Shown here one piece after another: positions 1 to 64,000 of a stretch of DNA of 64,000 nucleotides. Below the pieces are notes generated by a model that did not search any database, was not told where the DNA came from, and was given only the letters and a program-made list of their open reading frames with translations. Numbering within the stretch: position 1 is the first letter of the stretch; every line of letters begins with the position of its first letter. The position numbers were made by a program, and so were the translations under genes. This DNA is from Bacteriovoracia bacterium. Lineage in GTDB: Bacteria; Bdellovibrionota; Bacteriovoracia; Bacteriovoracales; Bacteriovoracaceae. The stretch is from the NCBI GenBank assembly GCA_030431635.1, contig JAUIIL010000001.1, positions 186,001 through 250,000 of the forward strand, given 5' to 3'.

Positions 1-169
1 AACTTGCTGCTAGCATAACTCCAGCACCAAAACCCATCATTTGATCTTGAAGTTTTTGAGAGATTGTTTTGACGAAAAAAATAGGGATGGCACCAAGCCC
101 AGTTGCAGCTCCTGCTGCAAGAGAAGCTAAGAAAGCTGTGAGTAATCCACTGTTATCTAAAATAGACAA
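1..169 (-). CDS. ZIP-family metal transporter, N-terminal part (cut by window edge)
   Basis: Reverse-strand reading from 169 gives a hydrophobic N-terminus with the small-residue-rich segments typical of ZIP (ZupT/GufA-like) zinc and iron transporters: AAGAATGLGAIPIFF followed by a GFGAGVMLAAS block. In the family these are the first two membrane helices. The start is chosen as TTG at 167-169 because the codon just before it in frame is a TGA stop and AGAGG lies about 6 nt upstream. The gene runs off the left edge, so the histidine/aspartate metal-binding motifs of later helices cannot be checked. It is divergent from the methyltransferase at 259. Metal specificity is unknown. Confidence 0.7.
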   Translation of the reverse strand, partial: MSILDNSGLLTAFLASLAAGAATGLGAIPIFFVKTISQKLQDQMMGFGAGVMLAAS

Positions 170-258
170 TCATACCTCTGTACAAATAATCACTAGACAA
201 TAAAAACAAGACGACTATACACTAAAAGTAAGGAAAACTTGAGAAGAAATAATTATTT

Positions 259-1398
259 ATGAGTGATTATCGCCAGAAGAAATTTCATTTTATTGACTTG
301 TTTAGTGGTTGTGGGGGCTTTTCTCGAGGTTTAGAGAGCGCAGGGCATAAATGTCTTCTTGGAGTCGATTTTCAAAAAGATGCGATAGATACTTTTGCAA
401 TGAATCATCCTAAGGCCAAAACCTATTTGGGCGATATTAGAAATTTGCATGCTCAAAAACTCAAAGAGCTTATCAATATTAATAAAGTTGATATGGTGAT
501 TGGTGGTCCTCCTTGCCAAGGCTTTTCTACTGTGGGGCGAGGGGAAGTTGAAGATGAGAGAAATTCTCTTTTTCGTGAGTTTATTAGAATCGTCAAACTC
601 ACTGACCCTAAAGTTGTTATTATGGAAAATGTCACAGGTTTAGTGGCCCAAAAAAATAGGAAAATTCTTAATGCTATCTTTAGAGAATTTGAAAAACTTG
701 GATTTACGATGGATGCGAGAGTTCTCTCTGCTGAAGAATATGGTGTTCCTGAAAAAAGAAGACGCACAATTATCATGGGCGTAAAGGGAGCAGATAGAAT
801 GCCCTTTCCACTTATTACTCATGGGCAAAGAGGAAAGCAAAAGGTTCAAACAGTGGGATCTGCCATAAAAAAACTCAAAGCCAGTGATAATAAAATTTAT
901 AATCACGATATTCAGTTAGCACAACTCAAAAATGAGTTGGATAGAAAAAGACTCTCTTGTATCCCAGAAGGCATGGGAATTAGATATGAAGAAGATGAGA
1001 AGACTTATTTACCTAAGAAACTCCGCTTTAATGTTGATTGGAGTAAGCTGCCAGAAAGCCGTTTTAGACAAACGAAGTTTCAAAGACTTCACAGAAAAAA
1101 ACCTTCTCCTACTATTTTAACTTCAAGAACAGCTTATTATCATCCCACTCAAGATCGATACCTTACGATGAGAGAAGCAGCAGCTTGCCAGAGTTTTGAT
1201 AATGATTTTATTTTTTGTGGTTCTCAGACATCAGTTTTTCGTCAAATTGGAAATGCAGTACCGCCTTTATTGGCCAAAGCTATCGGAGAAGCGTTAAAGA
1301 AAGTACGTTTTCATCATAAGCTTAAACCAAAGTTAAAAAGAGATGCTGATTTTCACAAGAAAGCCTTTACTTACAAAGAGTATACCCTTGCTGGATAA
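259..1398 (+). CDS. DNA (cytosine-5)-methyltransferase, apparently without a partner nuclease
   Basis: A 379-residue m5C methyltransferase that transfers a methyl group from S-adenosylmethionine to cytosine C5 in a short DNA site. Visible motifs in order: motif I (FIDLFSGCGG, residues 11-20), catalytic PCQ loop of motif IV (GGPPCQGFS, Cys86), motif VI ENV (123-125), motif VIII-like KRRR, and motif X (QIGNAVPPL, from about 329). The region between roughly 185 and 300 should hold the target-recognition domain; its specificity cannot be read from sequence. A basic tail of about 35 residues follows motif X. No restriction endonuclease gene is adjacent: the next gene, three bases downstream, is a permease. 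It may therefore be an orphan or regulatory methyltransferase. Its possible link to the excess of GGCC sites is treated as a finding. Confidence 0.93.
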   Translation: MSDYRQKKFHFIDLFSGCGGFSRGLESAGHKCLLGVDFQKDAIDTFAMNHPKAKTYLGDIRNLHAQKLKELININKVDMVIGGPPCQGFSTVGRGEVEDERNSLFREFIRIVKLTDPKVVIMENVTGLVAQKNRKILNAIFREFEKLGFTMDARVLSAEEYGVPEKRRRTIIMGVKGADRMPFPLITHGQRGKQKVQTVGSAIKKLKASDNKIYNHDIQLAQLKNELDRKRLSCIPEGMGIRYEEDEKTYLPKKLRFNVDWSKLPESRFRQTKFQRLHRKKPSPTILTSRTAYYHPTQDRYLTMREAAACQSFDNDFIFCGSQTSVFRQIGNAVPPLLAKAIGEALKKVRFHHKLKPKLKRDADFHKKAFTYKEYTLAG

Positions 1399-1401
1399 GT
1401 T

Positions 1402-2664
1402 TTGAAAAAGCACTCATTCAAAGAACTTATTCAAAACCTTGCACTTAAAAAATTTCGAATTGTTCTCTTCTTAGGAATATCGGCGGGATTGCCGTTGATG
1501 CTCGTATTTTCAACAGTTAAAATCTGGCTGAGAAGAGAGGGAGTGGAGCTTGAAACCATTGGATATTTTTCTTGGTTAACCATTCCTTATTCTATCAATT
1601 TTTTATGGGCCCCTTTTCTTGATCATTTATATTTCAATAAATGGGGACGCAGAAGAACTTGGATCTATCTCACTCAATTAGGATTATGTTTCTCAATGCT
1701 CTTTATTGGCTTCTTTGACCCTCAAAGTGGGCTATTGAGTATTATGATTTGTACTTTTCTTATTGCTCTCTTTAGCGCGACTCAAGATATCGCGATAGAT
1801 GCTTATCGAAGAGAAATCATGACTGATGATGAGCAGGGGATAGGGGCTTCTCTTTATGTGTATGGCTATCGCTTAGGGATGCTCGTCTCATCTGGCTTTG
1901 GACTTTGGGTAGTCGACCCTGAGACCCTAGGTTTAAGTTTTGCTCAAATGTATCAAGTGATGGGTCTTATCATGCTTCTTTTAATGTCTGTGACTTTCTT
2001 TTCAAAAGAACCAGAAAAAAAACAGATAAAAGAGAAGAGCTTTATTGCTGTTGTCATTAATCCCTTCAAAGAGTTTTTAACGAGGCCAATGGCCATTAAA
2101 ATGCTTTTATTTGTTTTATTTTTTAAGCTTGGTGATGGGATTGCAGGAAGTTTGTATGGAACTTTCTATGTTGATTTAGGCTACTCCAATAAAATGATCG
2201 CTGAAGTCACTAAGGGGGTTGGTTTTCTCTCCACTATGGCAGGGCTTGGAGTGGGAGCTTCTTGTATGTATTTGTGGGGAATTAACCGCTGCCTCCTGTC
2301 TTTTGGTCTTTTGCAAGCTGTTTCAACCGCAGCTTTTGCTCTTTTGCCTTTAATTGGAAAAAGCTATCTCTCTCTCGCTCTCATTGTGAGTTTTGAAGAT
2401 TTCTCTAGTGGGTTAGGAACGACGGCCTCTGTTGCTTTCATTTCTTCTATTACTAATAAATACTATACGGCCACTCAATATGCTTTACTGGCCTCACTTG
2501 CTGCTTTTGGACGGACCTTCTTCTCTGGGTTTGCGGGTAGTCTTGTGGAGAGTATTGGCTATCAAAATTTCTTTCTTTTTTGCTCTTTTATTGCTCTACC
2601 AGGCTTGTTTCTTGCGATGGAGATGAGAAAGTTAGAAAGAGGGCAAGAAAGCTCCAGTACCTAA
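1402..2664 (+). CDS. ampG: AmpG-family muropeptide permease (MFS)
   Basis: A 420-residue major facilitator transporter starting at TTG, three bases after the methyltransferase stop. Family signs: a GRRRTWIYLTQ loop near residues 85-95, the intracellular FSATQDIAIDAYRREI segment, and a KLGDGIAGS motif in the second half, all typical of AmpG proteins that import GlcNAc-anhydroMurNAc muropeptides into the cytoplasm. It is shorter than the E. coli protein (491 residues) and lacks extra C-terminal helices, like many AmpG homologues. In a predator such a permease could take up prey peptidoglycan fragments as well as recycle its own; that is inference. Its 3' end overlaps the convergent ankyrin lipoprotein gene by 33 bp. 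Confidence 0.85.
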   Translation: MKKHSFKELIQNLALKKFRIVLFLGISAGLPLMLVFSTVKIWLRREGVELETIGYFSWLTIPYSINFLWAPFLDHLYFNKWGRRRTWIYLTQLGLCFSMLFIGFFDPQSGLLSIMICTFLIALFSATQDIAIDAYRREIMTDDEQGIGASLYVYGYRLGMLVSSGFGLWVVDPETLGLSFAQMYQVMGLIMLLLMSVTFFSKEPEKKQIKEKSFIAVVINPFKEFLTRPMAIKMLLFVLFFKLGDGIAGSLYGTFYVDLGYSNKMIAEVTKGVGFLSTMAGLGVGASCMYLWGINRCLLSFGLLQAVSTAAFALLPLIGKSYLSLALIVSFEDFSSGLGTTASVAFISSITNKYYTATQYALLASLAAFGRTFFSGFAGSLVESIGYQNFFLFCSFIALPGLFLAMEMRKLERGQESSST

Positions 2665-3675
2665 AATACAAAGACAGGTGTGTTTTGATTTAGAGTACTC
2701 GCACTTCTGACCATTATCATCTTTGTATTGAGAGTTAATTATTTTTCTGAGAGATTTTTTGGCCTCTTTCTCATCAGTTTGGCAGGCAGCTTCACAGACG
2801 TTATTTTTTTTGTCATCTTTAATATATTTATCAGCACAGTTCTCAAGCAGAAGAGTACTAGAAGCCTGATCACTTGATTGCACAGCATGCAATAGCGCTG
2901 TCTTTCCGCTTGAGTCTTGAAGATTGATGTCAATACTTTCTTTATACTCATTGATAAAGTAACCAACGGCCTTAACTCTGTTTCTACGAGCGGCCTTCAT
3001 GAGTAATGTCTGACCCGAGCCTTCTTCTTGAGTATTGATATCAATATTGAGTTTTTCAAGTAAAGAGCGAGTAAAAGGCATATGAAAAGCGTCCTCTCCA
3101 AAACCATCATCTCTGTATTCAACAATAAAAGTATTAAAAAGAATATTATTAATAACTTTATCACTGGCCTCAATCTGAGACTCAATAAAAAGATCGAGTA
3201 ACTCAACGTTTCTCTTTTGAGCAATTTTTAAATAAGGTGAGTGTTTTTCTGAGGGAGTAAAATCTCTACTTTGAATCAACATTCGAACGACTTCAAGATC
3301 TCCAAACTCAATGGCCAGGTTGATAATAGGCTCTTGAGAACTCGTCAGCGCGTTCACATCACAGTCAGCATCAATGAGTGCTGAAATGATTTCTCTATAC
3401 TCAGTTATCTTATCATGTTTCAGACTTGTAACAGCTTGAACGAGGTAGTCAACTTGGTTATTTTTATGAGTGACATCGAAACCTTCAGAGAGAATACGCT
3501 TAACTTTTTTTGTATCTCCTTCTTCAATAGCAAAAAGAAGTTGTTCTCCCACTGGAATTGTTTCTGAAGGAATGAGAGCTTGAAAGCCAGATTCGGGACT
3601 ATCTTTACTCTTCTTAGAACATGATAGACTCATGAGAGTTAGACAGATAAGAAAAAAAGTGCTTCGTAATGACAA
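2632..3675 (-). CDS. Ankyrin-repeat lipoprotein
   Basis: A 347-residue protein starting at TTG (3673-3675) with GGAGG six bases upstream. The N-terminus is a lipoprotein signal peptide with lipobox LSCS (Cys about residue 19). The rest has four to five ankyrin-type helical repeats, for example INLAIEFGDLEVVRMLIQ, LLMKAARRNRVKAVGYFI and TALLHAVQSSDQASSTLLL. Ankyrin repeats bind proteins, so it is probably a periplasmic or surface-anchored interaction module; the partner is unknown. The C-terminus contains a CLC motif. It converges with and overlaps the permease gene. No enzymatic domain is visible. Confidence 0.8.
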   Translation of the reverse strand: MSLRSTFFLICLTLMSLSCSKKSKDSPESGFQALIPSETIPVGEQLLFAIEEGDTKKVKRILSEGFDVTHKNNQVDYLVQAVTSLKHDKITEYREIISALIDADCDVNALTSSQEPIINLAIEFGDLEVVRMLIQSRDFTPSEKHSPYLKIAQKRNVELLDLFIESQIEASDKVINNILFNTFIVEYRDDGFGEDAFHMPFTRSLLEKLNIDINTQEEGSGQTLLMKAARRNRVKAVGYFINEYKESIDINLQDSSGKTALLHAVQSSDQASSTLLLENCADKYIKDDKKNNVCEAACQTDEKEAKKSLRKIINSQYKDDNGQKCEYSKSKHTCLCILGTGAFLPSF

Positions 3676-4027
3676 TTTAGGCCTCCAAATTTAGGGCATC
3701 AGTATTATAAGAAGGAGGGAGAAAGGAATCTACTTCATTCCCCGTATTTACATAGTAGTGTCTAAAAATTAAATAGACTAACTCATTAAAACTTCGTTGC
3801 AGTCTTGCTTTTTGATTGTTTTGAAACGGTTAGAACTGAGTTGAGCCTTCTTTTTGATAGCAAAAGCATATATTTTATTCACATTATTTTTTACTCTCTT
3901 CAATTGAAGTTTTTACCAATCTCTTCTATCAAATAGAATTATTACAAATATATTCCTGAAGCTTTGATTTTATTAAAAACTTTATATATTAATCCCTAAT
4001 AGTAACGAAAAAAGTGTGGAGTGTTAT
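3676..4027. other. Intergenic region with promoters only
   Basis: About 350 bp of AT-rich sequence between the divergent ankyrin lipoprotein gene and the small secreted protein gene. It must hold both promoters. I see no convincing ORF, structured RNA or repeat. Confidence 0.4.
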
Positions 4028-4360
4028 ATGAAAGAAATATTGATTATATTAACCATACTAACATGCATATCTGTGGTAGCTAAAGAAATTCTTCCAAAGG
4101 GATGGCACGAAGACGAAAAAGATTACTTACAAAGAGTGGAGATTCAAACAAAGCTCATAAAAGCTGGATCAGAAATAACAATACCTCGAAGGAATTGGGT
4201 TGAAGATAGCAGAGATTTTAAATATAGACTTGATGTCCAAGAACAAGTTCCAAACAATAAAATTTCACCCAGAAGTGCGCTTGAGAGCACAAATGAATTC
4301 AATGGAAGGCTTAGGTTAATATTAGAAAATTGGGGCTGTCGTAATAAATTTAGAACCTAG
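4028..4360 (+). CDS. Small secreted protein of unknown function with three weak internal repeats
   Basis: A 110-residue protein. The ATG at 4028 is preferred over an upstream GTG (4016) because GGAG lies at 4018-4021 with a 6-nt spacer. The N-terminus is a signal peptide (hydrophobic stretch ending near SVVAKE). The mature part shows three degenerate repeats of about 25-30 residues built on a W/E-x-E-D/E-x-K/R-D/E-(F/Y)-x-x-R-(V/L) pattern: GWHEDEKDYLQRVEI, NWVEDSRDFKYRLDV and ALESTNEFNGRLRLI. I do not recognise the family. It stands alone, with long gaps on both sides. Confidence 0.6.
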   Translation: MKEILIILTILTCISVVAKEILPKGWHEDEKDYLQRVEIQTKLIKAGSEITIPRRNWVEDSRDFKYRLDVQEQVPNNKISPRSALESTNEFNGRLRLILENWGCRNKFRT

Positions 4361-4655
4361 CTCTTTTTGCATCTTATCTGAGCGGAAGACGGTCCGCCCA
4401 TTTCAATAAATTAGTTAGAACAGTCACCTTTATTCTCTTTTGAGTCAAGTTGAAAATTTCAAGACACTGAATCAGAATCAGTTTCATGTAGGAGTCCATT
4501 ACCGTTCTCCGGGTTCCTTAGATTCCGGATGACTTGAATGACAATTTTTAAATTTTATGTGTAATCATTCATATAGATCCAATAACTTATGAAAGATAGT
4601 TAAATCTAGAAAAAACTAGCCTGGTATGATATAATTCACATATATGGAGGAATTT
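4361..4655. other. Intergenic region with two imperfect hairpins
   Basis: About 295 bp before the toxin-antitoxin pair. Two GC-richer hairpins stand out: GCGGA/TCCGC at 4382-4397 and TCCGG/CCGGA around 4507-4532. Neither is followed by a T-tract, so neither is a convincing intrinsic terminator. The region also carries the promoter of the antitoxin gene. No ORF is supported. Confidence 0.3.
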
Positions 4656-4880
4656 ATGGGAGCAAAACAACTGGCCACCAAAATTGATGCGAGAGTAAAG
4701 GATGCTCTTGATGATTTTTGCGAGGAACGTGGTTATAAAATTAACAGATTTGTTGAAGACGCTATTCTTGATAAGTTGGAAGAGTTTGAAGATATATCAG
4801 ATCTCAGAAAACTTAGAAATGAGTCTTTTAAAGACTTTAATGTAGTTCTTTCGGAGTTAAAGAAAATTGGCAAACTATAA
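4656..4880 (+). CDS. Ribbon-helix-helix antitoxin of a type II toxin-antitoxin pair
   Basis: A 74-residue protein. The ATG at 4656 is chosen because GGAGG (4646-4650) sits five bases upstream; an ATG at 4644 would place its own start inside that site. The N-terminal part (about 1-45) fits a ribbon-helix-helix DNA-binding fold: a beta strand, helix with DALDDFCEERG, then helix NRFVEDAILDKLEE. The acidic, helical C-terminus would bind the toxin. It overlaps the toxin gene by 14 bp. In such pairs the antitoxin usually autoregulates its operon; no operator was recognised. Confidence 0.75.
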   Translation: MGAKQLATKIDARVKDALDDFCEERGYKINRFVEDAILDKLEEFEDISDLRKLRNESFKDFNVVLSELKKIGKL

Positions 4881-5133
4881 ACTGCAGATTTCAAGTTCCG
4901 CTGAAAAATCCCTTAAGAAAATTCCTAAAAAAGATTTAAAAAAAGTTGTAGAACTCATCCAAACTTTGGCCATTCAGCCTTATCCTATGGGGTGTCGTAA
5001 ACTCTCAGGAGAAGAATCTGTTTATAGAGTGAGGCAGGGAAATTATCGAATTATCTATGAAGTTATCAATAATAAACTAATTATTCTTATTCTTAAAATA
5101 GGGCATCGTAAAGACGTATACAAAAAGCTTTGA
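4867..5133 (+). CDS. RelE/ParE-superfamily toxin
   Basis: An 88-residue basic protein starting at TTG within the end of the antitoxin gene. It follows the RelE/ParE pattern: N-terminal strand with SSSAEKSLKKIPKK, helix, the L-(S/R)-G sequence RKLSGEESVYRVRQGNYRIIYEV, and a terminal GHRKDVYKKL in which the basic and tyrosine residues match the active surface of RelE-type mRNA interferases. Whether it cuts ribosome-bound mRNA (RelE) or poisons gyrase (ParE) cannot be decided here, though the YRIIYEV and GHRKDVY tail favours the RelE type. Confidence 0.8.
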   Translation: MANYKLQISSSAEKSLKKIPKKDLKKVVELIQTLAIQPYPMGCRKLSGEESVYRVRQGNYRIIYEVINNKLIILILKIGHRKDVYKKL

Positions 5134-5134
5134 T

Positions 5135-5168
5135 AAATAAAAAAGAGCCGCTGGTCAGGCGGCCCTCT
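5135..5168 (-). terminator. Intrinsic terminator of the lipoprotein gene at 5198
   Basis: On the minus strand a GC-rich stem (GAGGGCCGC / GCGGCTC, with one bulge) is followed directly by TTTTTTATTTA. It lies 30 bp downstream of the minus-strand lipoprotein gene. The A-tract side faces the convergent toxin gene, so it works mainly on the minus strand. Confidence 0.75.
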
Positions 5169-5197
5169 CTAAGCAAAGAGTCAAGCAAAAGTATCAT

Positions 5198-5848
5198 CTA
5201 GTAAAGACGATTGGGGTTTCTTTTGCTCGCTTTTATGATTTTTTTAATTTCTTTCTTTCCTTGGCTTGTTAGGTTGAATAGAAGAAGAACTCCTGAGTTC
5301 TCTCCATTTTCATCTTTGCCTACGAGGGAAATATTTCCAATATGCTTTCCGGCCAACATAAGTCTTTGAGTGATAATGGCGTCGACATTAACCTTAAAAG
5401 GAGTGAAGAAGCCAAAAACTCTATTGGATAAGTAAAATGTTGTATCCAAGAAATCTGGAACATTGACTGCAACTGATGGAAGAGTTCCTCCAACGATTCC
5501 AGGTAATGCTCTACCTCCTGGAAGAGATTGTGGGTCAACAAATTCAAAGTTTCCATTTTCAATATCATCTAAATCAATAGTGACTTGAAAAAAAGTTCCT
5601 CCAAATTGAGCTGGAGTCAGTTCAAGGTAAGAATTCTCTAAATTAGGAATAGGAAGTCTTGCCCCTTGGTTTAAATTAATGGGCTCAAAAGTCATTGAAA
5701 TTAAAACAGACCCGTCTTGGACATTAAAAAATGGTCCTTTTATGCCAGGAATGTTTGGGGTTTCAGGCTGCTGCCCGCATGAAGTTGTAAAAAGTAGCCC
5801 TATAATGAGTAATAAAGTCATTAAAGGGGATTTGTGTGTGTGTTTCAT
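5198..5848 (-). CDS. Lipoprotein of unknown function
   Basis: A 216-residue protein with a signal peptide and lipobox TSCG (Cys near residue 25). The mature part looks beta-rich, with many Pro and Gly residues and no catalytic motif I recognise; a short basic tail (KKIIKASKRNP) closes the protein. It has its own promoter region and its own terminator. It is conserved-looking by codon use and clear start, but no family is assigned. Confidence 0.65.
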   Translation of the reverse strand: MKHTHKSPLMTLLLIIGLLFTTSCGQQPETPNIPGIKGPFFNVQDGSVLISMTFEPINLNQGARLPIPNLENSYLELTPAQFGGTFFQVTIDLDDIENGNFEFVDPQSLPGGRALPGIVGGTLPSVAVNVPDFLDTTFYLSNRVFGFFTPFKVNVDAIITQRLMLAGKHIGNISLVGKDENGENSGVLLLFNLTSQGKKEIKKIIKASKRNPNRLY

Positions 5849-5978
5849 ATCTCCACCTTGTTTATTATGAACGCTATCAAACCCATCGGCGTGAGTTCAT
5901 TTTTTTGTAAGCTTTCTCCCGCCTTGTCTAGCACCGGAAAATTTTGCCTTTTACTGGGAGCTTGGCCATAATGGTGAA

Positions 5979-6797
5979 ATGAAAGTGAAAGGGCATTTGC
6001 GTAAAATGAAAACTAGTGTACATCAATCAGATGTTCAGTATTTTATGCGTTTGGTAGATAAAGATCACAACGAAATAGAATTAATTGATTTCAATAAAGA
6101 GTTAGGAAAGAAGATTTCTCTGAAATCAAATGGAATCTATTCTTGCGTTCACTGCAAGAAGGAAACAAAAAAGTCTTATTCTCAGGGTTATTGTTTTGAA
6201 TGTTTTAGCACTTTGGCCGAATGTGATATGTGTATTGTAAAGCCCGAGACTTGCCATTACGATCAAGGCACTTGCCGAGACCCCAGATGGGCCGAGCGCT
6301 ACTGTATGCGTCCGCATTATGTTTATTTAGCAAATTCATCAGGAGTTAAGGTTGGAATTACTCGCGAGACTCAACTACCAACAAGGTGGATTGATCAAGG
6401 TGCTGTTCAAGGACTTCCTCTTCTGCTGGTTGATACAAGACATTTGTCTGGGCTTATGGAAGTAGAATTAGCAAAAACAATTAGTGATAAGACCAATTGG
6501 AGGAAAATGCTCCAAGGAAATGATGAGGAGATCGATCTTAAACAGAAAGCAAAAGAGCTTCTGCCTTCTTTGAGTTCTCTTATTGAAGATTATGGGGCCG
6601 AGATCCTAGATGCAGAGATTCAGCATTTTCACTATCCAGTTCTTGAATACCCTGAGAAAATTAACTCTCTTAGTTTCGAAAAAACACCTGAAATTTCAGG
6701 GAAGCTCCTTGGGATTAAAGGACAATACCTTATTCTCGACCAAGGTGTTCTTAATATTAGAAAATATAACGCTCTAAGTGTTGAGCTTAGTCTATAA
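5979..6797 (+). CDS. DUF2797-family protein with Cys-rich zinc-binding region
   Basis: A 272-residue cytosolic protein matching my recollection of the DUF2797 family. A CxxC-type cluster begins near residue 56 (CVHC, YCFECF, CDMC, then ETCHYDQGTC and RWAERYCMRPHYVYLA). It is followed by the segment VYLANSSGVKVGITRETQLP with a downstream RWIDQGA, which recalls the GIY-YIG-like core of the family. The cysteines suggest one or two bound zinc ions. The biochemical function is not established to my knowledge. Its last 11 bp overlap the convergent protease gene. Confidence 0.75.
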   Translation: MKVKGHLRKMKTSVHQSDVQYFMRLVDKDHNEIELIDFNKELGKKISLKSNGIYSCVHCKKETKKSYSQGYCFECFSTLAECDMCIVKPETCHYDQGTCRDPRWAERYCMRPHYVYLANSSGVKVGITRETQLPTRWIDQGAVQGLPLLLVDTRHLSGLMEVELAKTISDKTNWRKMLQGNDEEIDLKQKAKELLPSLSSLIEDYGAEILDAEIQHFHYPVLEYPEKINSLSFEKTPEISGKLLGIKGQYLILDQGVLNIRKYNALSVELSL

Positions 6798-7866
6798 GAG
6801 AGAGCTCTCTTAAAAAAACTTGGTTACTTTTAGTTAATAAATTAGTACACCGACTCGTCATATCCCCGTTCTTGTCAAGAGTAGTCTCAATAGACTGGTT
6901 GATACAGATAAGTTTTTGATTGGAGATAACAGCGCCACCAGAGTCACCAGGGGCCATAGAAACACGCTCTCCATTTCCTTCTTGGTAAAAAAGAAAACGG
7001 AAACGGTCATTTTCGCTTGCTCCTGTAAAAGTAATCGTTTTATCCAATGGGTTTTTCCAATAAAGATTTTGCCCATAATATCTTTTTCTTTTATGAGAGC
7101 CTGAATTGGTGTTATACATTATACTTGTCAGTCCATACCCAATGATTGTGACTTCATCATTAGTCTTAGGCTCTTCATTAGCGATCTCAATAGTTGGAAA
7201 TGAGTGAGCTGACTCGAGTTCAATGACGGCCAAGTCATGATCGACTGCATTCATTGAGTAATCATCAAGGAAGTAGGGGAACTTTTTTTCAGCATTTCTC
7301 TGGTTGTAATTCTCAATTTGATAAAGGTTATAATACTCAGAGTATTTTTTTTGAACTTCAAAAAAAGACTCTTGTCCTTTTTGCTGCAAAGCTTTCAGTT
7401 GTTCAATTAAATTAATGAAGTCTTTCTTTTCATCTCTTTTACAAAAAACATTTTTAATTTCAAAAGATTGGTTCTCAATATAAAAAACATGAGATTCGGC
7501 ATAGTCATTAATGATATGCAATCTAAATTCAACTTCTTTAAAATCTTTGAACCTTGTTAGTTGAGGATAAAGTTTATCAAACTCTACTCGGTTTTCCTTT
7601 AAAAGTTTTAGCTCGCGAGTAATCTTTTGGTGAGCACTTTCTTGTTTAGAATGAATATTGCGCTTCCCACAGTATTGTGCGACACAATGCCTACTAGTAA
7701 TAATCTTTCTTGGATCTTTATCAGTCGCAACGGCCGAGCAGTTATTATTAAGATTGAGGACATAAGCAAATTTTCCTTCGCTATCTTCAAGACCATTAAT
7801 AATGAAAGCAAAAGCATGATTAACAAGAAAAAAAACTGCAATAGCAGATAGTATCGTAGATTTCAT
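6787..7866 (-). CDS. Secreted trypsin-like serine protease (S1 family)
   Basis: A 359-residue exported protein. The ATG at 7866 is chosen over an upstream TTG because a GGGAG site lies 7 bp before it. The signal peptide (1-20) ends at HAFA. The catalytic triad is visible: His60 in TSRHC, Asp near 211 in DHDLAVIEL, and Ser near 309 in GDSGGAV. The mature N-terminus FIINGLED resembles the IVGG start of activated trypsins, suggesting activation at the signal cleavage itself. An insert of about 100 residues separates the His and Asp blocks and is longer than in chymotrypsin. Such proteases are numerous in predatory bacteria, where they degrade prey protein; that role is inferred. Confidence 0.88.
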   Translation of the reverse strand: MKSTILSAIAVFFLVNHAFAFIINGLEDSEGKFAYVLNLNNNCSAVATDKDPRKIITSRHCVAQYCGKRNIHSKQESAHQKITRELKLLKENRVEFDKLYPQLTRFKDFKEVEFRLHIINDYAESHVFYIENQSFEIKNVFCKRDEKKDFINLIEQLKALQQKGQESFFEVQKKYSEYYNLYQIENYNQRNAEKKFPYFLDDYSMNAVDHDLAVIELESAHSFPTIEIANEEPKTNDEVTIIGYGLTSIMYNTNSGSHKRKRYYGQNLYWKNPLDKTITFTGASENDRFRFLFYQEGNGERVSMAPGDSGGAVISNQKLICINQSIETTLDKNGDMTSRCTNLLTKSNQVFLRELSLID

Positions 7867-8004
7867 AAAAAACTCCCTCTCCAAAGAGTGAGATATTTTT
7901 CTAATATTTCATTGTTTTAAGCAATAATTTGGGGCCAAGCTTTGTAAAAAATGACATAATAAAAGGATACTTGTAAGTAAATGTTAGTTTCATAAGGGGT
8001 TTGT

Positions 8005-10575
8005 GTGAAAGAAGCTGCTCCAAGTCGAATTTTTTTAAAAGATTATACTCCACCAGTGTTTTTGATTCGAACTGTTGATCTTTGTTTTCAAATTTTTGAG
8101 AAGGCCACTGTTGTTCATTCCAAAATCCACTTTTATAGAAATATTAAGGAAGGGGATAGTCTTTTTCTTGATGGAGAGTGTCTTAAACTCTTAGAAATTA
8201 AAATTGATGGGGAAAAACTCTCAAGTGATCAGTATGAGCAAACAGACGATGGACTTGTTCTGAAATCACTTGTAGATGATTTTATTTTTGAATGTAGTGT
8301 AGAAATCGATCCCGTTAATAATAAAGCTTTAGAAGGTCTTTATAAGTCCGGAAATATTTATTGTACTCAAAACGAAGCTCAAGGTTTTCGAAAAATTACT
8401 TACTATCTTGATAGACCAGATGTTTTGGCCAAGTTTAAAACGAGAATAGAAGCAGATAAAAACCAATTTCCTCTCCTACTTTCTAATGGAAATAGAATTT
8501 CAGAAGGGGAGCTTGATAAAGAAAGACATTGGGTTCAGTGGGAAGATCCATTCCCTAAACCTTGTTATTTATTTGCTCTTGTTGCCGGAGACCTTGCTGT
8601 TGTGAGTGATGATTTCATTACTAAAAGTGGTCGAAAAGTTCGTCTCGAGTTCTATGTTGATCATGGCAACGAAGATAAGTGTGATTGGGCCATACGTTCT
8701 CTAAAAGAATCTATGAAGTGGGATGAAAGACGATTCTCACTTGAATATGATCTCGATCTTTACATGGTAGTTGCTGTTGATGCTTTTAATATGGGTGCCA
8801 TGGAAAATAAAGGGCTTAACATTTTTAACTCTCATTATGTTTTGGCCAAAAAAGAGACGGCCACAGATGATGATTTTATTGGAATTGAAAGTGTTATTGG
8901 GCACGAGTATTTTCATAATTGGACTGGTAACCGAGTAACGTGTAGGGATTGGTTTCAGTTGACACTAAAAGAAGGACTCACTGTTTATCGAGACCAAGAG
9001 TTTACTTCTGATTTAAACTCGAGAGTTGTGAAAAGAATTGATGATGTTAAGTCATTAAGGGCCAGACAATTTCCGGAAGATGCAGGACCAATGAGTCATC
9101 CAATTAGACCGAGTTCTTATATAGAAATTAATAATTTCTATACGGCAACAGTTTATGAAAAAGGGGCCGAAGTTATTCGAATGATGGCCACTATTATTGG
9201 AGAGCATAATTTTAGAAAAGCGATGAATCTCTACTTCCAGAAGCATGATGGCCAGGCGGTTACAACTGAGGACTTTGTTAATACCGTAAGCGAAGCCAGT
9301 AGCGTTGACTTTGATCTTTTTAAAAATTGGTATCAACAAAAAGGAACTCCTATAGTTAAAGTAGTAGAGAGCTATAATCAAAAACAAGAGCGGTTTGAAA
9401 TTGATATTGAACAGGCCCTCCCGTTTAATCAAAATGAGATTTTACATATTCCCCTTAAGATTGGTCTTTTAAATCGAGAGGGAGAAGAGGTGGAGTCCAA
9501 ACTAATTGAGTTAAAAAGTAAAAGTGAAAAATTAGTTTTCAGTGGATACAAAGAAAAACCCGTTTTATCTTTTAACAGGGAGTTTAGTGCTCCAATTAAG
9601 GTTGAAAGAGATTTATCCACTGAAGAGATGGCCTTAATGATGGCCCATGATACAGATGGGTTTAATAGATGGGACTGTGGTCAGAGACTATATATGGATA
9701 AACTAAAGTCCATGGTCTCTCATCCAGAGGAGAAGGCAGGACATCTTTTGATGAACGCTTTCAAGAATCTTCTTGTTGACACAGAAATTGACAATGCTTT
9801 TAAGGCCTATGCTATTAGCTTACCCAGCGAAGCTGAAATCAATGATGCTCTTGAGGCCCCTGATTACAAAAAGGTTCATGAAGCGAGGATAAAACTTCTG
9901 GAAGAATTTGCTCTTAGTAATCAAGAACTCTTTTATGAAATGTATATTAACCTTTCTAAGGAGAAGAAGTTCTCTCTCTCCCAACAAGACATGGGAAATA
10001 GGGCACTGAAAAACAAAATCCTCACCTACCTGTATAGAACGTCTAAATATTCGCACTTGGTTTACGAACAGTTTAATAAGGCAACCAACATGACAGATGA
10101 GTTAGGAGCTTTAAGGCTCATCGTTCATGACGTCACCGCTGATAGTAAAGAGAGTATTCAGCGTTTCTACGATAAGTGGCAAGATGATTTTCTTGTTCTT
10201 AATAAGTGGTTTGCTGTCTGCGCCTCAGCAGATAGAAGTGATATTTTTAAAGTAGTTAATGATTTGGCCAAAAATCCTAAGTTTGATGGGAAAAACCCTA
10301 ATATGCTCCGCTCACTTTATGGTTCTTTTGCCATGAATTTAGTGGCCTTTAATAAAGAAGATGGAAGTGGGTATGAGTTTATGGCCAAAAAGATTGAGGA
10401 AATAGATAGCTTTAACCCTCAAATAGCGGCCAGGTTTTGCTCTTTATTTAATCGTTATCATCAATTACCAACAAAGCTTAAAGGCTTAATGAAAAAGTCA
10501 CTTGAAGGTATCCTTGAAAAGGAAAACCTCTCCAGGGATACATTTGAAATTGTTTCTCAAACATTAAAAGAGTAG
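8005..10575 (+). CDS. pepN: Aminopeptidase N (M1 zinc metallopeptidase)
   Basis: An 856-residue M1 peptidase starting at GTG with AAGGGG about 7 bp upstream. It removes N-terminal residues from peptides in the cytoplasm. The exopeptidase motif GAMEN is at 264-268, the zinc site HEYFH at 300-304 and the third ligand Glu323 in KEGLT. The order of N-terminal beta domain, catalytic domain, Ig-like domain and long helical C-terminal domain, and the length, match the E. coli PepN type (870 residues). The gene contains 18 GGCC sites by hand count, far above base-composition expectation. It ends three bases before the convergent small membrane-protein gene. Confidence 0.95.
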   Translation: MKEAAPSRIFLKDYTPPVFLIRTVDLCFQIFEKATVVHSKIHFYRNIKEGDSLFLDGECLKLLEIKIDGEKLSSDQYEQTDDGLVLKSLVDDFIFECSVEIDPVNNKALEGLYKSGNIYCTQNEAQGFRKITYYLDRPDVLAKFKTRIEADKNQFPLLLSNGNRISEGELDKERHWVQWEDPFPKPCYLFALVAGDLAVVSDDFITKSGRKVRLEFYVDHGNEDKCDWAIRSLKESMKWDERRFSLEYDLDLYMVVAVDAFNMGAMENKGLNIFNSHYVLAKKETATDDDFIGIESVIGHEYFHNWTGNRVTCRDWFQLTLKEGLTVYRDQEFTSDLNSRVVKRIDDVKSLRARQFPEDAGPMSHPIRPSSYIEINNFYTATVYEKGAEVIRMMATIIGEHNFRKAMNLYFQKHDGQAVTTEDFVNTVSEASSVDFDLFKNWYQQKGTPIVKVVESYNQKQERFEIDIEQALPFNQNEILHIPLKIGLLNREGEEVESKLIELKSKSEKLVFSGYKEKPVLSFNREFSAPIKVERDLSTEEMALMMAHDTDGFNRWDCGQRLYMDKLKSMVSHPEEKAGHLLMNAFKNLLVDTEIDNAFKAYAISLPSEAEINDALEAPDYKKVHEARIKLLEEFALSNQELFYEMYINLSKEKKFSLSQQDMGNRALKNKILTYLYRTSKYSHLVYEQFNKATNMTDELGALRLIVHDVTADSKESIQRFYDKWQDDFLVLNKWFAVCASADRSDIFKVVNDLAKNPKFDGKNPNMLRSLYGSFAMNLVAFNKEDGSGYEFMAKKIEEIDSFNPQIAARFCSLFNRYHQLPTKLKGLMKKSLEGILEKENLSRDTFEIVSQTLKE

Positions 10576-10577
10576 TT

Positions 10578-10718
10578 TTAAGAGGATCTTTTCTTTGTTT
10601 GCTCTTGCGACTTTATCGGCACAAGTTTTTTTTGCGGTTTAGGCAAGACCGCAGCGATGATTCCTAGAAGTCCTAAAACAACTCCGGCAGTTACACCTGT
10701 GGTTAAGGATATGTCCAT
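10578..10718 (-). CDS. Small single-pass membrane protein (46 residues)
   Basis: A short reading frame with ATG at 10716-10718 and an AGGAG site 7 bp upstream. The product has a hydrophobic segment from about residue 5 to 26 (TTGVTAGVVLGLLGIIAAVL) and a basic C-terminal tail (KPQKKLVPIKSQEQTKKRSS), the topology expected of a small inner-membrane protein with its tail in the cytoplasm. The excellent ribosome-binding site, Ala GCC/GCG use and fit into the gap between two genes support a real gene. No function can be assigned. Confidence 0.6.
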   Translation of the reverse strand: MDISLTTGVTAGVVLGLLGIIAAVLPKPQKKLVPIKSQEQTKKRSS

Positions 10719-10879
10719 GTGTGTGCTCCTTTTTCCCTCACAGACTGCTTTTCGGCAGTTTTCAGCTTAAATTATAGCATTAATCTTTAGGGACAAAGTA
10801 AACTATTCCTAGATGCTTAGAGCGAAAAAATGCATTAAAATAAAAATATAGTAATTTCAATATCTTCGGAGATTCCTTT

Positions 10880-12337
10880 ATGACAGAGACACCTCTGACT
10901 ACTAGACAAAAGGCCTTAAAAATAAACCTTGATCCACGGATATATGGCACTTTGGCCGAAATTGGCGCTGGCCAAGAAGTGGCAAGGCATTTCTTCCAGG
11001 CGGGAGCGGCTTCAGGGACAATCGCCAAGTCGATGTCTGCCTATGATAAAGTTTTCTCGGATGAGGTGTACGGAAAAGAGAGAACTGGTCGTTATGTGTG
11101 TGAAGAGAGGCTCATCAAAATGCTTAAAAAAGAGTTTGATGTTCTAGAAGATAGACTCAATGGAAAGAGACCTGAGGATAATCTTTTTTTTAGTTTCGCC
11201 AATACAGTGTCGGCCATTAATTTTTTTGGAACAAACGAATCTCATGGGTGGATAGGTATTCGTTATCAATTGGGCCCTCAAGGAGACTTTCATGATGTTG
11301 TTCTTCATGTGCGCATGCTCGATAAGGATAATATTTCTCAACAACATGCTTTAGGTGTCATTGGAGTTAACCTTATTTATGCCGCTTTTTTCTTTTATGA
11401 AGATCCTGACCAATTCATTGACTCTCTCATGGATAATTTAACTACAAATAGAATAGAAATTAATATGGTCCGTTTTACTGGCCCTAGTTTTAGCGATGTT
11501 GATAATAGACTTCTTAATCTGCGCTTAGTTCGAAACGGCTACACCAACGCTGTTATGTTTAACGAGAATGGTGAAATCACTTTGGCCAGTGATGAGCTGT
11601 ATCGCCAAAATGTCTTAGTTATTCGTGGTAGTTATAGACCACCAACACTGGTTAATGTGGATGTGATTGAAAGCGGGAAGCAAGCTTATATGGAAAAAAA
11701 CTCTTTAAAAGAAAAAGATATCATTACTGTTTGTGAGATAACAATGAGTAGTCTCAACCAATCAGGGATGCTTTCTCGTCAAGACTTTCTGGCCAGAGTT
11801 GATCTACTGGCTTCTTTAGGACAAAAAGTTCTTATAAGTAATTATCATCAGTATTTTAGGCTTACAGAATATTTTTCTAAGTTTAAATCTCCTAACTTAG
11901 GAATTGTTTTGGGAGTTTATAATTTTCAGCAAATTTTTGATCATGATTACAATAACTACGAAGGAAGTGCTCTTATTAATCTCGGTCTTAATGTTGCAGA
12001 AGAAGAGGAGGATGCTCAAACTCATTTAAACGTTCTGGCCAGTATCGGTCTTCTTTTTAGAAGTAATGTCAAAGTCTTTGTTTATCCTTACCATAGCGAT
12101 GTTAAGGGAGAGTCTGTTCATTTAGATGATTTAAAAATTAGCAGCGTCTATAAACACTTAGTTCATTTCCTTAGAGAGAGCTCACAGTTATTTGACATCG
12201 ATAATGTGAATACTCAAATCAGTGGAATCTATTCAAGAAAAGTTCTTGAGATGATACAAAATGATGAGAAAGGGTGGGAGAAAATGCTGCCTACAAATAT
12301 TGCAAAGCAAATAAAGAAGAAAAACTACTTTAGGTGA
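10880..12337 (+). CDS. Conserved protein of about 485 residues, function unknown
   Basis: A 485-residue soluble protein with ATG preceded by GGAGA at 8 nt. The N-terminal sequence ALKINLDPRIYGTLAEIGAG followed by EVARHFFQAGAASGTIAKS marks a family found in many phyla, which databases often label misleadingly as TonB-dependent receptor or nucleotide adenylyltransferase; that is my recollection. No signal peptide or membrane segment is visible, so the receptor label does not fit. Glycine-rich stretches near 28-45 could form a nucleotide or phosphate loop, but this is speculation. The gene stands alone and overlaps the convergent lipoprotein gene by 13 bp. Confidence 0.7.
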   Translation: MTETPLTTRQKALKINLDPRIYGTLAEIGAGQEVARHFFQAGAASGTIAKSMSAYDKVFSDEVYGKERTGRYVCEERLIKMLKKEFDVLEDRLNGKRPEDNLFFSFANTVSAINFFGTNESHGWIGIRYQLGPQGDFHDVVLHVRMLDKDNISQQHALGVIGVNLIYAAFFFYEDPDQFIDSLMDNLTTNRIEINMVRFTGPSFSDVDNRLLNLRLVRNGYTNAVMFNENGEITLASDELYRQNVLVIRGSYRPPTLVNVDVIESGKQAYMEKNSLKEKDIITVCEITMSSLNQSGMLSRQDFLARVDLLASLGQKVLISNYHQYFRLTEYFSKFKSPNLGIVLGVYNFQQIFDHDYNNYEGSALINLGLNVAEEEEDAQTHLNVLASIGLLFRSNVKVFVYPYHSDVKGESVHLDDLKISSVYKHLVHFLRESSQLFDIDNVNTQISGIYSRKVLEMIQNDEKGWEKMLPTNIAKQIKKKNYFR

Positions 12338-12744
12338 ATAACTTTAAGTACACGGTCTTCACTTGGCTCATAGAGAAGCTCAACATTAAGCCCTTTGAAG
12401 AAGAGTGTTTCTCGAAATGGTTTTCCATCTCGATGTATTTGTCCTGCTACGTTTCGAAGAACTGATTCATGAGGATGAGCTCTATTTCTCCAATAAGAAA
12501 GAGATGATTGCATTCCCTTTGGAACAAAGTGCTTTGAGTAGATCTCTTCATTTTTTATATAATAACTAATTCCATCATTGTAGTGATAGATCACATAAGG
12601 ATCGCTATTTTCTTTGATAAGAGGTTCTCCAAAATAATGAAGAAGATCTTGTTTATTATTAATACTAGCTTCCGAGAAATTTTGATGTGTTTCTAAACAA
12701 CTGATAAGAATAAATAGATAAAATAAGAGTGCAGGCCATTTCAT
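12325..12744 (-). CDS. Small lipoprotein of unknown function
   Basis: A 139-residue protein with a hydrophobic leader and lipobox LISC (Cys near 16). The mature domain contains a LLHYFGEPLIKENSDPYVIYHY stretch of the kind seen in small periplasmic BamE/SmpA-like folds (helix, G-x-P turn, then beta strands with an aromatic Y pattern); this resemblance is weak and based on pattern alone. It is convergent with the preceding gene and divergent from the lipoate ligase gene 71 bp away. Confidence 0.6.
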   Translation of the reverse strand: MKWPALLFYLFILISCLETHQNFSEASINNKQDLLHYFGEPLIKENSDPYVIYHYNDGISYYIKNEEIYSKHFVPKGMQSSLSYWRNRAHPHESVLRNVAGQIHRDGKPFRETLFFKGLNVELLYEPSEDRVLKVIHLK

Positions 12745-12815
12745 ACCAACTTATCGACATTTTCAAGGCCAAATTAAAGTAAATGACCTAAGATAGAGTA
12801 AAGAACTAGGTTTTT

Positions 12816-13679
12816 ATGCAATTACAATGTTATATCTCATCTTTTACTGATCCTTACCTAAATCTAGCGATTGAAAATAAGTTGCTTCTCTCTAACCCTT
12901 CAAATTGTAAGACTCTTTTTTTATATGTGAATAGAGCATGTGTTGTGCTTGGGCGTTTTCAAAATCCGTGGGTTGAATGTAATCAATCTTTCATGAAAGA
13001 AAATGATATCTGGCTTGTTCGCCGTCAAAGCGGTGGAGGTTGTGTTTATCATGATTTTGGTAACCTCAATTTTAGTTTTATTGATTCTCAAAGACAGTTA
13101 GATAAAGATTTTAATAATCAGGTTGTTCTTAAGGCCTTAGAAGCGTTTTCTATTAAGGCCTATTCAAGCGAGAGAACAGATCTTTACGTTTTCTATGAAG
13201 GTGAAAAAAGAAAGATTTCAGGGAGTGCTTTTAAGCAAAAGAAAGAGAGGCATTTTCATCATGGAACCCTTCTAGTAGAAGCTGACATGGATTTATTGAG
13301 AGGCAGTCTTAAATCACCACAATTTGAAATTAAGTCCAAATCAATTGAATCCGTAAGATCAAAAAGTCTTTGTCTTAAAGAACTAAATTCTCAAATTCAA
13401 ATTGATAATCTTATCAATACTTTGAGCAATCAATTTGGGAGTTTGGATACAATCACAATTAAAGAAGATTTTTTAACTCATGACATTCAAGAAGAGTCTA
13501 AAAGGCTACAGAGCTGGGATTGGGTTTACGGGGAAACTCCCGAGTTTCTCTTTGAAAATAAAATTGTTTTGAAGAAAGCAATTGTCGTAGAAGTCAAAGA
13601 GAAATCTTTGTTGCACTTAATTGGAAAGAGAGTTGATGAGATTTCTTTTTTGAACGAGGGTTTTACCAAAAGCCTTTAA
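12816..13679 (+). CDS. lplA: Lipoate-protein ligase A family protein
   Basis: A 287-residue ligase of the LplA/LipB/BirA fold that activates lipoate with ATP and attaches it to a lysine of lipoyl domains in 2-oxoacid dehydrogenases and GcvH. The glycine-rich motif RRQSGGGCVYHD lies at 69-80, followed by GNLNFSF, and the catalytic lysine is Lys133 in KISGSAFK. The segment HHGTLLVEADM completes the adenylate-binding site. The C-terminal domain is short but present. It stands alone, so it may serve salvage of exogenous lipoate, for example from prey. Confidence 0.87.
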   Translation: MQLQCYISSFTDPYLNLAIENKLLLSNPSNCKTLFLYVNRACVVLGRFQNPWVECNQSFMKENDIWLVRRQSGGGCVYHDFGNLNFSFIDSQRQLDKDFNNQVVLKALEAFSIKAYSSERTDLYVFYEGEKRKISGSAFKQKKERHFHHGTLLVEADMDLLRGSLKSPQFEIKSKSIESVRSKSLCLKELNSQIQIDNLINTLSNQFGSLDTITIKEDFLTHDIQEESKRLQSWDWVYGETPEFLFENKIVLKKAIVVEVKEKSLLHLIGKRVDEISFLNEGFTKSL

Positions 13680-13992
13680 AACTGCTCTACTTAGGTGTTG
13701 TTCCTTGCTTTATTAGTCATTAATCTTTTCTCCTAACTTTTAGTAAATGTTTCAATTAGTAAGCATAAGATCTAAAGATTAATGTAAAAGGTTGGTGCTC
13801 TCAATTAGCAGAGGAGAGATTGGACATTATGAGAAATGTTATTTTTGCACTAATTTATTGTAATTATTACAATTGCCAGGGTTTCAAATCCACATACTGG
13901 AGAGAATTTGTGTATTAGATTTATTAGGTTGTTGGAAGATAGATAGCTTCATGATCAGATTGGATTGTGAATTAAATGAATGAGGATATTTT
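13680..13992. other. Intergenic region, no supported gene
   Basis: About 313 bp. A 29-codon frame begins with ATG at 13829, but its purine-rich GAGGAG site is about 13 bp away and the composition is not protein-like. A stretch at 13877-13904 superficially resembles a tRNA T-arm but has no stem partner. The promoter of the gene at 13993 should lie near the right end. Confidence 0.35.
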
Positions 13993-14724
13993 ATGCAGAG
14001 AATTGTTATTTTAGGGGCTTTGATACTTAGCTCTTCGGTTTATGGGCAACAGACTGAATACCAAGTTTTTAAAGATGTGCGGGCATATAGCTATAAAAAG
14101 TCTATACCATTTGAAAAGTTAATCACTAACAACCAAGCGGGTGGAAGAGTTAGATTCAATTTTATAAAAAAACTAGATGACGAGCAAAAAGAATTTACTT
14201 TGAATGACTTCTGTACAATGAAACTCAAACATTCAATTGATACAATTGATAATACTTTAAGTTTATTAGGTTCAAGTCTTGCTTTTTCTGCAGATGAAAT
14301 AGAGACCTACTCCATAGCTTTAGAAGAGGTGGCGAGTTACAAGTTTAAATTGCATGGTTTTAATTCTATTAGCGGATGGTTTCATGCGAGAACTGATAAG
14401 AAGAGTCTTTATAAGAGAATACCTGGATATAGAATTAATTTTTCGTCTCATGGTATTATCGAATCGATGACCTGTCGTTTTATGGATGGGGTTGCTAAGG
14501 ATGATTATTTGTCACCAGACTATAAAGTCTTAAACGGTTATGTTTCGGCTGGGGAGGGACTTGTGTGGGTTATCCATTCTAAGAATGAGCGATTTGATCC
14601 TTATGGAACAGGGGCTTATGAATATGCTAATTTTGATTACAATGAATTTGACCAAATAGACGCTGCACGAAGCTTAGGCAACTCTGGAGTTCTTTTCCTT
14701 AACATAAAAAACCCTAAATACTGA
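13993..14724 (+). CDS. Secreted protein of unknown function
   Basis: A 243-residue protein with a signal peptide ending near SSSVYGQQ and a GAGG site 7-8 bp before the ATG. The mature protein is mixed alpha/beta with two cysteines (in DFCTMK and MTCRFMD) that could form a disulfide. A YEYANFDYNEFDQID stretch rich in Tyr and Asp is near the C-terminus. No family is recognised. It is monocistronic. Confidence 0.6.
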   Translation: MQRIVILGALILSSSVYGQQTEYQVFKDVRAYSYKKSIPFEKLITNNQAGGRVRFNFIKKLDDEQKEFTLNDFCTMKLKHSIDTIDNTLSLLGSSLAFSADEIETYSIALEEVASYKFKLHGFNSISGWFHARTDKKSLYKRIPGYRINFSSHGIIESMTCRFMDGVAKDDYLSPDYKVLNGYVSAGEGLVWVIHSKNERFDPYGTGAYEYANFDYNEFDQIDAARSLGNSGVLFLNIKNPKY

Positions 14725-14820
14725 TTTTTTAAAATTTTTTGAATCCCAATAGCTGAGATATTATACTTAACTCAGTTAGATTTTGAGAAACAATAGAGTA
14801 GGGCTGTTTTAAAGTCTTAA

Positions 14821-15141
14821 CTAATGGGCCACGCAACTAGAGCAGCCATCAGATTTATCATCTTTCTTGAGACTCTGATCAACGATTCTCCAAGTCTTAT
14901 AGCGCTCATTTAAGTAGTGACAAGCTTCTTTTAAATCTTGGAAGTCTGTCACACTTATTTCTTTGAGCTCGTTTTTGAGAACCGTTACGCTGTAGAGGAT
15001 AGAATTCTCTGGGGTGTCTGCTGGTTCGGCTGTGAGGTTGACTTGAACTCGTAACGGTCCAGCAGCCCTGTAGGTATAGGTCCAATTGCTTGAATTTATT
15101 GAATTTTCTTTATCTAGTTGAGTCATTTTTTCTCTTGTCAC
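14821..15141 (-). CDS. Small cytosolic protein with C-terminal CSSC motif
   Basis: A frame of 106 residues with two possible starts: GTG at 15141, with AAGGA 4 bp upstream, or ATG at 15126. The product is soluble, with a predicted beta sheet (WTYTYRAAGPLRVQVNLTAE) followed by a helix. It ends in GCSSCVAH: the CxxC plus His may bind metal or be redox active. It is divergent from rpmG. I do not recognise the family. Confidence 0.55.
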   Translation of the reverse strand: MTREKMTQLDKENSINSSNWTYTYRAAGPLRVQVNLTAEPADTPENSILYSVTVLKNELKEISVTDFQDLKEACHYLNERYKTWRIVDQSLKKDDKSDGCSSCVAH

Positions 15142-15202
15142 AGTGTCCTTAAAAAGGTAATTTAAGCACTTGAAATTTTATGTCTAACACGTGAGGTATA
15201 TT

Positions 15203-15382
15203 GTGGCCAATAAAGGACCGAGAGTAAACATCATTTTAGAGTGCACTGAAGCTCGCAAGCTAGGTAAGTCTCCTTCAAGATATCATGTGACGAAGAACAA
15301 GAAAACTCATCCTGAGCGTCTTGAAATTAAGAAATACAACCCTTTCTTAAAGAAACATACTGTTCACAAAGAAATTAAGTAG
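15203..15382 (+). CDS. rpmG: 50S ribosomal protein L33
   Basis: A 59-residue ribosomal protein. The GTG at 15203 is chosen because GAGG lies at 15193-15196 with a 6-nt spacer and the product then begins [18 protein letters not shown], matching the L33 N-terminus; an in-frame GTG at 15191 would add four residues. It lacks the paired CxxC motifs of the zinc-binding form, having only one Cys, so it is the zinc-independent C-minus form. It is not grouped with rpmB, which lies about 2 kb away on the other strand. Confidence 0.93.
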
Positions 15383-15385
15383 TTT

Positions 15386-16429
15386 TTAATAGAAAATCTT
15401 CTTGATACTAGGTCCTCTAAGGTCCTTAGGTTTGATTTCGAAAAATTTTAAAATATCTCGTTTGACGACGTAGGGGTGTTTTTCTTCTGAAGAAAAGATG
15501 AGGATGTTCTTCTTGCTTTCAATCTTATAATCAGAGATAGATTTTATGGGATTTGTAATAACATATTTCTTAGAAATCTTTCCCATCTCCACTTCAACGG
15601 TATAGATAGGGTTTTCTTTTTCTGAAGTGATTTGCTCTTTCACTTTATCATTTTGCCGATCGAGAATAATTTGGCTTCTGATTTTTGTCAGCTCAGTTAA
15701 AAAGTCTTTCACTCTTTCTGTTGATATTTCTCTGGCTTTATCATCAGTCCAAATGGCGCCTTTTTTAATTAATTCTAGGGTCGCTGAGTTTCTTTTTTGT
15801 TTAAATACACTCACTTTAGTGATTTGTTCAATAGGAATATGGAAAATTTTAGATTCAACAAAACTAGTAAGGTCAAAACTCTCAAGAGGAAATTTGAGAG
15901 ACTCTATCTGGTAGATAGTCTTCCTCCCTACAATGCTCATGTACGCAGAATTATCAATAGGATTAATAAGTCCAAAATGAATTTTAATAGTTTCATTAGG
16001 AGTATTAAGTTCGAGATTAACAAGCGGATTATCTAAGGAAAAACTCGAAATATTGATAGGTTCATATTGATGAATTTTTTTGACTTTAATTTGCCCAAGA
16101 GCTTTAAAAAGTGAATGAAGAACATTATTTTTTGCTGGGAGTTCTCTAGGAGAGTGTAACCTCCATTGAGAGTAGTTAGTGTGAGAGTCATTGATGAGCT
16201 CTCTTTCAAATAAAAATTGTCCAAACTTATTTTTGAAAAGTAATGAATTGATATTTGAAAACAGTTTTGAATCAATAGGGTTTAAGTATAGGGAAGAGAG
16301 TCTATCATCTATTGGGCTTGCTTGAAAAAGTTCACTAATAATAGCAGCGCTTATAATAAGAATTGAGAAAACCCCGATAAACCAAGTTGATAGGCCAGAA
16401 CGAATTTTACTCCACTGTAAAGATATCAT
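15386..16429 (-). CDS. DUF4340-like membrane-anchored protein
   Basis: A 347-residue protein with one N-terminal membrane helix (WFIGVFSILIISAAIISEL) and a large extracytoplasmic part built of repeated beta-alpha units. The pattern of the middle region (a strand, G-x-x-N/D, Y-x-x-x, then a threonine/serine-led helix such as SFDLTSFVESKIFHIP) resembles DUF4340 proteins that accompany Gld-type ABC exporters; no such ABC gene is adjacent here, so the assignment is tentative. It follows the PilZ-like gene by 17 bp, probably in one operon. Confidence 0.55.
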   Translation of the reverse strand: MISLQWSKIRSGLSTWFIGVFSILIISAAIISELFQASPIDDRLSSLYLNPIDSKLFSNINSLLFKNKFGQFLFERELINDSHTNYSQWRLHSPRELPAKNNVLHSLFKALGQIKVKKIHQYEPINISSFSLDNPLVNLELNTPNETIKIHFGLINPIDNSAYMSIVGRKTIYQIESLKFPLESFDLTSFVESKIFHIPIEQITKVSVFKQKRNSATLELIKKGAIWTDDKAREISTERVKDFLTELTKIRSQIILDRQNDKVKEQITSEKENPIYTVEVEMGKISKKYVITNPIKSISDYKIESKKNILIFSSEEKHPYVVKRDILKFFEIKPKDLRGPSIKKIFY

Positions 16430-16446
16430 AATTTATTTTAAAGGAA

Positions 16447-17256
16447 TTAAAGTCCTAAGTCACTAAAGTCATCATCATCATCGTCGGCATCACTTGCGGC
16501 GGCTTTCTTGGGAGTTTCAACTGGCATTTCGGGTTCTATGGAGGCAAGAAAATTTCTTAAAGTTGTTCTTTCCCCTTTCATAAGGAAAGTCCAATCTGCC
16601 TTAACTCGGTACTCTGGTTTGTCTTCGCTAATAATACGGCTTCTCATAGCGAAATTGCTTGAATAAGTGACATCTGCACTGAGACAAAAACTATTAGGAA
16701 TCAAAAATTCAACGATGATTGATTGTCCATAAGTAAAGGGTTTATTAAGAAAAAGAAGAATTTCGTCCATACTCATATCAGACATCAGGGCGAAACCTTT
16801 TGCGATGAGTTCTTGGTTGGGACGAACTCTTTTGGGGCTGTAAACAAACCTTTTAGTTCCCTCATCAAGGGATTTGAAACGCTCTTTAAAAGCGGGTTCT
16901 TCTTCTGATTCAGAATCCTCGGATGTCTCGGCGGAATCTTCGCTTTCTTCATCTGTGTTTTCTTCTGCCGCTTCAGAATCGGACTCGCTTGAATCTTCTT
17001 GTTCTTCTTTTTTTTCTTGATCTTCGTCTTTATTTTCTTCTGCTGGTTTTTCTTTTTTCTCTTCTTGATCAAATACAGGATGCTTTTTTAAGTTATAAAA
17101 ATCTTTGATTTCATCGATATTAATTTCACCAATAGGCTTTTCTTCCTCTTTAACTTTCAGCTCAATGGCCTTCTCAATTTCATCCCTCAAAGTCCAGACA
17201 AGGACTTTAATCCTTTTAATTTGTACAGGGTGATTGCTTTTACCGATAACTGACAT
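16447..17256 (-). CDS. PilZ-like protein with a long acidic linker
   Basis: A 269-residue cytosolic protein in three parts. Residues 1-60 are a small alpha/beta region. Residues about 65-125 are almost only Glu, Asp, Ser and Lys, a disordered acidic linker. From about 140 the pattern PFTYGQSIIVEFLIPN followed by VKADWTFLMKGERTTLRNFL fits the second half of PilZ domains as seen in Bdellovibrio-group proteins. The classic c-di-GMP motif RxxxR...DxSxxG is not evident, so binding is doubtful. A second acidic tail (DDDDDDFSDLGL) ends the protein and could be a protein-docking peptide. It is likely cotranscribed with the DUF4340-like gene. Confidence 0.5.
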   Translation of the reverse strand: MSVIGKSNHPVQIKRIKVLVWTLRDEIEKAIELKVKEEEKPIGEINIDEIKDFYNLKKHPVFDQEEKKEKPAEENKDEDQEKKEEQEDSSESDSEAAEENTDEESEDSAETSEDSESEEEPAFKERFKSLDEGTKRFVYSPKRVRPNQELIAKGFALMSDMSMDEILLFLNKPFTYGQSIIVEFLIPNSFCLSADVTYSSNFAMRSRIISEDKPEYRVKADWTFLMKGERTTLRNFLASIEPEMPVETPKKAAASDADDDDDDFSDLGL

Positions 17257-17319
17257 ACTCTTATTCTCTCTTAAAAATGAGATCTTTGCATTTGTTTTAG
17301 TTGTGAGAAGAAATTTCCC

Positions 17320-17350
17320 AAAAAAAAAGACCAGCGATAAAGCTGGTCTT
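17320..17350 (-). terminator. Intrinsic terminator after rpmB
   Basis: A perfect 8-bp stem AGACCAGC/GCTGGTCT with a 6-nt loop (17328-17349) is followed on the minus strand by eight or more T residues. It lies 28 bp downstream of the rpmB stop. Confidence 0.9.
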
Positions 17351-17377
17351 CTCAGTCATATAACTTAAAAAGAAAAA

Positions 17378-17617
17378 CTATCTTCTAGTGTATAGGTGAG
17401 AATACTTTCTTAAGAATTTTGATAGAGAACCAATTTTATCAAGTGTTCTAATCGCTCTTGTTGAAAGTCTAAGTTTTATTGTTTGACCAGTTTCAGGATC
17501 AAATACTCTTTTTGTTTGAAGGTTAGGTTGCTGGTACTTTTTCGTCTTAATATTCGAGTGAGATACCTTATGTCCTACAAGTCTTTTTTTGCCTGTTAAA
17601 TCACATTCTCTGGCCAT
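17378..17617 (-). CDS. rpmB: 50S ribosomal protein L28
   Basis: A 79-residue ribosomal protein. The ATG at 17617 is chosen over an in-frame upstream start because GGAG lies 7 bp before it and the product then begins ARECDLTGKK, the usual L28 N-terminus. Later family signs are KVSHSNIKTKK, the RVFDPETGQTIKLRLSTRAI block and GSLSKFL. The gene is monocistronic and ends at a strong intrinsic terminator. Confidence 0.95.
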   Translation of the reverse strand: MARECDLTGKKRLVGHKVSHSNIKTKKYQQPNLQTKRVFDPETGQTIKLRLSTRAIRTLDKIGSLSKFLRKYSHLYTRR

Positions 17618-17815
17618 AATCGTGCTCCAATTTGTTTTTTGAGGAATCTTTTTACCCTGTTTGATTTTGCATGGCAAGGATTTTTGTCAAAATTTCGGTG
17701 ACTTATCAAAAGAAGCCCTAAAGGAAGACGAGACGGGGGATATATATAACTATCTAATATTACAGGAAATGAATGTTTTGGTTGATTAACATCAGTTTTT
17801 TTTTTACACTTTTTT

Positions 17816-17844
17816 GTTTGGCATGCCGAACATTGATTTATAAT
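17816..17844 (+). promoter_or_regulatory. bfd promoter with palindromic operator candidate
   Basis: A 16-bp near-perfect palindrome GTTTGGCATGCCGAAC (17816-17831, seven of eight pairs) overlaps a -35-like TTGGCA. TATAAT (17839-17844) lies 15 bp further on, and the bfd ATG is 20 bp after that. Position and symmetry suggest a repressor site. Since the gene controlled is for iron release, a Fur-, DtxR/MntR- or Rrf2-class iron regulator is the natural guess; none is encoded in the window. Confidence 0.5.
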
Positions 17845-17864
17845 ATTGTTGTAGGGAGTTTAAG

Positions 17865-18080
17865 ATGTACGTTTGTGTTTGCAAGGCCATTACAATGAAG
17901 AGTTTTGAAGAAGCCCTCCAGCAAGGTGGATCGTATAAGGATGTTTGCCATAGGCTTGGAGTTGGTTCTGATTGTGGGATTTGCCTTCATGATGCCTATC
18001 AAGAAGCACAAAACTCCGGAGAGCTAGTCACAAATGCGGCCAAAGATTCAACTTCCAAAACGCCAACAAGTAAGTTTTAG
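17865..18080 (+). CDS. bfd: Bacterioferritin-associated ferredoxin
   Basis: A 71-residue [2Fe-2S] protein. Cys4, Cys6, Cys37 and Cys40 match the CxC...CxxC ligand set of Bfd, and GSDCGICLHDAYQEA is the typical second half. Bfd reduces ferric iron in bacterioferritin so that it can be released. The C-terminal 15 residues are an unstructured Ser/Thr/Lys extension. AGGGAG precedes the ATG. The bacterioferritin gene follows 78 bp downstream with its own ribosome site. Confidence 0.9.
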   Translation: MYVCVCKAITMKSFEEALQQGGSYKDVCHRLGVGSDCGICLHDAYQEAQNSGELVTNAAKDSTSKTPTSKF

Positions 18081-18158
18081 CTATCAAACAAAAATAGGTT
18101 TTCCCCACTTTAATATTTTATAGTAGAGTCGTTTTGTTTATTAAAATGAGGAGTCGAT

Positions 18159-18647
18159 ATGAAAGGAAGTCAAAAAATAATTGATAGCTTAAACAGTGTT
18201 CTTACTAACGAGCTAACGGCCATCAATCAGTATTTTTTGCATGCAAGAATGCTTCAAGATTGGGGGTTTGCTAAGCTTGGAAAACTTGAATACGAAGCTT
18301 CAATAGATGAGATGAAGCATGCTGATCAGATTATTAAAAGAATTCTTTTTTTAGAAGGACTTCCTAATGTTCAAAAACTCAATAAGGTAAATATCGGAAC
18401 AAATATAGAAGAAATTATTAAGTGTGATCTTGCCGTCGAGTATAAGGCCATTCCTGAATTAAGAGAGGCGATTAAATTGGCCGAAGCTGAAGCTGATTTT
18501 GTCACCCGTGATTTGTTTCGTTCAATTTTGGGAAGTGAAGAAGGGCATGTTGATTGGCTTGAGACTCAACAAAACCTTATTAAAGAAATTGGGGTTGAAC
18601 GTTATAAGCAATCTCAAATGAATCCTGATGAAGGGCCAGAAGGCTAA
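18159..18647 (+). CDS. bfr: Bacterioferritin
   Basis: A 162-residue haem-containing ferritin that stores iron in a 24-subunit shell. Every ferroxidase ligand is present at the E. coli numbering: Glu18, Glu51, His54, Glu94, Glu127 and His130. Met52, the axial haem ligand, is also conserved (DEMKHAD). AGGAG precedes the ATG. The pairing with bfd is the classical store-and-release arrangement. Its last 4 bp overlap the convergent radical SAM gene. Confidence 0.95.
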   Translation: MKGSQKIIDSLNSVLTNELTAINQYFLHARMLQDWGFAKLGKLEYEASIDEMKHADQIIKRILFLEGLPNVQKLNKVNIGTNIEEIIKCDLAVEYKAIPELREAIKLAEAEADFVTRDLFRSILGSEEGHVDWLETQQNLIKEIGVERYKQSQMNPDEGPEG

Positions 18648-19639
18648 TCTTCCATACAAAGATAAACTTTATTTTGCCCATTAAGAAAAGTAAGAAGTTC
18701 TTTTTTAAGATCATTTAGGATCTTCATTCTCATAGGTTTAGGATAGCGGACCTTCCCATCTTTACTTACGATAAATTCCTGCGCCAGTAGTTGAGACTGG
18801 GGATAGTTTTTTTGAACTTGATGGTAAATCTTTTCAGGAAACCTCACCACACCAAGTGAAATATAATTTAAATTTTCTTCTTCTAAGTTTTGAAAAACGT
18901 CCTGAAAAAGGAGACGATACCGAGCCAGATAGTCCTCTGAATAAATCACCGGGTCAAAGTGAAGGCCTATTTGAAATCCTCTTTGACTTAGCTCTTGAAT
19001 GGCCTTGAGCCGTGCTTTCAGTGAAGCCGTTTTATGATCAAATTTTTTGACTTCTTGCTCGGGAGAAAGTGAGAAAGTAATAATGATATTTGAAATGGGA
19101 GGTAAATCCAAAAGAGGTTTAATATTAGAAGACTTTGTTCTTAACTCGAGTTTTGCCTTGGGGTGGTTTTGAAAAAAAAGCCAATAATCTCTCCACTCGT
19201 TTGTGATATGGGATAGGGCCAATGAGTCGCTAAATTCTCCAGCATGAAACCAAACCTCTTTATCTTCATCGATGAACTGAAGCATTTCATTTCTTATTTC
19301 TTCATGATTTACATATAAAACGATATCTGGGGTATGAAAGTAGCCTTGTAAATAGCAGTACTCACATTCATAAATGCAGTTATAGGCATGAATAAAATAG
19401 TAGTGTTCTGCGTTCTTTGTGCCATAAGCATCAGGGGCCTTTTTTATAAGTTGACCCTTTTTTCTCCCTACATAAAGGTTGAGATTATCTCTTTTTTGTA
19501 AATAAGGTTTTTTCACTCGTCCCCAGTAATCTTCCACTTTATCAATTGTTTTAATTTGAGCATTTTTAAAGTGCTGAATAATGTTTTGAGTATAGGGGAG
19601 AGATTCTACTTCGTGCTCGATGTATATTGTTTGAAACAT
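18644..19639 (-). CDS. Radical SAM protein of the spore photoproduct lyase family
   Basis: A 331-residue protein. The cluster motif CIYECEYC (Cys88, Cys92, Cys95, CxxxCxxC) binds the [4Fe-4S] centre that cleaves S-adenosylmethionine. The surrounding HAYNC...CYLQGYF, the VWFHAGEFSDSLAL block and the IGLHFDPVIY segment are those of SplB-type enzymes, which repair the thymine dimer of spores. The host shows no sign of sporulating, so the true substrate may be another DNA photoproduct or a different radical reaction. The ATG is joined to the upstream gene by TGATG, so the two are translationally coupled. Confidence 0.82.
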   Translation of the reverse strand: MFQTIYIEHEVESLPYTQNIIQHFKNAQIKTIDKVEDYWGRVKKPYLQKRDNLNLYVGRKKGQLIKKAPDAYGTKNAEHYYFIHAYNCIYECEYCYLQGYFHTPDIVLYVNHEEIRNEMLQFIDEDKEVWFHAGEFSDSLALSHITNEWRDYWLFFQNHPKAKLELRTKSSNIKPLLDLPPISNIIITFSLSPEQEVKKFDHKTASLKARLKAIQELSQRGFQIGLHFDPVIYSEDYLARYRLLFQDVFQNLEEENLNYISLGVVRFPEKIYHQVQKNYPQSQLLAQEFIVSKDGKVRYPKPMRMKILNDLKKELLTFLNGQNKVYLCMED

Positions 19640-20634
19640 CAAAACTCTCCCTCAAAAAAGCGCTCAAATTGTTTGATATCAAAAAGCTCTAAACCGCGTT
19701 TCAATCTATCAATATCGCTTTGGTTTCTGATTTTGTATTGAATGAGAAGTTCACTTGATTCAAGCTCATTATCTGTTTTGACTTGAGCACCGATCTGAGT
19801 AAAGGGTTTTAGGAATTTGCCCAGCTCTTCTTGCATAATACTCGTCATTGGATTGATGAGCTCTTTCATGAGATTGAGAAGTTGGCCTGTTTTTTGTTTG
19901 GGAGTGATATCCAAAAGCATTATTTTTTTTATCTCTTCACTTGGGATTTCTTTACCTAGAGTCTCGAGAAGGTTTTGGTATTTAAAATATAGAAGTTTTT
20001 GAGCGCGAGTGAAGTAGAGCCCTTCAGGTAATTGTCTTTCTTCTTCCTCTTCATTTTGTGGCCCTGAATGAAAATTAAGAAAAAAGCTCAAAAGTTTTTG
20101 AGAATAAAGAAAAGCAGAGTCTTTAATGAAATGGCATTGAGTATTTTCATCAGCGTCATCGCTAATATATTTAAAAACATAGAAAGGTCTTTTAAACCGA
20201 TTGGCCACAAAGCCGATGGCCCAAGCTTCTCTATCAACTAAAGGAGCAAAAAGAGCGAGTTTCTCTTTTGTTTGAGAGTCTTTAACTCTTTGTGAGAAAC
20301 TCAACAAATCGATAGAAGCGCTTGGATCACTTGTTGTAAAACTTTTAAATAATGGAGAGCTTGAGTCATGGGCATAAACGCTTCTAATGCTCGCAACTTC
20401 ATCAAGTTTTTGACTTCCTAGATTTCCGACGATGCCAAGATTGTAAACTTCAGAGATTTCTGGGTGCAAAGTGAGTACTTTCATACACTCACTCATGGCC
20501 TCAAAAAGTCCTTCCCCAGTGACTAATAGCATAAAGTCTTGGTTTAAGAAGAGATTCTCCCCACAAGACTTTAAGTCAAATTTGTCATGGAAAGCCTGGG
20601 CTTCTGCTCTATGAGCGAAGGTCAATAATTTCAT
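19639..20634 (-). CDS. Nucleoside-phosphorylase-like protein coupled to the SPL-like gene
   Basis: A 331-residue protein, starting most likely at ATG 20634 (MKLLTFAHRAEA); no strong ribosome site marks the start. The first 200 residues look like a purine-nucleoside-phosphorylase/MTA-SAH nucleosidase fold: VTGEG, then LGIVGNL, and a DREAWAIGFVANRF segment where the acidic residue would sit at the base/ribose site. About 130 helical residues follow, with GKEIPSEEIKKI and coiled-coil-like stretches. The tight TGATG coupling to the radical SAM gene suggests a common pathway, perhaps removal of 5'-deoxyadenosine, the by-product of radical SAM chemistry; that is inference. Confidence 0.55.
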   Translation of the reverse strand: MKLLTFAHRAEAQAFHDKFDLKSCGENLFLNQDFMLLVTGEGLFEAMSECMKVLTLHPEISEVYNLGIVGNLGSQKLDEVASIRSVYAHDSSSPLFKSFTTSDPSASIDLLSFSQRVKDSQTKEKLALFAPLVDREAWAIGFVANRFKRPFYVFKYISDDADENTQCHFIKDSAFLYSQKLLSFFLNFHSGPQNEEEEERQLPEGLYFTRAQKLLYFKYQNLLETLGKEIPSEEIKKIMLLDITPKQKTGQLLNLMKELINPMTSIMQEELGKFLKPFTQIGAQVKTDNELESSELLIQYKIRNQSDIDRLKRGLELFDIKQFERFFEGEF

Positions 20635-20696
20635 GCTACTTGTTATCAAAATTGATACAACTTTACAAAGAAGATGATTAGTTTTAAGAGAGTCTC

Positions 20697-21632
20697 ATGA
20701 AATACAGAGAATTTGGTAAGACTGGTGTAAAAGTTTCTGAGATTGGCTTTGGCGGTGCTTCAATAAGTGGAGAGGGTCGAGGTTATGGCTTTGGAGGAAT
20801 TTCAGAGGATGATTCTATCGCGCTTTTAAAAGAAGCATTTGATAGGGGAATTAATCTTTTTGATACAGCACCTATTTATGGTTTTAGAACCTCTGAAATA
20901 AGAATGGGAAAAGCTTTTAAAAACATGAGAGATAAAGTTTTCCTCGTGAGTAAGTGTGGGATTGACTGGCACGAAAATAAAAGAGTTGATATGAACAACT
21001 CTCCTGAAGTGACTCAAAAAATGCTTGAGCAAAGTTTAAGAGATCTCCAAACAGAATACATCGACCTTTATATGGTTCACTGGCCTGATGAGAGGGTTGA
21101 TATCAGAAAGACAGTTGAAGTTTTAGAAAAAGCTCAAAGAGAGCAAAAAATTAAGTACATTGGTCTTTGCAATACGAATGAATCTGAAATTAAACTGGCC
21201 AAAGAAGTGGCAACCATTGACGCTTTTCAGTCAGAGTTTTGTTTAACGAATCAGGTGGCGCGAGATAATCTTTTTCCTTTTATTGGAGAAAGTGCTTTTA
21301 TGAGTTGGGGAACTTTTGATAAAGGGATTCTCACTGGCCGAGTAACGAAAGGAAGAAAATACGACGATGATGACTGTCGTAAATGGGCTTCTTGGTGGAA
21401 AGAAAAAGATATTCTCGAAAAACTAGAAAAGGTTGATAAACTTAACGAATATTTGAAAGATAAAGATTACTCACTTATTAATTGTGCTTTAGGTTTTAAT
21501 CTTAGTTTCAAAAATCTAAGTACTGCTTTATGTGGAGTAAGAAGTTCCGAGCAACTTGATTCTCTCATTAAGGCCTATGAAAACCTTCCTTCTTCAAGCG
21601 ATATAGAGCAGTTCAGAGAATTTTTCTTATGA
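20697..21632 (+). CDS. Aldo/keto reductase
   Basis: A 311-residue TIM-barrel oxidoreductase using NAD(P)H. The catalytic tetrad is visible: Asp and Tyr in FDTAPIYG (about 57-64), Lys in LVSKCG and His in YMVHWPD. The N-terminus YREFGKTGVKVSEIGFGG is the standard family start. The substrate is unknown. Its stop overlaps the start of the glycosyltransferase gene by ATGA, so the two may act together, for example on surface sugars; this is inference from coupling only. Confidence 0.9.
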   Translation: MKYREFGKTGVKVSEIGFGGASISGEGRGYGFGGISEDDSIALLKEAFDRGINLFDTAPIYGFRTSEIRMGKAFKNMRDKVFLVSKCGIDWHENKRVDMNNSPEVTQKMLEQSLRDLQTEYIDLYMVHWPDERVDIRKTVEVLEKAQREQKIKYIGLCNTNESEIKLAKEVATIDAFQSEFCLTNQVARDNLFPFIGESAFMSWGTFDKGILTGRVTKGRKYDDDDCRKWASWWKEKDILEKLEKVDKLNEYLKDKDYSLINCALGFNLSFKNLSTALCGVRSSEQLDSLIKAYENLPSSSDIEQFREFFL

Positions 21633-22555
21633 GTTTCTTTAGTGTTGTTGTTCCCGTTTATAATAGAGAGCACAGCATTTTAAGGGCCTTATTTAGCATA
21701 CACAAACAGTCTTTCAAAGATTATGAGTGCTTTGTCATTGATGATGGTTCAAGTGATGGAACTTCTCGAGTCGTTCAACATTTTTGTCGAAATCATCCTC
21801 AGTTTAGATACTTAAAAACTGAAAATAGAGGGGTTAGTGCCGCAAGAAACTTAGGTGTTAAACTTGGACAATCGCCATGGATTTGTTTTCTTGATTCAGA
21901 TGATGAGTGGCTTGAAGACAAACTTTTAAAACAGTACGAGTATATTAAAAGCCATCCAGAGAGTGTTCTTGTTCATTCAGATGAAATTTGGGTAAGAAAC
22001 GGTAAGCGTGTTAACCAAATGAAGAAGCATACAAAAAGTGGGGGAGATATTTTCGCTGCTTGCACAGAACTTTGTCTCATTAGTCCTTCGGCCGTAACAA
22101 TAAAAAGAGAGTGTTTTGAGCGCTTCGGTGGTTTCGATGAGAGTTATGAAGTCTGTGAAGATTATGATTTATGGCTTAAAATAACTTCTAAATACTCTGT
22201 TGATTATATTAATGAAGCACTCATTATTAAGTATGGAGGGCACTTCGATCAGCTCTCTCAGAAATATCATGCGATGGATGAGTGGCGAGTTCGTTCAATG
22301 ATGAATCTTTTGGAAAGGCTCAGATTAAACGAAACTCAGAAGCAAAATCTATTAACAACTTTAAAAAAGAAATTGGATATACTCTGCCAAGGACATTTGA
22401 AACACAGCCGAGTTCAGCGCTATCAACTCTACAGAGCTTTCTATGATTTTTACTTCGGTTCCCAAATTAAGAAAGGAAAGCTCACAGTAAAAATGACTGA
22501 ACTTCTATCTAAGTTAACTGAATCAGAAGAGTTTCCTCCGTTAACAGTATCATAG
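21629..22555 (+). CDS. Family 2 glycosyltransferase
   Basis: A 308-residue GT-A transferase that moves a sugar from a nucleotide-sugar donor. The N-terminal FSVVVPVYNRE, the nucleotide-binding DDGSSDGT, the metal-binding DSDD (near 90) and the acceptor-side CEDYDLW block are all present. No membrane helices follow, so it is a soluble or peripheral enzyme. It is translationally coupled to the aldo/keto reductase. Its 3' end overlaps the convergent barrel gene by 106 bp, which is unusually long. Confidence 0.9.
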   Translation: MSFFSVVVPVYNREHSILRALFSIHKQSFKDYECFVIDDGSSDGTSRVVQHFCRNHPQFRYLKTENRGVSAARNLGVKLGQSPWICFLDSDDEWLEDKLLKQYEYIKSHPESVLVHSDEIWVRNGKRVNQMKKHTKSGGDIFAACTELCLISPSAVTIKRECFERFGGFDESYEVCEDYDLWLKITSKYSVDYINEALIIKYGGHFDQLSQKYHAMDEWRVRSMMNLLERLRLNETQKQNLLTTLKKKLDILCQGHLKHSRVQRYQLYRAFYDFYFGSQIKKGKLTVKMTELLSKLTESEEFPPLTVS

Positions 22556-23025
22556 TTAAGATTAAGAAATTCTACGTTCAATCTGACATGAGGATGAACC
22601 ATATAGCCTGCACCAAACTTTGTTCCGGTCCCCTTAATTGTTCCTGAAGAAGCTGGAATATCATCAGTATAGTCTGATGAGGAAGAAAGAACATAGGCCA
22701 CCCATAGGTTCCAGCGCTGGTTAATAGGAATGGCCAAGTAAGGGCCATAGTCTCTAAAAGTTACGCTTTGGTTTCCACTCGTGTCTTTTAGTGTGAAATC
22801 ACTTTGACCATAAGTAAAATTAAGTCCCAAGCCTTTATAGACTCCTAAGCTTAAAAGGGCCCCATAGGAAAAACCAGTAAGGTTTTGATCGGGTGAAGTT
22901 CGGCCATTAAAGTATTGGCTTCCTGAAAAGGTTCCATTTTCAAAGGAGAGATAAGGCTCAAGGATAAGAGCTGCCTTTACTTGAGAGCTAACCAGGAAAA
23001 GAAAAAATAAAATTCTAAAATTCAT
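22450..23025 (-). CDS. Small outer-membrane beta-barrel protein
   Basis: A 191-residue protein, ATG at 23025 (an open frame continues upstream inside the nucleotidase gene but lacks a signal). The signal peptide ends near QVKAA. The mature part has alternating hydrophobic/polar strands with aromatic girdles (GLNFTYGQSDF, RWNLWVAYVLSS, VRLNVEFLNLNY, SSVIFTVSFPF), enough for a barrel of about eight strands as in OmpW/OmpA-N-like proteins. The start overlaps the end of the nucleotidase gene by 11 bp. The C-terminal part is coded on the strand opposite the glycosyltransferase tail. Confidence 0.7.
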   Translation of the reverse strand: MNFRILFFLFLVSSQVKAALILEPYLSFENGTFSGSQYFNGRTSPDQNLTGFSYGALLSLGVYKGLGLNFTYGQSDFTLKDTSGNQSVTFRDYGPYLAIPINQRWNLWVAYVLSSSSDYTDDIPASSGTIKGTGTKFGAGYMVHPHVRLNVEFLNLNYDTVNGGNSSDSVNLDRSSVIFTVSFPFLIWEPK

Positions 23026-24382
23026 GGGGAAGAACCTTTTTGTGAGGGCGAAAATATGTTCGCGGAGAGTAATCAATAAAATTTGAAACCTTAGACATAT
23101 AAATACAAGCGTATTTTTCAACTTGGCCAGCAAATCGACTTGCTTCTTGTCCTGATCTCATCACTTCACCCCAATTAGGGTTAAAGAAGGCTTGGTAAGC
23201 TTTAATTTGTTCAGACAGTTGGCCATCAATTTGTTTAATTTTTTCAAACTCTTGATCCACACTCTTTTTATCGATCTTAAGGCCATTTTCATATTCTTGA
23301 GCGTAGAGTTCATCCAATTTTTTTTCACAAGTCATTTTTTCACTCATGAGAGATTCTATTTTTTTTAAAACAGAAGCCCCTTTATTAAAAGCTTCAACTT
23401 CTTGTTCAAGTTCTTCAATAACAAGGGCCGTTCGCCAGTTACATGATTTTTTAAGACTCAGGATATCGCCATAAATATGATCTCCTAAGTAGAGGATTTG
23501 CTCGCCCGAAAATCCGCAATCTCTTTGGAGTAATTTGGCACATCCTCCTTGGAAAAGACCTTTGTCAAACGGGCCTTCAGAGTTATTCATAAGTCCTGTT
23601 TCAGGATCGACTTGGAGAAAAGGCAGTTTTTCCGTGAAAAAGCGAGGTTTTGCAGCAAGTGTAATGACGAGGTCGAAAAAATCTCTCCAGTGTTTTCCGT
23701 CTTTAAGAAAAGGGTTAATGGCATAATCGAGTAAGAGTTTTGTATAATTATAGTCAGAGTTTGTAATAACCCAGAGTTTTTTTCCGCTGGCCTTAAAGCG
23801 CTCTAGTGCTCTTACGGTCTGCTCGTCCTTAACAATATACTTACTCACATTTTTAGCCACTTCTCCCTTGAGACTTCCATCTCTATGGGACATATCAAGC
23901 GCATCAATAAGGTCAGCTTCTAGTGTATTATAATCAGGGTATCCTTCTTGTGGGTAATCAGTTTTAAGTTGAACGATTTGTGAGAACAAGACAGCATAAG
24001 GAACAGAAAAAGTTGTATCAATGGCCTCAAAGCGCTTATCGTTAAGATCAATAAACTCTCCTCTATAAAGTGCCATCATTTCCTTATAATCAATTTGTCT
24101 TGTCCCATGGAAAGCTTGCTTAATTCGACTGTGTAGGGAAATTTTAATCAGGTTTCCATTTTGTTTATCAATGACAAGTCCACGAATTGTAAGTTCATGG
24201 TCAAATTCTAGTTCTAGGATTCTCTTGGGATAGTTAAGTTTACTCACTAGTTTATTCTTCATTTCTGAATAGGTGAGTTCTTCAAAAGTTTTCTTTTGGT
24301 AGCGAACAAGAGTGTGATCCATATCAAAGCCAATGGCCTTGATTTGCTTCATATTAAGAACTCTATTAACATATATCGTCAT
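23015..24382 (-). CDS. cN-II-type (HAD superfamily) 5'-nucleotidase
   Basis: A 455-residue HAD hydrolase. ATG 24382 is chosen for the GGAG 8 bp upstream. HAD motif I is AIGFDMDHTLVRY (nucleophile and acid Asp), motif II is LWVITNSDYNYT and motif IV is ILYLGDHIYGDIL, as in the HAD-IG purine 5'-nucleotidases related to human cN-II. The cap segment with RGLVIDKQNGNLIK and FVEAIDTTF-like sequence also fits. It would dephosphorylate IMP/GMP. A C-terminal coiled region follows before RPHKKVLPHEF. Confidence 0.85.
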   Translation of the reverse strand: MTIYVNRVLNMKQIKAIGFDMDHTLVRYQKKTFEELTYSEMKNKLVSKLNYPKRILELEFDHELTIRGLVIDKQNGNLIKISLHSRIKQAFHGTRQIDYKEMMALYRGEFIDLNDKRFEAIDTTFSVPYAVLFSQIVQLKTDYPQEGYPDYNTLEADLIDALDMSHRDGSLKGEVAKNVSKYIVKDEQTVRALERFKASGKKLWVITNSDYNYTKLLLDYAINPFLKDGKHWRDFFDLVITLAAKPRFFTEKLPFLQVDPETGLMNNSEGPFDKGLFQGGCAKLLQRDCGFSGEQILYLGDHIYGDILSLKKSCNWRTALVIEELEQEVEAFNKGASVLKKIESLMSEKMTCEKKLDELYAQEYENGLKIDKKSVDQEFEKIKQIDGQLSEQIKAYQAFFNPNWGEVMRSGQEASRFAGQVEKYACIYMSKVSNFIDYSPRTYFRPHKKVLPHEF

Positions 24383-24476
24383 ATTGCGTCTCCTTCTTCT
24401 ATTGTCTCTGAGAAGCCTTTGTTCAGTCAAATTCTTTAGTACTCTTTTTGTTAAGAATGCATTAACCTACAAAAAT

Positions 24477-25340
24477 ATGAAGTCAAAAATAGCTTTTCTT
24501 ACATCTAAAGAACACCCTCACTTGATAGAAGACGAAAAGTCACTCCTTGATGAGTTCCAGCGTAAAGGAATTGAGTTCCAAATTGTAGTGTGGGATCAAT
24601 GTGATAACTGGGAGCAGTTCAACTATGTGATCGTAAGAAATCCGTGGGACTACTATATTCATTATGAAAAATTTGTTCGTGTTTTAAATGACATTCACCA
24701 TTCAGGAGCTAAGCTAGTCAATCCATACACGACTCTTATTTGGAATATGGATAAAAGCTATATGCTTGAACTGATGGAGAAAGGACTTAATGTTGTTCCT
24801 ACTTTCATCATAGATAACTTTAATCAGGAAAAATTTGAAGAATTGCTTTTGCTCATAAAGACAAATGAATTTGTTATCAAACCGATGGTAAGTGGAAGTG
24901 GTCTTCATACTTATCGAAAATTAACCTCCTTATCTTCGGAAGAAATGAATCAGTTGTGTGATATTTTTTCTGGGCAAAGTGTTTTGATACAGCCTTTCAT
25001 TGAAGCCATTTTATCTGAGGGAGAGCTTTCTTTTATTTTCTTTGGAGGTGAGTTCTCTCATGCGATAAAAAAAACTGCGAAAAAAGGAGAGTTTCGTATC
25101 CAAGCGGAGCATGGAGGTAAAGTTGAAATCTATATCCCAAATGAAGATGAAATAAAAGAGGCCAAAAAATTTGTGGATAACTGTGGGTATGAATGCTTGT
25201 ACTCCAGAGTCGATCTTGTGGCTGATAAAGGGGAGTTGAAACTCATGGAGCTTGAACTTGTTGAGCCACAACTCTTCTTTTCTTGGGATAAAAAGGCAGC
25301 GGCCCTTTTTGTTGAAAAATTTATTTCATCGACACTCTGA
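24477..25340 (+). CDS. ATP-grasp family ligase
   Basis: A 287-residue protein from ATG 24477 (upstream in-frame sequence lies inside the divergent nucleotidase leader and is not protein-like). It has the ATP-grasp layout: N-terminal Rossmann-like part with KIAFLTS and VIVRNPWDYY, then NEFVIKPMVSGSG (phosphate-loop lysine), SVLIQPFIEAI, and the metal-binding CLYSRVDLV...LMELELVEPQLFF, where Asp and Glu residues bind Mg. It resembles glutathione-synthetase-like proteins such as DcsG. Substrates are unknown. The 3' end overlaps the convergent VWA-like gene by 15 bp. Confidence 0.8.
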   Translation: MKSKIAFLTSKEHPHLIEDEKSLLDEFQRKGIEFQIVVWDQCDNWEQFNYVIVRNPWDYYIHYEKFVRVLNDIHHSGAKLVNPYTTLIWNMDKSYMLELMEKGLNVVPTFIIDNFNQEKFEELLLLIKTNEFVIKPMVSGSGLHTYRKLTSLSSEEMNQLCDIFSGQSVLIQPFIEAILSEGELSFIFFGGEFSHAIKKTAKKGEFRIQAEHGGKVEIYIPNEDEIKEAKKFVDNCGYECLYSRVDLVADKGELKLMELELVEPQLFFSWDKKAAALFVEKFISSTL

Positions 25341-27407
25341 AGCTCTTAATTGTCTGATTTGAGAATCTATCATTTTCTGAGCACTTGAATTTGAAGAAGC
25401 TTGTTTCTTCGCATTTTCTAACTTCTCTAGTGCAAGTTCAACTTTTCTTTTGGTTAAAGTTGTAATCGGCCATTTGATCCAGCGCTCTAAACCACCTTCA
25501 GTTTCTAGTCTTTCTTCTCCAGCTTTTATATCCATTTTAACCATAGGAGACATACAAAATATCTCTACTCCAGGGTAGTCTTTTCTTATAGCATCAAAAA
25601 CATTTTTAACATCACCAGCAAGGCCTCTATCCCAAACACCATTAAAGCCCATAGGGCCAGAAGCTGTGTTAGAGTAAACATCTCCAAAATCATTATCACC
25701 AGAGTTATCTACCCAAAAGACAACTCTTTGAAGTCTTGATCTAATTTCTTTATTAAGACTGAACGCTTTTGTTGTTGCGTTAGAAGAAATAATGTCCTTC
25801 ACGGCTTTTCCTAAGTTCTTGGTATCACCAGGATAAAGATAAAAATTGTGAGATGTATCTTGGAAAAAAGAGTCTTTCCTCTCAGGAGGGAGAATGAGTT
25901 TATGCTGAGCTTGGAATTCATTAGTAATGACGGCAATAACATGATTAGGATTTTTTGCCATGACTTCTTTCTTATAAAGAGCGAGATCTTTATCAACCCT
26001 CTCACTTGGTTTTGTACTAAGTACTTGCTCGAAACTCTTTCCTGTTTTTTTTGCGAGCTCATAGACATCTTTAAAAAATTGATACTCGTTATTTTGTAAC
26101 CTCTGTACATATGATTTTTTAGTACCTTGAATCCAGGCTCCTTCTTTTTTTCCTGCACTAAGATCGTTAAGAACTTCTCTGATATTTTTGACATGAGTGG
26201 CTTGAGACATATCTCTCATTTGATAGTCAGATCCTAGGTAACGATAATAATAGAAAAGATCGTAGGCCAGAGCTTCAATGGAGTAGTAGTAGCCTTCACC
26301 TAAATTATCGTATTCAACATAATTACCATTATTATTTTTGAGAAGACCTGTTAGGCGTTCAAAGTTGACGGATGGACGAGACTCATTGATCATAATGATA
26401 TGAATCTCATCGGCCCTTGGTTTATCTTTAAACTTAGGGGGTCTTGTTTGTGGAGGGAAAAAACGAGGTTCAATATCAGGGATATTATCTTGAGCCTTAT
26501 GAAAGCTGACCAAAGTTTCTTTCTTATAGTCAATACGAACATATCGATTAGGAGCATTAAGCTCTATTATTGGAGTGGGGTTAAAGTACTCTTTCAAATT
26601 TTTGGGATATGAATTTGGATAATTATCAATAACAACTCCAATCAAGTAATAAGTCATCATGGCCCTGGAGTAGGCGAGAGAGAAATTGGAGTAGGAGTCA
26701 GGTGCCTTTTTTAATTCTTCTTCGTATTGTTTTTTTAAGTCAGGACTAAGAGCTTCAAAATTTGGTAGAGCTCCTTTGGGTTTTAATCCTTCAAGATAGA
26801 GTTTTTTACTGAATTCAGCGATACCACTTCCTTCAAACCCATTAGGATCGTTTGTGGTGGCCTTATCTTTATCAGCAGCTGCAATAATAGGAATTGAGTA
26901 TTTCTGTGCCTCTGAATCTGCTTTTAAGTAATTGAGAACCTTCTTTACTGAATTCACGTAGTTTGGGTCCAGATCGTAGAGAGTGATATGCTTTAAAATA
27001 TTGTAGACTTTGATACTTTTATCTTCCGAAGTGTTAATCCTTTTCTTTAAATTATCAAAGCCTTCTTTTGTAATAGGGAGGACAACGTTAGGAGGGAAGC
27101 TATCTGAAAGACTTCCCGTTGAGACTACTTTTGTTTGATGCCCATCCTCAGTTTCTGTTCGGCAAGCACAAGCAAAAAAACTAAATGTTTCTCCTAATAC
27201 AGTTTGATCTTCTTTCATCGCATTTGTGACTAGCTCATCTGGTCGAGAGAGCTCTTCATGCTTATAACATTGAAGAGCATTATCTTGGCACTCATCAAGA
27301 GAAAAGAGTGAGCGGCATTGGAGAGCAACATCTTTCTTAGGGTCGCACTCATCTTGAGCAAAACTCGTACTAAGGAGAAAAATAATAATTATAATGAGCT
27401 GGTGCAT
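25326..27407 (-). CDS. Secreted OmpA-like/VWA-like protein, paralogue 3 of 3
   Basis: A 693-residue exported protein, third gene of a three-gene operon; its start overlaps the previous gene by 19 bp. Order: signal peptide ending SFAQ; Cys cluster (DECDPKK...LQC...FFACACR) to about 90; OmpA-like segment with AAADKDKATTNDPNG, the helix LAYSRAMMTYYLI and strand PNRYVRID; a middle region with RADEIHIIMINES; and a C-terminal VWA-like domain from about 560. There the metal site is altered to DNSGD (567-571) instead of DxSxS, so metal binding may be lost. It keeps the family motif as ERWIKWP and ends in a charged helix absent from its paralogues. Function unknown. Confidence 0.7.
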   Translation of the reverse strand: MHQLIIIIIFLLSTSFAQDECDPKKDVALQCRSLFSLDECQDNALQCYKHEELSRPDELVTNAMKEDQTVLGETFSFFACACRTETEDGHQTKVVSTGSLSDSFPPNVVLPITKEGFDNLKKRINTSEDKSIKVYNILKHITLYDLDPNYVNSVKKVLNYLKADSEAQKYSIPIIAAADKDKATTNDPNGFEGSGIAEFSKKLYLEGLKPKGALPNFEALSPDLKKQYEEELKKAPDSYSNFSLAYSRAMMTYYLIGVVIDNYPNSYPKNLKEYFNPTPIIELNAPNRYVRIDYKKETLVSFHKAQDNIPDIEPRFFPPQTRPPKFKDKPRADEIHIIMINESRPSVNFERLTGLLKNNNGNYVEYDNLGEGYYYSIEALAYDLFYYYRYLGSDYQMRDMSQATHVKNIREVLNDLSAGKKEGAWIQGTKKSYVQRLQNNEYQFFKDVYELAKKTGKSFEQVLSTKPSERVDKDLALYKKEVMAKNPNHVIAVITNEFQAQHKLILPPERKDSFFQDTSHNFYLYPGDTKNLGKAVKDIISSNATTKAFSLNKEIRSRLQRVVFWVDNSGDNDFGDVYSNTASGPMGFNGVWDRGLAGDVKNVFDAIRKDYPGVEIFCMSPMVKMDIKAGEERLETEGGLERWIKWPITTLTKRKVELALEKLENAKKQASSNSSAQKMIDSQIRQLRASECR

Positions 27408-29386
27408 TTTTCTTTTCCTACTCTAAAATTTCCAGTTTTAAGACTTTCAGGAATAAAGGAGAGTTCACCAGTGCTTACCTTAGCAGTGGTTTGAAATGGC
27501 CACAAAAGCCATCTCTCATCAACAAAATAGCGGCAATAGTTAATTCTCTTTATCTGTGGAAAGTTATCCTTTATTTCTTTCTCTAGCTCTCCAATTTGCT
27601 CTTTAACACTGTTGAAAGTCATAGAACCTGATTCATCAATAAAAAGATTAACACTCTCTAGATGCTCAAAGTCAGCAATGGCATTGATAGAGCGAAAGAG
27701 AGAGTTTTTAAAGTTTTCGTTAAAAGAAGCTCCACGTTTCAAGGTTTCTTTATGAATCCCAAGTTCTTTAAGAGTCTCCTCCAAAAGAGTTGCTTCAAAC
27801 TTTTCATCTTTTGGAGGGGCCAGTGGTTCAAAGATACCCTTATCGTTGGCCAAATGAAATATGGCCAATGAGTATTTATAGTGCTCTGGTAATTTTTCTT
27901 TTCCTTTCTTAAAGTCCTCTTTTTGTTCTAAAAAGACTTTGTAGTTATTTCCTGTATCCTGAGGATCAAAGTAAATGGCCTTGACGGCTTCTTTTAATAA
28001 GAGCATGGCATATCCGTCTAGCTTAACAAAACGAAAGATTTTTCTATCAACAAATTTATCCATTTTATCTTTAAATTGCTCTTGATAACGAGCAATTTTC
28101 TGCAGTAGTGTTTCATTGTATTTTGAATGAAGAATAATCTTATGTTTTTCTAACTCAGAGATGTTTTTAATTTCTCGGGATTTGATAATATTTTCAAAAC
28201 TAATGACTGTAGCGATAATAAGTAGATCTAAATTGTACTCTCCAGACTTAGGATCGTATTGGCAAAAAACATCTTTATCTGGATCAGGGTAAGTCAGTAT
28301 CTTATCATGACGAGAGTTTTTAGGGTTACAATAAATAAGAGCAAATCTTTCAGCAAAGCTATCAACAGTATTATAATAACTTGTTTTCGTAATTGTTCCT
28401 CCATAAGGGTTAGGAATTGATTCATCAAGAACAATAATGTTTACATTTCTTCCCCTCGTGACCCCTGGAATATCTTCAGGTTTAAGCCGGCTTTTCTTTT
28501 TAAAAGAAGACTGGATATCGATTGAGACAAATTTTTTTCCATAACTAATTTCTGGGTAGTATTCTTCATATTTTAACATCTCTTCAATTGTTTTGATGTC
28601 ATGCTTATTATATCTAGGTGCGGCTTCAACGATGGTAAAAGCAGTAATAAGGCCTCTTCCTAGAGCAAGTTTTGTATTATTAATTTCACTTTGACTTAAA
28701 TTGGTAATGGTTTTTTCATCATATTTCTGAGTGATAATTTTTTTGACGAACTCTTTTTTCATAATGGCATTGATAAAATCATTACTCAAATCAGCAAGTT
28801 CAAGGCCAGTATAATCAAAACCAGAAGAATCTGCGGAGCTTTTAAAATTATTGGGCTCATCCAAATTAGCGCGAGCATTACTTGCTCCGGCCTTAACAAT
28901 AAAAGTATTATCAATTTTATCTAGTTGAGAGTTTTGCCACTGTGTTTTTCCTCCGTTGAATTCTTTAATAGTGGCCTGAATTCCTTCCATCAGAAAGTAA
29001 AGTGTGTTTCGAAATTCAATGCGAGGAAGATTTCCGTTTTTTACATTGGTCATATAGTTTGACATATTCTCTTTAAGTTTTTGATGGGGGATATAAGGGA
29101 AAATGATGTTATCAGGGAAATTACTAGAGAGTTCGCTTGGGCTACTACAAGTACACTCAAAAGGGTTTCTACTTTTTATAATCTCTATATCCTGACTATT
29201 GAGTTTACCCATTTCACTTGGTTCCATATCAACATAGCTCTTACAAATGGGAGCTCCTTTACAGGGAACACCTAGAAGAAGAGCAGGGCATTTATTCATT
29301 TGCTCCTGAGTACAGTCAAAGCTATTAGTGATGAGTGCTATAGATTGATAGCTAAAAAAAAGAATTAAAATATAAAACTTCTTCAT
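27389..29386 (-). CDS. Secreted OmpA-like/VWA-like protein, paralogue 2 of 3
   Basis: A 665-residue exported protein coupled to the upstream paralogue by an ATGA overlap. It has a signal peptide, a Cys cluster ending in FECTCSS, an OmpA-like segment (VKAGASNARANLDEPNN, LALGRGLITAFTIVE, GKKFVSIDIQ), a middle region with VNIIVLDES, and a C-terminal VWA-like domain whose MIDAS loop is intact: DESGSM (584-589). The motif DERWLLWP follows about 40 residues later. It is the most divergent at its N-terminus. MIDAS-containing VWA domains bind protein partners through a metal ion, so adhesion or complex assembly is a reasonable inference. Confidence 0.72.
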   Translation of the reverse strand: MKKFYILILFFSYQSIALITNSFDCTQEQMNKCPALLLGVPCKGAPICKSYVDMEPSEMGKLNSQDIEIIKSRNPFECTCSSPSELSSNFPDNIIFPYIPHQKLKENMSNYMTNVKNGNLPRIEFRNTLYFLMEGIQATIKEFNGGKTQWQNSQLDKIDNTFIVKAGASNARANLDEPNNFKSSADSSGFDYTGLELADLSNDFINAIMKKEFVKKIITQKYDEKTITNLSQSEINNTKLALGRGLITAFTIVEAAPRYNKHDIKTIEEMLKYEEYYPEISYGKKFVSIDIQSSFKKKSRLKPEDIPGVTRGRNVNIIVLDESIPNPYGGTITKTSYYNTVDSFAERFALIYCNPKNSRHDKILTYPDPDKDVFCQYDPKSGEYNLDLLIIATVISFENIIKSREIKNISELEKHKIILHSKYNETLLQKIARYQEQFKDKMDKFVDRKIFRFVKLDGYAMLLLKEAVKAIYFDPQDTGNNYKVFLEQKEDFKKGKEKLPEHYKYSLAIFHLANDKGIFEPLAPPKDEKFEATLLEETLKELGIHKETLKRGASFNENFKNSLFRSINAIADFEHLESVNLFIDESGSMTFNSVKEQIGELEKEIKDNFPQIKRINYCRYFVDERWLLWPFQTTAKVSTGELSFIPESLKTGNFRVGKEKCTSSL

Positions 29387-31245
29387 AGTTTACAATCCTT
29401 GATAGCAACTTCCTCGGCTTGATAAGCTGGCCAGCTTACCCATCTCTCATCTGAGAGTTTTTCTCCTGTTAAGCAGAAAACTTCTGTTCCAGGAAAATCA
29501 GTCTTAATCTTCTTCACAAAATCATTTAAAACTTGAGAATACTCTTTAGCCTTCACTGAGCCAGAATCATCAATATAGATCATAATTTTCTTTAATTCTG
29601 CAAAGTTTTTTATTTGCTTTTCTCCCTCATTATAAATTTTCTGAGCTTGAAAAGAAGCGTTAGAGGAGATGACTTTTTTTAATGTATCTTTCACATCGAC
29701 TGAGTTTCTATCAAGAAGTTCAATATAATAAAAGTTATGATTTTTTTGCTCAAAGAAATTGAGATATTTTTGAGGTAAAATAGGCATGTATTTCTTCCCT
29801 TCTCTTCTTTGGGGGATTTCGAAACTTGGAAGATGAGCAACCGCAATAACATGTTTTTTATTAAGTCCCGATCGGGAGTAATCTTTCAGATCCTCTTCAA
29901 AGCGAGTTAGGGCCATCTCTTGTGCTTTTTTAATACCACTATCAAAGAAGTAAGGAGAACTAACAAGATCTATAAACTTAGGGATTTGCTCCATGACTTC
30001 CCCTAAATTTTTCCCCAAAATTTTTTTAAATTTTGTATTGTTACTTTTTAAGAGATTATCAAAAGCGCTTACAAACTCTCGGTAGCTTAAAGGCCTACTG
30101 CCACCTACTAAAGAAGAAAAGTTAAGGTATTCGTAATGGTTGGCCTTAATCATCAGTTCTCTATCAAAATAATAGCCCATTGTCTCAAAGTAATTTTTTT
30201 GAGAGTCAATTTCTGGAGTGGGGGTGGACTCATCGAGGAAGATGATGTGAATCTCCTCGGCCCTCTCTTGTCCTCGGAATTTTTCAGGTCTCTGAGCTTC
30301 AGGGAAGTGACTAGGTGATAGTTTCTCTAAAGCGTTTGTTTCATAAATTTCATTTTGGTTATGAACAGCAACTTGAAGGTAGCGTTGTGGCTTTTCTATT
30401 TCAATAACGGGAATAGGAGAGAATTTTTTTTTCACTTCAGAATTTGGATATTTTTTATCAATTATTTTCTGAATAATGAGATAGGTGATATAACCTCTAC
30501 CATAGGCGAGATCGGCATTACTGAGTTCTCCAGGCTTGTTCTTAAATTCAGATTTGATTTTCTCCATCATCTCTTCTGATGTTGAGTGAAAGTCAGGAAT
30601 ACTTTTTTGTTTTTTAAAATCTTTTGAAAGTGAAAAACTAAATTGAGCGATACCCGTTTGTTTGAATCCTTCAGGATCACTTATAGTTGCTCTGGCCGGA
30701 TCAGCAGCGGCCCTGACTCTTATGCTTCCATCTTTGATTTTATCTTGATGTTTATGGGCCCTTTCAATAATTGACTCCATTTGGGTAAGAAAGTTTGGTT
30801 CAAGATAATCAAGACTTAATTGTGAAAGAACTTGTTCGATATTTGGAGGATTTGTTCCCACTCTTTCTTTAAGAGAGCTAAAGCCAACTCTTGTAATGGG
30901 AATAATAACGTTTTGAGGGAAACTATTAATAAGGTTTCCATTACTTCTGAGTGTTGTCTTGGTAAATCCTTCTTTTTCTTGTCGACATGCGCAGGTATAG
31001 TAATGAAAGAGCTCTCCCACTGCGGTGACACTCTTATCACTTGAAGCCTTTTCTAGAGGGTCACTTTTTTTCATTAAAAGTTCATCATTAAGACAAGCTA
31101 ATTCTTTGTCATCACACTCTTGTGAGTTAAAGACTTTTCGACATTGAGAAATGGCATTTTTGAGAGGATCGCACTCATCTTCACTTTGCACAAAAGCAAA
31201 GGAAGATAAATGATATAAAAATACAGCTATAAAGAACGGTTTCAC
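29383..31245 (-). CDS. Secreted OmpA-like/VWA-like protein, paralogue 1 of 3
   Basis: A 620-residue exported protein starting at GTG with GGGAGAG upstream, first gene behind the divergent promoter. Signal peptide to about 20; Cys cluster (ECDPLKN...SQC...QEC...LAC...YTCACR) to 87; FPQNVIIPITRVGF; then an OmpA-like segment at about 125-295 whose ADPARA (Asp182), LAYGRGYITYLI (Arg250) and PQRYLQV line up with the strand, helix and RR(V/I)xI strand of OmpA/MotB domains, where the Asp and Arg bind diaminopimelate. The VWA-like end begins near 549 with DDSGS (559-563), then DERWVSWP. Peptidoglycan anchoring plus a binding domain is the suggested layout. Confidence 0.72.
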   Translation of the reverse strand: MKPFFIAVFLYHLSSFAFVQSEDECDPLKNAISQCRKVFNSQECDDKELACLNDELLMKKSDPLEKASSDKSVTAVGELFHYYTCACRQEKEGFTKTTLRSNGNLINSFPQNVIIPITRVGFSSLKERVGTNPPNIEQVLSQLSLDYLEPNFLTQMESIIERAHKHQDKIKDGSIRVRAAADPARATISDPEGFKQTGIAQFSFSLSKDFKKQKSIPDFHSTSEEMMEKIKSEFKNKPGELSNADLAYGRGYITYLIIQKIIDKKYPNSEVKKKFSPIPVIEIEKPQRYLQVAVHNQNEIYETNALEKLSPSHFPEAQRPEKFRGQERAEEIHIIFLDESTPTPEIDSQKNYFETMGYYFDRELMIKANHYEYLNFSSLVGGSRPLSYREFVSAFDNLLKSNNTKFKKILGKNLGEVMEQIPKFIDLVSSPYFFDSGIKKAQEMALTRFEEDLKDYSRSGLNKKHVIAVAHLPSFEIPQRREGKKYMPILPQKYLNFFEQKNHNFYYIELLDRNSVDVKDTLKKVISSNASFQAQKIYNEGEKQIKNFAELKKIMIYIDDSGSVKAKEYSQVLNDFVKKIKTDFPGTEVFCLTGEKLSDERWVSWPAYQAEEVAIKDCKL

Positions 31246-31281
31246 AGTTCTCTCCCAAAATCATATGTTTCAGCAGTTAGC

Positions 31282-31309
31282 TTATCGGACGATACTGCTT
31301 TTTACTCAA
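31282..31309 (-). promoter_or_regulatory. FliA (sigma-28)-like promoter of the VWA-like operon
   Basis: Read on the minus strand: TTGAGTAA, 12 nt, TCCGATAA. The -10 block matches the FliA consensus GCCGATAA in seven of eight positions; the -35 block is the weakest of the set (four of eight against TAAAGTTT). The expected leader to the GTG at 31245 is about 30 nt with a good ribosome site. Confidence 0.5.
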
Positions 31310-31419
31310 TTTTTTCATAAATCAGTTATTTAGGCTTAGTGTGAGTGACACAAACTTAAGGCAACATGGTTTATGAAAATTCAAACTGTTAGAAAAGGCT
31401 TTATGAAGTGAGTGAGTTG

Positions 31420-31427
31420 ACCGATTA
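31420..31427 (+). promoter_or_regulatory. Possible FliA-like -10 element (ACCGATTA)
   Basis: ACCGATTA lies 10 bp before the ATG at 31438. It resembles the -10 blocks of the neighbouring promoters but no matching -35 is seen 12 nt upstream. A start about 6-7 bp downstream would give an almost leaderless mRNA, which agrees with the absence of a ribosome-binding site here. Confidence 0.3.
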
Positions 31428-31437
31428 GAATACTGAT

Positions 31438-33240
31438 ATGAAGTTTTTTACTCTACTACTTATTTATGTGATTGCGGCCCATGCTCAAGAGATATCTGTT
31501 GATGATAACTTTCAGAAGCGAAATGCGATTGGTCTTAGTAGTGAGAGAAAAGTTAAAAGTGGTCCTATATGGAAGCAAGCTCAGCAAGTTCATTTTGTGG
31601 CCAAATTCTCAGGAGAAAAACTTAAAAGAATTCCTATTGATTTGAAGGAAGAGGATAAGTATTTCGTTTATGAAGGCAAACATAGTGATGGATCAACGAG
31701 GCTTGTGATTGATATCATTAAGAATAAAACAAATGAGGTCCAAACGGCTTTACTACCTCAAAATGTTAAAGAGTTTTATATAGTAGAGGAGGGCAATGAC
31801 TCTCAAAAGGCCTATCAAGTTCTCTTAGGGGCCAAGAAAATTAAGATGAAAAAGCTTAGAAATAACACTCTTAAGGAGTTACTTCTTACTTTCTCAACAA
31901 ATGAAGAAGTGGGAGCTCAAGCTTCTAAGGGTAGTTATCTTTGTCAATCTCTTCGTTGTGTGACACCTCTAAGAAAATCAGATGGAGTAGAAGTTGTCCA
32001 AGATGTGAAAGAAGTCTCTCAAGAGAGTCAGCTCATGACAAAGCTCTTGAATGAAGGGGTTTTAACGAGTAAGGATTTGAGAGAAGTGAAGGCGCAAGAG
32101 AGAAAAAAGAGAAGAGAGCAAAAAAAGAATTTCAGAAATATTGATGAAAATCAAGTGAGTTTGAAAGGGAAGAATAACAAAGTTGAGTTTTTTGAACTTC
32201 ATTATATTGAAGGGACTGAAGTTAAGGCCCTTGATGTTCTGGATGCGAAAGAGCTGCCTTACTTTTATGCTTTTCTCAATGATGAGGATCGTTTTGAGGT
32301 AGAATTTCAGCATCAACAAACAAATCAAGAGCAAAAATCAATCAGGGCCATTTTTGCAGATTCAGTTAATGAAATTGCTTTAAGTAAAATCTATAAAAAT
32401 GGAAAGAGAGATATTTTTCTTTTACAGAATAAAGATGGTGTTGTTGATGTGAAAGAGTTTATAGATTCAAAAGAGGATGCCATCACTCTAATGGGTGGAG
32501 AATCAAAAAATATAGCAAGTATGAGAAAAGCAAATACCTGTGAAGAACAACCTTATCTTTTTGATTGTCTCTTTCAGTTTGAAGGTAATGAAACAAGCTT
32601 TAGTGAGGAAAAGAAGATTGAAAGTGAAACGAGCCGCGGTATTAGTAGTGAAGATAAAGAGCTCGTGCAAAGACTACAAGAGGGTGATGAAAGCTTGAAG
32701 GGTAGAGACAGAAGAAGAGCAAAGAAATTAAATAGACAGGCCTCTCGTGAGCAGAAAAAGCTTTTTAAGAGTAATAAAAGAGAAGACTCCTTTTTTGGTC
32801 AAAAAGTAAATCAAGGTCTTTCTTCTCTGAGTGTTCATTATCTTGAAGATGGAGCTGTTAAGAAACTCGTGAGTATTGATCAAGCTGAAGGTGAAGGAGG
32901 GCTTAGAGATATTCCTTATTACCTTGTGAATACGAATGAGGAGAATAGGTTTCTCTTTGAAATGCAACTCAGAGATAATGCTCTTAATAAACGTTCACGA
33001 CTTGGTTTGTTTAGTTCAAAAGTAAAGAAATTTGCTGTAGTTGAGTCTTACCCTAATACTAAGAAAGATGTAATTGTTTTTTCAATGAACAAGAAAGGGC
33101 CAGAATATCAAAAAATTCAGGACGCTAAAGACTCAGTTGAGAGTATTCTTCTCTCAGAGCAAGGAAGAGGGCCAGCATCTATTAACTCTTGGTCAGATCT
33201 TATAAAAAGCTATCCTTTCTTTGCTCCTTTTTTTAACTAG
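31438..33240 (+). CDS. Secreted protein with three related beta modules and basic linkers
   Basis: A 600-residue exported protein (signal peptide ends AAHAQ). It contains three related modules of about 110-130 residues, at roughly 45-165, 240-365 and 470-580. Each has a VHF/FELHY/SVHYLE strand, a K-L/A-L-DV/SID segment, a PYFY/PYYL-type strand, an NRF-type strand (DRFEVEF, NRFLFEM), an S-x-V-x-x-(F/I)-A strand and a late K-K/R-D-(V/I) strand. Between modules lie two matching basic linkers (AQERKKRREQKKNF and GRDRRRAKKLNRQASREQ), each preceded by a helix of LxxxL type. Four Cys are in two pairs (CQSLRC, CEEQPYLFDC). No known domain is recognised. It is the first rightward gene of the locus. 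Confidence 0.65.
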   Translation: MKFFTLLLIYVIAAHAQEISVDDNFQKRNAIGLSSERKVKSGPIWKQAQQVHFVAKFSGEKLKRIPIDLKEEDKYFVYEGKHSDGSTRLVIDIIKNKTNEVQTALLPQNVKEFYIVEEGNDSQKAYQVLLGAKKIKMKKLRNNTLKELLLTFSTNEEVGAQASKGSYLCQSLRCVTPLRKSDGVEVVQDVKEVSQESQLMTKLLNEGVLTSKDLREVKAQERKKRREQKKNFRNIDENQVSLKGKNNKVEFFELHYIEGTEVKALDVLDAKELPYFYAFLNDEDRFEVEFQHQQTNQEQKSIRAIFADSVNEIALSKIYKNGKRDIFLLQNKDGVVDVKEFIDSKEDAITLMGGESKNIASMRKANTCEEQPYLFDCLFQFEGNETSFSEEKKIESETSRGISSEDKELVQRLQEGDESLKGRDRRRAKKLNRQASREQKKLFKSNKREDSFFGQKVNQGLSSLSVHYLEDGAVKKLVSIDQAEGEGGLRDIPYYLVNTNEENRFLFEMQLRDNALNKRSRLGLFSSKVKKFAVVESYPNTKKDVIVFSMNKKGPEYQKIQDAKDSVESILLSEQGRGPASINSWSDLIKSYPFFAPFFN

Positions 33241-33281
33241 TTAGACTGCCTATTTTTTAAGCTCTCTTTTTCACCTAAAAT

Positions 33282-33309
33282 TAAGGTTTTGGATGAATTT
33301 TACCGATAA
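33282..33309 (+). promoter_or_regulatory. FliA (sigma-28)-like promoter of the 1378-residue protein gene
   Basis: TAAGGTTT, 12 nt, ACCGATAA. Against the FliA consensus TAAAGTTT and GCCGATAA each block differs at one position; the spacer is one longer than the usual 11. The ATG lies 27 bp downstream. Confidence 0.6.
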
Positions 33310-33335
33310 CTAGAGCGTAGAGGTATACTTTTTAT

Positions 33336-36300
33336 ATGAATATGAAGCTGTTAATATTTTTCTTTTTATCAGGGGCCTATGCCTTTGAAATGTATAAAAT
33401 TGACTCTAGTAGTGAGAAGTATTCTCTGTATTCTCTTTGTTTTGAAAAAATGAACTCATTAACTGAAGTTCCCTTTCAAACGAAGTCTATTAAGCAAACG
33501 AAGAAAGAATTGAAAAAGGCAGATGTTCGCTGTGATCTTGATGAGCTGATGCTTAGTTACTTAGAAGATGAGAATAAGTTTTATACTAAAAAACTTAAGG
33601 ATGAACTGTGCCTTTCTCCTGATGGTGAGAAAGAGTGCGACAAAATAGTCAAAGAGTCTTTAAAAGACTATTTGCAAACGAATACACTCAATACGAGTAT
33701 ATGTTCAAATGAGGACATATACTCAACTCGCAAACATAAAAAAGAATGCCAATTAGGACTTGCTCTTAAAGGGCATCTTCAAAACGCAAAGACGATTGAT
33801 TCTAATGGTCGTCAAGTGGCCATTACGAGCCAGCTTTGTTTAAGCGTTTTTGATAATAAAGAATTGAAGTTAAAGTCAGAAATGGAACTTGATAATTTTC
33901 GAGTGAGTGATTGTGAGAGTATTAATAGTTCATCTCAGGAACATAAAGATCTCTGCTATGATATTGTTAACAACAATTATTCTCTTTTTCTTACACTTAA
34001 AGAAAAAGAAGGACTCTCTGGAGATGAGTTATTTCCAAATACTTCAGACTTACTCCAGATGTGTCAAGCATCAGCGAAAGGAAAGAGTGTCTGTGAGTCT
34101 TTCTCTCCTGTTGTTGCAGCAAGCTGTCAAGAGAGTATTAAAAATGCAGCGATAAAAAATGCTTTTGCTATCAGAGGGTGTGAGGATAATAATCCAATCT
34201 TAATCGAAAAAATTAAAGATAAGTGTGAAAAAGAAAGCTCCTTAGTCGTTGGGAGTGAGGATTACCTTCGTTGTGAGAAGTCTGTTAAAACCTCATGCAA
34301 ACTCTCTCGTGCTGGAAATGAACTTCTAAGAAATATCGGAGGGGAGCTGGCCCAAGAAGAAGGAGCTGTTGGAATAATGGCCCGCCTTGGTCTAAGTGCT
34401 GCTAGTTGTGTTCCTAGGGGGGCATTGGATAAAAAATATGAAGATCAGAATAAACTCTCGATACAAGATCTGTGCTTGAGCTACTTCACTTCTCTTGATG
34501 AAGCCAACTATTGTATTGAGATCCATAAAGGAATTCTTTCTCATTCAACTTTTAAAGAATGCAAGTCTGAAAATCTTGATTGTAGACTTACAAGTATTGC
34601 CGTTACGAAAGCTTGTCTGGAGCAAGATAACGGAAACTATAACTTAGAAAAATGTCTCTATAGTTCTGGTGATAATCAAGGGGTTTCTCTTATTAATCGT
34701 CTTCATACTGCGCAACTTGGAGTCACTCAAGACTCAAATCGCATGGTTCAAAACCGCCGTCGTGAAGCTGGACTTTGCTTGGCCGGTGCCGCGATGGGAG
34801 CTTTAGGTGAAATAGATGAGAATATCGCAAAATTTGGGAATGCGGCCATTGGGACTTTGAGTTGTTTAAGACAAGGGCCAAGTAAAGAGCAGAGGCTTAC
34901 TCTTCAAGAGACTTGTCAAAATGAAGCGAATAAAAATTCAACTGAGTGCCAAGAGTATAAGACAAGAGCGGCCATGAGAGACTCTTGCCTGGTTAACCAA
35001 TTAGGATCTTCCATTGCTGCTGAGTTAAAGGGAGACGCGAGAAAGATATTTGAAACTCTTTATGGAGCAGCATCAAGTATAAGAGAGTGTACGGCTATTC
35101 CAAATGAAGGAGTCGCAGGGCTTAATGGGAAAGTTAGAGATAAGCAAAAAGATCAGTGCTTCATGCGCGCTGGTTTTAATATGTTTGCCGATCTTTTTAA
35201 TGAAAATGAAAACTTGGCCCTAGGTATTGGATTAGCGGGTAATGCTCTTTCCTGTATGGGGTTAACTGGTGCTGAACTCACAAGATGTATTTCAACAGGG
35301 GCCTTATCTTCACTAGGTGCTCATATTAAAGATCCTAAACTTGCTAAGGCGTTCGAAGCGGCCAGCCAGGTTGCTGCAGCTGCTTTTTCTGCGAAAGATT
35401 GTTTAAATGGCGGAGGTAGTGGAGCTGATCAGGGAGCTTGTATTGCTCAATCAATTGCAGGTCTTATTCCTGGTCAAGCAGGATCTTATGTCCAATGGGG
35501 GCTTAGTGGTTACAAACTCATCCCAATGCTTAAAGGGGCTACGTGTCTAGATACAAAACTTCAAGCAGGTGGGGCTTTGGCCAGTTGGGGAGGAGAGTTT
35601 ATAACAACTGTTCTTCAAGAGGGTGAGAATAAGAGTCTTGGAAAAGATTATGAGCGCAGAGAAAAAGAGGCAGAACGCTATAAGAAAATTAATGGAGTTT
35701 ATCCCGCTAGTTATGACCCACAGGTAATGGCCTTTGACTATCAAATAGAAGCTCAAGCAGTAGCCATCAAAACTCTCCAGCGCAAAAGACCTTTCGTTTA
35801 TATTGGAACGGCGATGACTGCGGCTGCGCAATTAGTAAGTGCACTTAAAATTTTAGGCTTTGGAGGACTACCAACTTGTATCTCTGTTCCACCTGGAACA
35901 GCGGCCCAGGATATGGCCAAGTGTGCAGCAGGAGCTTTTAAACCTAATCTATTTAAGCAAAAGACATCTCTTTTCTCTTTCGAAAAAGAGGACTTTGATG
36001 TTGAAAAATATGTGAGAAGTATTCAAATTAATGATAAGAAAATTCAAGAATATGTAGAAGCTACTTTAAGTGACGAAGAAGCTTTCTTTGCTTATCAAGA
36101 AATGAACCGTTTAAAACTTGGTCTCAATCAGTCCATGAGTTTAGATGATTATAAAAAGTCACAGCAATTCTCTTTAAATGATTTTGATATATCAATTAAA
36201 CAAGCTATTTTAATGAGTTATAAAATAGAGCAGATGCTCAACCCTCTTATGAGTGCTCACGCCCTTGATGTTGAAGGCATTGCTGTGGGGACAGCTGAGA

Positions 36301-37472
36301 GTATTTTCTCTGGAGGGAATAATTTCTCTAGAGGAAATCCATTGAGTTATGCAGAAGATATGATTTTCCTTTCTCTTTCAAAAGTAATGGAGAAAACCGG
36401 AGATTTTCCTGGCAAGCGCGCTCTTTATTTTGCTGCTAGAAAGGCCACACAGGTTCTTGTTTGTACCCATGCTAAGGCCATGAATAAATTAATGATGAGT
36501 ACTCCTGGAAAATTAGCTGTTGGGGCCTACACACTTTATAACAACTCAAAAGTGATTGTTGATATTGAAAAATCAGTGAAAGAGAACAAAAAGCTTCAAA
36601 ATGAAACTCAAAAAAGACGTGATGATTTTGTTGAAGGAAAGGTTGTTCAAAGTGAGAGTCCTTTTGATAGTTTTATGAATCAGATAATAAATCCTCTCGA
36701 TTTTGTCATTGATAAGGCCTACGCTAAGCAAGCTGAGAAAATTTATGTTTGTATGGATTTTAAAGGTCAAATAAACCAGAAGTGTGAGTGCGCCAACTCC
36801 TCCTCTGGGTGTATCAGGCCTTACCCAAGAAGTCATAGCGAAGATCAGGACTTAAAGACGATGGTTACAGCTCAGCCTAAAATGATGGGGCCTCTAGAGA
36901 AAATGGTGGGGTTTCTGACAAAAGAAGTCACCGATCTTTTTGGAGGAAGTAAGTCTATTGATGATGTTAATGTTGAGAAAATTCAGGCGATGACAACTCA
37001 ACTTAATCAGGCCAGTGATAATTTGATTCAAAAAATTAATGAGAAAAGACAAAAAGAAGGGAAAAAGCCTTTTGAAGTAGAAGAAGCTGCAAAAATGGTA
37101 GAAGGAGAGCTTTACGCTTCCTTATCTCCAGAAATGAGAAAGGGACTTTTTGAAGAGCTTACAATTTCAGATTTAAAGAAAGGTCTTAGTAGCGGTAGTG
37201 AAGGAAATCTCAAAGAAAATACACCAGATTTAGCGAAACCTTCAGATAATCCTCAATTAGCTCAGGAGCAGTCAGTGAAGAGAATAGAGGAAGCTCTAGA
37301 GAGAACTCCTGCGAAGGAAGAGAGTGCTGCCTCTGTAAAAGAGAATATTGCTCTTAATAAGGCCTTAGAGCAAAAATATGATTATTCTCAAGCACAAGAC
37401 GATCTCTACCAAGGAACCAGTGGAATTTTTTCTGTTATTAGTAGTCGTTATAAGAAGATTTTTAGTCCATAA
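33336..37472 (+). CDS. Giant secreted Cys-rich protein with Gly/Ala-rich hydrophobic segments
   Basis: A 1378-residue exported protein (signal peptide ends GAYAF). Residues 1-470 are helical with regularly spaced cysteines, likely disulfide-paired hairpins. Between about 475 and 880 there are four Gly/Ala-rich hydrophobic stretches, for example CLAGAAMGALG, LALGIGLAGNALSC, FSAKDCLNGGGSG followed by IAGLIPGQAG, and IGTAMTAAAQLVSAL, of a kind seen in membrane-inserting or pore-forming proteins. A CxC motif (QKCECANSSSGC) lies near 1150, and the last 200 residues are charged helix. No known family is recognised; amphitropic membrane insertion is an inference. It has its own FliA-like promoter. 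Confidence 0.65.
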   Translation: MNMKLLIFFFLSGAYAFEMYKIDSSSEKYSLYSLCFEKMNSLTEVPFQTKSIKQTKKELKKADVRCDLDELMLSYLEDENKFYTKKLKDELCLSPDGEKECDKIVKESLKDYLQTNTLNTSICSNEDIYSTRKHKKECQLGLALKGHLQNAKTIDSNGRQVAITSQLCLSVFDNKELKLKSEMELDNFRVSDCESINSSSQEHKDLCYDIVNNNYSLFLTLKEKEGLSGDELFPNTSDLLQMCQASAKGKSVCESFSPVVAASCQESIKNAAIKNAFAIRGCEDNNPILIEKIKDKCEKESSLVVGSEDYLRCEKSVKTSCKLSRAGNELLRNIGGELAQEEGAVGIMARLGLSAASCVPRGALDKKYEDQNKLSIQDLCLSYFTSLDEANYCIEIHKGILSHSTFKECKSENLDCRLTSIAVTKACLEQDNGNYNLEKCLYSSGDNQGVSLINRLHTAQLGVTQDSNRMVQNRRREAGLCLAGAAMGALGEIDENIAKFGNAAIGTLSCLRQGPSKEQRLTLQETCQNEANKNSTECQEYKTRAAMRDSCLVNQLGSSIAAELKGDARKIFETLYGAASSIRECTAIPNEGVAGLNGKVRDKQKDQCFMRAGFNMFADLFNENENLALGIGLAGNALSCMGLTGAELTRCISTGALSSLGAHIKDPKLAKAFEAASQVAAAAFSAKDCLNGGGSGADQGACIAQSIAGLIPGQAGSYVQWGLSGYKLIPMLKGATCLDTKLQAGGALASWGGEFITTVLQEGENKSLGKDYERREKEAERYKKINGVYPASYDPQVMAFDYQIEAQAVAIKTLQRKRPFVYIGTAMTAAAQLVSALKILGFGGLPTCISVPPGTAAQDMAKCAAGAFKPNLFKQKTSLFSFEKEDFDVEKYVRSIQINDKKIQEYVEATLSDEEAFFAYQEMNRLKLGLNQSMSLDDYKKSQQFSLNDFDISIKQAILMSYKIEQMLNPLMSAHALDVEGIAVGTAESIFSGGNNFSRGNPLSYAEDMIFLSLSKVMEKTGDFPGKRALYFAARKATQVLVCTHAKAMNKLMMSTPGKLAVGAYTLYNNSKVIVDIEKSVKENKKLQNETQKRRDDFVEGKVVQSESPFDSFMNQIINPLDFVIDKAYAKQAEKIYVCMDFKGQINQKCECANSSSGCIRPYPRSHSEDQDLKTMVTAQPKMMGPLEKMVGFLTKEVTDLFGGSKSIDDVNVEKIQAMTTQLNQASDNLIQKINEKRQKEGKKPFEVEEAAKMVEGELYASLSPEMRKGLFEELTISDLKKGLSSGSEGNLKENTPDLAKPSDNPQLAQEQSVKRIEEALERTPAKEESAASVKENIALNKALEQKYDYSQAQDDLYQGTSGIFSVISSRYKKIFSP

Positions 37473-37499
37473 TTAATCTTGATAAAAACACTCTAGCTC

Positions 37500-37527
37500 T
37501 GAATTTTTAAGCCCAACATTCCGATAA
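37500..37527 (+). promoter_or_regulatory. FliA (sigma-28)-like promoter of the M48/UbiB-like gene
   Basis: TGAATTTT, 12 nt, TCCGATAA: six of eight and seven of eight matches to the FliA -35 and -10 blocks. The -10 ends 7 bp before the ATG at 37535, so transcription should begin at or next to the start codon. Confidence 0.5.
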
Positions 37528-37534
37528 AACCTTG

Positions 37535-40500
37535 ATGAGGTTTTTACTTTTATTTCTTTTTTGTCATGTTTTGAGTGCTCAAGAAGTCGAGTGGATAGAT
37601 AGCGATATTGAGTCTCTTACAAACCAAGAACTACGTAGTGCTATGAAGCACAACCATACGAAAATTATCAATACTAAGTGGCTTCCAGAGATTGTTCCAT
37701 CGGCAAGAATGATCGAGAAAAAACTATCAAGTTATGTGAAAAAAGAAGATGGAGTACAGAAAATAGGATTGATACTGATAGAGAATGAGTCAGTAATGGG
37801 GAGTATTACAAGAACCGCCAATGGTGAAAAATTTGTTATCTTTAGTACTGGCTTTATTGATTTTATAAAAAGTGATGACGAACTTGGTTTTGTTTTAGGC
37901 CATGAACTTGAGCATGCTCTTTCTCAAATTGAAGGTGTAGCTGATGTTTTAACTTATGGAACAAATGGGGCCAAGGATCAAATTCAAGGGTTACTTCTAA
38001 GAAGAGTAATTGAAAATGAAGTTGATGTGAAGTCTCTTTTTAGGATGATCGATAATGGAGATAATCCCTATGCTGCCTATGACTTTTTGGATAGAGTGGA
38101 TAAGTTAGAAGAAGGAAGAGTCGGAGGGACTCATACAAAATCAACTAATAGGCGTGATGGAATCGCTGCTACCAATACTTATCTAAGTAGAAATCAGGGC
38201 GTTGAAATTCAAGCACGAATGAATCCTGATGATAGGCAAACCAAGATTGTTGATCAGTTTCAAAAAGATATAATCGAGAATAAAGATGTTCAGAATAGAA
38301 TCGCGCAAAGGGTTGAGCATTTTTTTCAAAATCCAAGTTCAGAAGTTGCACAATTTTATTTTAACAAGTTAAAAAAAATCACCAAGGACTCTAGTACGGA
38401 TGAATTTAATGGTGCTTTTAAAAGAGATTTTTATAGTCAATGGAGTTATCTATATACTCACTATAAAAAAAGTAAAACACAAGAGGAATTAAAAAGCCTT
38501 CAGGAAATATTTTTTAAAAAATTAAGTACTGTTTATGACAAAGTAAGAGTCGAAGTGCTCGGAGAATCTTTTGTTCCTCGAAACATAAAACAAATGAGAT
38601 CTTTTACTTATCTTAACGAGCAAGATGGGATTGGGTATAGAGAAGTTGTTGATGATCTAAAAAATGCAGAAAGGTATCAACGTGTTGAGTATGCTCTTCA
38701 TAAAGAATTTCAAAAAGAAAAATTAGTTTGGGATGAAAGATACGCTCACGAGCTTGAATTTCAAAGTACAAAAACAAGAGTAGAAAATTATCAGAAAGCA
38801 CAAAGGGAGAGCTCTCAGAAAATTAAGAAACTAAAAAAATATTTCGTTGAGAAAGATTTTGAAAAAGGTCTAAAAGAGCTCACTCAAGAGTACACCAATT
38901 TAGATGTATCGAATTTTTATCAAGACTTAAGGGAAATGGGATTAGTCTTCAATAACTTTTGGGATAAGCATCTCCTAAAAAGAGATGAGATACTTACAGG
39001 AACTAAAAAGAGATTCTTAGAGAAATGGTTAAAAGAGGCCAAGCTTGAAGACATGAGAGAGGGGATAGATCTTTTTAATTCTCTAGAGCCTGAGAAAGGT
39101 TTTTTGTTTTTAGAGAGGTTTCACGAACTATCAAAAGATTATTACCTCACAAGGGGGGAGGATGTTTTACCAGTGGGCTCATTTTCATATTTATTAGATA
39201 GAGATAGATTTTTCTTTTCTAGTAATGGAGTCTTCCTCAAAAAACTTTACCAAGAAGATGCTTCTAGGCTGAAAGATTTTTTTGAAAGAGAGCTGAACTT
39301 ACTCATTGATAGTGAAGTAAAATTATCATCCCAGGGAATTAAAAGTACAAAAGTAGTTGCAGAGTTAACTCTTTTTGACTCTTTAAATTCTCTTCCTGAA
39401 GTCATAAGAAAAGATGAAGAAGTACAAAGAGTATTTTCTCAAGCAATGTCAAAATTTATTGAGAATAGAGTGAATTCAATTGAGAATATGAATGACTTAG
39501 TTAAATATTTAAAAATGTTTGAAAAGATGAATAACTCTGGTGATTTAGCGAGAGTTGGAGAGATAACAATAAGAAATCAACTCAATCGTCAAAATTCCTT
39601 AAAAAAATATAAGCTATCACCTGATGTTTTTACTGCAATTGAAAAAAAGCTTTTTTCTTATTTTAAAAACCTAGGTTTTTCTATGGAAGAAGTAAAGATT
39701 CTTAGAGAGCTTATATTCAGTGATAATATTGAAAAGCGTTTTAACTCTGAAGAAATTAATATTTTAATAAAAATGGCGAAGAATAAAGAAACTAAGAAAT
39801 ACTTGTTTAAGATTTCAGGAGATGAAGCGGTCCATCAAACATTATTCAATAAAAAGCTATCTTTAGATGATAGTTTTGAAGCCTTTCACTCTTTGAGCCT
39901 TTATTATGATAAAAACTACATCAATATTCATATAACGAATGACTTTCAGCACGAACGATTAAACAATTACTATCAATGGGTTTTAGAGAATCATCCTCGT
40001 GAGTTTACAGAGTTACAGTTTTTTCATAAACAAAGGCCCCATCTGATTAAAGAAGCTTTTGATAATTTTTTTAATGTATCTAAACCTCTTTTTTATCAAT
40101 TCTATCCTGCGCGAAAAAAAGCTCAAATACTTACTAGAGCTTTTTATCAAAATTTTGGATTATTTCAGGATTATGATCATTACCTCGTTAGTCAGCTCAA
40201 GAGAGAGATGCCTAAAAATAAACTAGGTCAATTACAAATATTTATGGGGCAAATTGATGAGATATTCAATTTTCAAAACGAAATTGAAAAAGCAACTATT
40301 GGCAGCGTTTTTGACAAAAAAGCTTTCATGGAACTCTTGGGTGATGATGCTATTTTTAAAGCGTTATCAGAGGATGACTTATTTAAAATCGCCCAGGTAG
40401 CTTTAAAAACTAAAGGTGGTGAAATTATTGAAGGACAGGCCTTTGATAATATTTTTCTTCATTTGATAGATTATGCTGAAAATAACTCATCAATTAAATC

Positions 40501-42550
40501 TTTTCTTAAAGATCCTAAACTAGTCAGTCGGATGAAATTCAACTCGACAAAAAATAAACTATCAGTTTGGCAAATTAATGAAATATTTAAACTTAATGAA
40601 GTTGCTGATAATCTAGCCAGCAGTAAGAGCGCTTTTCCTCTTTTAAATGAGCGCAGAAGTTTAGTAAGAGATGTTGCTCAATTTATTAAAAAACAATTCC
40701 CTGAGCAGAGTACTTTAAGAAATGAAACTCTCAAATACTTAGAGAAAAAAATTACAACAAGCAGAAGCGAATCAAGTTATCTCAAGCCCTATTATAGGCA
40801 TATGGGAAATTGGTATAAAGATGATTTACTCGTACTAATCGATAGTCCTCACATTCTTTTTGATAAACTTAAAAACTCGCAACAAAAGTATGATGCAATG
40901 TTATTTATGTTAGGATTGAGAGAGGATATACCAGGAATTGAATTTAATCCAGAATTAAGAAGAGCAGTTCAAATACTCAGAGAAGGGTATTGGGGACTTC
41001 CCTTAGAAGGAAAGACTCTCACTTTACTTGCTCTATTTGATGAACATAATGGCATTCTCTCTTCTTCTGAATATACTGAAGAGTTGATGAAAATTGTTTT
41101 AGGTGAGAATTATTCTAATAAACAAATAAAAGTTTCATTTGAAACGTACTTGAGAAATCTTCCTGTTGGAGAGCAAAAGAACATTCTCTCTCATATTATA
41201 GGAACAATAGCTGACGACCCTTTTAAAAAGCCATCAATTGCTTCGTTTGTTTCTGCCCTTGATGCTATGGGGTATAAGGGAGCTCAGTTTTTGAGAGCAA
41301 CAGGTTTCTTACCCAAAAAGGCCAGAGAAGAACTCTCTTTTGTTTTTGACAGGGCCTCTCCTCCAGAGCAGCAGAGTTTTTATAGACATCTAGAAGATCT
41401 CTTAGGGGATAATATAAAGTATATTCATCATGTAGAGGGAATTAAAAATGCTGGTTCTATCAATTATACTGCAAAGGTTGTTTTTCGAGATCCTGATACT
41501 AATAAACTAGTAGAAACGGCCTTAACAATTCAAAAAGAAAATGTAAGTGGGAGAATTCAAGAAGAGAATAAAGTTTTAAAAAAGACAGCTGAAGAATTAA
41601 TGGATATGCGTGATTATGAATTGAAAAAAAGCGGAATGATCATTGAAGAGACTCGTTCTCAGGCCTATCAAACACTACATGTTGGTGGAGATGAGCTTGA
41701 TCAAACTAAACAGCGCTCCAAATATGAAAGCGCGCTTAAGGCCTATGAAAACCTCGATAGTGAGGTTAGGGTCAAAGTTGCTAGTCCCCTTGAGAAATTT
41801 CAAAAGTTATTTAAAAAGAAACACCAAGGAAGAGTTTCTGTTTATGAGTGGGTTGAGAAAATTGATATTGATGACTTAAGTGTAAACGAGCAAAAAAAGA
41901 TTCTTAAACAAATTGTTGTGTCTGAAGATGGTGCTCAATTTATCAAAGGTTTACATGATACAGATGGGCATCCAGGGAATTGGTTAATTACAAGAGATAT
42001 AAAGTCTCCATCTGGCTTTAGCATTGTAAGAATTGATTATGCTCAAATGGTTGAACTTTCAGCGGAAGAGCTAAAACAGTGGAAGAACCTCTTTAAATTA
42101 CTTATTAGACCAAAAGTAGGAGAGGGTTTTGTTGATGAAATGGCTTCTTTACTTAAATTCACTTTTCAACTTGAAAGCCTTCCTAGAGATTATGAAAAAA
42201 CTTTAAGAGAAATTATTTTTCAAGACGATTTCCCAAGTGCAAGAGAGCCCATAGAGCGTCTTTTTAAAATTCAAGAAGCTTTCCTCGATAATTATAAAAT
42301 GAGGGCCCTAAGAGGGGATTTCAAGCTTTCACCTGTCGTTCAAAAACAACTGGCCTCCATTGGAAAGAGAAACATCTATCAAGAAAAGCTAGGGAGTGCA
42401 CTTAGAGTAAGCTCTCTTTTTGATTTTCTTGAAATAGATAAAAATAATTATTTTTTTGAGTTGTTTTCCCAGCAAGCTTTGAGAAAACTCGAGCAAACCA
42501 AGTCGGTTATCCTTAAATGCCTTAGGGTAAGAAGAAAATCAATAATTTAG
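37535..42550 (+). CDS. Giant secreted protein: N-terminal M48-like metalloprotease, C-terminal UbiB/ABC1-like kinase fold
   Basis: A 1671-residue exported protein (signal peptide ends LSAQ); ATG 37535 follows an in-frame TTG. Residues about 60-200 form an M48-type zinc protease: SDDELGFVLGHELEHAL with His123, Glu124, His127, and the third ligand Glu162 in IENEVDVKS. A long helical region follows to about 1240. The C-terminal part matches UbiB/ABC1 atypical kinases: KGAQFL (cf. KxGQ), FLPKKAREELSFVFDRASPP, NAGSINYTAKV (cf. AAASIGQVH), GLHDTDGHPGN (cf. HADPHPGN; Asp1477, Asn1482) and IDYAQMV (cf. DFG; Asp1501). The ATP-binding lysine of VAVKVQ appears as Thr1331 in TALTIQ. An extracytoplasmic location is unusual for this kinase family. 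Confidence 0.75.
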   Translation: MRFLLLFLFCHVLSAQEVEWIDSDIESLTNQELRSAMKHNHTKIINTKWLPEIVPSARMIEKKLSSYVKKEDGVQKIGLILIENESVMGSITRTANGEKFVIFSTGFIDFIKSDDELGFVLGHELEHALSQIEGVADVLTYGTNGAKDQIQGLLLRRVIENEVDVKSLFRMIDNGDNPYAAYDFLDRVDKLEEGRVGGTHTKSTNRRDGIAATNTYLSRNQGVEIQARMNPDDRQTKIVDQFQKDIIENKDVQNRIAQRVEHFFQNPSSEVAQFYFNKLKKITKDSSTDEFNGAFKRDFYSQWSYLYTHYKKSKTQEELKSLQEIFFKKLSTVYDKVRVEVLGESFVPRNIKQMRSFTYLNEQDGIGYREVVDDLKNAERYQRVEYALHKEFQKEKLVWDERYAHELEFQSTKTRVENYQKAQRESSQKIKKLKKYFVEKDFEKGLKELTQEYTNLDVSNFYQDLREMGLVFNNFWDKHLLKRDEILTGTKKRFLEKWLKEAKLEDMREGIDLFNSLEPEKGFLFLERFHELSKDYYLTRGEDVLPVGSFSYLLDRDRFFFSSNGVFLKKLYQEDASRLKDFFERELNLLIDSEVKLSSQGIKSTKVVAELTLFDSLNSLPEVIRKDEEVQRVFSQAMSKFIENRVNSIENMNDLVKYLKMFEKMNNSGDLARVGEITIRNQLNRQNSLKKYKLSPDVFTAIEKKLFSYFKNLGFSMEEVKILRELIFSDNIEKRFNSEEINILIKMAKNKETKKYLFKISGDEAVHQTLFNKKLSLDDSFEAFHSLSLYYDKNYINIHITNDFQHERLNNYYQWVLENHPREFTELQFFHKQRPHLIKEAFDNFFNVSKPLFYQFYPARKKAQILTRAFYQNFGLFQDYDHYLVSQLKREMPKNKLGQLQIFMGQIDEIFNFQNEIEKATIGSVFDKKAFMELLGDDAIFKALSEDDLFKIAQVALKTKGGEIIEGQAFDNIFLHLIDYAENNSSIKSFLKDPKLVSRMKFNSTKNKLSVWQINEIFKLNEVADNLASSKSAFPLLNERRSLVRDVAQFIKKQFPEQSTLRNETLKYLEKKITTSRSESSYLKPYYRHMGNWYKDDLLVLIDSPHILFDKLKNSQQKYDAMLFMLGLREDIPGIEFNPELRRAVQILREGYWGLPLEGKTLTLLALFDEHNGILSSSEYTEELMKIVLGENYSNKQIKVSFETYLRNLPVGEQKNILSHIIGTIADDPFKKPSIASFVSALDAMGYKGAQFLRATGFLPKKAREELSFVFDRASPPEQQSFYRHLEDLLGDNIKYIHHVEGIKNAGSINYTAKVVFRDPDTNKLVETALTIQKENVSGRIQEENKVLKKTAEELMDMRDYELKKSGMIIEETRSQAYQTLHVGGDELDQTKQRSKYESALKAYENLDSEVRVKVASPLEKFQKLFKKKHQGRVSVYEWVEKIDIDDLSVNEQKKILKQIVVSEDGAQFIKGLHDTDGHPGNWLITRDIKSPSGFSIVRIDYAQMVELSAEELKQWKNLFKLLIRPKVGEGFVDEMASLLKFTFQLESLPRDYEKTLREIIFQDDFPSAREPIERLFKIQEAFLDNYKMRALRGDFKLSPVVQKQLASIGKRNIYQEKLGSALRVSSLFDFLEIDKNNYFFELFSQQALRKLEQTKSVILKCLRVRRKSII

Positions 42551-42558
42551 CTTTGTGC

Positions 42559-42586
42559 TCAAGTTTTATCTTCTGTCGTCCGATAA
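42559..42586 (+). promoter_or_regulatory. FliA (sigma-28)-like promoter of the CxC-repeat protein gene
   Basis: TCAAGTTT, 12 nt, TCCGATAA: seven of eight matches in each block to TAAAGTTT and GCCGATAA. The ATG at 42617 lies 31 bp downstream. This is the best overall match of the set together with the one at 33282. Confidence 0.6.
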
Positions 42587-42616
42587 AGAGTTGATATTTA
42601 AGTAGTGAGTGGAACG

Positions 42617-45589
42617 ATGAGATTATTATGTCTTTTAGCTATTGTAACTTTATTTTCTCACGCGAGTGATGAAAAGCCTGAAAGACACAGAAGTCGTATT
42701 GACGATCTAGTGGCAGATCTTGGAAGGGACTGGGGAAGCAGCACTCCAACAGAAGTTAATAGGCAAATACTCAAGAGAATTCAAGAAGTAAAATCTTCCG
42801 GCGTCAAAGTTGTTGAGACAGATAAATATATGGCCGTTTTTGATACAGAGTATGGAAGGCCTTATGTTTTTAAAAAGAATAACCTATCTGAAGATCAAAG
42901 AGAAAAATATGGGATAAATGAGGGAGAAGTTTTCTTACTACATAAAAATGGAAGAGAAGATTTCTGGCGTTTTAAAACTCAAAATTCAAAAAGAGCAGCA
43001 AATGACTTAAAAGAAGAAGACCCTTCTCTTGAGTTATCTACCTATAATAAGCATTTAAGCTTTATTGAAGGGGCCAAAAAAGATACTCTCAATACAATGA
43101 TATCTTGCTTTCCTATGAATAAAAATTCTTGTAGTGACAATCAGGAGTTTGATTCACTTAATTGTCTTTGTATAAGTAAAAAAGAAAAACAAAAAAATCC
43201 TGTTTCTCTGTCTGATGGCCCTACTCCTATAATGGGTAGTGGAGAGCTTTTTGGTGGAGGAGTTGTTATTCCAAAAGAGAAGCTAAAATGTGAAGGAGTT
43301 GAGGGTGTTACCCCAATGAGCGAAGAGAAATTTAACTCCGCAAAGGATTCTTGTAAACAAGCAGGGCATAAGTGGAAGAACTGCCAATGCTTAAGTGTCA
43401 AGACAGGAGGAACTCTTTGTAAATATAAAGAGAAAAGAAAAATAACTGGGAAAACAGATAATTCTTTAAAAGCTGTCTATAGAGATCGTGAAGGAGAAGA
43501 TTGGAATAATGAAAAGCTCACATGGGCCCCTTGTAGTATTGAGAATTGGATGGGAAGCATTGCTCGTTTAAAGAAAGATATTCCTCATTGTGCTCAGTGG
43601 GAGAAAATAAAAATTAAATCTAAAGCAAAAGGAAATAACTTCAAAGAGAAGCGCTACGCCTGTCAAAAATGTAAAGAAGGCTATATTCAAAAGTTTAATG
43701 AAGTGGATATGCTCGTCGGCGTGAATGATTATTTTATGGAAGGGCCTATCCAAGGTGTGACAGCTTGTACTGAGCCTCCCCGTAGTATGCAGTGTAAAAA
43801 TGCAGCAAAAGAGCAGAGAAAATGTGAAAGAAGGAATAACGATTCTCAAATCGGTTATGAATATAAATTTAATCCTTTTACTTGTGAGTGCGCCAAAAGA
43901 CCTGTCTCGATTCCAGAGAATAAGGATCTTGTGGCCCAGAGTTGTGAAGCAAAAGTGACTCAAGGTGATAGAGATCGTTGCTACAACAACGGTGGTTATT
44001 TAGATGAGAACTGTCAGTGTGAAAGACCATGTTACGATAGAGTCTATTTTAACGATCTTGAAGACCAAGGTCCTAAATGTGATTATCTAGGGACTGAACT
44101 TGATAATACTTTAGTTAAGCTCATTGAAGAAACAAGTGTTGTGGCCCAAAAAAACTGTGAGGAACTTACTCAGAATTCAATGTTTGAGCAAAAAAAGAAG
44201 AGTTTAATTCAAAAATGTATTGATGAAATCGGGATGGCACCAAAGGGAATCAAATCAAGAACGGTAAGTTTAAAGCTTGCTTTAAGTGAAGATGTTTCTT
44301 GCTCTGTTAATTTAACGCAAGAGAGTGAGGATTTTGGTTCCAAGTTTCCTGCTCTGGTTGGAGGAGTTGATTTGGCCAAAGATTTTAAGGGCGCAGACGG
44401 ACAGAGGCTAAATCCTGAGAACATTGATTGCTCTAGGGGAATTCGTTACCAGAAAAAAGGATTTAATAATAAACTTCTTAAAGGAAATGAGTGCGAGTCT
44501 GTGAAGTCCATGTATGAATCTATAAAATCCAAGGCCAATAAACTTGCAGAGAGTGTTATTAATGACCCTAATATTCCAGAGAGTGTTGATAAGTCAAAAA
44601 TGATTTTAGATAATCTTAATCTTGAAATTATTGCAACGGCTAACAGGATTGCGCATAAGGACGGTTATGTTTCTCACCAGGAACTTGCTAATGAGAGGGC
44701 TTCTTCAGTGAGAGACCTCTACCTCGATTTTCTTAAAGAAAGTCCTTACCTGAGTCAAAACGAAAAATTCAAACAAGCGGTTGAGAAAATCAAGCAAGAA
44801 GAAGCTCCTCGCTCACTGGCCTACTTTGGCCCTCATGTGAAAGGAAAATCTCTTAATGAGATGAAATCTCTTTCGGGAGAGGAGATGCTTAGTTATTGTG
44901 AAAATAGAATGAGTTCATCTCATGAGTTCTATCAGTGTAGTGTTGATTACCACATTGATGTTGAACTCTCTCATGGTGATGAAGCACAGAGTTTTATGAA
45001 AACTTTCTCTGATGTTTATAACATTAGATTACCAGAGAAAAAAGAAGAGTACAGACAAAAGCTATTAAACCTTCCCAATGGAAGTACTGAATTTATGGAT
45101 TATTATAAACTTTTTAATATCCAAGCAACGACAAGCGAGTCATTAGGATACAAAAAAACAGCGTCCTCTGATGTTGAATTTGAATGTGAAACTCAATTTA
45201 AAGATATCTATGATGAGTCCCCAAAACTTGTTCCAGTGCAAGTTCGTTATGGGAAGAGACCTGCTTTTTTTCAACGCTTTAACAAGCAGTGCCAAGAGGA
45301 TTATCAGAAAACAATCAACGAGATTGCTCAAGAGCTCTCCCAAGAAAATGCAGAACTAAAAAATGAACTTCGAGATCGTTTTGAGCCAGAAGTAGCACAA
45401 GAGAAATTTGATAGGAAAATGAAGGCCCTGGCCCGAAAAGAGTGGAGGCAAATGAAGAGAAATACTCGCTCTGTGGCCAAAGAGCATGACTCAAGTTTCT
45501 CTGAGGCCTATGATTGGATTAAGTCAACTCCAGGTGAAGCTTTCAAATGGGGCGAAAAACAGTATAATGAGCTCAAGAGAAATGAATAA
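42617..45589 (+). CDS. Large secreted protein with repeated CxC modules
   Basis: A 990-residue exported protein; ATG 42617 (MRLLCLL) is preferred to an in-frame GTG 12 bp upstream that would precede the signal peptide (ends FSHAS). Residues about 155-475 carry at least four short modules that begin with Cys and end in an NCxC-type pair: FDSLNCLCISK, HKWKNCQCLSV, FNPFTCECAKR and LDENCQCERPC. Such spacing suggests small disulfide-rich domains, not classical EGF. The C-terminal half is charged and helical (for example KFDRKMKALARKEWRQMKR). No known family is recognised. The CPBP protease gene starts two bases after the stop, so the two are cotranscribed. Confidence 0.65.
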   Translation: MRLLCLLAIVTLFSHASDEKPERHRSRIDDLVADLGRDWGSSTPTEVNRQILKRIQEVKSSGVKVVETDKYMAVFDTEYGRPYVFKKNNLSEDQREKYGINEGEVFLLHKNGREDFWRFKTQNSKRAANDLKEEDPSLELSTYNKHLSFIEGAKKDTLNTMISCFPMNKNSCSDNQEFDSLNCLCISKKEKQKNPVSLSDGPTPIMGSGELFGGGVVIPKEKLKCEGVEGVTPMSEEKFNSAKDSCKQAGHKWKNCQCLSVKTGGTLCKYKEKRKITGKTDNSLKAVYRDREGEDWNNEKLTWAPCSIENWMGSIARLKKDIPHCAQWEKIKIKSKAKGNNFKEKRYACQKCKEGYIQKFNEVDMLVGVNDYFMEGPIQGVTACTEPPRSMQCKNAAKEQRKCERRNNDSQIGYEYKFNPFTCECAKRPVSIPENKDLVAQSCEAKVTQGDRDRCYNNGGYLDENCQCERPCYDRVYFNDLEDQGPKCDYLGTELDNTLVKLIEETSVVAQKNCEELTQNSMFEQKKKSLIQKCIDEIGMAPKGIKSRTVSLKLALSEDVSCSVNLTQESEDFGSKFPALVGGVDLAKDFKGADGQRLNPENIDCSRGIRYQKKGFNNKLLKGNECESVKSMYESIKSKANKLAESVINDPNIPESVDKSKMILDNLNLEIIATANRIAHKDGYVSHQELANERASSVRDLYLDFLKESPYLSQNEKFKQAVEKIKQEEAPRSLAYFGPHVKGKSLNEMKSLSGEEMLSYCENRMSSSHEFYQCSVDYHIDVELSHGDEAQSFMKTFSDVYNIRLPEKKEEYRQKLLNLPNGSTEFMDYYKLFNIQATTSESLGYKKTASSDVEFECETQFKDIYDESPKLVPVQVRYGKRPAFFQRFNKQCQEDYQKTINEIAQELSQENAELKNELRDRFEPEVAQEKFDRKMKALARKEWRQMKRNTRSVAKEHDSSFSEAYDWIKSTPGEAFKWGEKQYNELKRNE

Positions 45590-45591
45590 AG

Positions 45592-46218
45592 ATGAATAAA
45601 AAATTAATACTCGGGCTCGAGTTTTTTCTCCTCTACATTTTTTTAGTTTTAGGAATCCATTATAAATGGATAACGATTCATCCTTTTATTCTTCTAGGCC
45701 TTGGATTTAGCTATGCTCTTTTTCAACTAAGAGGAGAGTTTTCTGCACTTTTTCTGACTGGCTTTGAAAAAGAGGATTTGTATTTTGTTCTTAAACGCTT
45801 TTTTATCATTGCTCTTTTTGTTGGAGTCGGAACCTACTTTTTAAGACCGGACAAACTCTTCTATGTTGTTAAGAATCGCCCCAAACTAATTTTGATTGTT
45901 TTCTTTGCGTATCCTCTTTTATCAGCTATCCCACAAGAAGTTCTTTACAGGAGCTTTTTTTTCAAGAGATATCAGTCCTTGTTTGGGCCAGGACAATTAA
46001 TTATTTTTGTAAACGCGCTCTGTTTTAGTTTTCTACATGTTATCTACAACAATTGGGTTGCTCTCACTTTTACTTTTGTGGGAAATTACCTCTACACTTC
46101 AACTTATTTAAAAAAGAAGTCCTTTGGACTTGTTTGCATCGAGCACTCACTCTATGGTCTTTTAATGTTCTTGATTGGGCTTGGTGACTTCTTTGTGTTG
46201 CGTTTTAACCTGAATTAA
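45592..46218 (+). CDS. CPBP (CAAX/Rce1-like) intramembrane metalloprotease
   Basis: A 208-residue multi-spanning membrane protein. The CPBP motifs are present: PQEVLYRSFFFKRY (Glu116, Arg120), FSFLHV (His149) and EHSLYG near 185. The first Glu of the usual EExxxR is Gln115, a change also tolerated in some family members. Such proteins cut membrane-near peptides or serve as bacteriocin immunity/maturation factors. Placed directly behind the CxC-repeat gene, it could process products of the locus; that is inference. It converges with the MNT gene, overlapping by 4 bp. Confidence 0.8.
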   Translation: MNKKLILGLEFFLLYIFLVLGIHYKWITIHPFILLGLGFSYALFQLRGEFSALFLTGFEKEDLYFVLKRFFIIALFVGVGTYFLRPDKLFYVVKNRPKLILIVFFAYPLLSAIPQEVLYRSFFFKRYQSLFGPGQLIIFVNALCFSFLHVIYNNWVALTFTFVGNYLYTSTYLKKKSFGLVCIEHSLYGLLMFLIGLGDFFVLRFNLN

Positions 46219-46508
46219 AAAAGAGTTTTTTCTTTTAGATAGTTCTCAAGATAGGATTTTTCAAAGTCCTTAAGTTGAACTAGATCTATTTTAATTGGTA
46301 GAGAGCTTTCCTCAAAAACTTCTCTTAGTTCCCCAATTAAATCTGATAAATCCTTATCAGATTCAAGCATAAGATCAAGATCAGAAAATTCATGGTAGTC
46401 ACCTCTGGCCCTTGAGCCAAAACAGTAGATTTTTGCGTTGAACTCTCCAGCAGCTGTGAGCTGCTTTTTTAAAAAGTGATAATCTTGTTCTTCAAGGCCA
46501 AACTTCAT
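46215..46508 (-). CDS. MNT-domain nucleotidyltransferase (antitoxin of HEPN/MNT pair)
   Basis: A 97-residue minimal nucleotidyltransferase with the signature GSRARGDYHEFSDLDLML (GSxAxG...DxD), the metal- and nucleotide-binding core, and a third Asp in KIDLV. In HEPN/MNT pairs this protein AMPylates the HEPN toxin and blocks it. It is translated from an ATGA overlap with the HEPN gene. Confidence 0.85.
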   Translation of the reverse strand: MKFGLEEQDYHFLKKQLTAAGEFNAKIYCFGSRARGDYHEFSDLDLMLESDKDLSDLIGELREVFEESSLPIKIDLVQLKDFEKSYLENYLKEKTLF

Positions 46509-46864
46509 ACTGAATCAAATTGAGTAGATAGGTTTTCTAGTTCACTCAGAAATCGGCTAGCGAAGGAGTAGACTTCTTCTGCTAAGTCCTCATTATAGGT
46601 GTGTGAGGATAAATTTCTCTTTTCAATCGCTTCAAGCCAGAGTTTTGCATCTTGAATAAAATGATTTTGGGCCATTTCCCTAACAATTTGCTTTGGGGCA
46701 GTCGTTGGGGTTCCCATAAGCTTCTTGGCATACTTCCACGCTAGTTCTACACAAAACTCAAATCTCTGAATGGCCGCATCTCGGCTGATATCGTTTTTTT
46801 CTGCATGAAGTGCTTTTTTGAGAGAATCGACAGCTTTTTTATATTTTTCAATAGTGACGGCCAT
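46505..46864 (-). CDS. HEPN-domain protein (HI0074-like toxin of HEPN/MNT pair)
   Basis: A 119-residue helical protein starting at ATG 46864; the frame stays open for another 58 codons upstream but that part runs into the integrase terminator stem and does not resemble the family. AIQRFEFCVELAWKYAKK and EKRNLSSHTYNED are hallmarks of the nucleotidyltransferase-substrate-binding HEPN family. RNLSSH is the Rx4H ribonuclease motif and the following Tyr is the residue AMPylated in known pairs. It sits at the junction between chromosome and mobile element, and may serve element maintenance. Confidence 0.82.
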   Translation of the reverse strand: MAVTIEKYKKAVDSLKKALHAEKNDISRDAAIQRFEFCVELAWKYAKKLMGTPTTAPKQIVREMAQNHFIQDAKLWLEAIEKRNLSSHTYNEDLAEEVYSFASRFLSELENLSTQFDSV

Positions 46865-46939
46865 AAGCGCTTTTAAATTTGGTGGATTCGACGGTTTTTT
46901 GTCTAACCCATTAAGTTTATACAGATAACGATAGAAGAT

Positions 46940-46956
46940 TTGGCTACAATAGCCAA
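46940..46956. promoter_or_regulatory. Perfect inverted repeat upstream of the HEPN/MNT operon
   Basis: TTGGCTA-CAA-TAGCCAA: a perfect 7-bp inverted repeat with 3-bp centre, about 75 bp upstream of the HEPN start. Position fits an operator for autoregulation, or a small hairpin in the leader. No direct evidence of function. Confidence 0.35.
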
Positions 46957-47012
46957 GGGAAAAATTCACTCTCAAAAAACAGTAAGTTTTGAGAATTTCA
47001 TCTTTTCCCATA

Positions 47013-47042
47013 AAAAATGCACAAGATTCCTTGTGCATTTTT
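47013..47042 (-). terminator. Intrinsic terminator after the integrase gene
   Basis: A perfect 13-bp stem AAAAATGCACAAG/CTTGTGCATTTTT with a 4-nt loop, 25 bp beyond the integrase stop. The symmetric A/T ends would let it work in both directions, isolating the element from the HEPN/MNT operon. Confidence 0.75.
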
Positions 47043-47067
47043 CAAAAGCGAAATGTCTTGAAAGCTT

Positions 47068-48255
47068 TTAGGTCGTCACTTGATTCATAAATCCTTTGGA
47101 TTTAAAAAGAATGACATTTCCATTTGGGCCTTGATGATTTGTGACAATCGGCGACATTCCAATCCCGTCAGTAACCCCCTGAACATCAAGTCCTGCGAGT
47201 CTGATATAAATTTGAAACGTCTTTCTGTCTTTCCAGCCACCCATTGCCATGATCTGCTCAACATATCTTAGGCCTTTTTCGGCCAAGGTATGTGTTGCCC
47301 AGCAAGCTCTCAATGTATGAAATGTAACTGAGGTAATTCCAATCTCTTCACAGAATTTTCTTAAGGCCGCGGCCTGTGCCCCATATCCCCATTCCTTAAT
47401 TCGAGGAAGCAGATATGGAGTATCTGGGTAGAGTCTAAAAAGCTCTTGGATTACCCCTAGAAGATAGTCGTTGATGTAAACATTTCTCCAATCGGCCGAC
47501 TTTGTGGCTTTTGCACGTTTGTTTACATAGTCCCATCCCTTAGTGATTTTGATATTGCGATTCACTAAATCAACATCACTTTTTAAAAGAGTGTAACATT
47601 CGCCGTTTCTGCAAGCTGCGTTCAAAACGAAGGCCCAAACATAGTACCATTCATTTTCACGCTCTCTGGCCTCAGTTAAAAGCGTAATACACTCGTTTTT
47701 TGTAAGGATGAGAGGAACTTTCTCTTGTTGTGAATCAAATTGAACATCAACACCAAAAACAGGAGATACATGAACACCTTGAATGTATCTTTCTTGTATT
47801 CCCCAATTGTAGATAGTGTTAATTGTTCTTTTGACTTTGGTGACACTGGTTTTAGAAAGCCCACTCATTTTTGCAAAAAGAAGGGCCTCTTTTCCATCTG
47901 CCTTTGAAAGTTCAGCAGCAGGAGCATCAAACCATTCACTTGTCCAACAATCTATAGCACTTCGATAAGTCCTAAGAGTGTTGGGAGAATAGCTTTTAAA
48001 GAAGCCTTGCTCGGCCTCCAAAAACCAAAGATCTACAACATCACTCCAAGATATGCCTCGATATTCCTCTAGTGTTACAAGATCAGAGCATTTTTTAATC
48101 CATTTTTTCTCAAGCTTTAACCCTTGAGCTTCGGACTCAATGCCTCTGATTCGCTTTTGTTTGCGGATTCTCGAATCTTTCTGGCTTCTGATGTTTACAT
48201 ACATCATCCAGTATTCTTTTCCGCTTTTCTCATCTTTGTAAGAAGTAACCGCCAT
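47068..48255 (-). CDS. int: Tyrosine recombinase (site-specific integrase)
   Basis: A 395-residue phage-type integrase. The N-terminal strands (SYKDEKSGKEYWMMYVNIR) look like an arm-binding AP2-like domain, followed by a SAM-like core-binding region (about 65-165). The catalytic set is Arg216 (ACRNGE), Lys252 (TKSADWRNV), His313 and Arg316 (FHTLRACWATH), Trp341 in the usual His/Trp place, and Tyr350 (FQIYIRL). AGGAGG lies 7 bp before the ATG, inside the end of the excisionase gene, so the two are coupled (TAATG). It should integrate and, with the excisionase, excise the element. Confidence 0.93.
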   Translation of the reverse strand: MAVTSYKDEKSGKEYWMMYVNIRSQKDSRIRKQKRIRGIESEAQGLKLEKKWIKKCSDLVTLEEYRGISWSDVVDLWFLEAEQGFFKSYSPNTLRTYRSAIDCWTSEWFDAPAAELSKADGKEALLFAKMSGLSKTSVTKVKRTINTIYNWGIQERYIQGVHVSPVFGVDVQFDSQQEKVPLILTKNECITLLTEARERENEWYYVWAFVLNAACRNGECYTLLKSDVDLVNRNIKITKGWDYVNKRAKATKSADWRNVYINDYLLGVIQELFRLYPDTPYLLPRIKEWGYGAQAAALRKFCEEIGITSVTFHTLRACWATHTLAEKGLRYVEQIMAMGGWKDRKTFQIYIRLAGLDVQGVTDGIGMSPIVTNHQGPNGNVILFKSKGFMNQVTT

Positions 48256-48500
48256 TATGAACCTCCTGAAAATTGGGAAGTTTCAATCAAACGGTCTAGC
48301 TCATATTTTTTGAAGTAGAGTTTTCCAGCAAATTTACGTCGTTTTATAACACCACGACTAAGTAAAATTCTAACTGCGTTTACACTTCTTCTTAAATAAT
48401 GAGCAGTTTCTTCAATCGTCAACCATATTAAATTGTCAAAGAACATTTCAGGGCTTGATTCCACATCGTTTTTGCCCTTACTTAACTTGTCGTTAATCAT
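48255..48500 (-). CDS. xis: Excisionase-like helix-turn-helix protein
   Basis: An 81-residue protein with a MerR/HTH_17-type winged helix: WLTIEETAHYLRRSVNAVRILL, then KRRKFAGKLYFKKYELDRLI, the typical wing plus K-Y-x-x-x-x-L end of Xis-like directionality factors. It directly precedes and overlaps the integrase gene by one base. A 10-bp palindrome ATTGGCCAAT lies at 48516-48525, just upstream, and may be an operator. Confidence 0.78.
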   Translation of the reverse strand: MINDKLSKGKNDVESSPEMFFDNLIWLTIEETAHYLRRSVNAVRILLSRGVIKRRKFAGKLYFKKYELDRLIETSQFSGGS

Positions 48501-48560
48501 AGCAAAATCTCCCTAATTGGCCAATGCATTTAATCAATTTTTCACCTAAAAAATTGCTCA

Positions 48561-48926
48561 TTACGCAAGGCCCAAGTTAGAATTTTCGACTAAGACTTTT
48601 AGGAACTCATCTCTCGTAATTTTTCCATTTTTCTTAATGTATTTATTCATTTTCTCTTCAAGAAAATCCTTGCCTCTAAGGGCCTCTTTTTGAAAAATAG
48701 AAATGTCTTCATCTGTGATTTTTTCTAATGCAGAAATAATAACTCTGCTTGCTCGAATCTTCTTTCCTATGTTCTTTTTATTTGCCTTAGTTAAAATGTC
48801 ACTTAGCTTTTTTCGGGCCTCTGAATTTAAAGAAACATTGCCAGAGTTTCCCTTGTTAGTAGAAACGGCAGTTTTTCTTTTTGTAGTCTCATTTTTCTCT
48901 ACTTTGTTTTCATTTTTCTCAAACAT
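48561..48926 (-). CDS. Small basic ribbon-helix-helix-like protein
   Basis: A 121-residue protein with a disordered Lys/Asn/Glu-rich first third, then VSLNSEARKKLSDIL and IRASRVIISALEKI, which fits a ribbon-helix-helix strand-helix-helix pattern, and an EF-hand-like but not calcium-binding tail (KKNGKITRDEFLKVLV). It could be a transfer or partition regulator of the element. A GGATT site precedes the ATG. It is separated from the relaxase by 32 bp. Confidence 0.5.
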   Translation of the reverse strand: MFEKNENKVEKNETTKRKTAVSTNKGNSGNVSLNSEARKKLSDILTKANKKNIGKKIRASRVIISALEKITDEDISIFQKEALRGKDFLEEKMNKYIKKNGKITRDEFLKVLVENSNLGLA

Positions 48927-48958
48927 ATTGAATCCTTAAATTAAAATTTATATTATTC

Positions 48959-50821
48959 CTATCTATCAATACCTAGATCATCCCTTGACCTAGATTTTCC
49001 AAAAGAGGAACTAGCGTTAATCTCTAAATCAAAACTCTTGTAACGACTTTTTAACTTATCCAAAAATATATTTGGAGATTTTGATTTTTTATTAGGTATT
49101 ATTTGAAGGTTTTTAATGTGTTTGTTTCCTCCAATAATACTGTCAAATGCTCGCTCGTTTTCCTCGAATAAAACAAATAAAGAATGGTCTGATTTTAGAA
49201 GCCTTGAAACCTCATCTTTGCTCTGTCGTGCAAAGGATTCAGGGGAAGTAAAAACTATGGCCTTATTTCCTTTTTTGCTATTTTTGAAAAAGAAGTTATT
49301 ACGTTTGCCATATTTCTTATTCTTCCAATTACCGTTTTCATCTCTCCAATGTTCTTCACTTGTTTTTCCATCTTCTGAAAGAAAATGGATGCGATTGTGC
49401 TTATCAACTTGCAGTTTTTCATTTTGAAAAAGACTGTGTGCAAATTGATTGTTTTTTGAACCTCCTGAAAGAAAATCACTAATAACTTCTAAAGCTTTTT
49501 CTTTAGAAGTCTTTTCTATTTTTGGTACATGAAAAGAGTAATAAGGCTTTTTTTCTTGCTCTTGGTATTGTTCAAAAATTAAAAGCCTTTTATTGTTGTT
49601 TATTTCCGAAATTGCCCGAATATAGCTCGTTTTATTATGAATTTGATAAAACTCAACAAAGCCTCCCTTTGTATTGTTTTTCGTGTTTTCATAGCCATAT
49701 TCATTAACTTTTATATAATCTCTACCTTTAAGATGTAGTCCACCATCTTTACTTTTTTCGAGTGGTATTTTTCTTTTTTTGAGATAATCTAATAAGTTAT
49801 TATTTTGGGCCTTATTTAGTTCATCAATAGGAAACCATTGATTACTAAGTTCATTAGTAGAAGCAGACATATACTTAGCAATACGACGAGGACTAGACGT
49901 AAACTTTCGTAGATTTTCTTCTGTCTTTTTTTCATCAAAAGGTCGTTGCAATGGTAGATTGCTTGAATTTCTTGCATTAATTCCTCTCGAAGCTTTGTCA
50001 TGTTTAAATTCATTGATAAAAGCATCTCTAAGTTTGGGATTGTCTCTAAACTTTTTTTCATTTTCTATGAATCCTTTGATTAATCCTTCCTTGGAATAGT
50101 TTTCTCCAATTCCTCCTTTACCTCCACGAAATCCCTTTTCTTTGTCTGGATAGTAGTAGGTAATATTTTTTTGCTCAACTCTAGTTTTGATTCCAAAACC
50201 TAGAAGAATGTCATTGTATTCATTGAAGTCGGTAGAAACACTTCTTGCGAACCTAGCTTTTTCTAAAAAGTCTCTTTTATAGCTAGGAATATTACGACTT
50301 ATAATATCTCTTGCCTTAGAAGGTAGTTTCTTCTCCTCAATATTGTTTCCTCGACGTTCTGGGATTTTAAAACCAAGTTCTCTCGCTTTTTGGTCGTTAA
50401 AATCCATCATTTTCTTTTTAAAACCCAATATGCCTCTGTTTTGTATCTTTGTGCCTTTGTCGGTGTTATAAACATTAACTACAAAATGAGCATGATGGTG
50501 TTTTGTGTCCTTATGAATACCAATAACTGTTTGATGACCTTTAAAGAACTCCTTATGTATTTCCTCCATTAAGCTGGTGTAAGCTTTAGTAGTCATTTGA
50601 TTTGATTCTTCGTGACTTAATGAATGCTCGAAATATAAAACTTTGTTTTTACTTCTATCATTGTAAAACCCCTGAACAGCAGAAAAGTCGTTAGCAGCTC
50701 CTTGTGAGCTTTCACTAACACCGAAAAATAATGCTTCTCCTTTTCCTTCTTTCCACTCTCTCAAAGCGTAATCAATATGCTCAAAGTTTACTTTTCCGAA
50801 TTTCATTTTAGTGAAGATCAT
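48959..50821 (-). CDS. MOBP-type relaxase (mobilisation nuclease)
   Basis: A 620-residue relaxase that nicks one strand at oriT and stays bound to the 5' end. The candidate nucleophile is Tyr18 (HIDYALREW). The metal-binding three-histidine motif is GIHKDTKHHHAHFVVN, with His103, His110 and His112, followed by NVYNTDKGTK. The domain ends near 250; the long C-terminal region (250-620) is basic and without a recognised helicase or primase motif. It begins one base after the MobC-like stop, forming the usual pair. This relaxase class differs from the TraI helicase-relaxase that normally accompanies F-type secretion systems. Confidence 0.87.
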   Translation of the reverse strand: MIFTKMKFGKVNFEHIDYALREWKEGKGEALFFGVSESSQGAANDFSAVQGFYNDRSKNKVLYFEHSLSHEESNQMTTKAYTSLMEEIHKEFFKGHQTVIGIHKDTKHHHAHFVVNVYNTDKGTKIQNRGILGFKKKMMDFNDQKARELGFKIPERRGNNIEEKKLPSKARDIISRNIPSYKRDFLEKARFARSVSTDFNEYNDILLGFGIKTRVEQKNITYYYPDKEKGFRGGKGGIGENYSKEGLIKGFIENEKKFRDNPKLRDAFINEFKHDKASRGINARNSSNLPLQRPFDEKKTEENLRKFTSSPRRIAKYMSASTNELSNQWFPIDELNKAQNNNLLDYLKKRKIPLEKSKDGGLHLKGRDYIKVNEYGYENTKNNTKGGFVEFYQIHNKTSYIRAISEINNNKRLLIFEQYQEQEKKPYYSFHVPKIEKTSKEKALEVISDFLSGGSKNNQFAHSLFQNEKLQVDKHNRIHFLSEDGKTSEEHWRDENGNWKNKKYGKRNNFFFKNSKKGNKAIVFTSPESFARQSKDEVSRLLKSDHSLFVLFEENERAFDSIIGGNKHIKNLQIIPNKKSKSPNIFLDKLKSRYKSFDLEINASSSFGKSRSRDDLGIDR

Positions 50822-50822
50822 T

Positions 50823-51149
50823 TTATTTCAATCTATCCAAAGCTTTTATAAGTCTTTCTTTCCAATCTTTTAGTTCTGATAAGTCACCATAATAAGAACC
50901 AGAATTGACCCATCTAGCTATTTGGTTCACGTTGTTTCCTATATGGCCAAGCTCTCTAATAACGCTTCTAACTTCCTCATTTGATATCTTCGGTTCTTCA
51001 AATTTAATTTCTCTCCATATTTCTTTTAAAAACTGAGGGATTGAAAAACCCGTCAAGTGAGCTTGCTTTTTAATTTTAAAATATTCTTTTTCTGAAAATC
51101 GAACACACGTTTGATAATACTTTGAAAAATCTATTTTATTTTCTTTCAT
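50823..51149 (-). CDS. mobC: MobC-like relaxosome accessory protein
   Basis: A 108-residue protein with an N-terminal ribbon-helix-helix part (TCVRFSEKEYFKIKKQAHL...SIPQFLKEI) and the family signature RELGHIGNNVNQIARWVN. MobC proteins bind oriT and help the relaxase open the strands. It lies directly upstream of the relaxase gene and about 600 bp from the oriT candidate. Confidence 0.87.
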   Translation of the reverse strand: MKENKIDFSKYYQTCVRFSEKEYFKIKKQAHLTGFSIPQFLKEIWREIKFEEPKISNEEVRSVIRELGHIGNNVNQIARWVNSGSYYGDLSELKDWKERLIKALDRLK

Positions 51150-51160
51150 GGTTTATCCTT

Positions 51161-51349
51161 TTAGTCTAAAATTCTGATTATACTTTTTAAGACTTTTGAA
51201 AAAATGTTTCCCCATTTTTCTACATCTTCCTCATCTATAGTATTTTCAAAACTCGCTTCCTTTAGTTCTTCAGTATGTGCCTTTAATTCACCAATTTTCT
51301 TTCCAACTTCAATAGCTACATCACTATTTTTATTTAAAGTTCTGGCCAT
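51161..51349 (-). CDS. Small helical protein of unknown function
   Basis: A 62-residue, mostly helical acidic protein (VGKKIGELKAHTEELKEASF) whose ATG overlaps the end of the lipoprotein gene by 16 bp. It belongs to the mobC-relaxase transcription unit by position. No family is recognised. Confidence 0.5.
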   Translation of the reverse strand: MARTLNKNSDVAIEVGKKIGELKAHTEELKEASFENTIDEEDVEKWGNIFSKVLKSIIRILD

Positions 51350-51684
51350 TCGTCGTCCTCCTTCTTTTTAGAAAGTTTTTCGATAATCACATCATTTGAT
51401 TCAATGATTGTTAGAAGAGATTCATCAATTGGAACTTTTTTATCTGTAAGATCATCAGTATAATATTCATCAGCCTTTACAGTCATTTCATCGTAGTTCT
51501 CACGAATCGTTTCAATTAACTCGTTTTGTTTTCGCAAGACTTTTACAATTTTATAATCTCTTTTTTCCCTGCTAGTTGAGCATGATGTTAGTATTCCTAG
51601 TACAGTTACTATGAGAATTATTTCTAACTTATTGCTCCTTTTTGATTTAACTTTTTCGTTTTCTTTTTTCTGCTTATTAGGCAT
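51334..51684 (-). CDS. Small lipoprotein of the conjugative element
   Basis: A 116-residue protein. ATG 51684 is chosen for the AGGA site 6 bp upstream; the frame stays open through the GC-rich oriT candidate but that extension is not protein-like. A basic N-terminus (KKENEKVKSKRSNK) precedes a hydrophobic segment and lipobox LTSC. The mature part is charged and helical. Lipoproteins next to transfer genes may act in entry exclusion or pilus assembly; no specific family is recognised. Confidence 0.6.
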   Translation of the reverse strand: MPNKQKKENEKVKSKRSNKLEIILIVTVLGILTSCSTSREKRDYKIVKVLRKQNELIETIRENYDEMTVKADEYYTDDLTDKKVPIDESLLTIIESNDVIIEKLSKKKEDDEWPEL

Positions 51685-51733
51685 TTTAGTTCCTTTTTTC
51701 TTTAGGTTTGTTTCCAAGCTATTTTTTCTATTT

Positions 51734-51874
51734 TTGGCCGAGGCAAGCGGGGAGTTTGATATCAAACCCCCAAAAAAAATGCCTTCGGCCAAGGGGTATA
51801 GACCCATTTTTTGCTTGATGAGGGCAAGCCCCCATACCCCCGAACAAGTGCAGACAGGCCTTGAGCCTGTCTGC
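51734..51874. other. Candidate origin of transfer (oriT): GC-rich nested inverted repeats
   Basis: This 141-bp stretch is clearly richer in G and C than its surroundings and holds several inverted repeats: an outer pair TTGGCCGAGGC (51734-51744) with GCCTTCGGCCAA (51781-51792); inside it GGGGAGTTTGAT/ATCAAACCCCC (51749-51771); then GCTTG/CAAGC around 51813-51829 before the C-run CCCCCATACCCCCG (51829-51842); and a perfect 10-bp hairpin GCAGACAGGC/GCCTGTCTGC (51850-51874). It lies between the transfer gene block and the mobC-relaxase unit, where oriT is expected. The nick site is not known; the C-run next to the hairpins is the obvious candidate. Confidence 0.55.
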
Positions 51875-51932
51875 AAGTCCTTCTGCGAAGTCTTCCTTAA
51901 AATTTCAAAAACTGCCGTATTTGCCATTTTTG

Positions 51933-53444
51933 TCATCCCATCATCCCCACTGCTTTAGCTCCAACACTAGCTGTTTTTGAGCCAGCACTTTTAGCATCAT
52001 CAATGAAATCTGGTGCTGATTCCGTTTGCGTATCACCTAAAAGTGGAGTCAGTTTATAGGCCAAGAACGCTGTGAAAACTGGGCCAGTTATAATCTGAAT
52101 CCAAGAGTAAACAGCATAGAGATAGAAAATCTTTGAGGTCACAACCTTAGAAGAATAAAGTGAAATTCCATCATAAAGATTTCCTAAATCGGCCATTGTT
52201 CCTGTTGCCAATGCCAAGTTTGTGATCAAATGATAGCTAAAAGTCCAAATCGGAATCCATGTCAAAACGCTAAAATAGAGTGTGAACCAGTAAACAATCC
52301 ACTTCCATTTTCCAGCAACTAAAGGAAAAACAAGGAAAGGAAAAATCACAATTAGGAACAATTTAATAAAGCCTGCAATGTGTGGTGCTCTCGTAATTAG
52401 TTCACTAAATTCTTGGCTTCTTTCAGCAGCAAGAACGGAACCGTGAGTTTCCCTTCCAAGAAAAATTGAGATGAGATTATCAAAAGTAAAAATCTTTTTG
52501 AGATACTGAACAACTCTGGCGGTAGTGTTTGGAAGCTGTGATCCTTTCTGAATACCAATAATGGATTCGTTTTTGTCCAAAAAATAATTGATTAAAATGT
52601 TAGAAGAATGAAGGTTTCTCCAAGATTCTGAGGTCAAACCGCCTCTAACAAATTGATCAATGTATTTAACTATACCGGCCTTAGAATCAGCATAGTTTAA
52701 GAAATCACTTCTCAAATCAGTCTTTAAATCAAGACAAGTCCATTTGTAACCAACTGGCCCATAGTTTCTTAATTCAATGACGATGCTATCTAATACTGAG
52801 TCAATATCATGGGTTCTAAAAAAGAATCCATCCAACTTACTACGCACAATATCATCCTTCATTAGTGGTAGCGTCTTATCCAGACAGTTCTCAATATAAA
52901 GCTCCATTTCTTCTTTTAGCTTCTGGTCGTTAAGTGTGGATGCACCAGCATACATAATGGCCTTATAGAAGAAATTTGGAGCCTCTAATTGCGAATGTGT
53001 CTTAGTGAATAAATCATCAATAACTCTTGATGCTAATGCATTTAATTCCTCCGCAGTTTTAGTCAAAAGTTTGAAGATAAAGCTGACTCTGTAGCTCTGT
53101 TGAACGTCGTTGACATTCTTTTTTACATACTGGTTTGTGTGTAATGAATTGCCACTAAAGTTCGTGATAGAGACAGAAGAATCAACCCTCAAAAGAGCAA
53201 GTCCAAAGAAAAGGCTTAGGATGATTGTAAAGAACTTAGAAAGGGCCACATTTCTTCTTTTCACTAATGCCGATGGCATATACTTTGAAAAAAATTGAAT
53301 CATTGTCCAAAAAAACACAACTCCAAAAATAAAGAAAATGGCCCCTTGAAAAAAACTCTGAGAAAGTAAAACCTCCATTATTTTTGATTGTAGTGATAAT
53401 CCAAGATAGCTATAAAGAGCGTCATATCCTGTGTGTGAAAACAT
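51933..53444 (-). CDS. TraG-like polytopic inner-membrane protein of the T4SS
   Basis: A 503-residue protein with N-terminal membrane helices (FFQGAIFFIFGVVFFWTMI and FFTIILSLFFGLALL), a large periplasmic loop (about 85-340) and a C-terminal group of helices (FIKLFLIVIFPFLVFPLV, WFTLYFSVLTWIPIW). This layout and the place after the TraH-like gene correspond to the N-terminal half of F TraG, the mating-pair stabilisation protein (938 residues); the periplasmic C-terminal half of F TraG is absent. A VirB6/TrbL-like label would also fit. It is coupled to the preceding gene by TAATG. Confidence 0.7.
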   Translation of the reverse strand: MFSHTGYDALYSYLGLSLQSKIMEVLLSQSFFQGAIFFIFGVVFFWTMIQFFSKYMPSALVKRRNVALSKFFTIILSLFFGLALLRVDSSVSITNFSGNSLHTNQYVKKNVNDVQQSYRVSFIFKLLTKTAEELNALASRVIDDLFTKTHSQLEAPNFFYKAIMYAGASTLNDQKLKEEMELYIENCLDKTLPLMKDDIVRSKLDGFFFRTHDIDSVLDSIVIELRNYGPVGYKWTCLDLKTDLRSDFLNYADSKAGIVKYIDQFVRGGLTSESWRNLHSSNILINYFLDKNESIIGIQKGSQLPNTTARVVQYLKKIFTFDNLISIFLGRETHGSVLAAERSQEFSELITRAPHIAGFIKLFLIVIFPFLVFPLVAGKWKWIVYWFTLYFSVLTWIPIWTFSYHLITNLALATGTMADLGNLYDGISLYSSKVVTSKIFYLYAVYSWIQIITGPVFTAFLAYKLTPLLGDTQTESAPDFIDDAKSAGSKTASVGAKAVGMMG

Positions 53445-54766
53445 TATAAATGCCCTCCTGAATTACACATAATCCCATCGGCACAGTCCCAAAAAACGTC
53501 ATCAACTCTTTTAGAATTAAGCATATTCACATCGTTTCTAAGAGTGCTTGCTGTACTCTTATCAATGTACTTAATACCTTCTTCATTGATGCTTTTTAGA
53601 ATTGTATTCAAAGGACGTGTTCTTTCTTTGTTTAACTCCAAAGTCCTTTTAACTGATGCGGCCAAAGCGTCTTTTTCATAGCGAAGTCTTCTTTGCTTAT
53701 TCTCTGGAAGATTCACGTTTTGAGATGAAACTTGGAGAATATCAAGTGTCTGATCCATTTCGTATGAAAAACGATTGATGGCAATTGTCTCAGCGATTCG
53801 TTTACAAGCAGAGCTTCTTTGACGGTAAGGAAAGTATGAAAGAGAACGGATGGATTGCTTATCAATGAGAATTTTTTCCTCAGAACCACTAATTTTAATA
53901 AGGTCATCGTTAGTAACAATTTGATCAATTGTTGCTCTGTTTTTCTCCTTATCAATTCGAGGAATGAGTTCATCACATAGATACTTTTCCGTTTCTTTCG
54001 TTAGAAATTCAAGATGGGTTCTAGGAGTGGCCGCAAGCTTACGAGGGCCATAATCAATAGAGAGTTTTCCCTTTGAAATGACCATATCGCCAACCATAGA
54101 CTTTGCTAGGCCAACAATCTTATCACTTTCTTTTCCTTCAAATCCTGCCCATTTGGCCGAAGACTCAATAAGCTTATTCGTGTCAGTTTTAGAACCATTA
54201 CTTGAGCCTGCCCAATTCGCTAGATTATACTGATAAAGATTGTGGTTTTTACATTCCTCCATCGCAGAGTCAGCATTTCCATTATACTTTCTTAGAGCTT
54301 TGTAATAACAATCTTGTCTTTCAGCATAAAAATCCTCAACTCTTGAATCTTGAAACTTCTCGATGAGTTTACATTGATCAACTCTGAATTGGCTTAGAAA
54401 CTGACTTGATAGCCTTGAATGTTTTAGAATTGAACACCAGCTAGGCGAAAAATAACAAGTAATGAGCATCGGACTTGCTGCAATAATATCTTGTCCTAAT
54501 TGCTCAAAATACTTGCTATCAAGGATATTCTTTAGGGTCGCCTTGAGCGTTCCTTTTAAGTCAATCCTTCCGCAATCTGAACCAACCCCAAGGTCTAGGC
54601 CTAAATCAACTGTATTATGCTCATCAAAAATGGGATCGTTATTTCTTCCATTGAAGTTGAAGAGATAATCGTTTGGAGAAAGGCGGTCTGAATGTCGATA
54701 GCTAAAACCTTCGTTTGAAAATCCTGTAATGGGAACTAATAGGAGGATGAGAATAATATATTTCAT
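53444..54766 (-). CDS. TraH-like periplasmic pilus-assembly protein
   Basis: A 440-residue exported protein (signal peptide ends TGFSN). The segment GSDCGRIDLKGTLKATL, with following SPMLITCYFSPSWC and QCKLIEKF, recalls the CG(K/R)ID start and the Cys-containing core of TraH; a long helical, coiled-coil-like region follows. The C-terminus has two Cys (DCADGIMC). It overlaps traC by ATGA and precedes the TraG-like gene, as TraH does in F. The similarity is modest, so the family call rests partly on gene order. Confidence 0.6.
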   Translation of the reverse strand: MKYIILILLLVPITGFSNEGFSYRHSDRLSPNDYLFNFNGRNNDPIFDEHNTVDLGLDLGVGSDCGRIDLKGTLKATLKNILDSKYFEQLGQDIIAASPMLITCYFSPSWCSILKHSRLSSQFLSQFRVDQCKLIEKFQDSRVEDFYAERQDCYYKALRKYNGNADSAMEECKNHNLYQYNLANWAGSSNGSKTDTNKLIESSAKWAGFEGKESDKIVGLAKSMVGDMVISKGKLSIDYGPRKLAATPRTHLEFLTKETEKYLCDELIPRIDKEKNRATIDQIVTNDDLIKISGSEEKILIDKQSIRSLSYFPYRQRSSACKRIAETIAINRFSYEMDQTLDILQVSSQNVNLPENKQRRLRYEKDALAASVKRTLELNKERTRPLNTILKSINEEGIKYIDKSTASTLRNDVNMLNSKRVDDVFWDCADGIMCNSGGHL

Positions 54767-57348
54767 GCAACCCCCTGTGGATAAGTTTCAGCTAGATATT
54801 TAAGTGCCTTGTCTTTATCACCTCCAAACTCTCTAAGAGCTTTCTTTGCTGCTGCATTGTCCTTTAAGTTGGACGGACAAAGCCAGCGATCAATGGGAGT
54901 TTGAAAGTACCTAAATGCTCCTTGCTTTGTTTTATCCTTGTTAGTGTAGAAAACATCAGCATACTCACCACTAACAGTTTTAAGACTTGCCACAATTTGA
55001 GCTGTCGTTTCATCCAAGATTTCAGTTTCTTTAAGGAAGTAGCTAACATTGTCTCTTTTCATAGAAAGAAAGATGAAGTTATCGGCCGCTGCAAGCATCG
55101 CTCTACCAACTTCTAACTCAAGATAGTTTCTTGGGTTGGGAGTGATCCCAACAAGCCAATAGCCAAGCTTTCTGAATGTCTCAGCAGCATCTATGACAAA
55201 GGCAGAAGCTTGAGGATTGTTTCTCCCAAGCATCCCTAATTCTTCAATGACAATAAAACCGCCACGACCTTCATTTTCAGGGAGCTTGATTGTTTGCCGA
55301 ATTTCCTCAATTACACTCATTGTCATTAGAGCTTGAAGAGTTTCATCACTATCCAAAGCATCGAGGTCATAGACGAAAAACTTATTGTTAGAGTTTTTCT
55401 TTGTCTTAGACGTATTTGCAAAATACTTGGCATAAATCCCATCACCATAAAATGGCTTGAGCTTATGGAGAATTTCTTCAATTCTATCTCCAAGTTTTTC
55501 AAATTCAGGCTGGCTAGTGAGACTTGCTAATTGTTCAATAAAGTCTTCAATAGTGATTTCAACTTCTTTCTTGTCACTCAATTCAACAAAGTCACCGTCT
55601 AAATAAACAATTCCTTCTTTTTCAAGTCTTGATAAATAAGCATATTTCAAGGCCGAAGTGATGGCCGAAATATGCTCACTTTCAACTTGAAAGCTTGGCG
55701 AAGTAAGCTTAATAGCCGTAGATAGAAGTTGAGTAAGAAATTTAATCTTTGTTTCATCATAAATTCCACGGAAAGGGCTAAAAGGAATTTCTTTGTCATG
55801 TTCAAAGATTGTGACATCACCATCAAAGTATTCAGCACAGAAAGCACTACTGGCCTTTTTCTCAATGTAAAAGACAAGAGGTTCAGGATCTTGTTTTTTA
55901 CAACCTTGCATTAGATCTAAAATAAATGCTGACTTTCCTGAACCAGTGTCAGAGCAGACCACTGTATGATTACTTGTTTGATTGGCCGTTAGTGAGAATC
56001 CAAGAAGATTATTCTCTCTCGAAAGATAAAGCTGATTAAGCTTATCTAGGCCACGAAATGAATCATAAATTGGGAGAAAACATTGAGCGTCACTTTGTAG
56101 GATTCTAATATATCTTTGGGCTGATAAATCTGTTTTAGGTGTATAATTTAGAGGTAAAGAATTAAGAAAAAGGCCTAGGCCAATTTCATCTTCTTCAATT
56201 ACTTCACACTCTAATTCAGAATTAAAGATATTAGCAATCTTTCTGACTCTCTCATCAAGCGTGTCCTCATCTTCAGCGTTTATGATTACATTTAGAGTTA
56301 AAAATACGCATCTATCTCCGCGAGCAAGTGCATCTTCAGTATTTTTAATCTCTGCAAGTTGAATCAATCCTTTTGATGATTTAGTTTTATCCAGTAGGAA
56401 CTTTTTAAAGTTTAAAAAGTTATTAATCTTCTCCTTTTTTGGAAAACTAAAGTTATACGAGAGTGAAAATGGAAATTTTAACCTCGTAAAAAGAGCTGCT
56501 GCCCCAGCATAGGCCTGAGAAGGAGAACATTTCAAAGAAAGAACACGACTTTTAAATCCCTCTCGCTCAATTCCTTTATAATCTAAAATAGGGCCATTAT
56601 AGAGAAACTGGTTACTAAGGCTTTCATTGTAATTGATTGAAGCAAAATCTCTCTTATAGTAGGTCTTTGGATTAAACGACTTTCTTAAAAAATCAATTAA
56701 CTCACTTGCATCTATCTGCTTAATGTCATGCATCGAATTTTCTTCAAAATCCTTAATAATCGAAGAGAAATGTTTCAATGATTTAATAAAGTTTTGTGTC
56801 TCCTTAAATAGAATAAATTCATCTCTTTTTAGAAATGATTTGATTGTTCCTGCTTTTTTAAAACCATTTGGAAAAAATCTTATCGAAACTAGAGTTTCAC
56901 GTTTTAAAGGCCTATACTTAGAAGTATCTAAATGTTTTAGCTTTTGAAATTGCTCGATTCGAGCATTAAAAAGTGCCTTTGAAACAGGATGAGGATTTTC
57001 AAAATAGTTTTTAAGGTTATCCCATGTTCTGTCTCTTGGACTTAGATAGCTTTGTTCATATAGAACCTGTAATACGCAATTATCAGGAAGGTTAAACCAT
57101 CCTGATAAATCTTTAATGCTTCTTGTGATTTCATCTGCCCCAAGAGGTTCATGCTCAACCAGCTTTAATCTAAAAATGGCCCCAAGAGAGCCATCTTTAA
57201 GTAAAAAGATCTTCTCGTCTTTCATGTATTCGTTGTACGGAAGATATTTTGTTAAAGATTCTGGTCGAGAGAAAAGAGCATCTGCAAATATTTTTGAATT
57301 TGATAAAGCATCCGTAAATACCTTATTTTCCAATCTATTTTCTTGCAT
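54763..57348 (-). CDS. traC: TraC/VirB4-family ATPase of the T4SS
   Basis: An 861-residue cytoplasmic ATPase that powers pilus assembly. Walker A is SDTGSGKSAF (about 467-475) and Walker B GGFIVIEELGMLG (about 697-705). The N-terminal TraC-type domain includes the RFFPNGFKK and FSLSYNFSFPKK strands. A conserved LVGITPNPRNYLE segment follows Walker B. Length matches F TraC (875). It contains 12 GGCC sites by hand count. It is preceded by an 80-bp gap and followed by an ATGA overlap with the TraH-like gene. Confidence 0.92.
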   Translation of the reverse strand: MQENRLENKVFTDALSNSKIFADALFSRPESLTKYLPYNEYMKDEKIFLLKDGSLGAIFRLKLVEHEPLGADEITRSIKDLSGWFNLPDNCVLQVLYEQSYLSPRDRTWDNLKNYFENPHPVSKALFNARIEQFQKLKHLDTSKYRPLKRETLVSIRFFPNGFKKAGTIKSFLKRDEFILFKETQNFIKSLKHFSSIIKDFEENSMHDIKQIDASELIDFLRKSFNPKTYYKRDFASINYNESLSNQFLYNGPILDYKGIEREGFKSRVLSLKCSPSQAYAGAAALFTRLKFPFSLSYNFSFPKKEKINNFLNFKKFLLDKTKSSKGLIQLAEIKNTEDALARGDRCVFLTLNVIINAEDEDTLDERVRKIANIFNSELECEVIEEDEIGLGLFLNSLPLNYTPKTDLSAQRYIRILQSDAQCFLPIYDSFRGLDKLNQLYLSRENNLLGFSLTANQTSNHTVVCSDTGSGKSAFILDLMQGCKKQDPEPLVFYIEKKASSAFCAEYFDGDVTIFEHDKEIPFSPFRGIYDETKIKFLTQLLSTAIKLTSPSFQVESEHISAITSALKYAYLSRLEKEGIVYLDGDFVELSDKKEVEITIEDFIEQLASLTSQPEFEKLGDRIEEILHKLKPFYGDGIYAKYFANTSKTKKNSNNKFFVYDLDALDSDETLQALMTMSVIEEIRQTIKLPENEGRGGFIVIEELGMLGRNNPQASAFVIDAAETFRKLGYWLVGITPNPRNYLELEVGRAMLAAADNFIFLSMKRDNVSYFLKETEILDETTAQIVASLKTVSGEYADVFYTNKDKTKQGAFRYFQTPIDRWLCPSNLKDNAAAKKALREFGGDKDKALKYLAETYPQGVA

Positions 57349-57427
57349 TTTGTTCCTTTAAAGTTAGAGGTTTCCCTGACACTCAATGAGTGTTTTAAAA
57401 AACCAGTTTTTATAGTTACTTTAGGTC

Positions 57428-57697
57428 TTAGTTAGTCCATTTTTCCTTTTCGTAAATGACTTCAATCCATCCTCCATGAAAGTAATCACCTGACGGCAAT
57501 TCATGGGGAACAACATAGACCTTTGCTTTCTTTGAGGGTTGACGATTAAACTCCTCATTTTTCACTGATGCTATTTGGGCCTGCTGTTTTTCATATTCAG
57601 ACCTTTCATTTAGCATACGAACTTTAGTTCCAGAGGATGAGCAGCCAACCAGCAAACTAGAACAAAACATTAGTATAATAAGAATATTCTTTTTCAT
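57428..57697 (-). CDS. traV: TraV-like outer-membrane lipoprotein
   Basis: An 89-residue lipoprotein with lipobox LVGC. The C-terminal sequence KVYVVPHELPSGDYFHGGWIEV recalls the W/Y-V-x-P-x-x-D/L-x-x-G-D-x-x-H...V end of TraV proteins, which with TraK and TraB form the outer-membrane core complex. It is about half the length of F TraV and lacks its Cys-rich middle. It overlaps the end of traB by 41 bp, with AAGGAG before its ATG. Confidence 0.65.
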   Translation of the reverse strand: MKKNILIILMFCSSLLVGCSSSGTKVRMLNERSEYEKQQAQIASVKNEEFNRQPSKKAKVYVVPHELPSGDYFHGGWIEVIYEKEKWTN

Positions 57698-58955
57698 TTT
57701 CTTTACTCCTTCTAAGTTCTTTAAAGTAATTGTTAGGAAGCGAAACAGATTTTGTCATAACAAGCCAAGTATCGAGTCCACTACCAATTTCAATGTAAGG
57801 CAGTAATGATTGTGCTTGTTTGAGATACCACTGCGTAACAAGAGAGGCGGCATTACTCACACCGCCAGCAGCAATATATTTTCCTTGGCTACCTGTAATT
57901 AGCGAAGAACTTTGTCCTAAAGCATTTTGAGATTGTTGTACTTGTGCTTGCTGAATTGATTTTCCAACACCCTCAACGATGCTAGAAAGAAATGCCATTG
58001 CTGCAACTCTGTCCTGTTTACTAACAATTTTTCCTCTTACACCAAAGATATTGTCCTTATCATCAGCGAGATAACCGTCAATCTCTCTCTCAAACATTGT
58101 TCCACTTTTAGATACACAACTAATTTTTGTTCCTTGAGCTTCTACTGATTCTGTTGATAGGTTTCCTTGGGTTTTCAAAATGGCAAAGCATCCAGTAAGA
58201 TCAATCTTTTTCTTATTTGGGCCAACAAATGCATAATCTACTTGAGCTAAAACTGGATAGGCCTTTGACTCAATCGAACGAACCCCCGTTAAGAGTTTAA
58301 CTTTGACGTAAGAACCAGTTGGCAAGACAACTTCTTTCTTCTTAATTTCTCGCTTATTCTTAACGTCTTTAAAAACAACTAATTTGTGTCCTTTAACTCT
58401 ACGGCTTTTTACACTTTTACTAACTTTAGTTTGTTCTTTGCCAAGAGTTGCAGTCTGACTGTTTGCAGGAGAACCATCAATAAGATATTTGCTCATATCA
58501 TCTGCGGGTGGAGAAAGCTCAACTTTCTCCACTTTCTGATTAGACGACTGAGTTGTTGAAACTTCTTGTACCTCTTTTTCAGGCTCCTTTTCTTTAGTCT
58601 CTTTATTCTCATTGCTAGTGACCTTTTCTTCACTAAGTTCCTTTTTGATCTTCGTAATCTCTTCATGCATTTTCCTATTTGATTCGATTAACTCATAGAC
58701 TTGCTTTTTGTAGTAATCATCCTTGCCTTTGTATAAGTCCTTATTAGAGCTATCAAACACTCTTGCATCTTTATCAAAAGCAACTTCTCTTACAGAGCTG
58801 ACCATCGCTTTTTCTTCAGTATAAAAAATCTCAAAGACAAATCCTAAAACAAGAAATAGAAAAACACCGCCGCCAATGGCGATGCTTTTCTTGTTTAATG
58901 TTAGAAATGTTTTAAGCTCTTTTGACTTTAAATAACTGATTAGCTTATCTTTCAT
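57657..58955 (-). CDS. traB: TraB/VirB10-family core complex protein
   Basis: A 432-residue inner-membrane protein: cytoplasmic N-terminus, one helix (SIAIGGGVFLFLVLGFVFEI), a coiled coil (about 75-110), a Lys/Glu-rich linker and the VirB10-type beta-barrel domain from about 210. Family marks are GSYVKVKLLTGVRS, FVGPNKKKIDLTGCFAI, GNLSTESVEAQ, ISCVSKSG and GYLADDKDNIFGVRGKIVS. The segment EGVGKSIQQAQ may be the antenna region. It is joined to traK by an ATGA overlap and a strong AAGGAGG site. Confidence 0.88.
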   Translation of the reverse strand: MKDKLISYLKSKELKTFLTLNKKSIAIGGGVFLFLVLGFVFEIFYTEEKAMVSSVREVAFDKDARVFDSSNKDLYKGKDDYYKKQVYELIESNRKMHEEITKIKKELSEEKVTSNENKETKEKEPEKEVQEVSTTQSSNQKVEKVELSPPADDMSKYLIDGSPANSQTATLGKEQTKVSKSVKSRRVKGHKLVVFKDVKNKREIKKKEVVLPTGSYVKVKLLTGVRSIESKAYPVLAQVDYAFVGPNKKKIDLTGCFAILKTQGNLSTESVEAQGTKISCVSKSGTMFEREIDGYLADDKDNIFGVRGKIVSKQDRVAAMAFLSSIVEGVGKSIQQAQVQQSQNALGQSSSLITGSQGKYIAAGGVSNAASLVTQWYLKQAQSLLPYIEIGSGLDTWLVMTKSVSLPNNYFKELRRSKENEKEYSYYTNVLF

Positions 58956-59722
58956 TTCTCCTCCTTCACAAATCTAACTGGAAGAGTAAGGTCACGATGA
59001 TAAGAAGATGGAGCCGCAACAACCCTCAATAAAGTTGAACCTTTCGGTGGAATGGTTTCTTCATCTATTTGAATGTAGCGGGCCTGATCAGGATTACCTA
59101 GTTTTAGTTCAGTAACATCAATTTTGACAGATTGATTTCTTGAAGAATTGCTGATTTTATAAACGTAGCCATTGAAATTTTTGCCACTGTATATTTTAAT
59201 CAGTTTGGTATCAATTCCTTTTTTCCAAGGCCAAATATCTGCAAAAACGTCCCTCACACTAAAACTTTCGTGATTGTCACTTCTAAGCATTGTTTTCATA
59301 GCATCAAGAGCATTAATCTCTGAAATGTCTTTGTGTCCCTCGGCCTTTTCAGCAAGTGGCTTAAACTCATAGACGTCATCAGTAATTTTGTTTTCATACT
59401 TGTTGAAAACTCTAATTTTAAGTTTGATTGTGTCACCAGTATCAAGCCTAAAAACTAAGCGTCCATTTACCTTGCTAATCATTGGTTTTACGATTAATTC
59501 ACTTGTGTCACCACTTTCGGTATCATAGCGATTAACAATAACACCATCAGGAACCTTCATTGATTTTACCTTGCTCATAAAAGTGAAGACGGTATCTTCA
59601 CTTCTAATAAGATTTACAAGCTCAACATTGCTTCCATAGTAGATTGTCTTTGCACTTGCTTGAGGTGGATAAACCAATGAAAGAGCGAGAGAGACAATAA
59701 TGAAAATTAAAGTTACTTTCAT
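58952..59722 (-). CDS. traK: TraK-family secretin-like core complex protein
   Basis: A 256-residue exported protein (signal peptide ends ASAK). It has the TraK/VirB9-type beta-sandwich pattern, with KNFNGYVYKISNSSRNQSVKIDV as the conserved strand pair and a terminal AAPSSYHRDLTLPVRFV. Length is close to F TraK (242). It lies between the TraE-like gene and traB, the F order, with an ATGA overlap on each side. Confidence 0.8.
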   Translation of the reverse strand: MKVTLIFIIVSLALSLVYPPQASAKTIYYGSNVELVNLIRSEDTVFTFMSKVKSMKVPDGVIVNRYDTESGDTSELIVKPMISKVNGRLVFRLDTGDTIKLKIRVFNKYENKITDDVYEFKPLAEKAEGHKDISEINALDAMKTMLRSDNHESFSVRDVFADIWPWKKGIDTKLIKIYSGKNFNGYVYKISNSSRNQSVKIDVTELKLGNPDQARYIQIDEETIPPKGSTLLRVVAAPSSYHRDLTLPVRFVKEEK

Positions 59723-60663
59723 TGCTGGCCTCCTTTTGAATCAAATCTCTTGAAATTATGATTCTTAAACCTTTTGAGTTTTTGAATTTCGAGGATTGAA
59801 TGTTGTCCTCTCTTTGGTGGAATAAGTTTTAGATCCATTTCAATGATTTCCTTTTCTGTTAATTGGAGTTCACTATGGACATAAACTTCTTTGGTGCAGA
59901 CACCAGTTGCTTTGTAATGTCCATTTTTCTCTAGGATTTCAATGTCAGGACAATCCAAGGCCTCTCGCATTGAGTTTTCTTTAATAAACATAACCTTATC
60001 CAGCATTTCAGCTTCAAACTGACTTTTGGTTGAATCTTTCATTCTGTTAATAAGGTAGTTATAATTTGCTTCAATACTTGAAGGTCTTACGTTTCCAAAC
60101 TTTGAAAACATTGTCCTAATTTCTTCTTTGACCCATTCGTCTGAAACAGTTTGAGGACTTACAGGCAAAAAGTCGGGAAAAATTATGTATTCTTTTTCCC
60201 TAAGCTTAGTAGTCAGCTCTGAAACTTCTGACCTGTATAGTCCACCAACCAAGCAGACTAATACCAGAAGAATTAGTCTTTGATGCTTTAACGAGATTGC
60301 TTCCTTTGCACTCTGGGCCTTAAAACAAATGTATGATGGCAACACGCTTAAATCGACACCTTCATAAACTCCGCTTGGAGGTGCTTTGATTTTGGCCGCT
60401 TCAATGCCTTTTTGCATAGGTGTAATCATTCGTTTTGCCTCATGATTGAATTTCAGCTTCGCTGGTTCTAGTACCTTCAGATTGAGCTTTTCTCTCAAAA
60501 TTCTGAGATATTGCATCCCAATAATTACGATGAAAGATATACGTTTCAACACGCTCGATAATTTGATACTGACCACAGTTGGATAGTTTTTGATAAATTT
60601 TGGGAGCTGGTTGTTGAAAGTTAGTTTTAAGTTTTCTTTCATTTGTATTGTTTGTGTTTTCAT
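59719..60663 (-). CDS. traE: TraE-like inner-membrane protein with N-terminal extension
   Basis: A 314-residue protein; ATG 60663 has GGAG 7 bp upstream. A membrane helix (HQRLILLVLVCLVGGLY, about 127-143) is followed by a periplasmic TraE/VirB8-like domain with VSDEWVKEEI, ANYNYLINRM, FEAEMLDKVMFIKEN, a strand pair around HYKATGVCTKEVYVH and the final SILEIQKLKRF. F TraE is 188 residues with the helix at its start, so the first 120 residues here are an extra part. Another frame (60440-60676) overlaps this extension and also has a good ribosome site. The two periplasmic Cys (DCPDI, GVCTK) could pair. Confidence 0.68.
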   Translation of the reverse strand: MKTQTIQMKENLKLTFNNQLPKFIKNYPTVVSIKLSSVLKRISFIVIIGMQYLRILREKLNLKVLEPAKLKFNHEAKRMITPMQKGIEAAKIKAPPSGVYEGVDLSVLPSYICFKAQSAKEAISLKHQRLILLVLVCLVGGLYRSEVSELTTKLREKEYIIFPDFLPVSPQTVSDEWVKEEIRTMFSKFGNVRPSSIEANYNYLINRMKDSTKSQFEAEMLDKVMFIKENSMREALDCPDIEILEKNGHYKATGVCTKEVYVHSELQLTEKEIIEMDLKLIPPKRGQHSILEIQKLKRFKNHNFKRFDSKGGQQ

Positions 60664-60686
60664 TCTTTTTCTCCATTGATTTTCTC

Positions 60687-60995
60687 CTATTCAAATTCAA
60701 CGACTAAGTTTTCGATAATTTTAATGTCCAACTCTGGATTTCTCCTGAAATGCGAAGTTGATGAAAGACCCCAATAGTAAAAAGGGTCAAACTTTCTAAA
60801 AAAATCATCTTTTTCAAAGTAAGTGTCATGTTTCCAAATGCCTTTCAATTTATTGAAAAGTGCAAAGTCGAGAAGCTTTTTTAAAACCTCGCCAGTTACT
60901 TCAATATTTGTTTTTGAAAGAGCATCAATGACAGAAGTTTCAGCAATGCTTTCAACTTCTGTAAGATAATCTTGTGCGTAACTATGATTATTCAT
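60687..60995 (-). CDS. Small protein of unknown function between traL and traE
   Basis: A 102-residue soluble protein, acidic, with an aromatic stretch (FFRKFDPFYYWGLSS) in the middle. It is 8 bp downstream of the traL-like gene and 23 bp upstream of the traE-like gene, so it belongs to the transfer operon. No counterpart exists at this place in F, and no family is recognised. Confidence 0.6.
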   Translation of the reverse strand: MNNHSYAQDYLTEVESIAETSVIDALSKTNIEVTGEVLKKLLDFALFNKLKGIWKHDTYFEKDDFFRKFDPFYYWGLSSTSHFRRNPELDIKIIENLVVEFE

Positions 60996-61003
60996 TTTTT
61001 CCC

Positions 61004-61315
61004 CTAATCAGAATATTTACGTCTGCCTTTTGGATTAATGAACCCAAGAAGATTGACGTTAAGTTTTTTATAGGCCTTGTGAATAAAAACCCCCTTATTG
61101 TTTTTCTTTTTCACATGAGGAACATAAAATAGGGCCACAAGCAAAAGAGTAAACATTAATGTCCAGTTGTAGAGAAAGATTCCAAAAACCAAGATGATTC
61201 CTAAACACAGAGACAGATCTTGTAAGTCCCATTTATCGAGAAACATAATTGGCTCGTCTAAAGTCTTACTCACAGATCTGGAATGTTTAGATTTCATTTC
61301 TTGATATGAGTACAT
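61004..61315 (-). CDS. traL: TraL-like small membrane protein
   Basis: A 103-residue protein from ATG 61315, coupled to the pilin stop by TGATG. It has a basic N-terminus, a DEPIMFLDKWDLQDL segment, two close membrane helices (LSLCLGIILVFGIFLY, LMFTLLLVALFYV) and a basic C-terminus (INPKGRRKYSD), the layout of TraL. TraL acts in early pilus assembly. Its place after the pilin and before traE is that of F. Confidence 0.75.
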   Translation of the reverse strand: MYSYQEMKSKHSRSVSKTLDEPIMFLDKWDLQDLSLCLGIILVFGIFLYNWTLMFTLLLVALFYVPHVKKKNNKGVFIHKAYKKLNVNLLGFINPKGRRKYSD

Positions 61316-61791
61316 CAAGCTACCTCTCTGAACTGAATTACTTGGTTAGAACTAAACAGTGTTTGTCCTCCACCAATGTCAAAAATGTTCTTTACCCAAA
61401 TTGGACTCGTACCAAAGACAATTGCTGCAACAACAGCAATTACGGCCATTTTAAATGCTTGTTGCATAAGAGCGTGTCCTGCTGCTAAAACAGCAATCCC
61501 AGCAAAAATTCTTGCTCCCCATTTGAAAATACCTGTGTCTATGAGTCGCAATAGAGTTCCTGCTGCCTCAAGTTTGTCAGCTTGGTCTTGCCCTGGGATT
61601 CTCACTTGGGCAAAACTTTCGTTGAAGCAAATGAGGCCAACCGTAAACAACAACACCAAAAATGATGGGTTCCAATTTGGAAACTTAAATCTAGTAAAGA
61701 CTTCTCCAAATTGATTGTTTTTTAAGCAAAGCTGCATTTTTTCTCCTAAAGCTTCAATTGATAATAAATTTGAACTTAATAAGTTCATCAT
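61315..61791 (-). CDS. traA: VirB2/TraA-like conjugative pilin
   Basis: A 158-residue prepilin. ATG 61791 overlaps the preceding stop (ATGA) with GGAGG 9 bp upstream; ATG 61737 also has a perfect AGGAG and would give 140 residues, so the start is open. The long leader ends at NESFAQ. The mature part of about 95 residues has two hydrophobic helices, IFAGIAVLAAGHALMQ and KMAVIAVVAAIVFGTS, joined by a short basic loop, as in VirB2/TraA pilins. It is followed at once by traL. Confidence 0.75.
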   Translation of the reverse strand: MMNLLSSNLLSIEALGEKMQLCLKNNQFGEVFTRFKFPNWNPSFLVLLFTVGLICFNESFAQVRIPGQDQADKLEAAGTLLRLIDTGIFKWGARIFAGIAVLAAGHALMQQAFKMAVIAVVAAIVFGTSPIWVKNIFDIGGGQTLFSSNQVIQFREVA

Positions 61792-62618
61792 TGCTTAGTA
61801 CCTCCTTGAACAATTCTCTGGTTGAGAATTGTCAACAGTTGATTAGTTGGATGATAGCCAGAAATGCTATAGGTCTTACCGTCCTTCGTGGACACAACAG
61901 TAGTTGGAGTTCCTTTTCCTTTCTTGATTAAAGATTGAACCTCGCTCTTTGATGCTTGTACTATCACAAGAGGCGAAAGATCATCTTTAATCCTTCCGTT
62001 ATCGACTTGTTTAACGATGGTAAAAAATCCTCTTGCATTGAGTTCTTTAAAAGTGTGAACCATTCTTTTGCAATGAGGACAATTTGAGTCGTAATACATC
62101 GTGAACGCATACTTAGCGTTATCTACATTTAATTCTGGAACTTGCTCAAGCCTGTTATTTACGAAAGCAATTTGTTCATCTGATACATTGAGATTTTTCT
62201 TTTTGTAATCGGCAAAAGCTTTTATGAATCTCTGCCTTGCTTCATTTCTAAGCTGTACCCATTTCTCAAAGTTCTCAATATTTTTCTCAGTAGGATTTCT
62301 TGTTGCCTCCATTAATGGGGCTGGTGGCAAATGATTTCCTTCTTTAAAAAACTCATCATTTTTTATGTCCAGATACTTGTTCCAGTTAAATTTATCTCCT
62401 TCCTTTTTTTCAGTGGTGACTTCTTTAGTTTCTACTAATGTCTTCTTTTCCTCTTTGCCCCAAAAAGAAACTCCATCATCAAAGTATTTAAGTTCATCTG
62501 CATAAGAGTTATTTGAAAACAATACAAAAAATAGTGTTAAAGAAGATAGAATCCCCAATATCATTAGTAGAAAAAGCTTAATCTCGATAATGACTTCTTT
62601 TCGATTATCTTTATTCAA
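61788..62618 (-). CDS. Thioredoxin-fold (TrbB/DsbC-like) protein of the T4SS
   Basis: A 276-residue exported or membrane-anchored protein. The start is TTG at 62618, preceded by a perfect AAGGAGG at 9 nt; the longer open frame would run deep into the ATPase gene. The hydrophobic leader (LLMILGILSSLTLFFVLF) ends near NSYADE. A thioredoxin-like domain with MYYDSNCPHCKRMVHTF has the redox pair Cys180-Cys183, and GKGTPTTVV holds the cis-proline. In F, TrbB is a disulfide isomerase for the Cys-containing pilus proteins, which fits the Cys-bearing TraE- and TraH-like proteins here. Confidence 0.82.
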   Translation of the reverse strand: MNKDNRKEVIIEIKLFLLMILGILSSLTLFFVLFSNNSYADELKYFDDGVSFWGKEEKKTLVETKEVTTEKKEGDKFNWNKYLDIKNDEFFKEGNHLPPAPLMEATRNPTEKNIENFEKWVQLRNEARQRFIKAFADYKKKNLNVSDEQIAFVNNRLEQVPELNVDNAKYAFTMYYDSNCPHCKRMVHTFKELNARGFFTIVKQVDNGRIKDDLSPLVIVQASKSEVQSLIKKGKGTPTTVVSTKDGKTYSISGYHPTNQLLTILNQRIVQGGTKQ

Positions 62619-63804
62619 TTTCAATGACCTCCTTAAAACAGACAAGTCCATCCTCAATCTTTGATTGAGCAGCACTAAAAAAGTCTGCTTTATATTCGTG
62701 AAGTGATTTTTCTGAAGAAAACTCAAAACTTTGAATTTTCTCTAAATCTAGGTAGTCAATAATTGAAAGCTTTCCAATGGAACCTAGATTTTTGCAATGT
62801 TCACAGCCAGAGGCATTTAGAACTCTTGCGTTTTTAACTTTTCTCTTCTCTGCCTCTTGTATAAGAAATTCTTCCTTGGATTCTTCAAGAGGAATTGAAC
62901 AGCTTGGACATAGTTTTCTCAAAAGTCTTTGAGCTGCAACAAATTTGAAAACTTCTTTAATTTCGCTATTGGAAATATTTTGTCCGTTAAGTAGATTTTT
63001 GAACTTCAATATTGAACCAATTGGCGAATTTGCGTGGATGGTACTCAAAACTAAATGTCCACTCTGGCCACCGCTATAAGCTTCTTTAGCTGCTTCCGAG
63101 TCTCTTATTTCACCAAAGAACAAAACGTCAGGGTCTAGTCTTTTTGCCTGTTTTAATCCATCTGAAAAAGAAAGTTTTTCATTAATAGGAACTTGAACTA
63201 ATTTGTCATTTTCAATCTCAATAGGATCTTCAAAAGAGATAACTTTTAATGAATCTAAGTCTATTTCATTAAGTAGTGAGTGAAGAGTCGTTGTTTTTCC
63301 ACTTCCTGTACCACCTGAAATTAAAATGATTCCATTCTTAAAATTAATTGCTCTTTTTAGAGCATCTGACGTTTCTTTACTGAAGTTTAATTTATCCAAT
63401 TGTAAACTGATTCCAAGCTTACTTATCCGATAAACAATCATGTCTTCAAACTTAGTGCCGATAGTTGCCCATCTGACTTTGATTCCTAATTCTGGATATG
63501 AGGCCTCACCATTTAAAGCTTTTCCTCTTTTTGAAATAGGAATGTTTGAAAGCCTCTTTGCTTCGTTAATAAAACCTTGAGTATGCTTTTTTTCAATCTC
63601 CTTATATGTAAACAGCATTTTATCGACTCTAAGCCTTATGAGAGTTTTTTCTTTCTTAGGCTCTAGGTGTATATCACTGGCATCAAAATCAATTGCTGCT
63701 TTTAAAATTTCTTTAAAAAGCAAAGTGTAAGGAGCAGTAGAACGTAATCTTTCGTCTAGCGTAACTCTTTTTTCTATAATGATTTTTGAGTTTTCTTTCA
63801 TCAT
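62611..63804 (-). CDS. GspE/PilB-type secretion ATPase
   Basis: A 397-residue hexameric ATPase of the type II/IV secretion superfamily. Visible: the N2-type DASDIHLEPKK (42-52), Walker A GGTGSGKTTT (164-173), Asp box FEDPIE (191-196), Walker B DPDVLFFGEIRD (224-235), His box GHLVLSTIHA (249-258), and a zinc-binding pair CPSC (299-302) with CEHC about 45 residues later, typical of GspE/PilB and not of VirB11. Classical F-type systems have no such ATPase. It is coupled by ATGA to the small gene upstream and overlaps the thioredoxin-like gene downstream. Confidence 0.9.
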   Translation of the reverse strand: MMKENSKIIIEKRVTLDERLRSTAPYTLLFKEILKAAIDFDASDIHLEPKKEKTLIRLRVDKMLFTYKEIEKKHTQGFINEAKRLSNIPISKRGKALNGEASYPELGIKVRWATIGTKFEDMIVYRISKLGISLQLDKLNFSKETSDALKRAINFKNGIILISGGTGSGKTTTLHSLLNEIDLDSLKVISFEDPIEIENDKLVQVPINEKLSFSDGLKQAKRLDPDVLFFGEIRDSEAAKEAYSGGQSGHLVLSTIHANSPIGSILKFKNLLNGQNISNSEIKEVFKFVAAQRLLRKLCPSCSIPLEESKEEFLIQEAEKRKVKNARVLNASGCEHCKNLGSIGKLSIIDYLDLEKIQSFEFSSEKSLHEYKADFFSAAQSKIEDGLVCFKEVIEIE

Positions 63805-63977
63805 AGACCTCTACAAACTCCCTTAATCATTTCTAAAGTTGCCTTAATGTATGGAAGAAATGCCCAATCAACACAGCAACTTACTTTTTTGTAAGTTCCA
63901 AACAAATGTCCTGTGAGTTTTCCTGAAGTAATACGTCCAATTTCATTAACTCCCTTTGGAAGTTCTAAAATTGACAT
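63801..63977 (-). CDS. Small protein of the transfer operon (58 residues)
   Basis: A complete short frame: ATG 63977 with GAGGG 8 bp upstream, stop overlapping the ATPase start by ATGA. The product begins SILELPKGVNEIGRITSGKL and includes a CC pair in KKVSCCVDWAF and a final KGVCRGL. No membrane helix is clear. The strong ribosome site and stop-start overlap argue for a real gene; the family is unknown. Confidence 0.6.
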   Translation of the reverse strand: MSILELPKGVNEIGRITSGKLTGHLFGTYKKVSCCVDWAFLPYIKATLEMIKGVCRGL

Positions 63978-64000
63978 ATTTTGTCCCTCTCTAAAGCATT

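Follow-up and report, generated by a model that had tools for sequence, protein, structure and literature searches.

The window analysed here is a stretch of 64,000 nucleotides from a Bacteriovoracia bacterium (contig JAUIIL010000001.1). Three neighbouring genes in it lie on the minus strand and, by the order of the open reading frames (ORFs), are transcribed as P0003, P0002 and P0001. P0003 (29383..31245, 620 aa) begins with GTG and is the first gene of the operon, P0002 (27389..29386, 665 aa) is the second, and P0001 (25326..27407, 693 aa), which carries an insert after its DNSGD motif and a long C-terminal tail, is the third. P0003 and P0002 overlap by 4 bp (29383-29386), and P0002 and P0001 by 19 bp (27389-27407). 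Direct reading of the sequence upstream of P0003 located a ribosome-binding-site-like GGGAGAG (31250..31256, minus strand) at most seven bases from the GTG start. GC content of the three-gene region resembled that of its surroundings, and promoter-like and terminator-like patterns were no commoner there than in shuffled sequences. A hydrophobic stretch reading by eye as a signal peptide was found at the N-terminus of all three proteins; a crude signal-peptide filter passed P0001 and P0002 and failed P0003. The lipobox pattern was absent from the first 40 residues of each.

Homology of the three proteins was assessed by BLASTP and by Smith-Waterman alignment against 100 shuffles per pair. P0001 and P0003 were 29% identical over 666 columns (E 2e-79, z 99.5), P0002 and P0003 21% over 703 columns (E 4e-14, z 27.8). 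P0001 and P0002 were joined weakly and mainly through P0003 (E 0.016, z 7.0). Similarity among the three was thus significant, and the tandem triplication proposed in a preliminary description of this DNA was borne out; its end-to-end alignment held directly for P0001/P0003 and P0002/P0003, and for P0001/P0002 mainly by way of P0003. The outer genes form the closest pair and the middle gene is the most diverged copy. Identity between copies was low throughout (21-32%). Direct repeats in the region were short (20-31 nt) and 71-85% alike, leaving no trace of recent duplication at the DNA level. These comparisons show the three proteins to be true relatives and support descent from one ancestral gene that was triplicated and then diverged.

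Eight cysteines, missed in the preliminary description, occupy equivalent places in all three copies, six near the N-terminus and two at the C-terminal end. They are residues 25, 35, 44, 51, 85, 87, 591 and 618 of P0003 and residues 21, 31, 40, 47, 80, 82, 618 and 692 of P0001; P0002 (25, 33, 42, 48, 78, 80, 353, 375, 618 and 661) has two beyond the common eight. Coordinates computed from these positions (all minus strand) place the N-terminal six-cysteine region at 30985..31173 in P0003 (residues 25-87), 29147..29314 in P0002 (residues 25-80) and 27162..27347 in P0001 (residues 21-82). The two C-terminal cysteines bracket an ERWxxWP motif in every copy: ERWVSWP (29428-29448) between Cys591 and Cys618 of P0003 (29392..29475), ERWLLWP (27497-27517) between Cys618 and Cys661 of P0002 (27404..27535), and ERWIKWP (25467-25487) between Cys618 and Cys692 of P0001 (25332..25556). 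Upstream of this segment the metal-ion-dependent adhesion site (MIDAS)-like loop differs in each copy, as had been described: DDSGS in P0003 (29557..29571), DESGS in P0002 (27623..27637) and DNSGD in P0001 (25695..25709), again on the minus strand. When the three copies were aligned, five positions of ERWxxWP (E, R, W, W and P) were invariant, against D, S and G alone in the loop, so that ERWxxWP is the better kept of the two. The other motifs listed previously were found where they had been placed, several in loose form in P0002 (AGASNARAN, LALGRG, KKFVSI).

On the plus strand, four large ORFs run divergently from the three paralogues, each beginning with an apparent signal peptide. P0007 (31438..33240, 600 aa) matched no family above cut-off. 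P0006 (33336..37472, 1378 aa) contains 42 cysteines; any match to it was found in 13 of 129 genomes, its own included, and long homologues of the full-length type only in two, G034 and G115. P0005 (37532..42550, 1672 aa) combines an N-terminal M48-like protease region (HELEH), which scored 21.9 bits against a cut-off of 20.3, with a C-terminal ABC1-like kinase region, which at 21.7 bits fell just below its cut-off of 22.9 (the two ends were scanned apart). In appearance it is an M48-type protease fused to an ABC1-like kinase and exported; an extracytoplasmic kinase would be unusual. P0005 was found in six other genomes, as homologous ORFs in G086 and G017 and as partial matches in G013, G028, G078 and G118. 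P0004 (42605..45589, 994 aa, 34 cysteines) has one homologue among the 129 genomes (in G122). The two share ATANR...(Q/T)L(A/S)N.RA (P0004 residues ~670-705, window 44600-44900; ELANERASSVRDLY), a better candidate for an OmpA-like helix than any in the three paralogues.

The surroundings of the long P0006 homologues were compared with the window. In G115 (locus L030) two overlapping minus-strand ORFs (7771-10119 and 10116-10961) point away from an ORF of 588 aa and the P0006 homologue, and in G034 (locus L028) a 571-aa ORF is likewise divergent from the homologue. None of these neighbours showed detectable similarity to the three paralogues, and the shared layout may therefore be coincidence. 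ORFs overlapped over more than half their length by a longer ORF were dropped before C-terminal features were counted. Near P0006 homologues (within 8.5 kb) 6 of 22 ORFs had a cysteine among their last five residues, versus 5 of 176 elsewhere (p 0.0003). Both the association and the 8.5-kb limit were arrived at post hoc, and paralogues account for three of the six ORFs. Eleven ORFs share an IFxxIS.RY tail within their last 60 residues: P0006 (window 36573-37472, its C-terminus), together with homologues and some neighbouring ORFs from other genomes (L028:9990-15407, L030:13154-17710 and loci L032, L033, L034 and L035). The tail may act as a tag for sorting or export. Near the G034 homologue lies a 1258-aa ORF (L028:4273-8049) with an apparent N-terminal export signal, AAA_2 and ClpB_D2-small matches in two stretches each, and one Peptidase_M41 domain.

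Beyond the P0006 cluster lies what appears to be the beginning of an integrative conjugative element (window 46215-64000). The element carries an NTase/HepT-like pair (46215-47038), a tyrosine integrase (47068-48255), a relaxase (48959-50821) and genes for TraC, TrbI, TraK, TraE and a thioredoxin/TraF-like protein. The NTase/HepT-like pair has a counterpart of 40-41% identity that directly adjoins the P0006 homologue in G034 (L028:8517-10042). A search for attachment-site repeats returned only chance-like matches of 15-16 bp, and the ends of the element were not found.

Relatives of the paralogues were sought with a profile of the three sequences in 368 genomes of the phylum (E 0.001). Only the genome of the window itself matched; none of the 367 others did. 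These 368 include 129 genomes of the family, which were counted once since the family, order and class searches all returned the same set. No relative was found in genome contigs, viral contigs, PDB sequences or plasmids. P0003 alone recovered P0001 at 5.8e-68 and P0002 at 4e-7 in its own genome, so relatives equally close in other genomes would have been seen. P0003 also weakly matched an M48-type ORF of 2014 aa in its own genome (E 2.8e-4) and an ORF of 327 aa in G028 (E 5.9e-4); both matches were rejected as chance after their translations had been read, and because the three-row profile did not find them. NCBIfam gave nothing for the three proteins. A PADLOC match of P0002 (E 0.015) and a PHROG match of P0003 (E 0.044) were marginal, and with Pfam likewise yielding nothing beyond marginal scores, the statement that no described family covers these proteins stands. 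The only Pfam match repeated among them was to DUF3800 (PF12686), by way of IDDSGS/IDESGS (E 0.0061 in P0003, 1.3 in P0002; no match in P0001 up to E 10). That match was confined to the motif stretch and scored 17.7 bits (P0003) and 10.1 bits (P0002) against a curated cut-off of 21.

We tentatively favour the reading that an exported, disulfide-stabilised protein of ~620-690 aa underwent an ancient triplication, and that its copies diverged and co-assemble as a hetero-oligomer with P0006 as a likely partner. The homology, the 4- and 19-bp gene overlaps, the eight equivalent cysteines and the better conservation of ERWxxWP than of DxSGS all support it, as do the modelled strand-helix-strand described below, the layout in G115 and G034 and the enrichment of terminal cysteines near P0006 homologues. 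Specialisation into a hetero-oligomer had been proposed before; the triplication and divergence on which that proposal builds are confirmed, and the oligomer itself is a fair inference from genes so tightly coupled by overlap. Somewhat less probable is that the paralogues are three separate secreted proteins, such as enzymes or effectors, that share an ancestor and act on different targets outside any complex. Such independence would suit the low identity between copies, the diverged MIDAS-like loops and the lack of any recognisable catalytic set common to all copies. The translational overlaps across all three genes, and the equivalent cysteines and ERWxxWP kept in every copy, speak instead for a shared job.

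The preliminary description had assigned the proteins an OmpA-like middle and a C-terminal von Willebrand factor A (VWA)-like part, with a MIDAS loop that was probably dead in the third copy. Spelled out, this model has the OmpA-like middle anchoring the proteins to peptidoglycan and the C-terminal VWA/MIDAS domain acting as an adhesin that would bind metal in two copies. This arrangement is improbable. By eye, the three proteins do show the elements of the OmpA C-terminal domain (PF00691) in OmpA order, namely a strand that closes with AD, then a helix with N..LA..RG/A, then a strand with.RY or.KF; DxSGS is seen in two copies, and genuine OmpA domains bearing insertions exist in the lineage. 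Pfam nevertheless gave no PF00691 row up to E 10 for P0001, P0002 or P0003, in a genome where the profile works (ten matches elsewhere, none in the three genes). Alignment of the three-sequence query by hhalign to nine local OmpA domains and ten insertion-bearing OmpA domains of the lineage gave probabilities of 0.05-1.1%, the sensitivity of so small a query being low. The best local alignment, to the insertion-bearing set, placed N..LAYGRG opposite the OmpA helix at 1% probability, and this register was the only support obtained for the OmpA idea.

The helix (N..LAY.RG) was also scored with three weight matrices in each of the three proteins. Whatever the combination, 94 to 200 out of 200 shuffles equalled its site. 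Null sets for these tests comprised 52 and 73 ORFs drawn from the fetched loci. Training of the classical OmpA matrix drew on 24 of 38 OmpA loci; the other 14 did not fit the extraction pattern, so that this matrix leans to regular members. AlphaFold modelling of the full-length protein was poor (pLDDT 34.0). The proposed OmpA-like middle is therefore not upheld by profile match, profile-profile comparison or helix matrix, although a query of three sequences has little power and these results fail to support an OmpA domain rather than exclude one. One of the G115 ORFs (L030:7771-10119), taken by eye as OmpA-like, was retracted when the best place of the matrices in it proved to lie elsewhere. 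Inner-membrane coiled-coil proteins of MotB/ZorB type that combine an insertion-bearing OmpA domain with a CxxYDC-like cysteine pair recur across the family (loci L077-L086).

The VWA half of the assignment fared no better. PF00092 gave no row up to E 10 in P0001, P0002 or P0003, and matched two places elsewhere in the same genome, neither of them among the three genes. Counted from the D of DxSG, 62, 82 and 127 residues remain before the C-terminus, versus 174 positions in the PF00092 profile; there is therefore room for no more than the first beta-alpha-beta of the VWA fold, and a contiguous, unpermuted domain would not fit. The DxSxS start of a MIDAS is present in two of the three copies (DDSGS and DESGS), with DNSGD in the third. 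A model of the last 160 residues looked alpha/beta at low confidence (pLDDT 45.3, pTM 0.40), with elements in the order E4-11, E24-28, H32-40, E43-50, H52-65, E93-98 (followed by DxSG), H106-123 and E128-133. The strand, DxSG and helix of this low-confidence model resemble the start of a VWA domain, and a second strand completes a strand-helix-strand around DxSG. Searches with the model by Foldseek (best E 0.041) and VIA-align (best Z 5.9) returned generic alpha/beta folds among the matches listed, and no VWA chain was among the 50 listed for each; since the model is poor, this absence proves nothing. We know of no VWA counterpart of a conserved ERWxxWP loop between cysteines.

Least probable of the alternatives is a circularly permuted or split VWA-like domain, in which strands HVIAV and HNFYY (P0003 ~465-510) would supply the later strands and the DxSGS unit the first: the predicted strand order would suit a six-strand alpha/beta sheet, but it comes from the same low-scoring model, the folds matched (among the 50 listed per search) belong to other alpha/beta families, and inspection by eye recognised no conserved Thr or Asp in the preceding strands that would complete a MIDAS.

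The nearest published model for the three paralogues is Bd0875 of Bdellovibrio bacteriovorus, a MIDAS-family adhesin described as needed for correct prey invasion, which has a lipobox and a small beta domain into which a complete MIDAS/VWA domain is inserted (PMC11003981). Bd0875 is exported, has a loop of DxSxS type and is predicted to form several disulfides (PMC11003981); the paralogues share the loop, and export and disulfides are predicted for them as well. They differ from Bd0875 in having neither a lipobox pattern nor a VWA profile match, and in carrying their DxSG unit 62-127 residues from the C-terminus.

Under the favoured hetero-oligomer reading, the three paralogues would be exported by the Sec pathway, made together and assembled in the envelope or outside the cell. 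Each would consist of an N-terminal module with three disulfides, a middle region and a C-terminal alpha/beta unit (strand-DxSG-helix-strand), the disulfides being deduced from cysteine counts alone. The terminal disulfide would pin the tail of the alpha/beta unit, and ERWxxWP would thereby be displayed on a closed loop, which may serve as a conserved surface for binding or assembly. The giant secreted proteins encoded by the divergent operon would be likely partners, the cysteine-rich P0006 foremost among them. A more elaborate version, which we regard as a long shot, would have these proteins form an exported assembly of three subunits that represents a new class, with minimal or permuted DxSGS units and disulfide-closed ERWxxWP contact loops. 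Two of the subunits would bind metal, the third would be an organiser that does not, and the assembly would be tethered to P0006 through terminal cysteines.

The three genes offer a clean case of a lineage-restricted exported family that diverged deeply within one genome and has no detectable relative among the 367 others of the phylum. Left uncorrected, the assignment to OmpA plus VWA would mislead work on the envelope or prey-contact proteins of this group. Judged by its overall protein make-up the organism is a probable relative of Bacteriovorax, so the paralogues may have a role in prey contact. If the proposed complex is real, the ERWxxWP loop between its two cysteines would be a sharp, testable interface.

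Follow-up and report, generated by a model that had tools for sequence, protein, structure and literature searches.

The proteins of the UbiB/COQ8 family are ancient and nearly universal, and their chemistry is disputed, with kinase, ATPase and lipid handler all proposed. In a 64,000-nucleotide stretch of the genome of a Bacteriovoracia bacterium (GenBank contig JAUIIL010000001.1, positions 186,001 to 250,000; here the window, numbered from its first letter), a sequence-only reading had seen a secreted fusion of an M48-like metalloprotease and a UbiB/ABC1-like kinase fold, the latter apparently lacking its ATP-binding lysine. The locus raises the question of what such a domain could do outside the cytoplasm, in one chain with a protease and deprived of that lysine.

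The fusion is encoded by one ORF on the + strand, running free of stops from either a TTG codon at 37532 or an ATG codon at 37535 to 42550 and predicting a protein of 1672 or 1671 aa, respectively. The protein is referred to here as the focal giant; residue numbers of its motifs follow the ATG start (CDS 37535-42550, stop codon included), and all of its features given below are on the + strand. The first 15 residues, MRFLLLFLFCHVLSA (37535-37579), have the short n-region, the h-region and the LSA/Q junction of a Sec signal peptide, with the cleavage site in front of QEVE judged by eye. No hydrophobic 19-mer was found after residue 30, and there is no later transmembrane segment. The signal peptide claimed from the letters was thus recovered, and every motif quoted with it is present where it had been placed.

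An M48 metallopeptidase domain of the BepA/YfgC type was assigned to 37664-38281 from profile, alignment and structure comparison. It includes HELEH (37901-37915, residues 123-127), which would supply two zinc histidines and the catalytic Glu, and ENEVD (38012-38026, residues 160-164), an ExxAD-type M48 motif whose Glu would be the third zinc ligand. Both are in register with those of other HExxH-bearing giants (see below), and the Asp of ExxAD is invariant in the alignment. The family N-terminal alignment carries the full M48 signature, GLL...DEL..VLgHE..H...E..AD...aGYnP...THP....R. An AlphaFold model of residues 17-1199 is poor overall (pLDDT 58.2) with the protease part usable, and VIA-align matched the protease model to BepA (6ait) with Z 16.5 and rmsd 2.9 over 170 residues, and to Ste24/ZMPSTE24 with Z 9-10. 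By sequence, profile and predicted fold the N-terminus is an M48 peptidase domain, in agreement with the zinc site first proposed for it. The linking region of ~940 residues that follows (38282-41101) is modelled as almost wholly helical and solenoid-like at low confidence, with pLDDT mostly <60 and better from about residue 950 on. The AlphaFold prediction for this middle region is too uncertain (pLDDT 58 overall) to assign it to a repeat family.

The C-terminal domain (41231-42499) has a kinase fold of the UbiB/COQ8 type. A PDB sequence search with the W-group profile gave nothing meaningful, so that structure and profile-profile comparisons were needed. The AlphaFold model of residues 1180-1672 (38 sequences) reached pLDDT 87.8 and pTM 0.85, and Foldseek placed COQ8A at the top (5i35, E 1.5e-9), ahead of MSMEG_1954 and Rv3197, two ABC1 proteins of mycobacteria. 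VIA-align of the same model with COQ8A (7udp) gave Z 21.9 over 345 aligned residues, with RIO1 next at Z 11; the alignment begins at COQ8A residue 258 and hence includes the N-terminal extension with the KxGQ motif. Profile-profile comparison (hhalign) of the W-group with six ordinary UbiB proteins gave a probability of 98.9 and E 1.2e-17 over 377 columns. Taken alone, the Pfam scores of the focal giant are borderline, at 23.2 bits for PF03109 (cut-off 22.9) in the own-genome search and 21.9 for the isolated domain, and at 22.3 bits for PF01435 (cut-off 20.3) with the isolated N-terminal 300 aa and 18.9 at full length, and for both domains the relatives are decisive. The Pfam M48 family was found in 22 of 28 family N-termini (best E 4.8e-17) and ABC1 in 33 of 38 C-termini (best E 2.2e-32). 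Both halves of the reading therefore hold at the level of profile, homologues and predicted structure: PF03109 and PF01435 do match, and the predicted C-terminal fold is that of a kinase. Chance motifs or misannotation are ruled out by the homologues, the fold and the profile-profile match.

The motifs of this domain occur along its length. KGAQ (41276-41287, residues 1248-1251) corresponds to the KxGQ motif of the UbiB N-terminal extension, though with Ala in place of its Gly, and FLPKKAREEL is also present. ELD (41693-41701) represents the ExD motif of the N-lobe insertion, as defined in PMC4718504, and is largely kept in the W-group. The catalytic loop HDTDGHPGN (41954-41980, residues 1474-1482) contains the catalytic Asp, a His and the metal-binding Asn, and RIDYAQ (42029-42046), which overlaps the quoted IDYAQM, contains the metal Asp equivalent to that of DFG, so that the catalytic Asp, metal Asn and DFG Asp of the UbiB/ABC1 family are all found. 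The invariant beta3 ATP-binding Lys of that family is replaced by Thr, and the UbiB equivalog model TIGR01982 (NCBIfam) did not match the focal giant and gave only 33-35 bits, against 487.55, for two of its paralogues (B and C). Because of the missing lysine and the equivalog score, the domain is named UbiB-like and is not filed as UbiB/COQ8.

The focal giant is one of many. A PF03109 search of its own genome found, besides two genes for ordinary UbiB, four giant ORFs: the focal giant and paralogues A, B and C. Paralogue A (2009 aa) retains both HEVGH and the lysine, in VIKLAR; B and C (1627 and 1641 aa) are without HExxH and keep the UbiB-like domain, and as this is the case for two of the three paralogues the two activities are separable, a point against the main interpretation given below. 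Close relatives occur in three further genomes, G057, G017 and G013. G057 has two copies in divergent, head-to-head orientation (L019:6025-16027), with the sigma28-type sites of both in the short intergenic region that they share. In G013 the giant is present as two ORFs overlapping by 17 nt (L021:7370-13592, - strand), with the protease part and the UbiB-like part on either side of the break; the arrangement would fit a natural split as well as a frameshift or a sequencing error.

When 369 genomes of the phylum were scanned with a profile built from eight C-terminal domains (A1), the matches included dozens of giant ORFs together with ordinary UbiB proteins and forms of about 700 aa. The set analysed below comprises 39 giants or pieces of giants, the focal giant included, mostly of 1.4–2.7 kaa. 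A signal peptide opens nearly every giant whose N-terminus is intact, and HExxH lies close to the N-terminus in roughly two thirds; the layout of signal peptide, N-terminal HExxH and UbiB-like C-terminus is found in many families of Bdellovibrionota. Named contigs hit by the W-group profile come from Bacteriovoracaceae, Oligoflexia and other Bdellovibrionota, or from proteobacterial MAGs that are unplaced, and the family is likely confined to Bdellovibrionota, judging from a scan that rests on one motif pattern. In a tree built without the trait columns, the giants group as a single clade (96/91) apart from ordinary UbiB, with the focal giant sister to L055 (100/99) and Thr at the lysine position in both. 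The two-domain layout of the proposed protease-kinase fusion is thus upheld; a single fusion event in one genome is ruled out by its wide distribution, and the fusion belongs to a family that is large and old in the phylum and present in multiple copies. Six of the shorter forms (L078, L079, L085, L086, L087 and L088) are exported UbiB-like proteins of about 700 aa, without a protease and with a Cys near the C-terminus, and the four with the active site read (L078, L079, L085 and L088) have Arg at the beta3 position. A literature search of incomplete coverage, for the M48-UbiB combination or for exported UbiB in Bdellovibrionota, returned no description. A UbiB-like kinase fold outside the cytoplasm of a bacterium seems to be undescribed, and the relatives are apparently unnamed and unstudied.

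An indication of when the giants may be expressed comes from upstream of the ORF. In Bdellovibrio bacteriovorus, the sequence TTAAG-N16-CCGATA, which matches the FliA site, is present at 92 of 140 mapped attack-phase promoters (PMC3627812). A putative sigma28/FliA-type promoter, TGAAT-N16-CCGATA, with 9/11 agreement to this consensus, was found at 37500-37526 (+ strand); its -10 element ends 8 nt before the ATG, and the start may be leaderless. Sites with at least 8/11 agreement overall and at least 5/6 in the -10 element, located 4-12 nt before the start codon, were detected for 11 of 33 giants, a count to which the focal giant adds one more; among other ORFs 1 of 117 had such a site, and among random segments 1.25%. 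The genome of the focal giant has a FliA gene (270.9 bits) and, in the 850-kb sample from which the own-genome statistics are drawn, a sigma28-type site at 37 of 747 genes. Attack-phase-type control of the giants is well supported at the level of promoter sequence, and makes them candidates for undescribed machinery of bacterial predation. Elsewhere in this genome, a sigma28-type site lies 18 nt ahead of a 3146-aa ORF at C1:286246 (L122:16246, + strand).

The focal giant is the third of four consecutive genes for exported proteins (31438-45589), each preceded by its own putative sigma28/FliA-type promoter. The others, co-directional with it on the + strand, predict a 600-aa protein (31438-33240, site at 31401-31426), a Cys-rich 1378-aa protein (33336-37472, site at 33281-33308, 11/11 with a 17-nt spacer) and a Cys-rich 994-aa protein (42605-45589, site at 42559-42585). 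A gene for an Rce1-like (PF02517) membrane protease (45592-46218, + strand) ends the run. That the giant shares a conserved operon with its two Cys-rich neighbours was considered and rejected, as 59 genomes hold one strong relative of the 1378-aa gene and none of the 994-aa gene. On one side the run is adjoined by a likely integrative conjugative element (46505-57348 and beyond, - strand) with genes for a HepT/NTase-substrate-binding-like protein, a tyrosine integrase, a MobA/VirD2-type relaxase and a TraC/VirB4-type ATPase. On the other, three consecutive proteins of 620-693 aa are encoded on the - strand (25326-31245) and belong to no Pfam family. An Rfam scan of the window found no RNA family.

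A further shared feature is at the extreme C-terminus. The lone Cys of the mature focal giant, Cys1662, is the 10th residue from the C-terminus (42518-42520), and the final 25 residues include a Cys in 31 of the 33 giants that are complete (1.75 expected), often likewise the only one of the mature protein. It is also found in the exported forms of about 700 aa and is absent from most ordinary UbiB proteins. Position +4 after it is mostly hydrophobic: of 35 tails, 14 have Phe there and 7 have Leu. Tails with a lone Cys, roughly of the form C-x-[KR]-[LV]-F, are carried by giants (L052-L083) and by a few exported proteins of the focal giant's genome that have no annotation, at C3:21663-25298 (L132:1663-5298, + strand), C3:273242-275305 (L144:13242-15305, - strand) and C1:76306-77868 (L114:16306-17868, + strand). 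The unrelated exported proteins with such a tail include ones of 1212, 688 and 521 aa, which have no significant Pfam family. The tail may be a new C-terminal tag that serves anchoring or sorting, and for the Cys itself anchoring, a mixed disulfide or lipidation are possible roles. A C-terminal Cys is not a general trait of exported proteins, as the own-genome sample has 56 where 53 would be expected; the subset of C-N/Q/R/P/K-x-F/L tails is mildly enriched (12/239 against 2/296), with three of the 12 being giants of this family. A cysteine switch acting on the zinc site is disfavoured, since the Cys persists in paralogues that have no HExxH. A CAAX/myxosortase route through the adjacent Rce1-like protease, under the definition of PMC11980579, was rejected as the tail has no transmembrane helix; PF02517 was also not found in 4 of 14 genomes with giants and is unlinked to giants elsewhere, which counts against the same route.

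The loss of the lysine proved to be real and part of a family-wide trend. Thr1331 (41525-41527) of the focal giant occupies the column of the beta3 Lys (VAVK in UbiB), which is present in 6/6 ordinary UbiB proteins compared with 10 of the 39 giants. The 29 giants that have lost it carry Arg (10), Tyr (4), Leu (4), Met (3), Thr, Gln and Ser (2 each), or Ala and Asn (1 each), and four changes between Lys and non-Lys are required on the tree. In the nucleotide loop (NAGSIN, 41447-41464; NAGSINY from residue 1305), the focal giant has Gly where COQ8A has Ala339. A Lys in this loop (GSxSIK) is found in 23 of the 39 giants and is usual where the beta3 residue is non-basic. WNK kinases have a relocated lysine, of which the loop Lys is reminiscent, and it could stand in for the beta3 Lys in these relatives. 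The focal giant, which has Asn there, and its sister L055 lack both lysines. Loss of the catalytic Lys is, at sequence level, no proof that nucleotide binding is lost.

With moderate confidence, the focal giant is interpreted as a Sec-exported, attack-phase-expressed envelope protease of the BepA type that is governed by a lysine-less, ligand-binding UbiB-like module. After export, the protease would act on envelope proteins, either those of the predator itself during attack or those of the prey on contact, and the long helical arm would give it the reach to do so. In an ATP-free compartment, the UbiB-like domain would no longer serve as a lysine-dependent ATPase. It may bind a phosphoryl or polyprenyl/phospholipid ligand via the Asp/Asn/Asp metal site, a lipid ligand being suggested by analogy with COQ8 and Cqd1, and in the bound state would position or switch the protease, much as COQ8 proteins act on membranes. 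The C-terminal Cys would anchor or cross-link the protein. The source organism is presumed from its kin to be a predator.

A somewhat improbable alternative is a plain pseudokinase role for the UbiB-like domain, which would then perform no ligand chemistry and, as a structural or protein-binding module, serve only to hold substrates or partners for the protease. This would fit the Thr, Tyr, Leu, Met, Gln, Ser or Ala that replaces the beta3 Lys in many giants, and the general knowledge that the periplasm holds no ATP. However, the rest of the pocket is nearly invariant: the KxGQ Gln is found in 39/39 giants and its Lys/Arg in 36/39, the catalytic-loop His in 39/39, Asp or Glu at the catalytic position in 39/39, the metal Asn in 37/39 and the DFG Asp in 38/39. 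The catalytic Asp, His, metal Asn and DFG Asp are conserved even in members only 15-20% identical to the focal giant, which argues against a mere scaffold, as a scaffold would not need them.

It is distinctly unlikely that the giant is an effector that, once exported, is passed on into prey cells, in which its UbiB-like domain would meet ATP and work as a kinase or ATPase alongside the protease. The prey cytoplasm would supply ATP, several relatives keep the beta3 Lys, and a putative attack-phase-type promoter in a phylum of bacterial predators would suit such a role, but no delivery signal or system was found, the focal giant and its sister have neither lysine, and the helical arm and C-terminal Cys look envelope-bound. 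Although other members of the UbiB family reside in the cytoplasm or on the membranes of organelles and the topology here is a predicted one, an uncleaved signal anchor in reverse orientation that leaves both domains in the cytoplasm, where ordinary UbiB works, is highly improbable given the short n-region, the h-region and the LSA/Q site, the comparable N-terminus of nearly every intact giant, the match of the M48 domain to periplasmic BepA and the lack of a transmembrane segment like the C-terminal ones of ordinary UbiB.

The reading as a ligand-governed envelope protease can be extended, in a form that is tentative and on balance doubtful, to an extracytoplasmic UbiB branch of Bdellovibrionota that performs metal-dependent phosphoryl or polyprenyl-lipid chemistry without the ATP-lysine. 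Such a branch would share its chain with a protease, come into play during the attack phase and bear, in the Cys tail (C-x-[KR]-[LV]-F), a new anchoring tag that other exported proteins have as well. If true, this would be a signalling or lipid-handling system outside the cytoplasm that serves predation. A branch outside the cytoplasm in which the ATP-lysine has been lost repeatedly and the rest of the pocket kept would be a natural experiment on the UbiB fold without ATP, and the giants offer a testable regulon and a testable protease for the study of bacterial predation.

Several known systems come close to the giants. The exported forms of about 700 aa likewise have a signal peptide, a UbiB-like domain (ABC1 E 1.5e-30 in L078) and a lone C-terminal Cys, but differ from the focal giant in having no M48 site and no long arm, and branch outside the giants in the tree. 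BepA/YfgC, the periplasmic M48 protease of E. coli, is like the focal giant exported, with an M48 fold, the HExxH...ExxAD arrangement and a helical region after the protease. However, in BepA this region is a short TPR domain and there is no kinase-fold domain, whereas in the giants a much longer helical arm is combined with a UbiB-like end. With COQ8A/ADCK3 and the UbiB/ABC1 (PF03109) atypical kinases, the focal giant shares the fold, the KxGQ extension, the ExD motif, the catalytic loop and the DFG Asp. It differs from them in its predicted export, the protease in the same chain, the replaced beta3 Lys, the Gly in place of Ala339, the absence of C-terminal transmembrane helices and the lack of a match to the UbiB equivalog. 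The yeast proteins Cqd1 and Cqd2 have access to ATP, which reaches the intermembrane space. These UbiB proteins are located on the non-matrix side of the membrane and affect lipid and CoQ distribution (PMC8346625), but, unlike the focal giant, they need canonical active-site residues and carry no protease.
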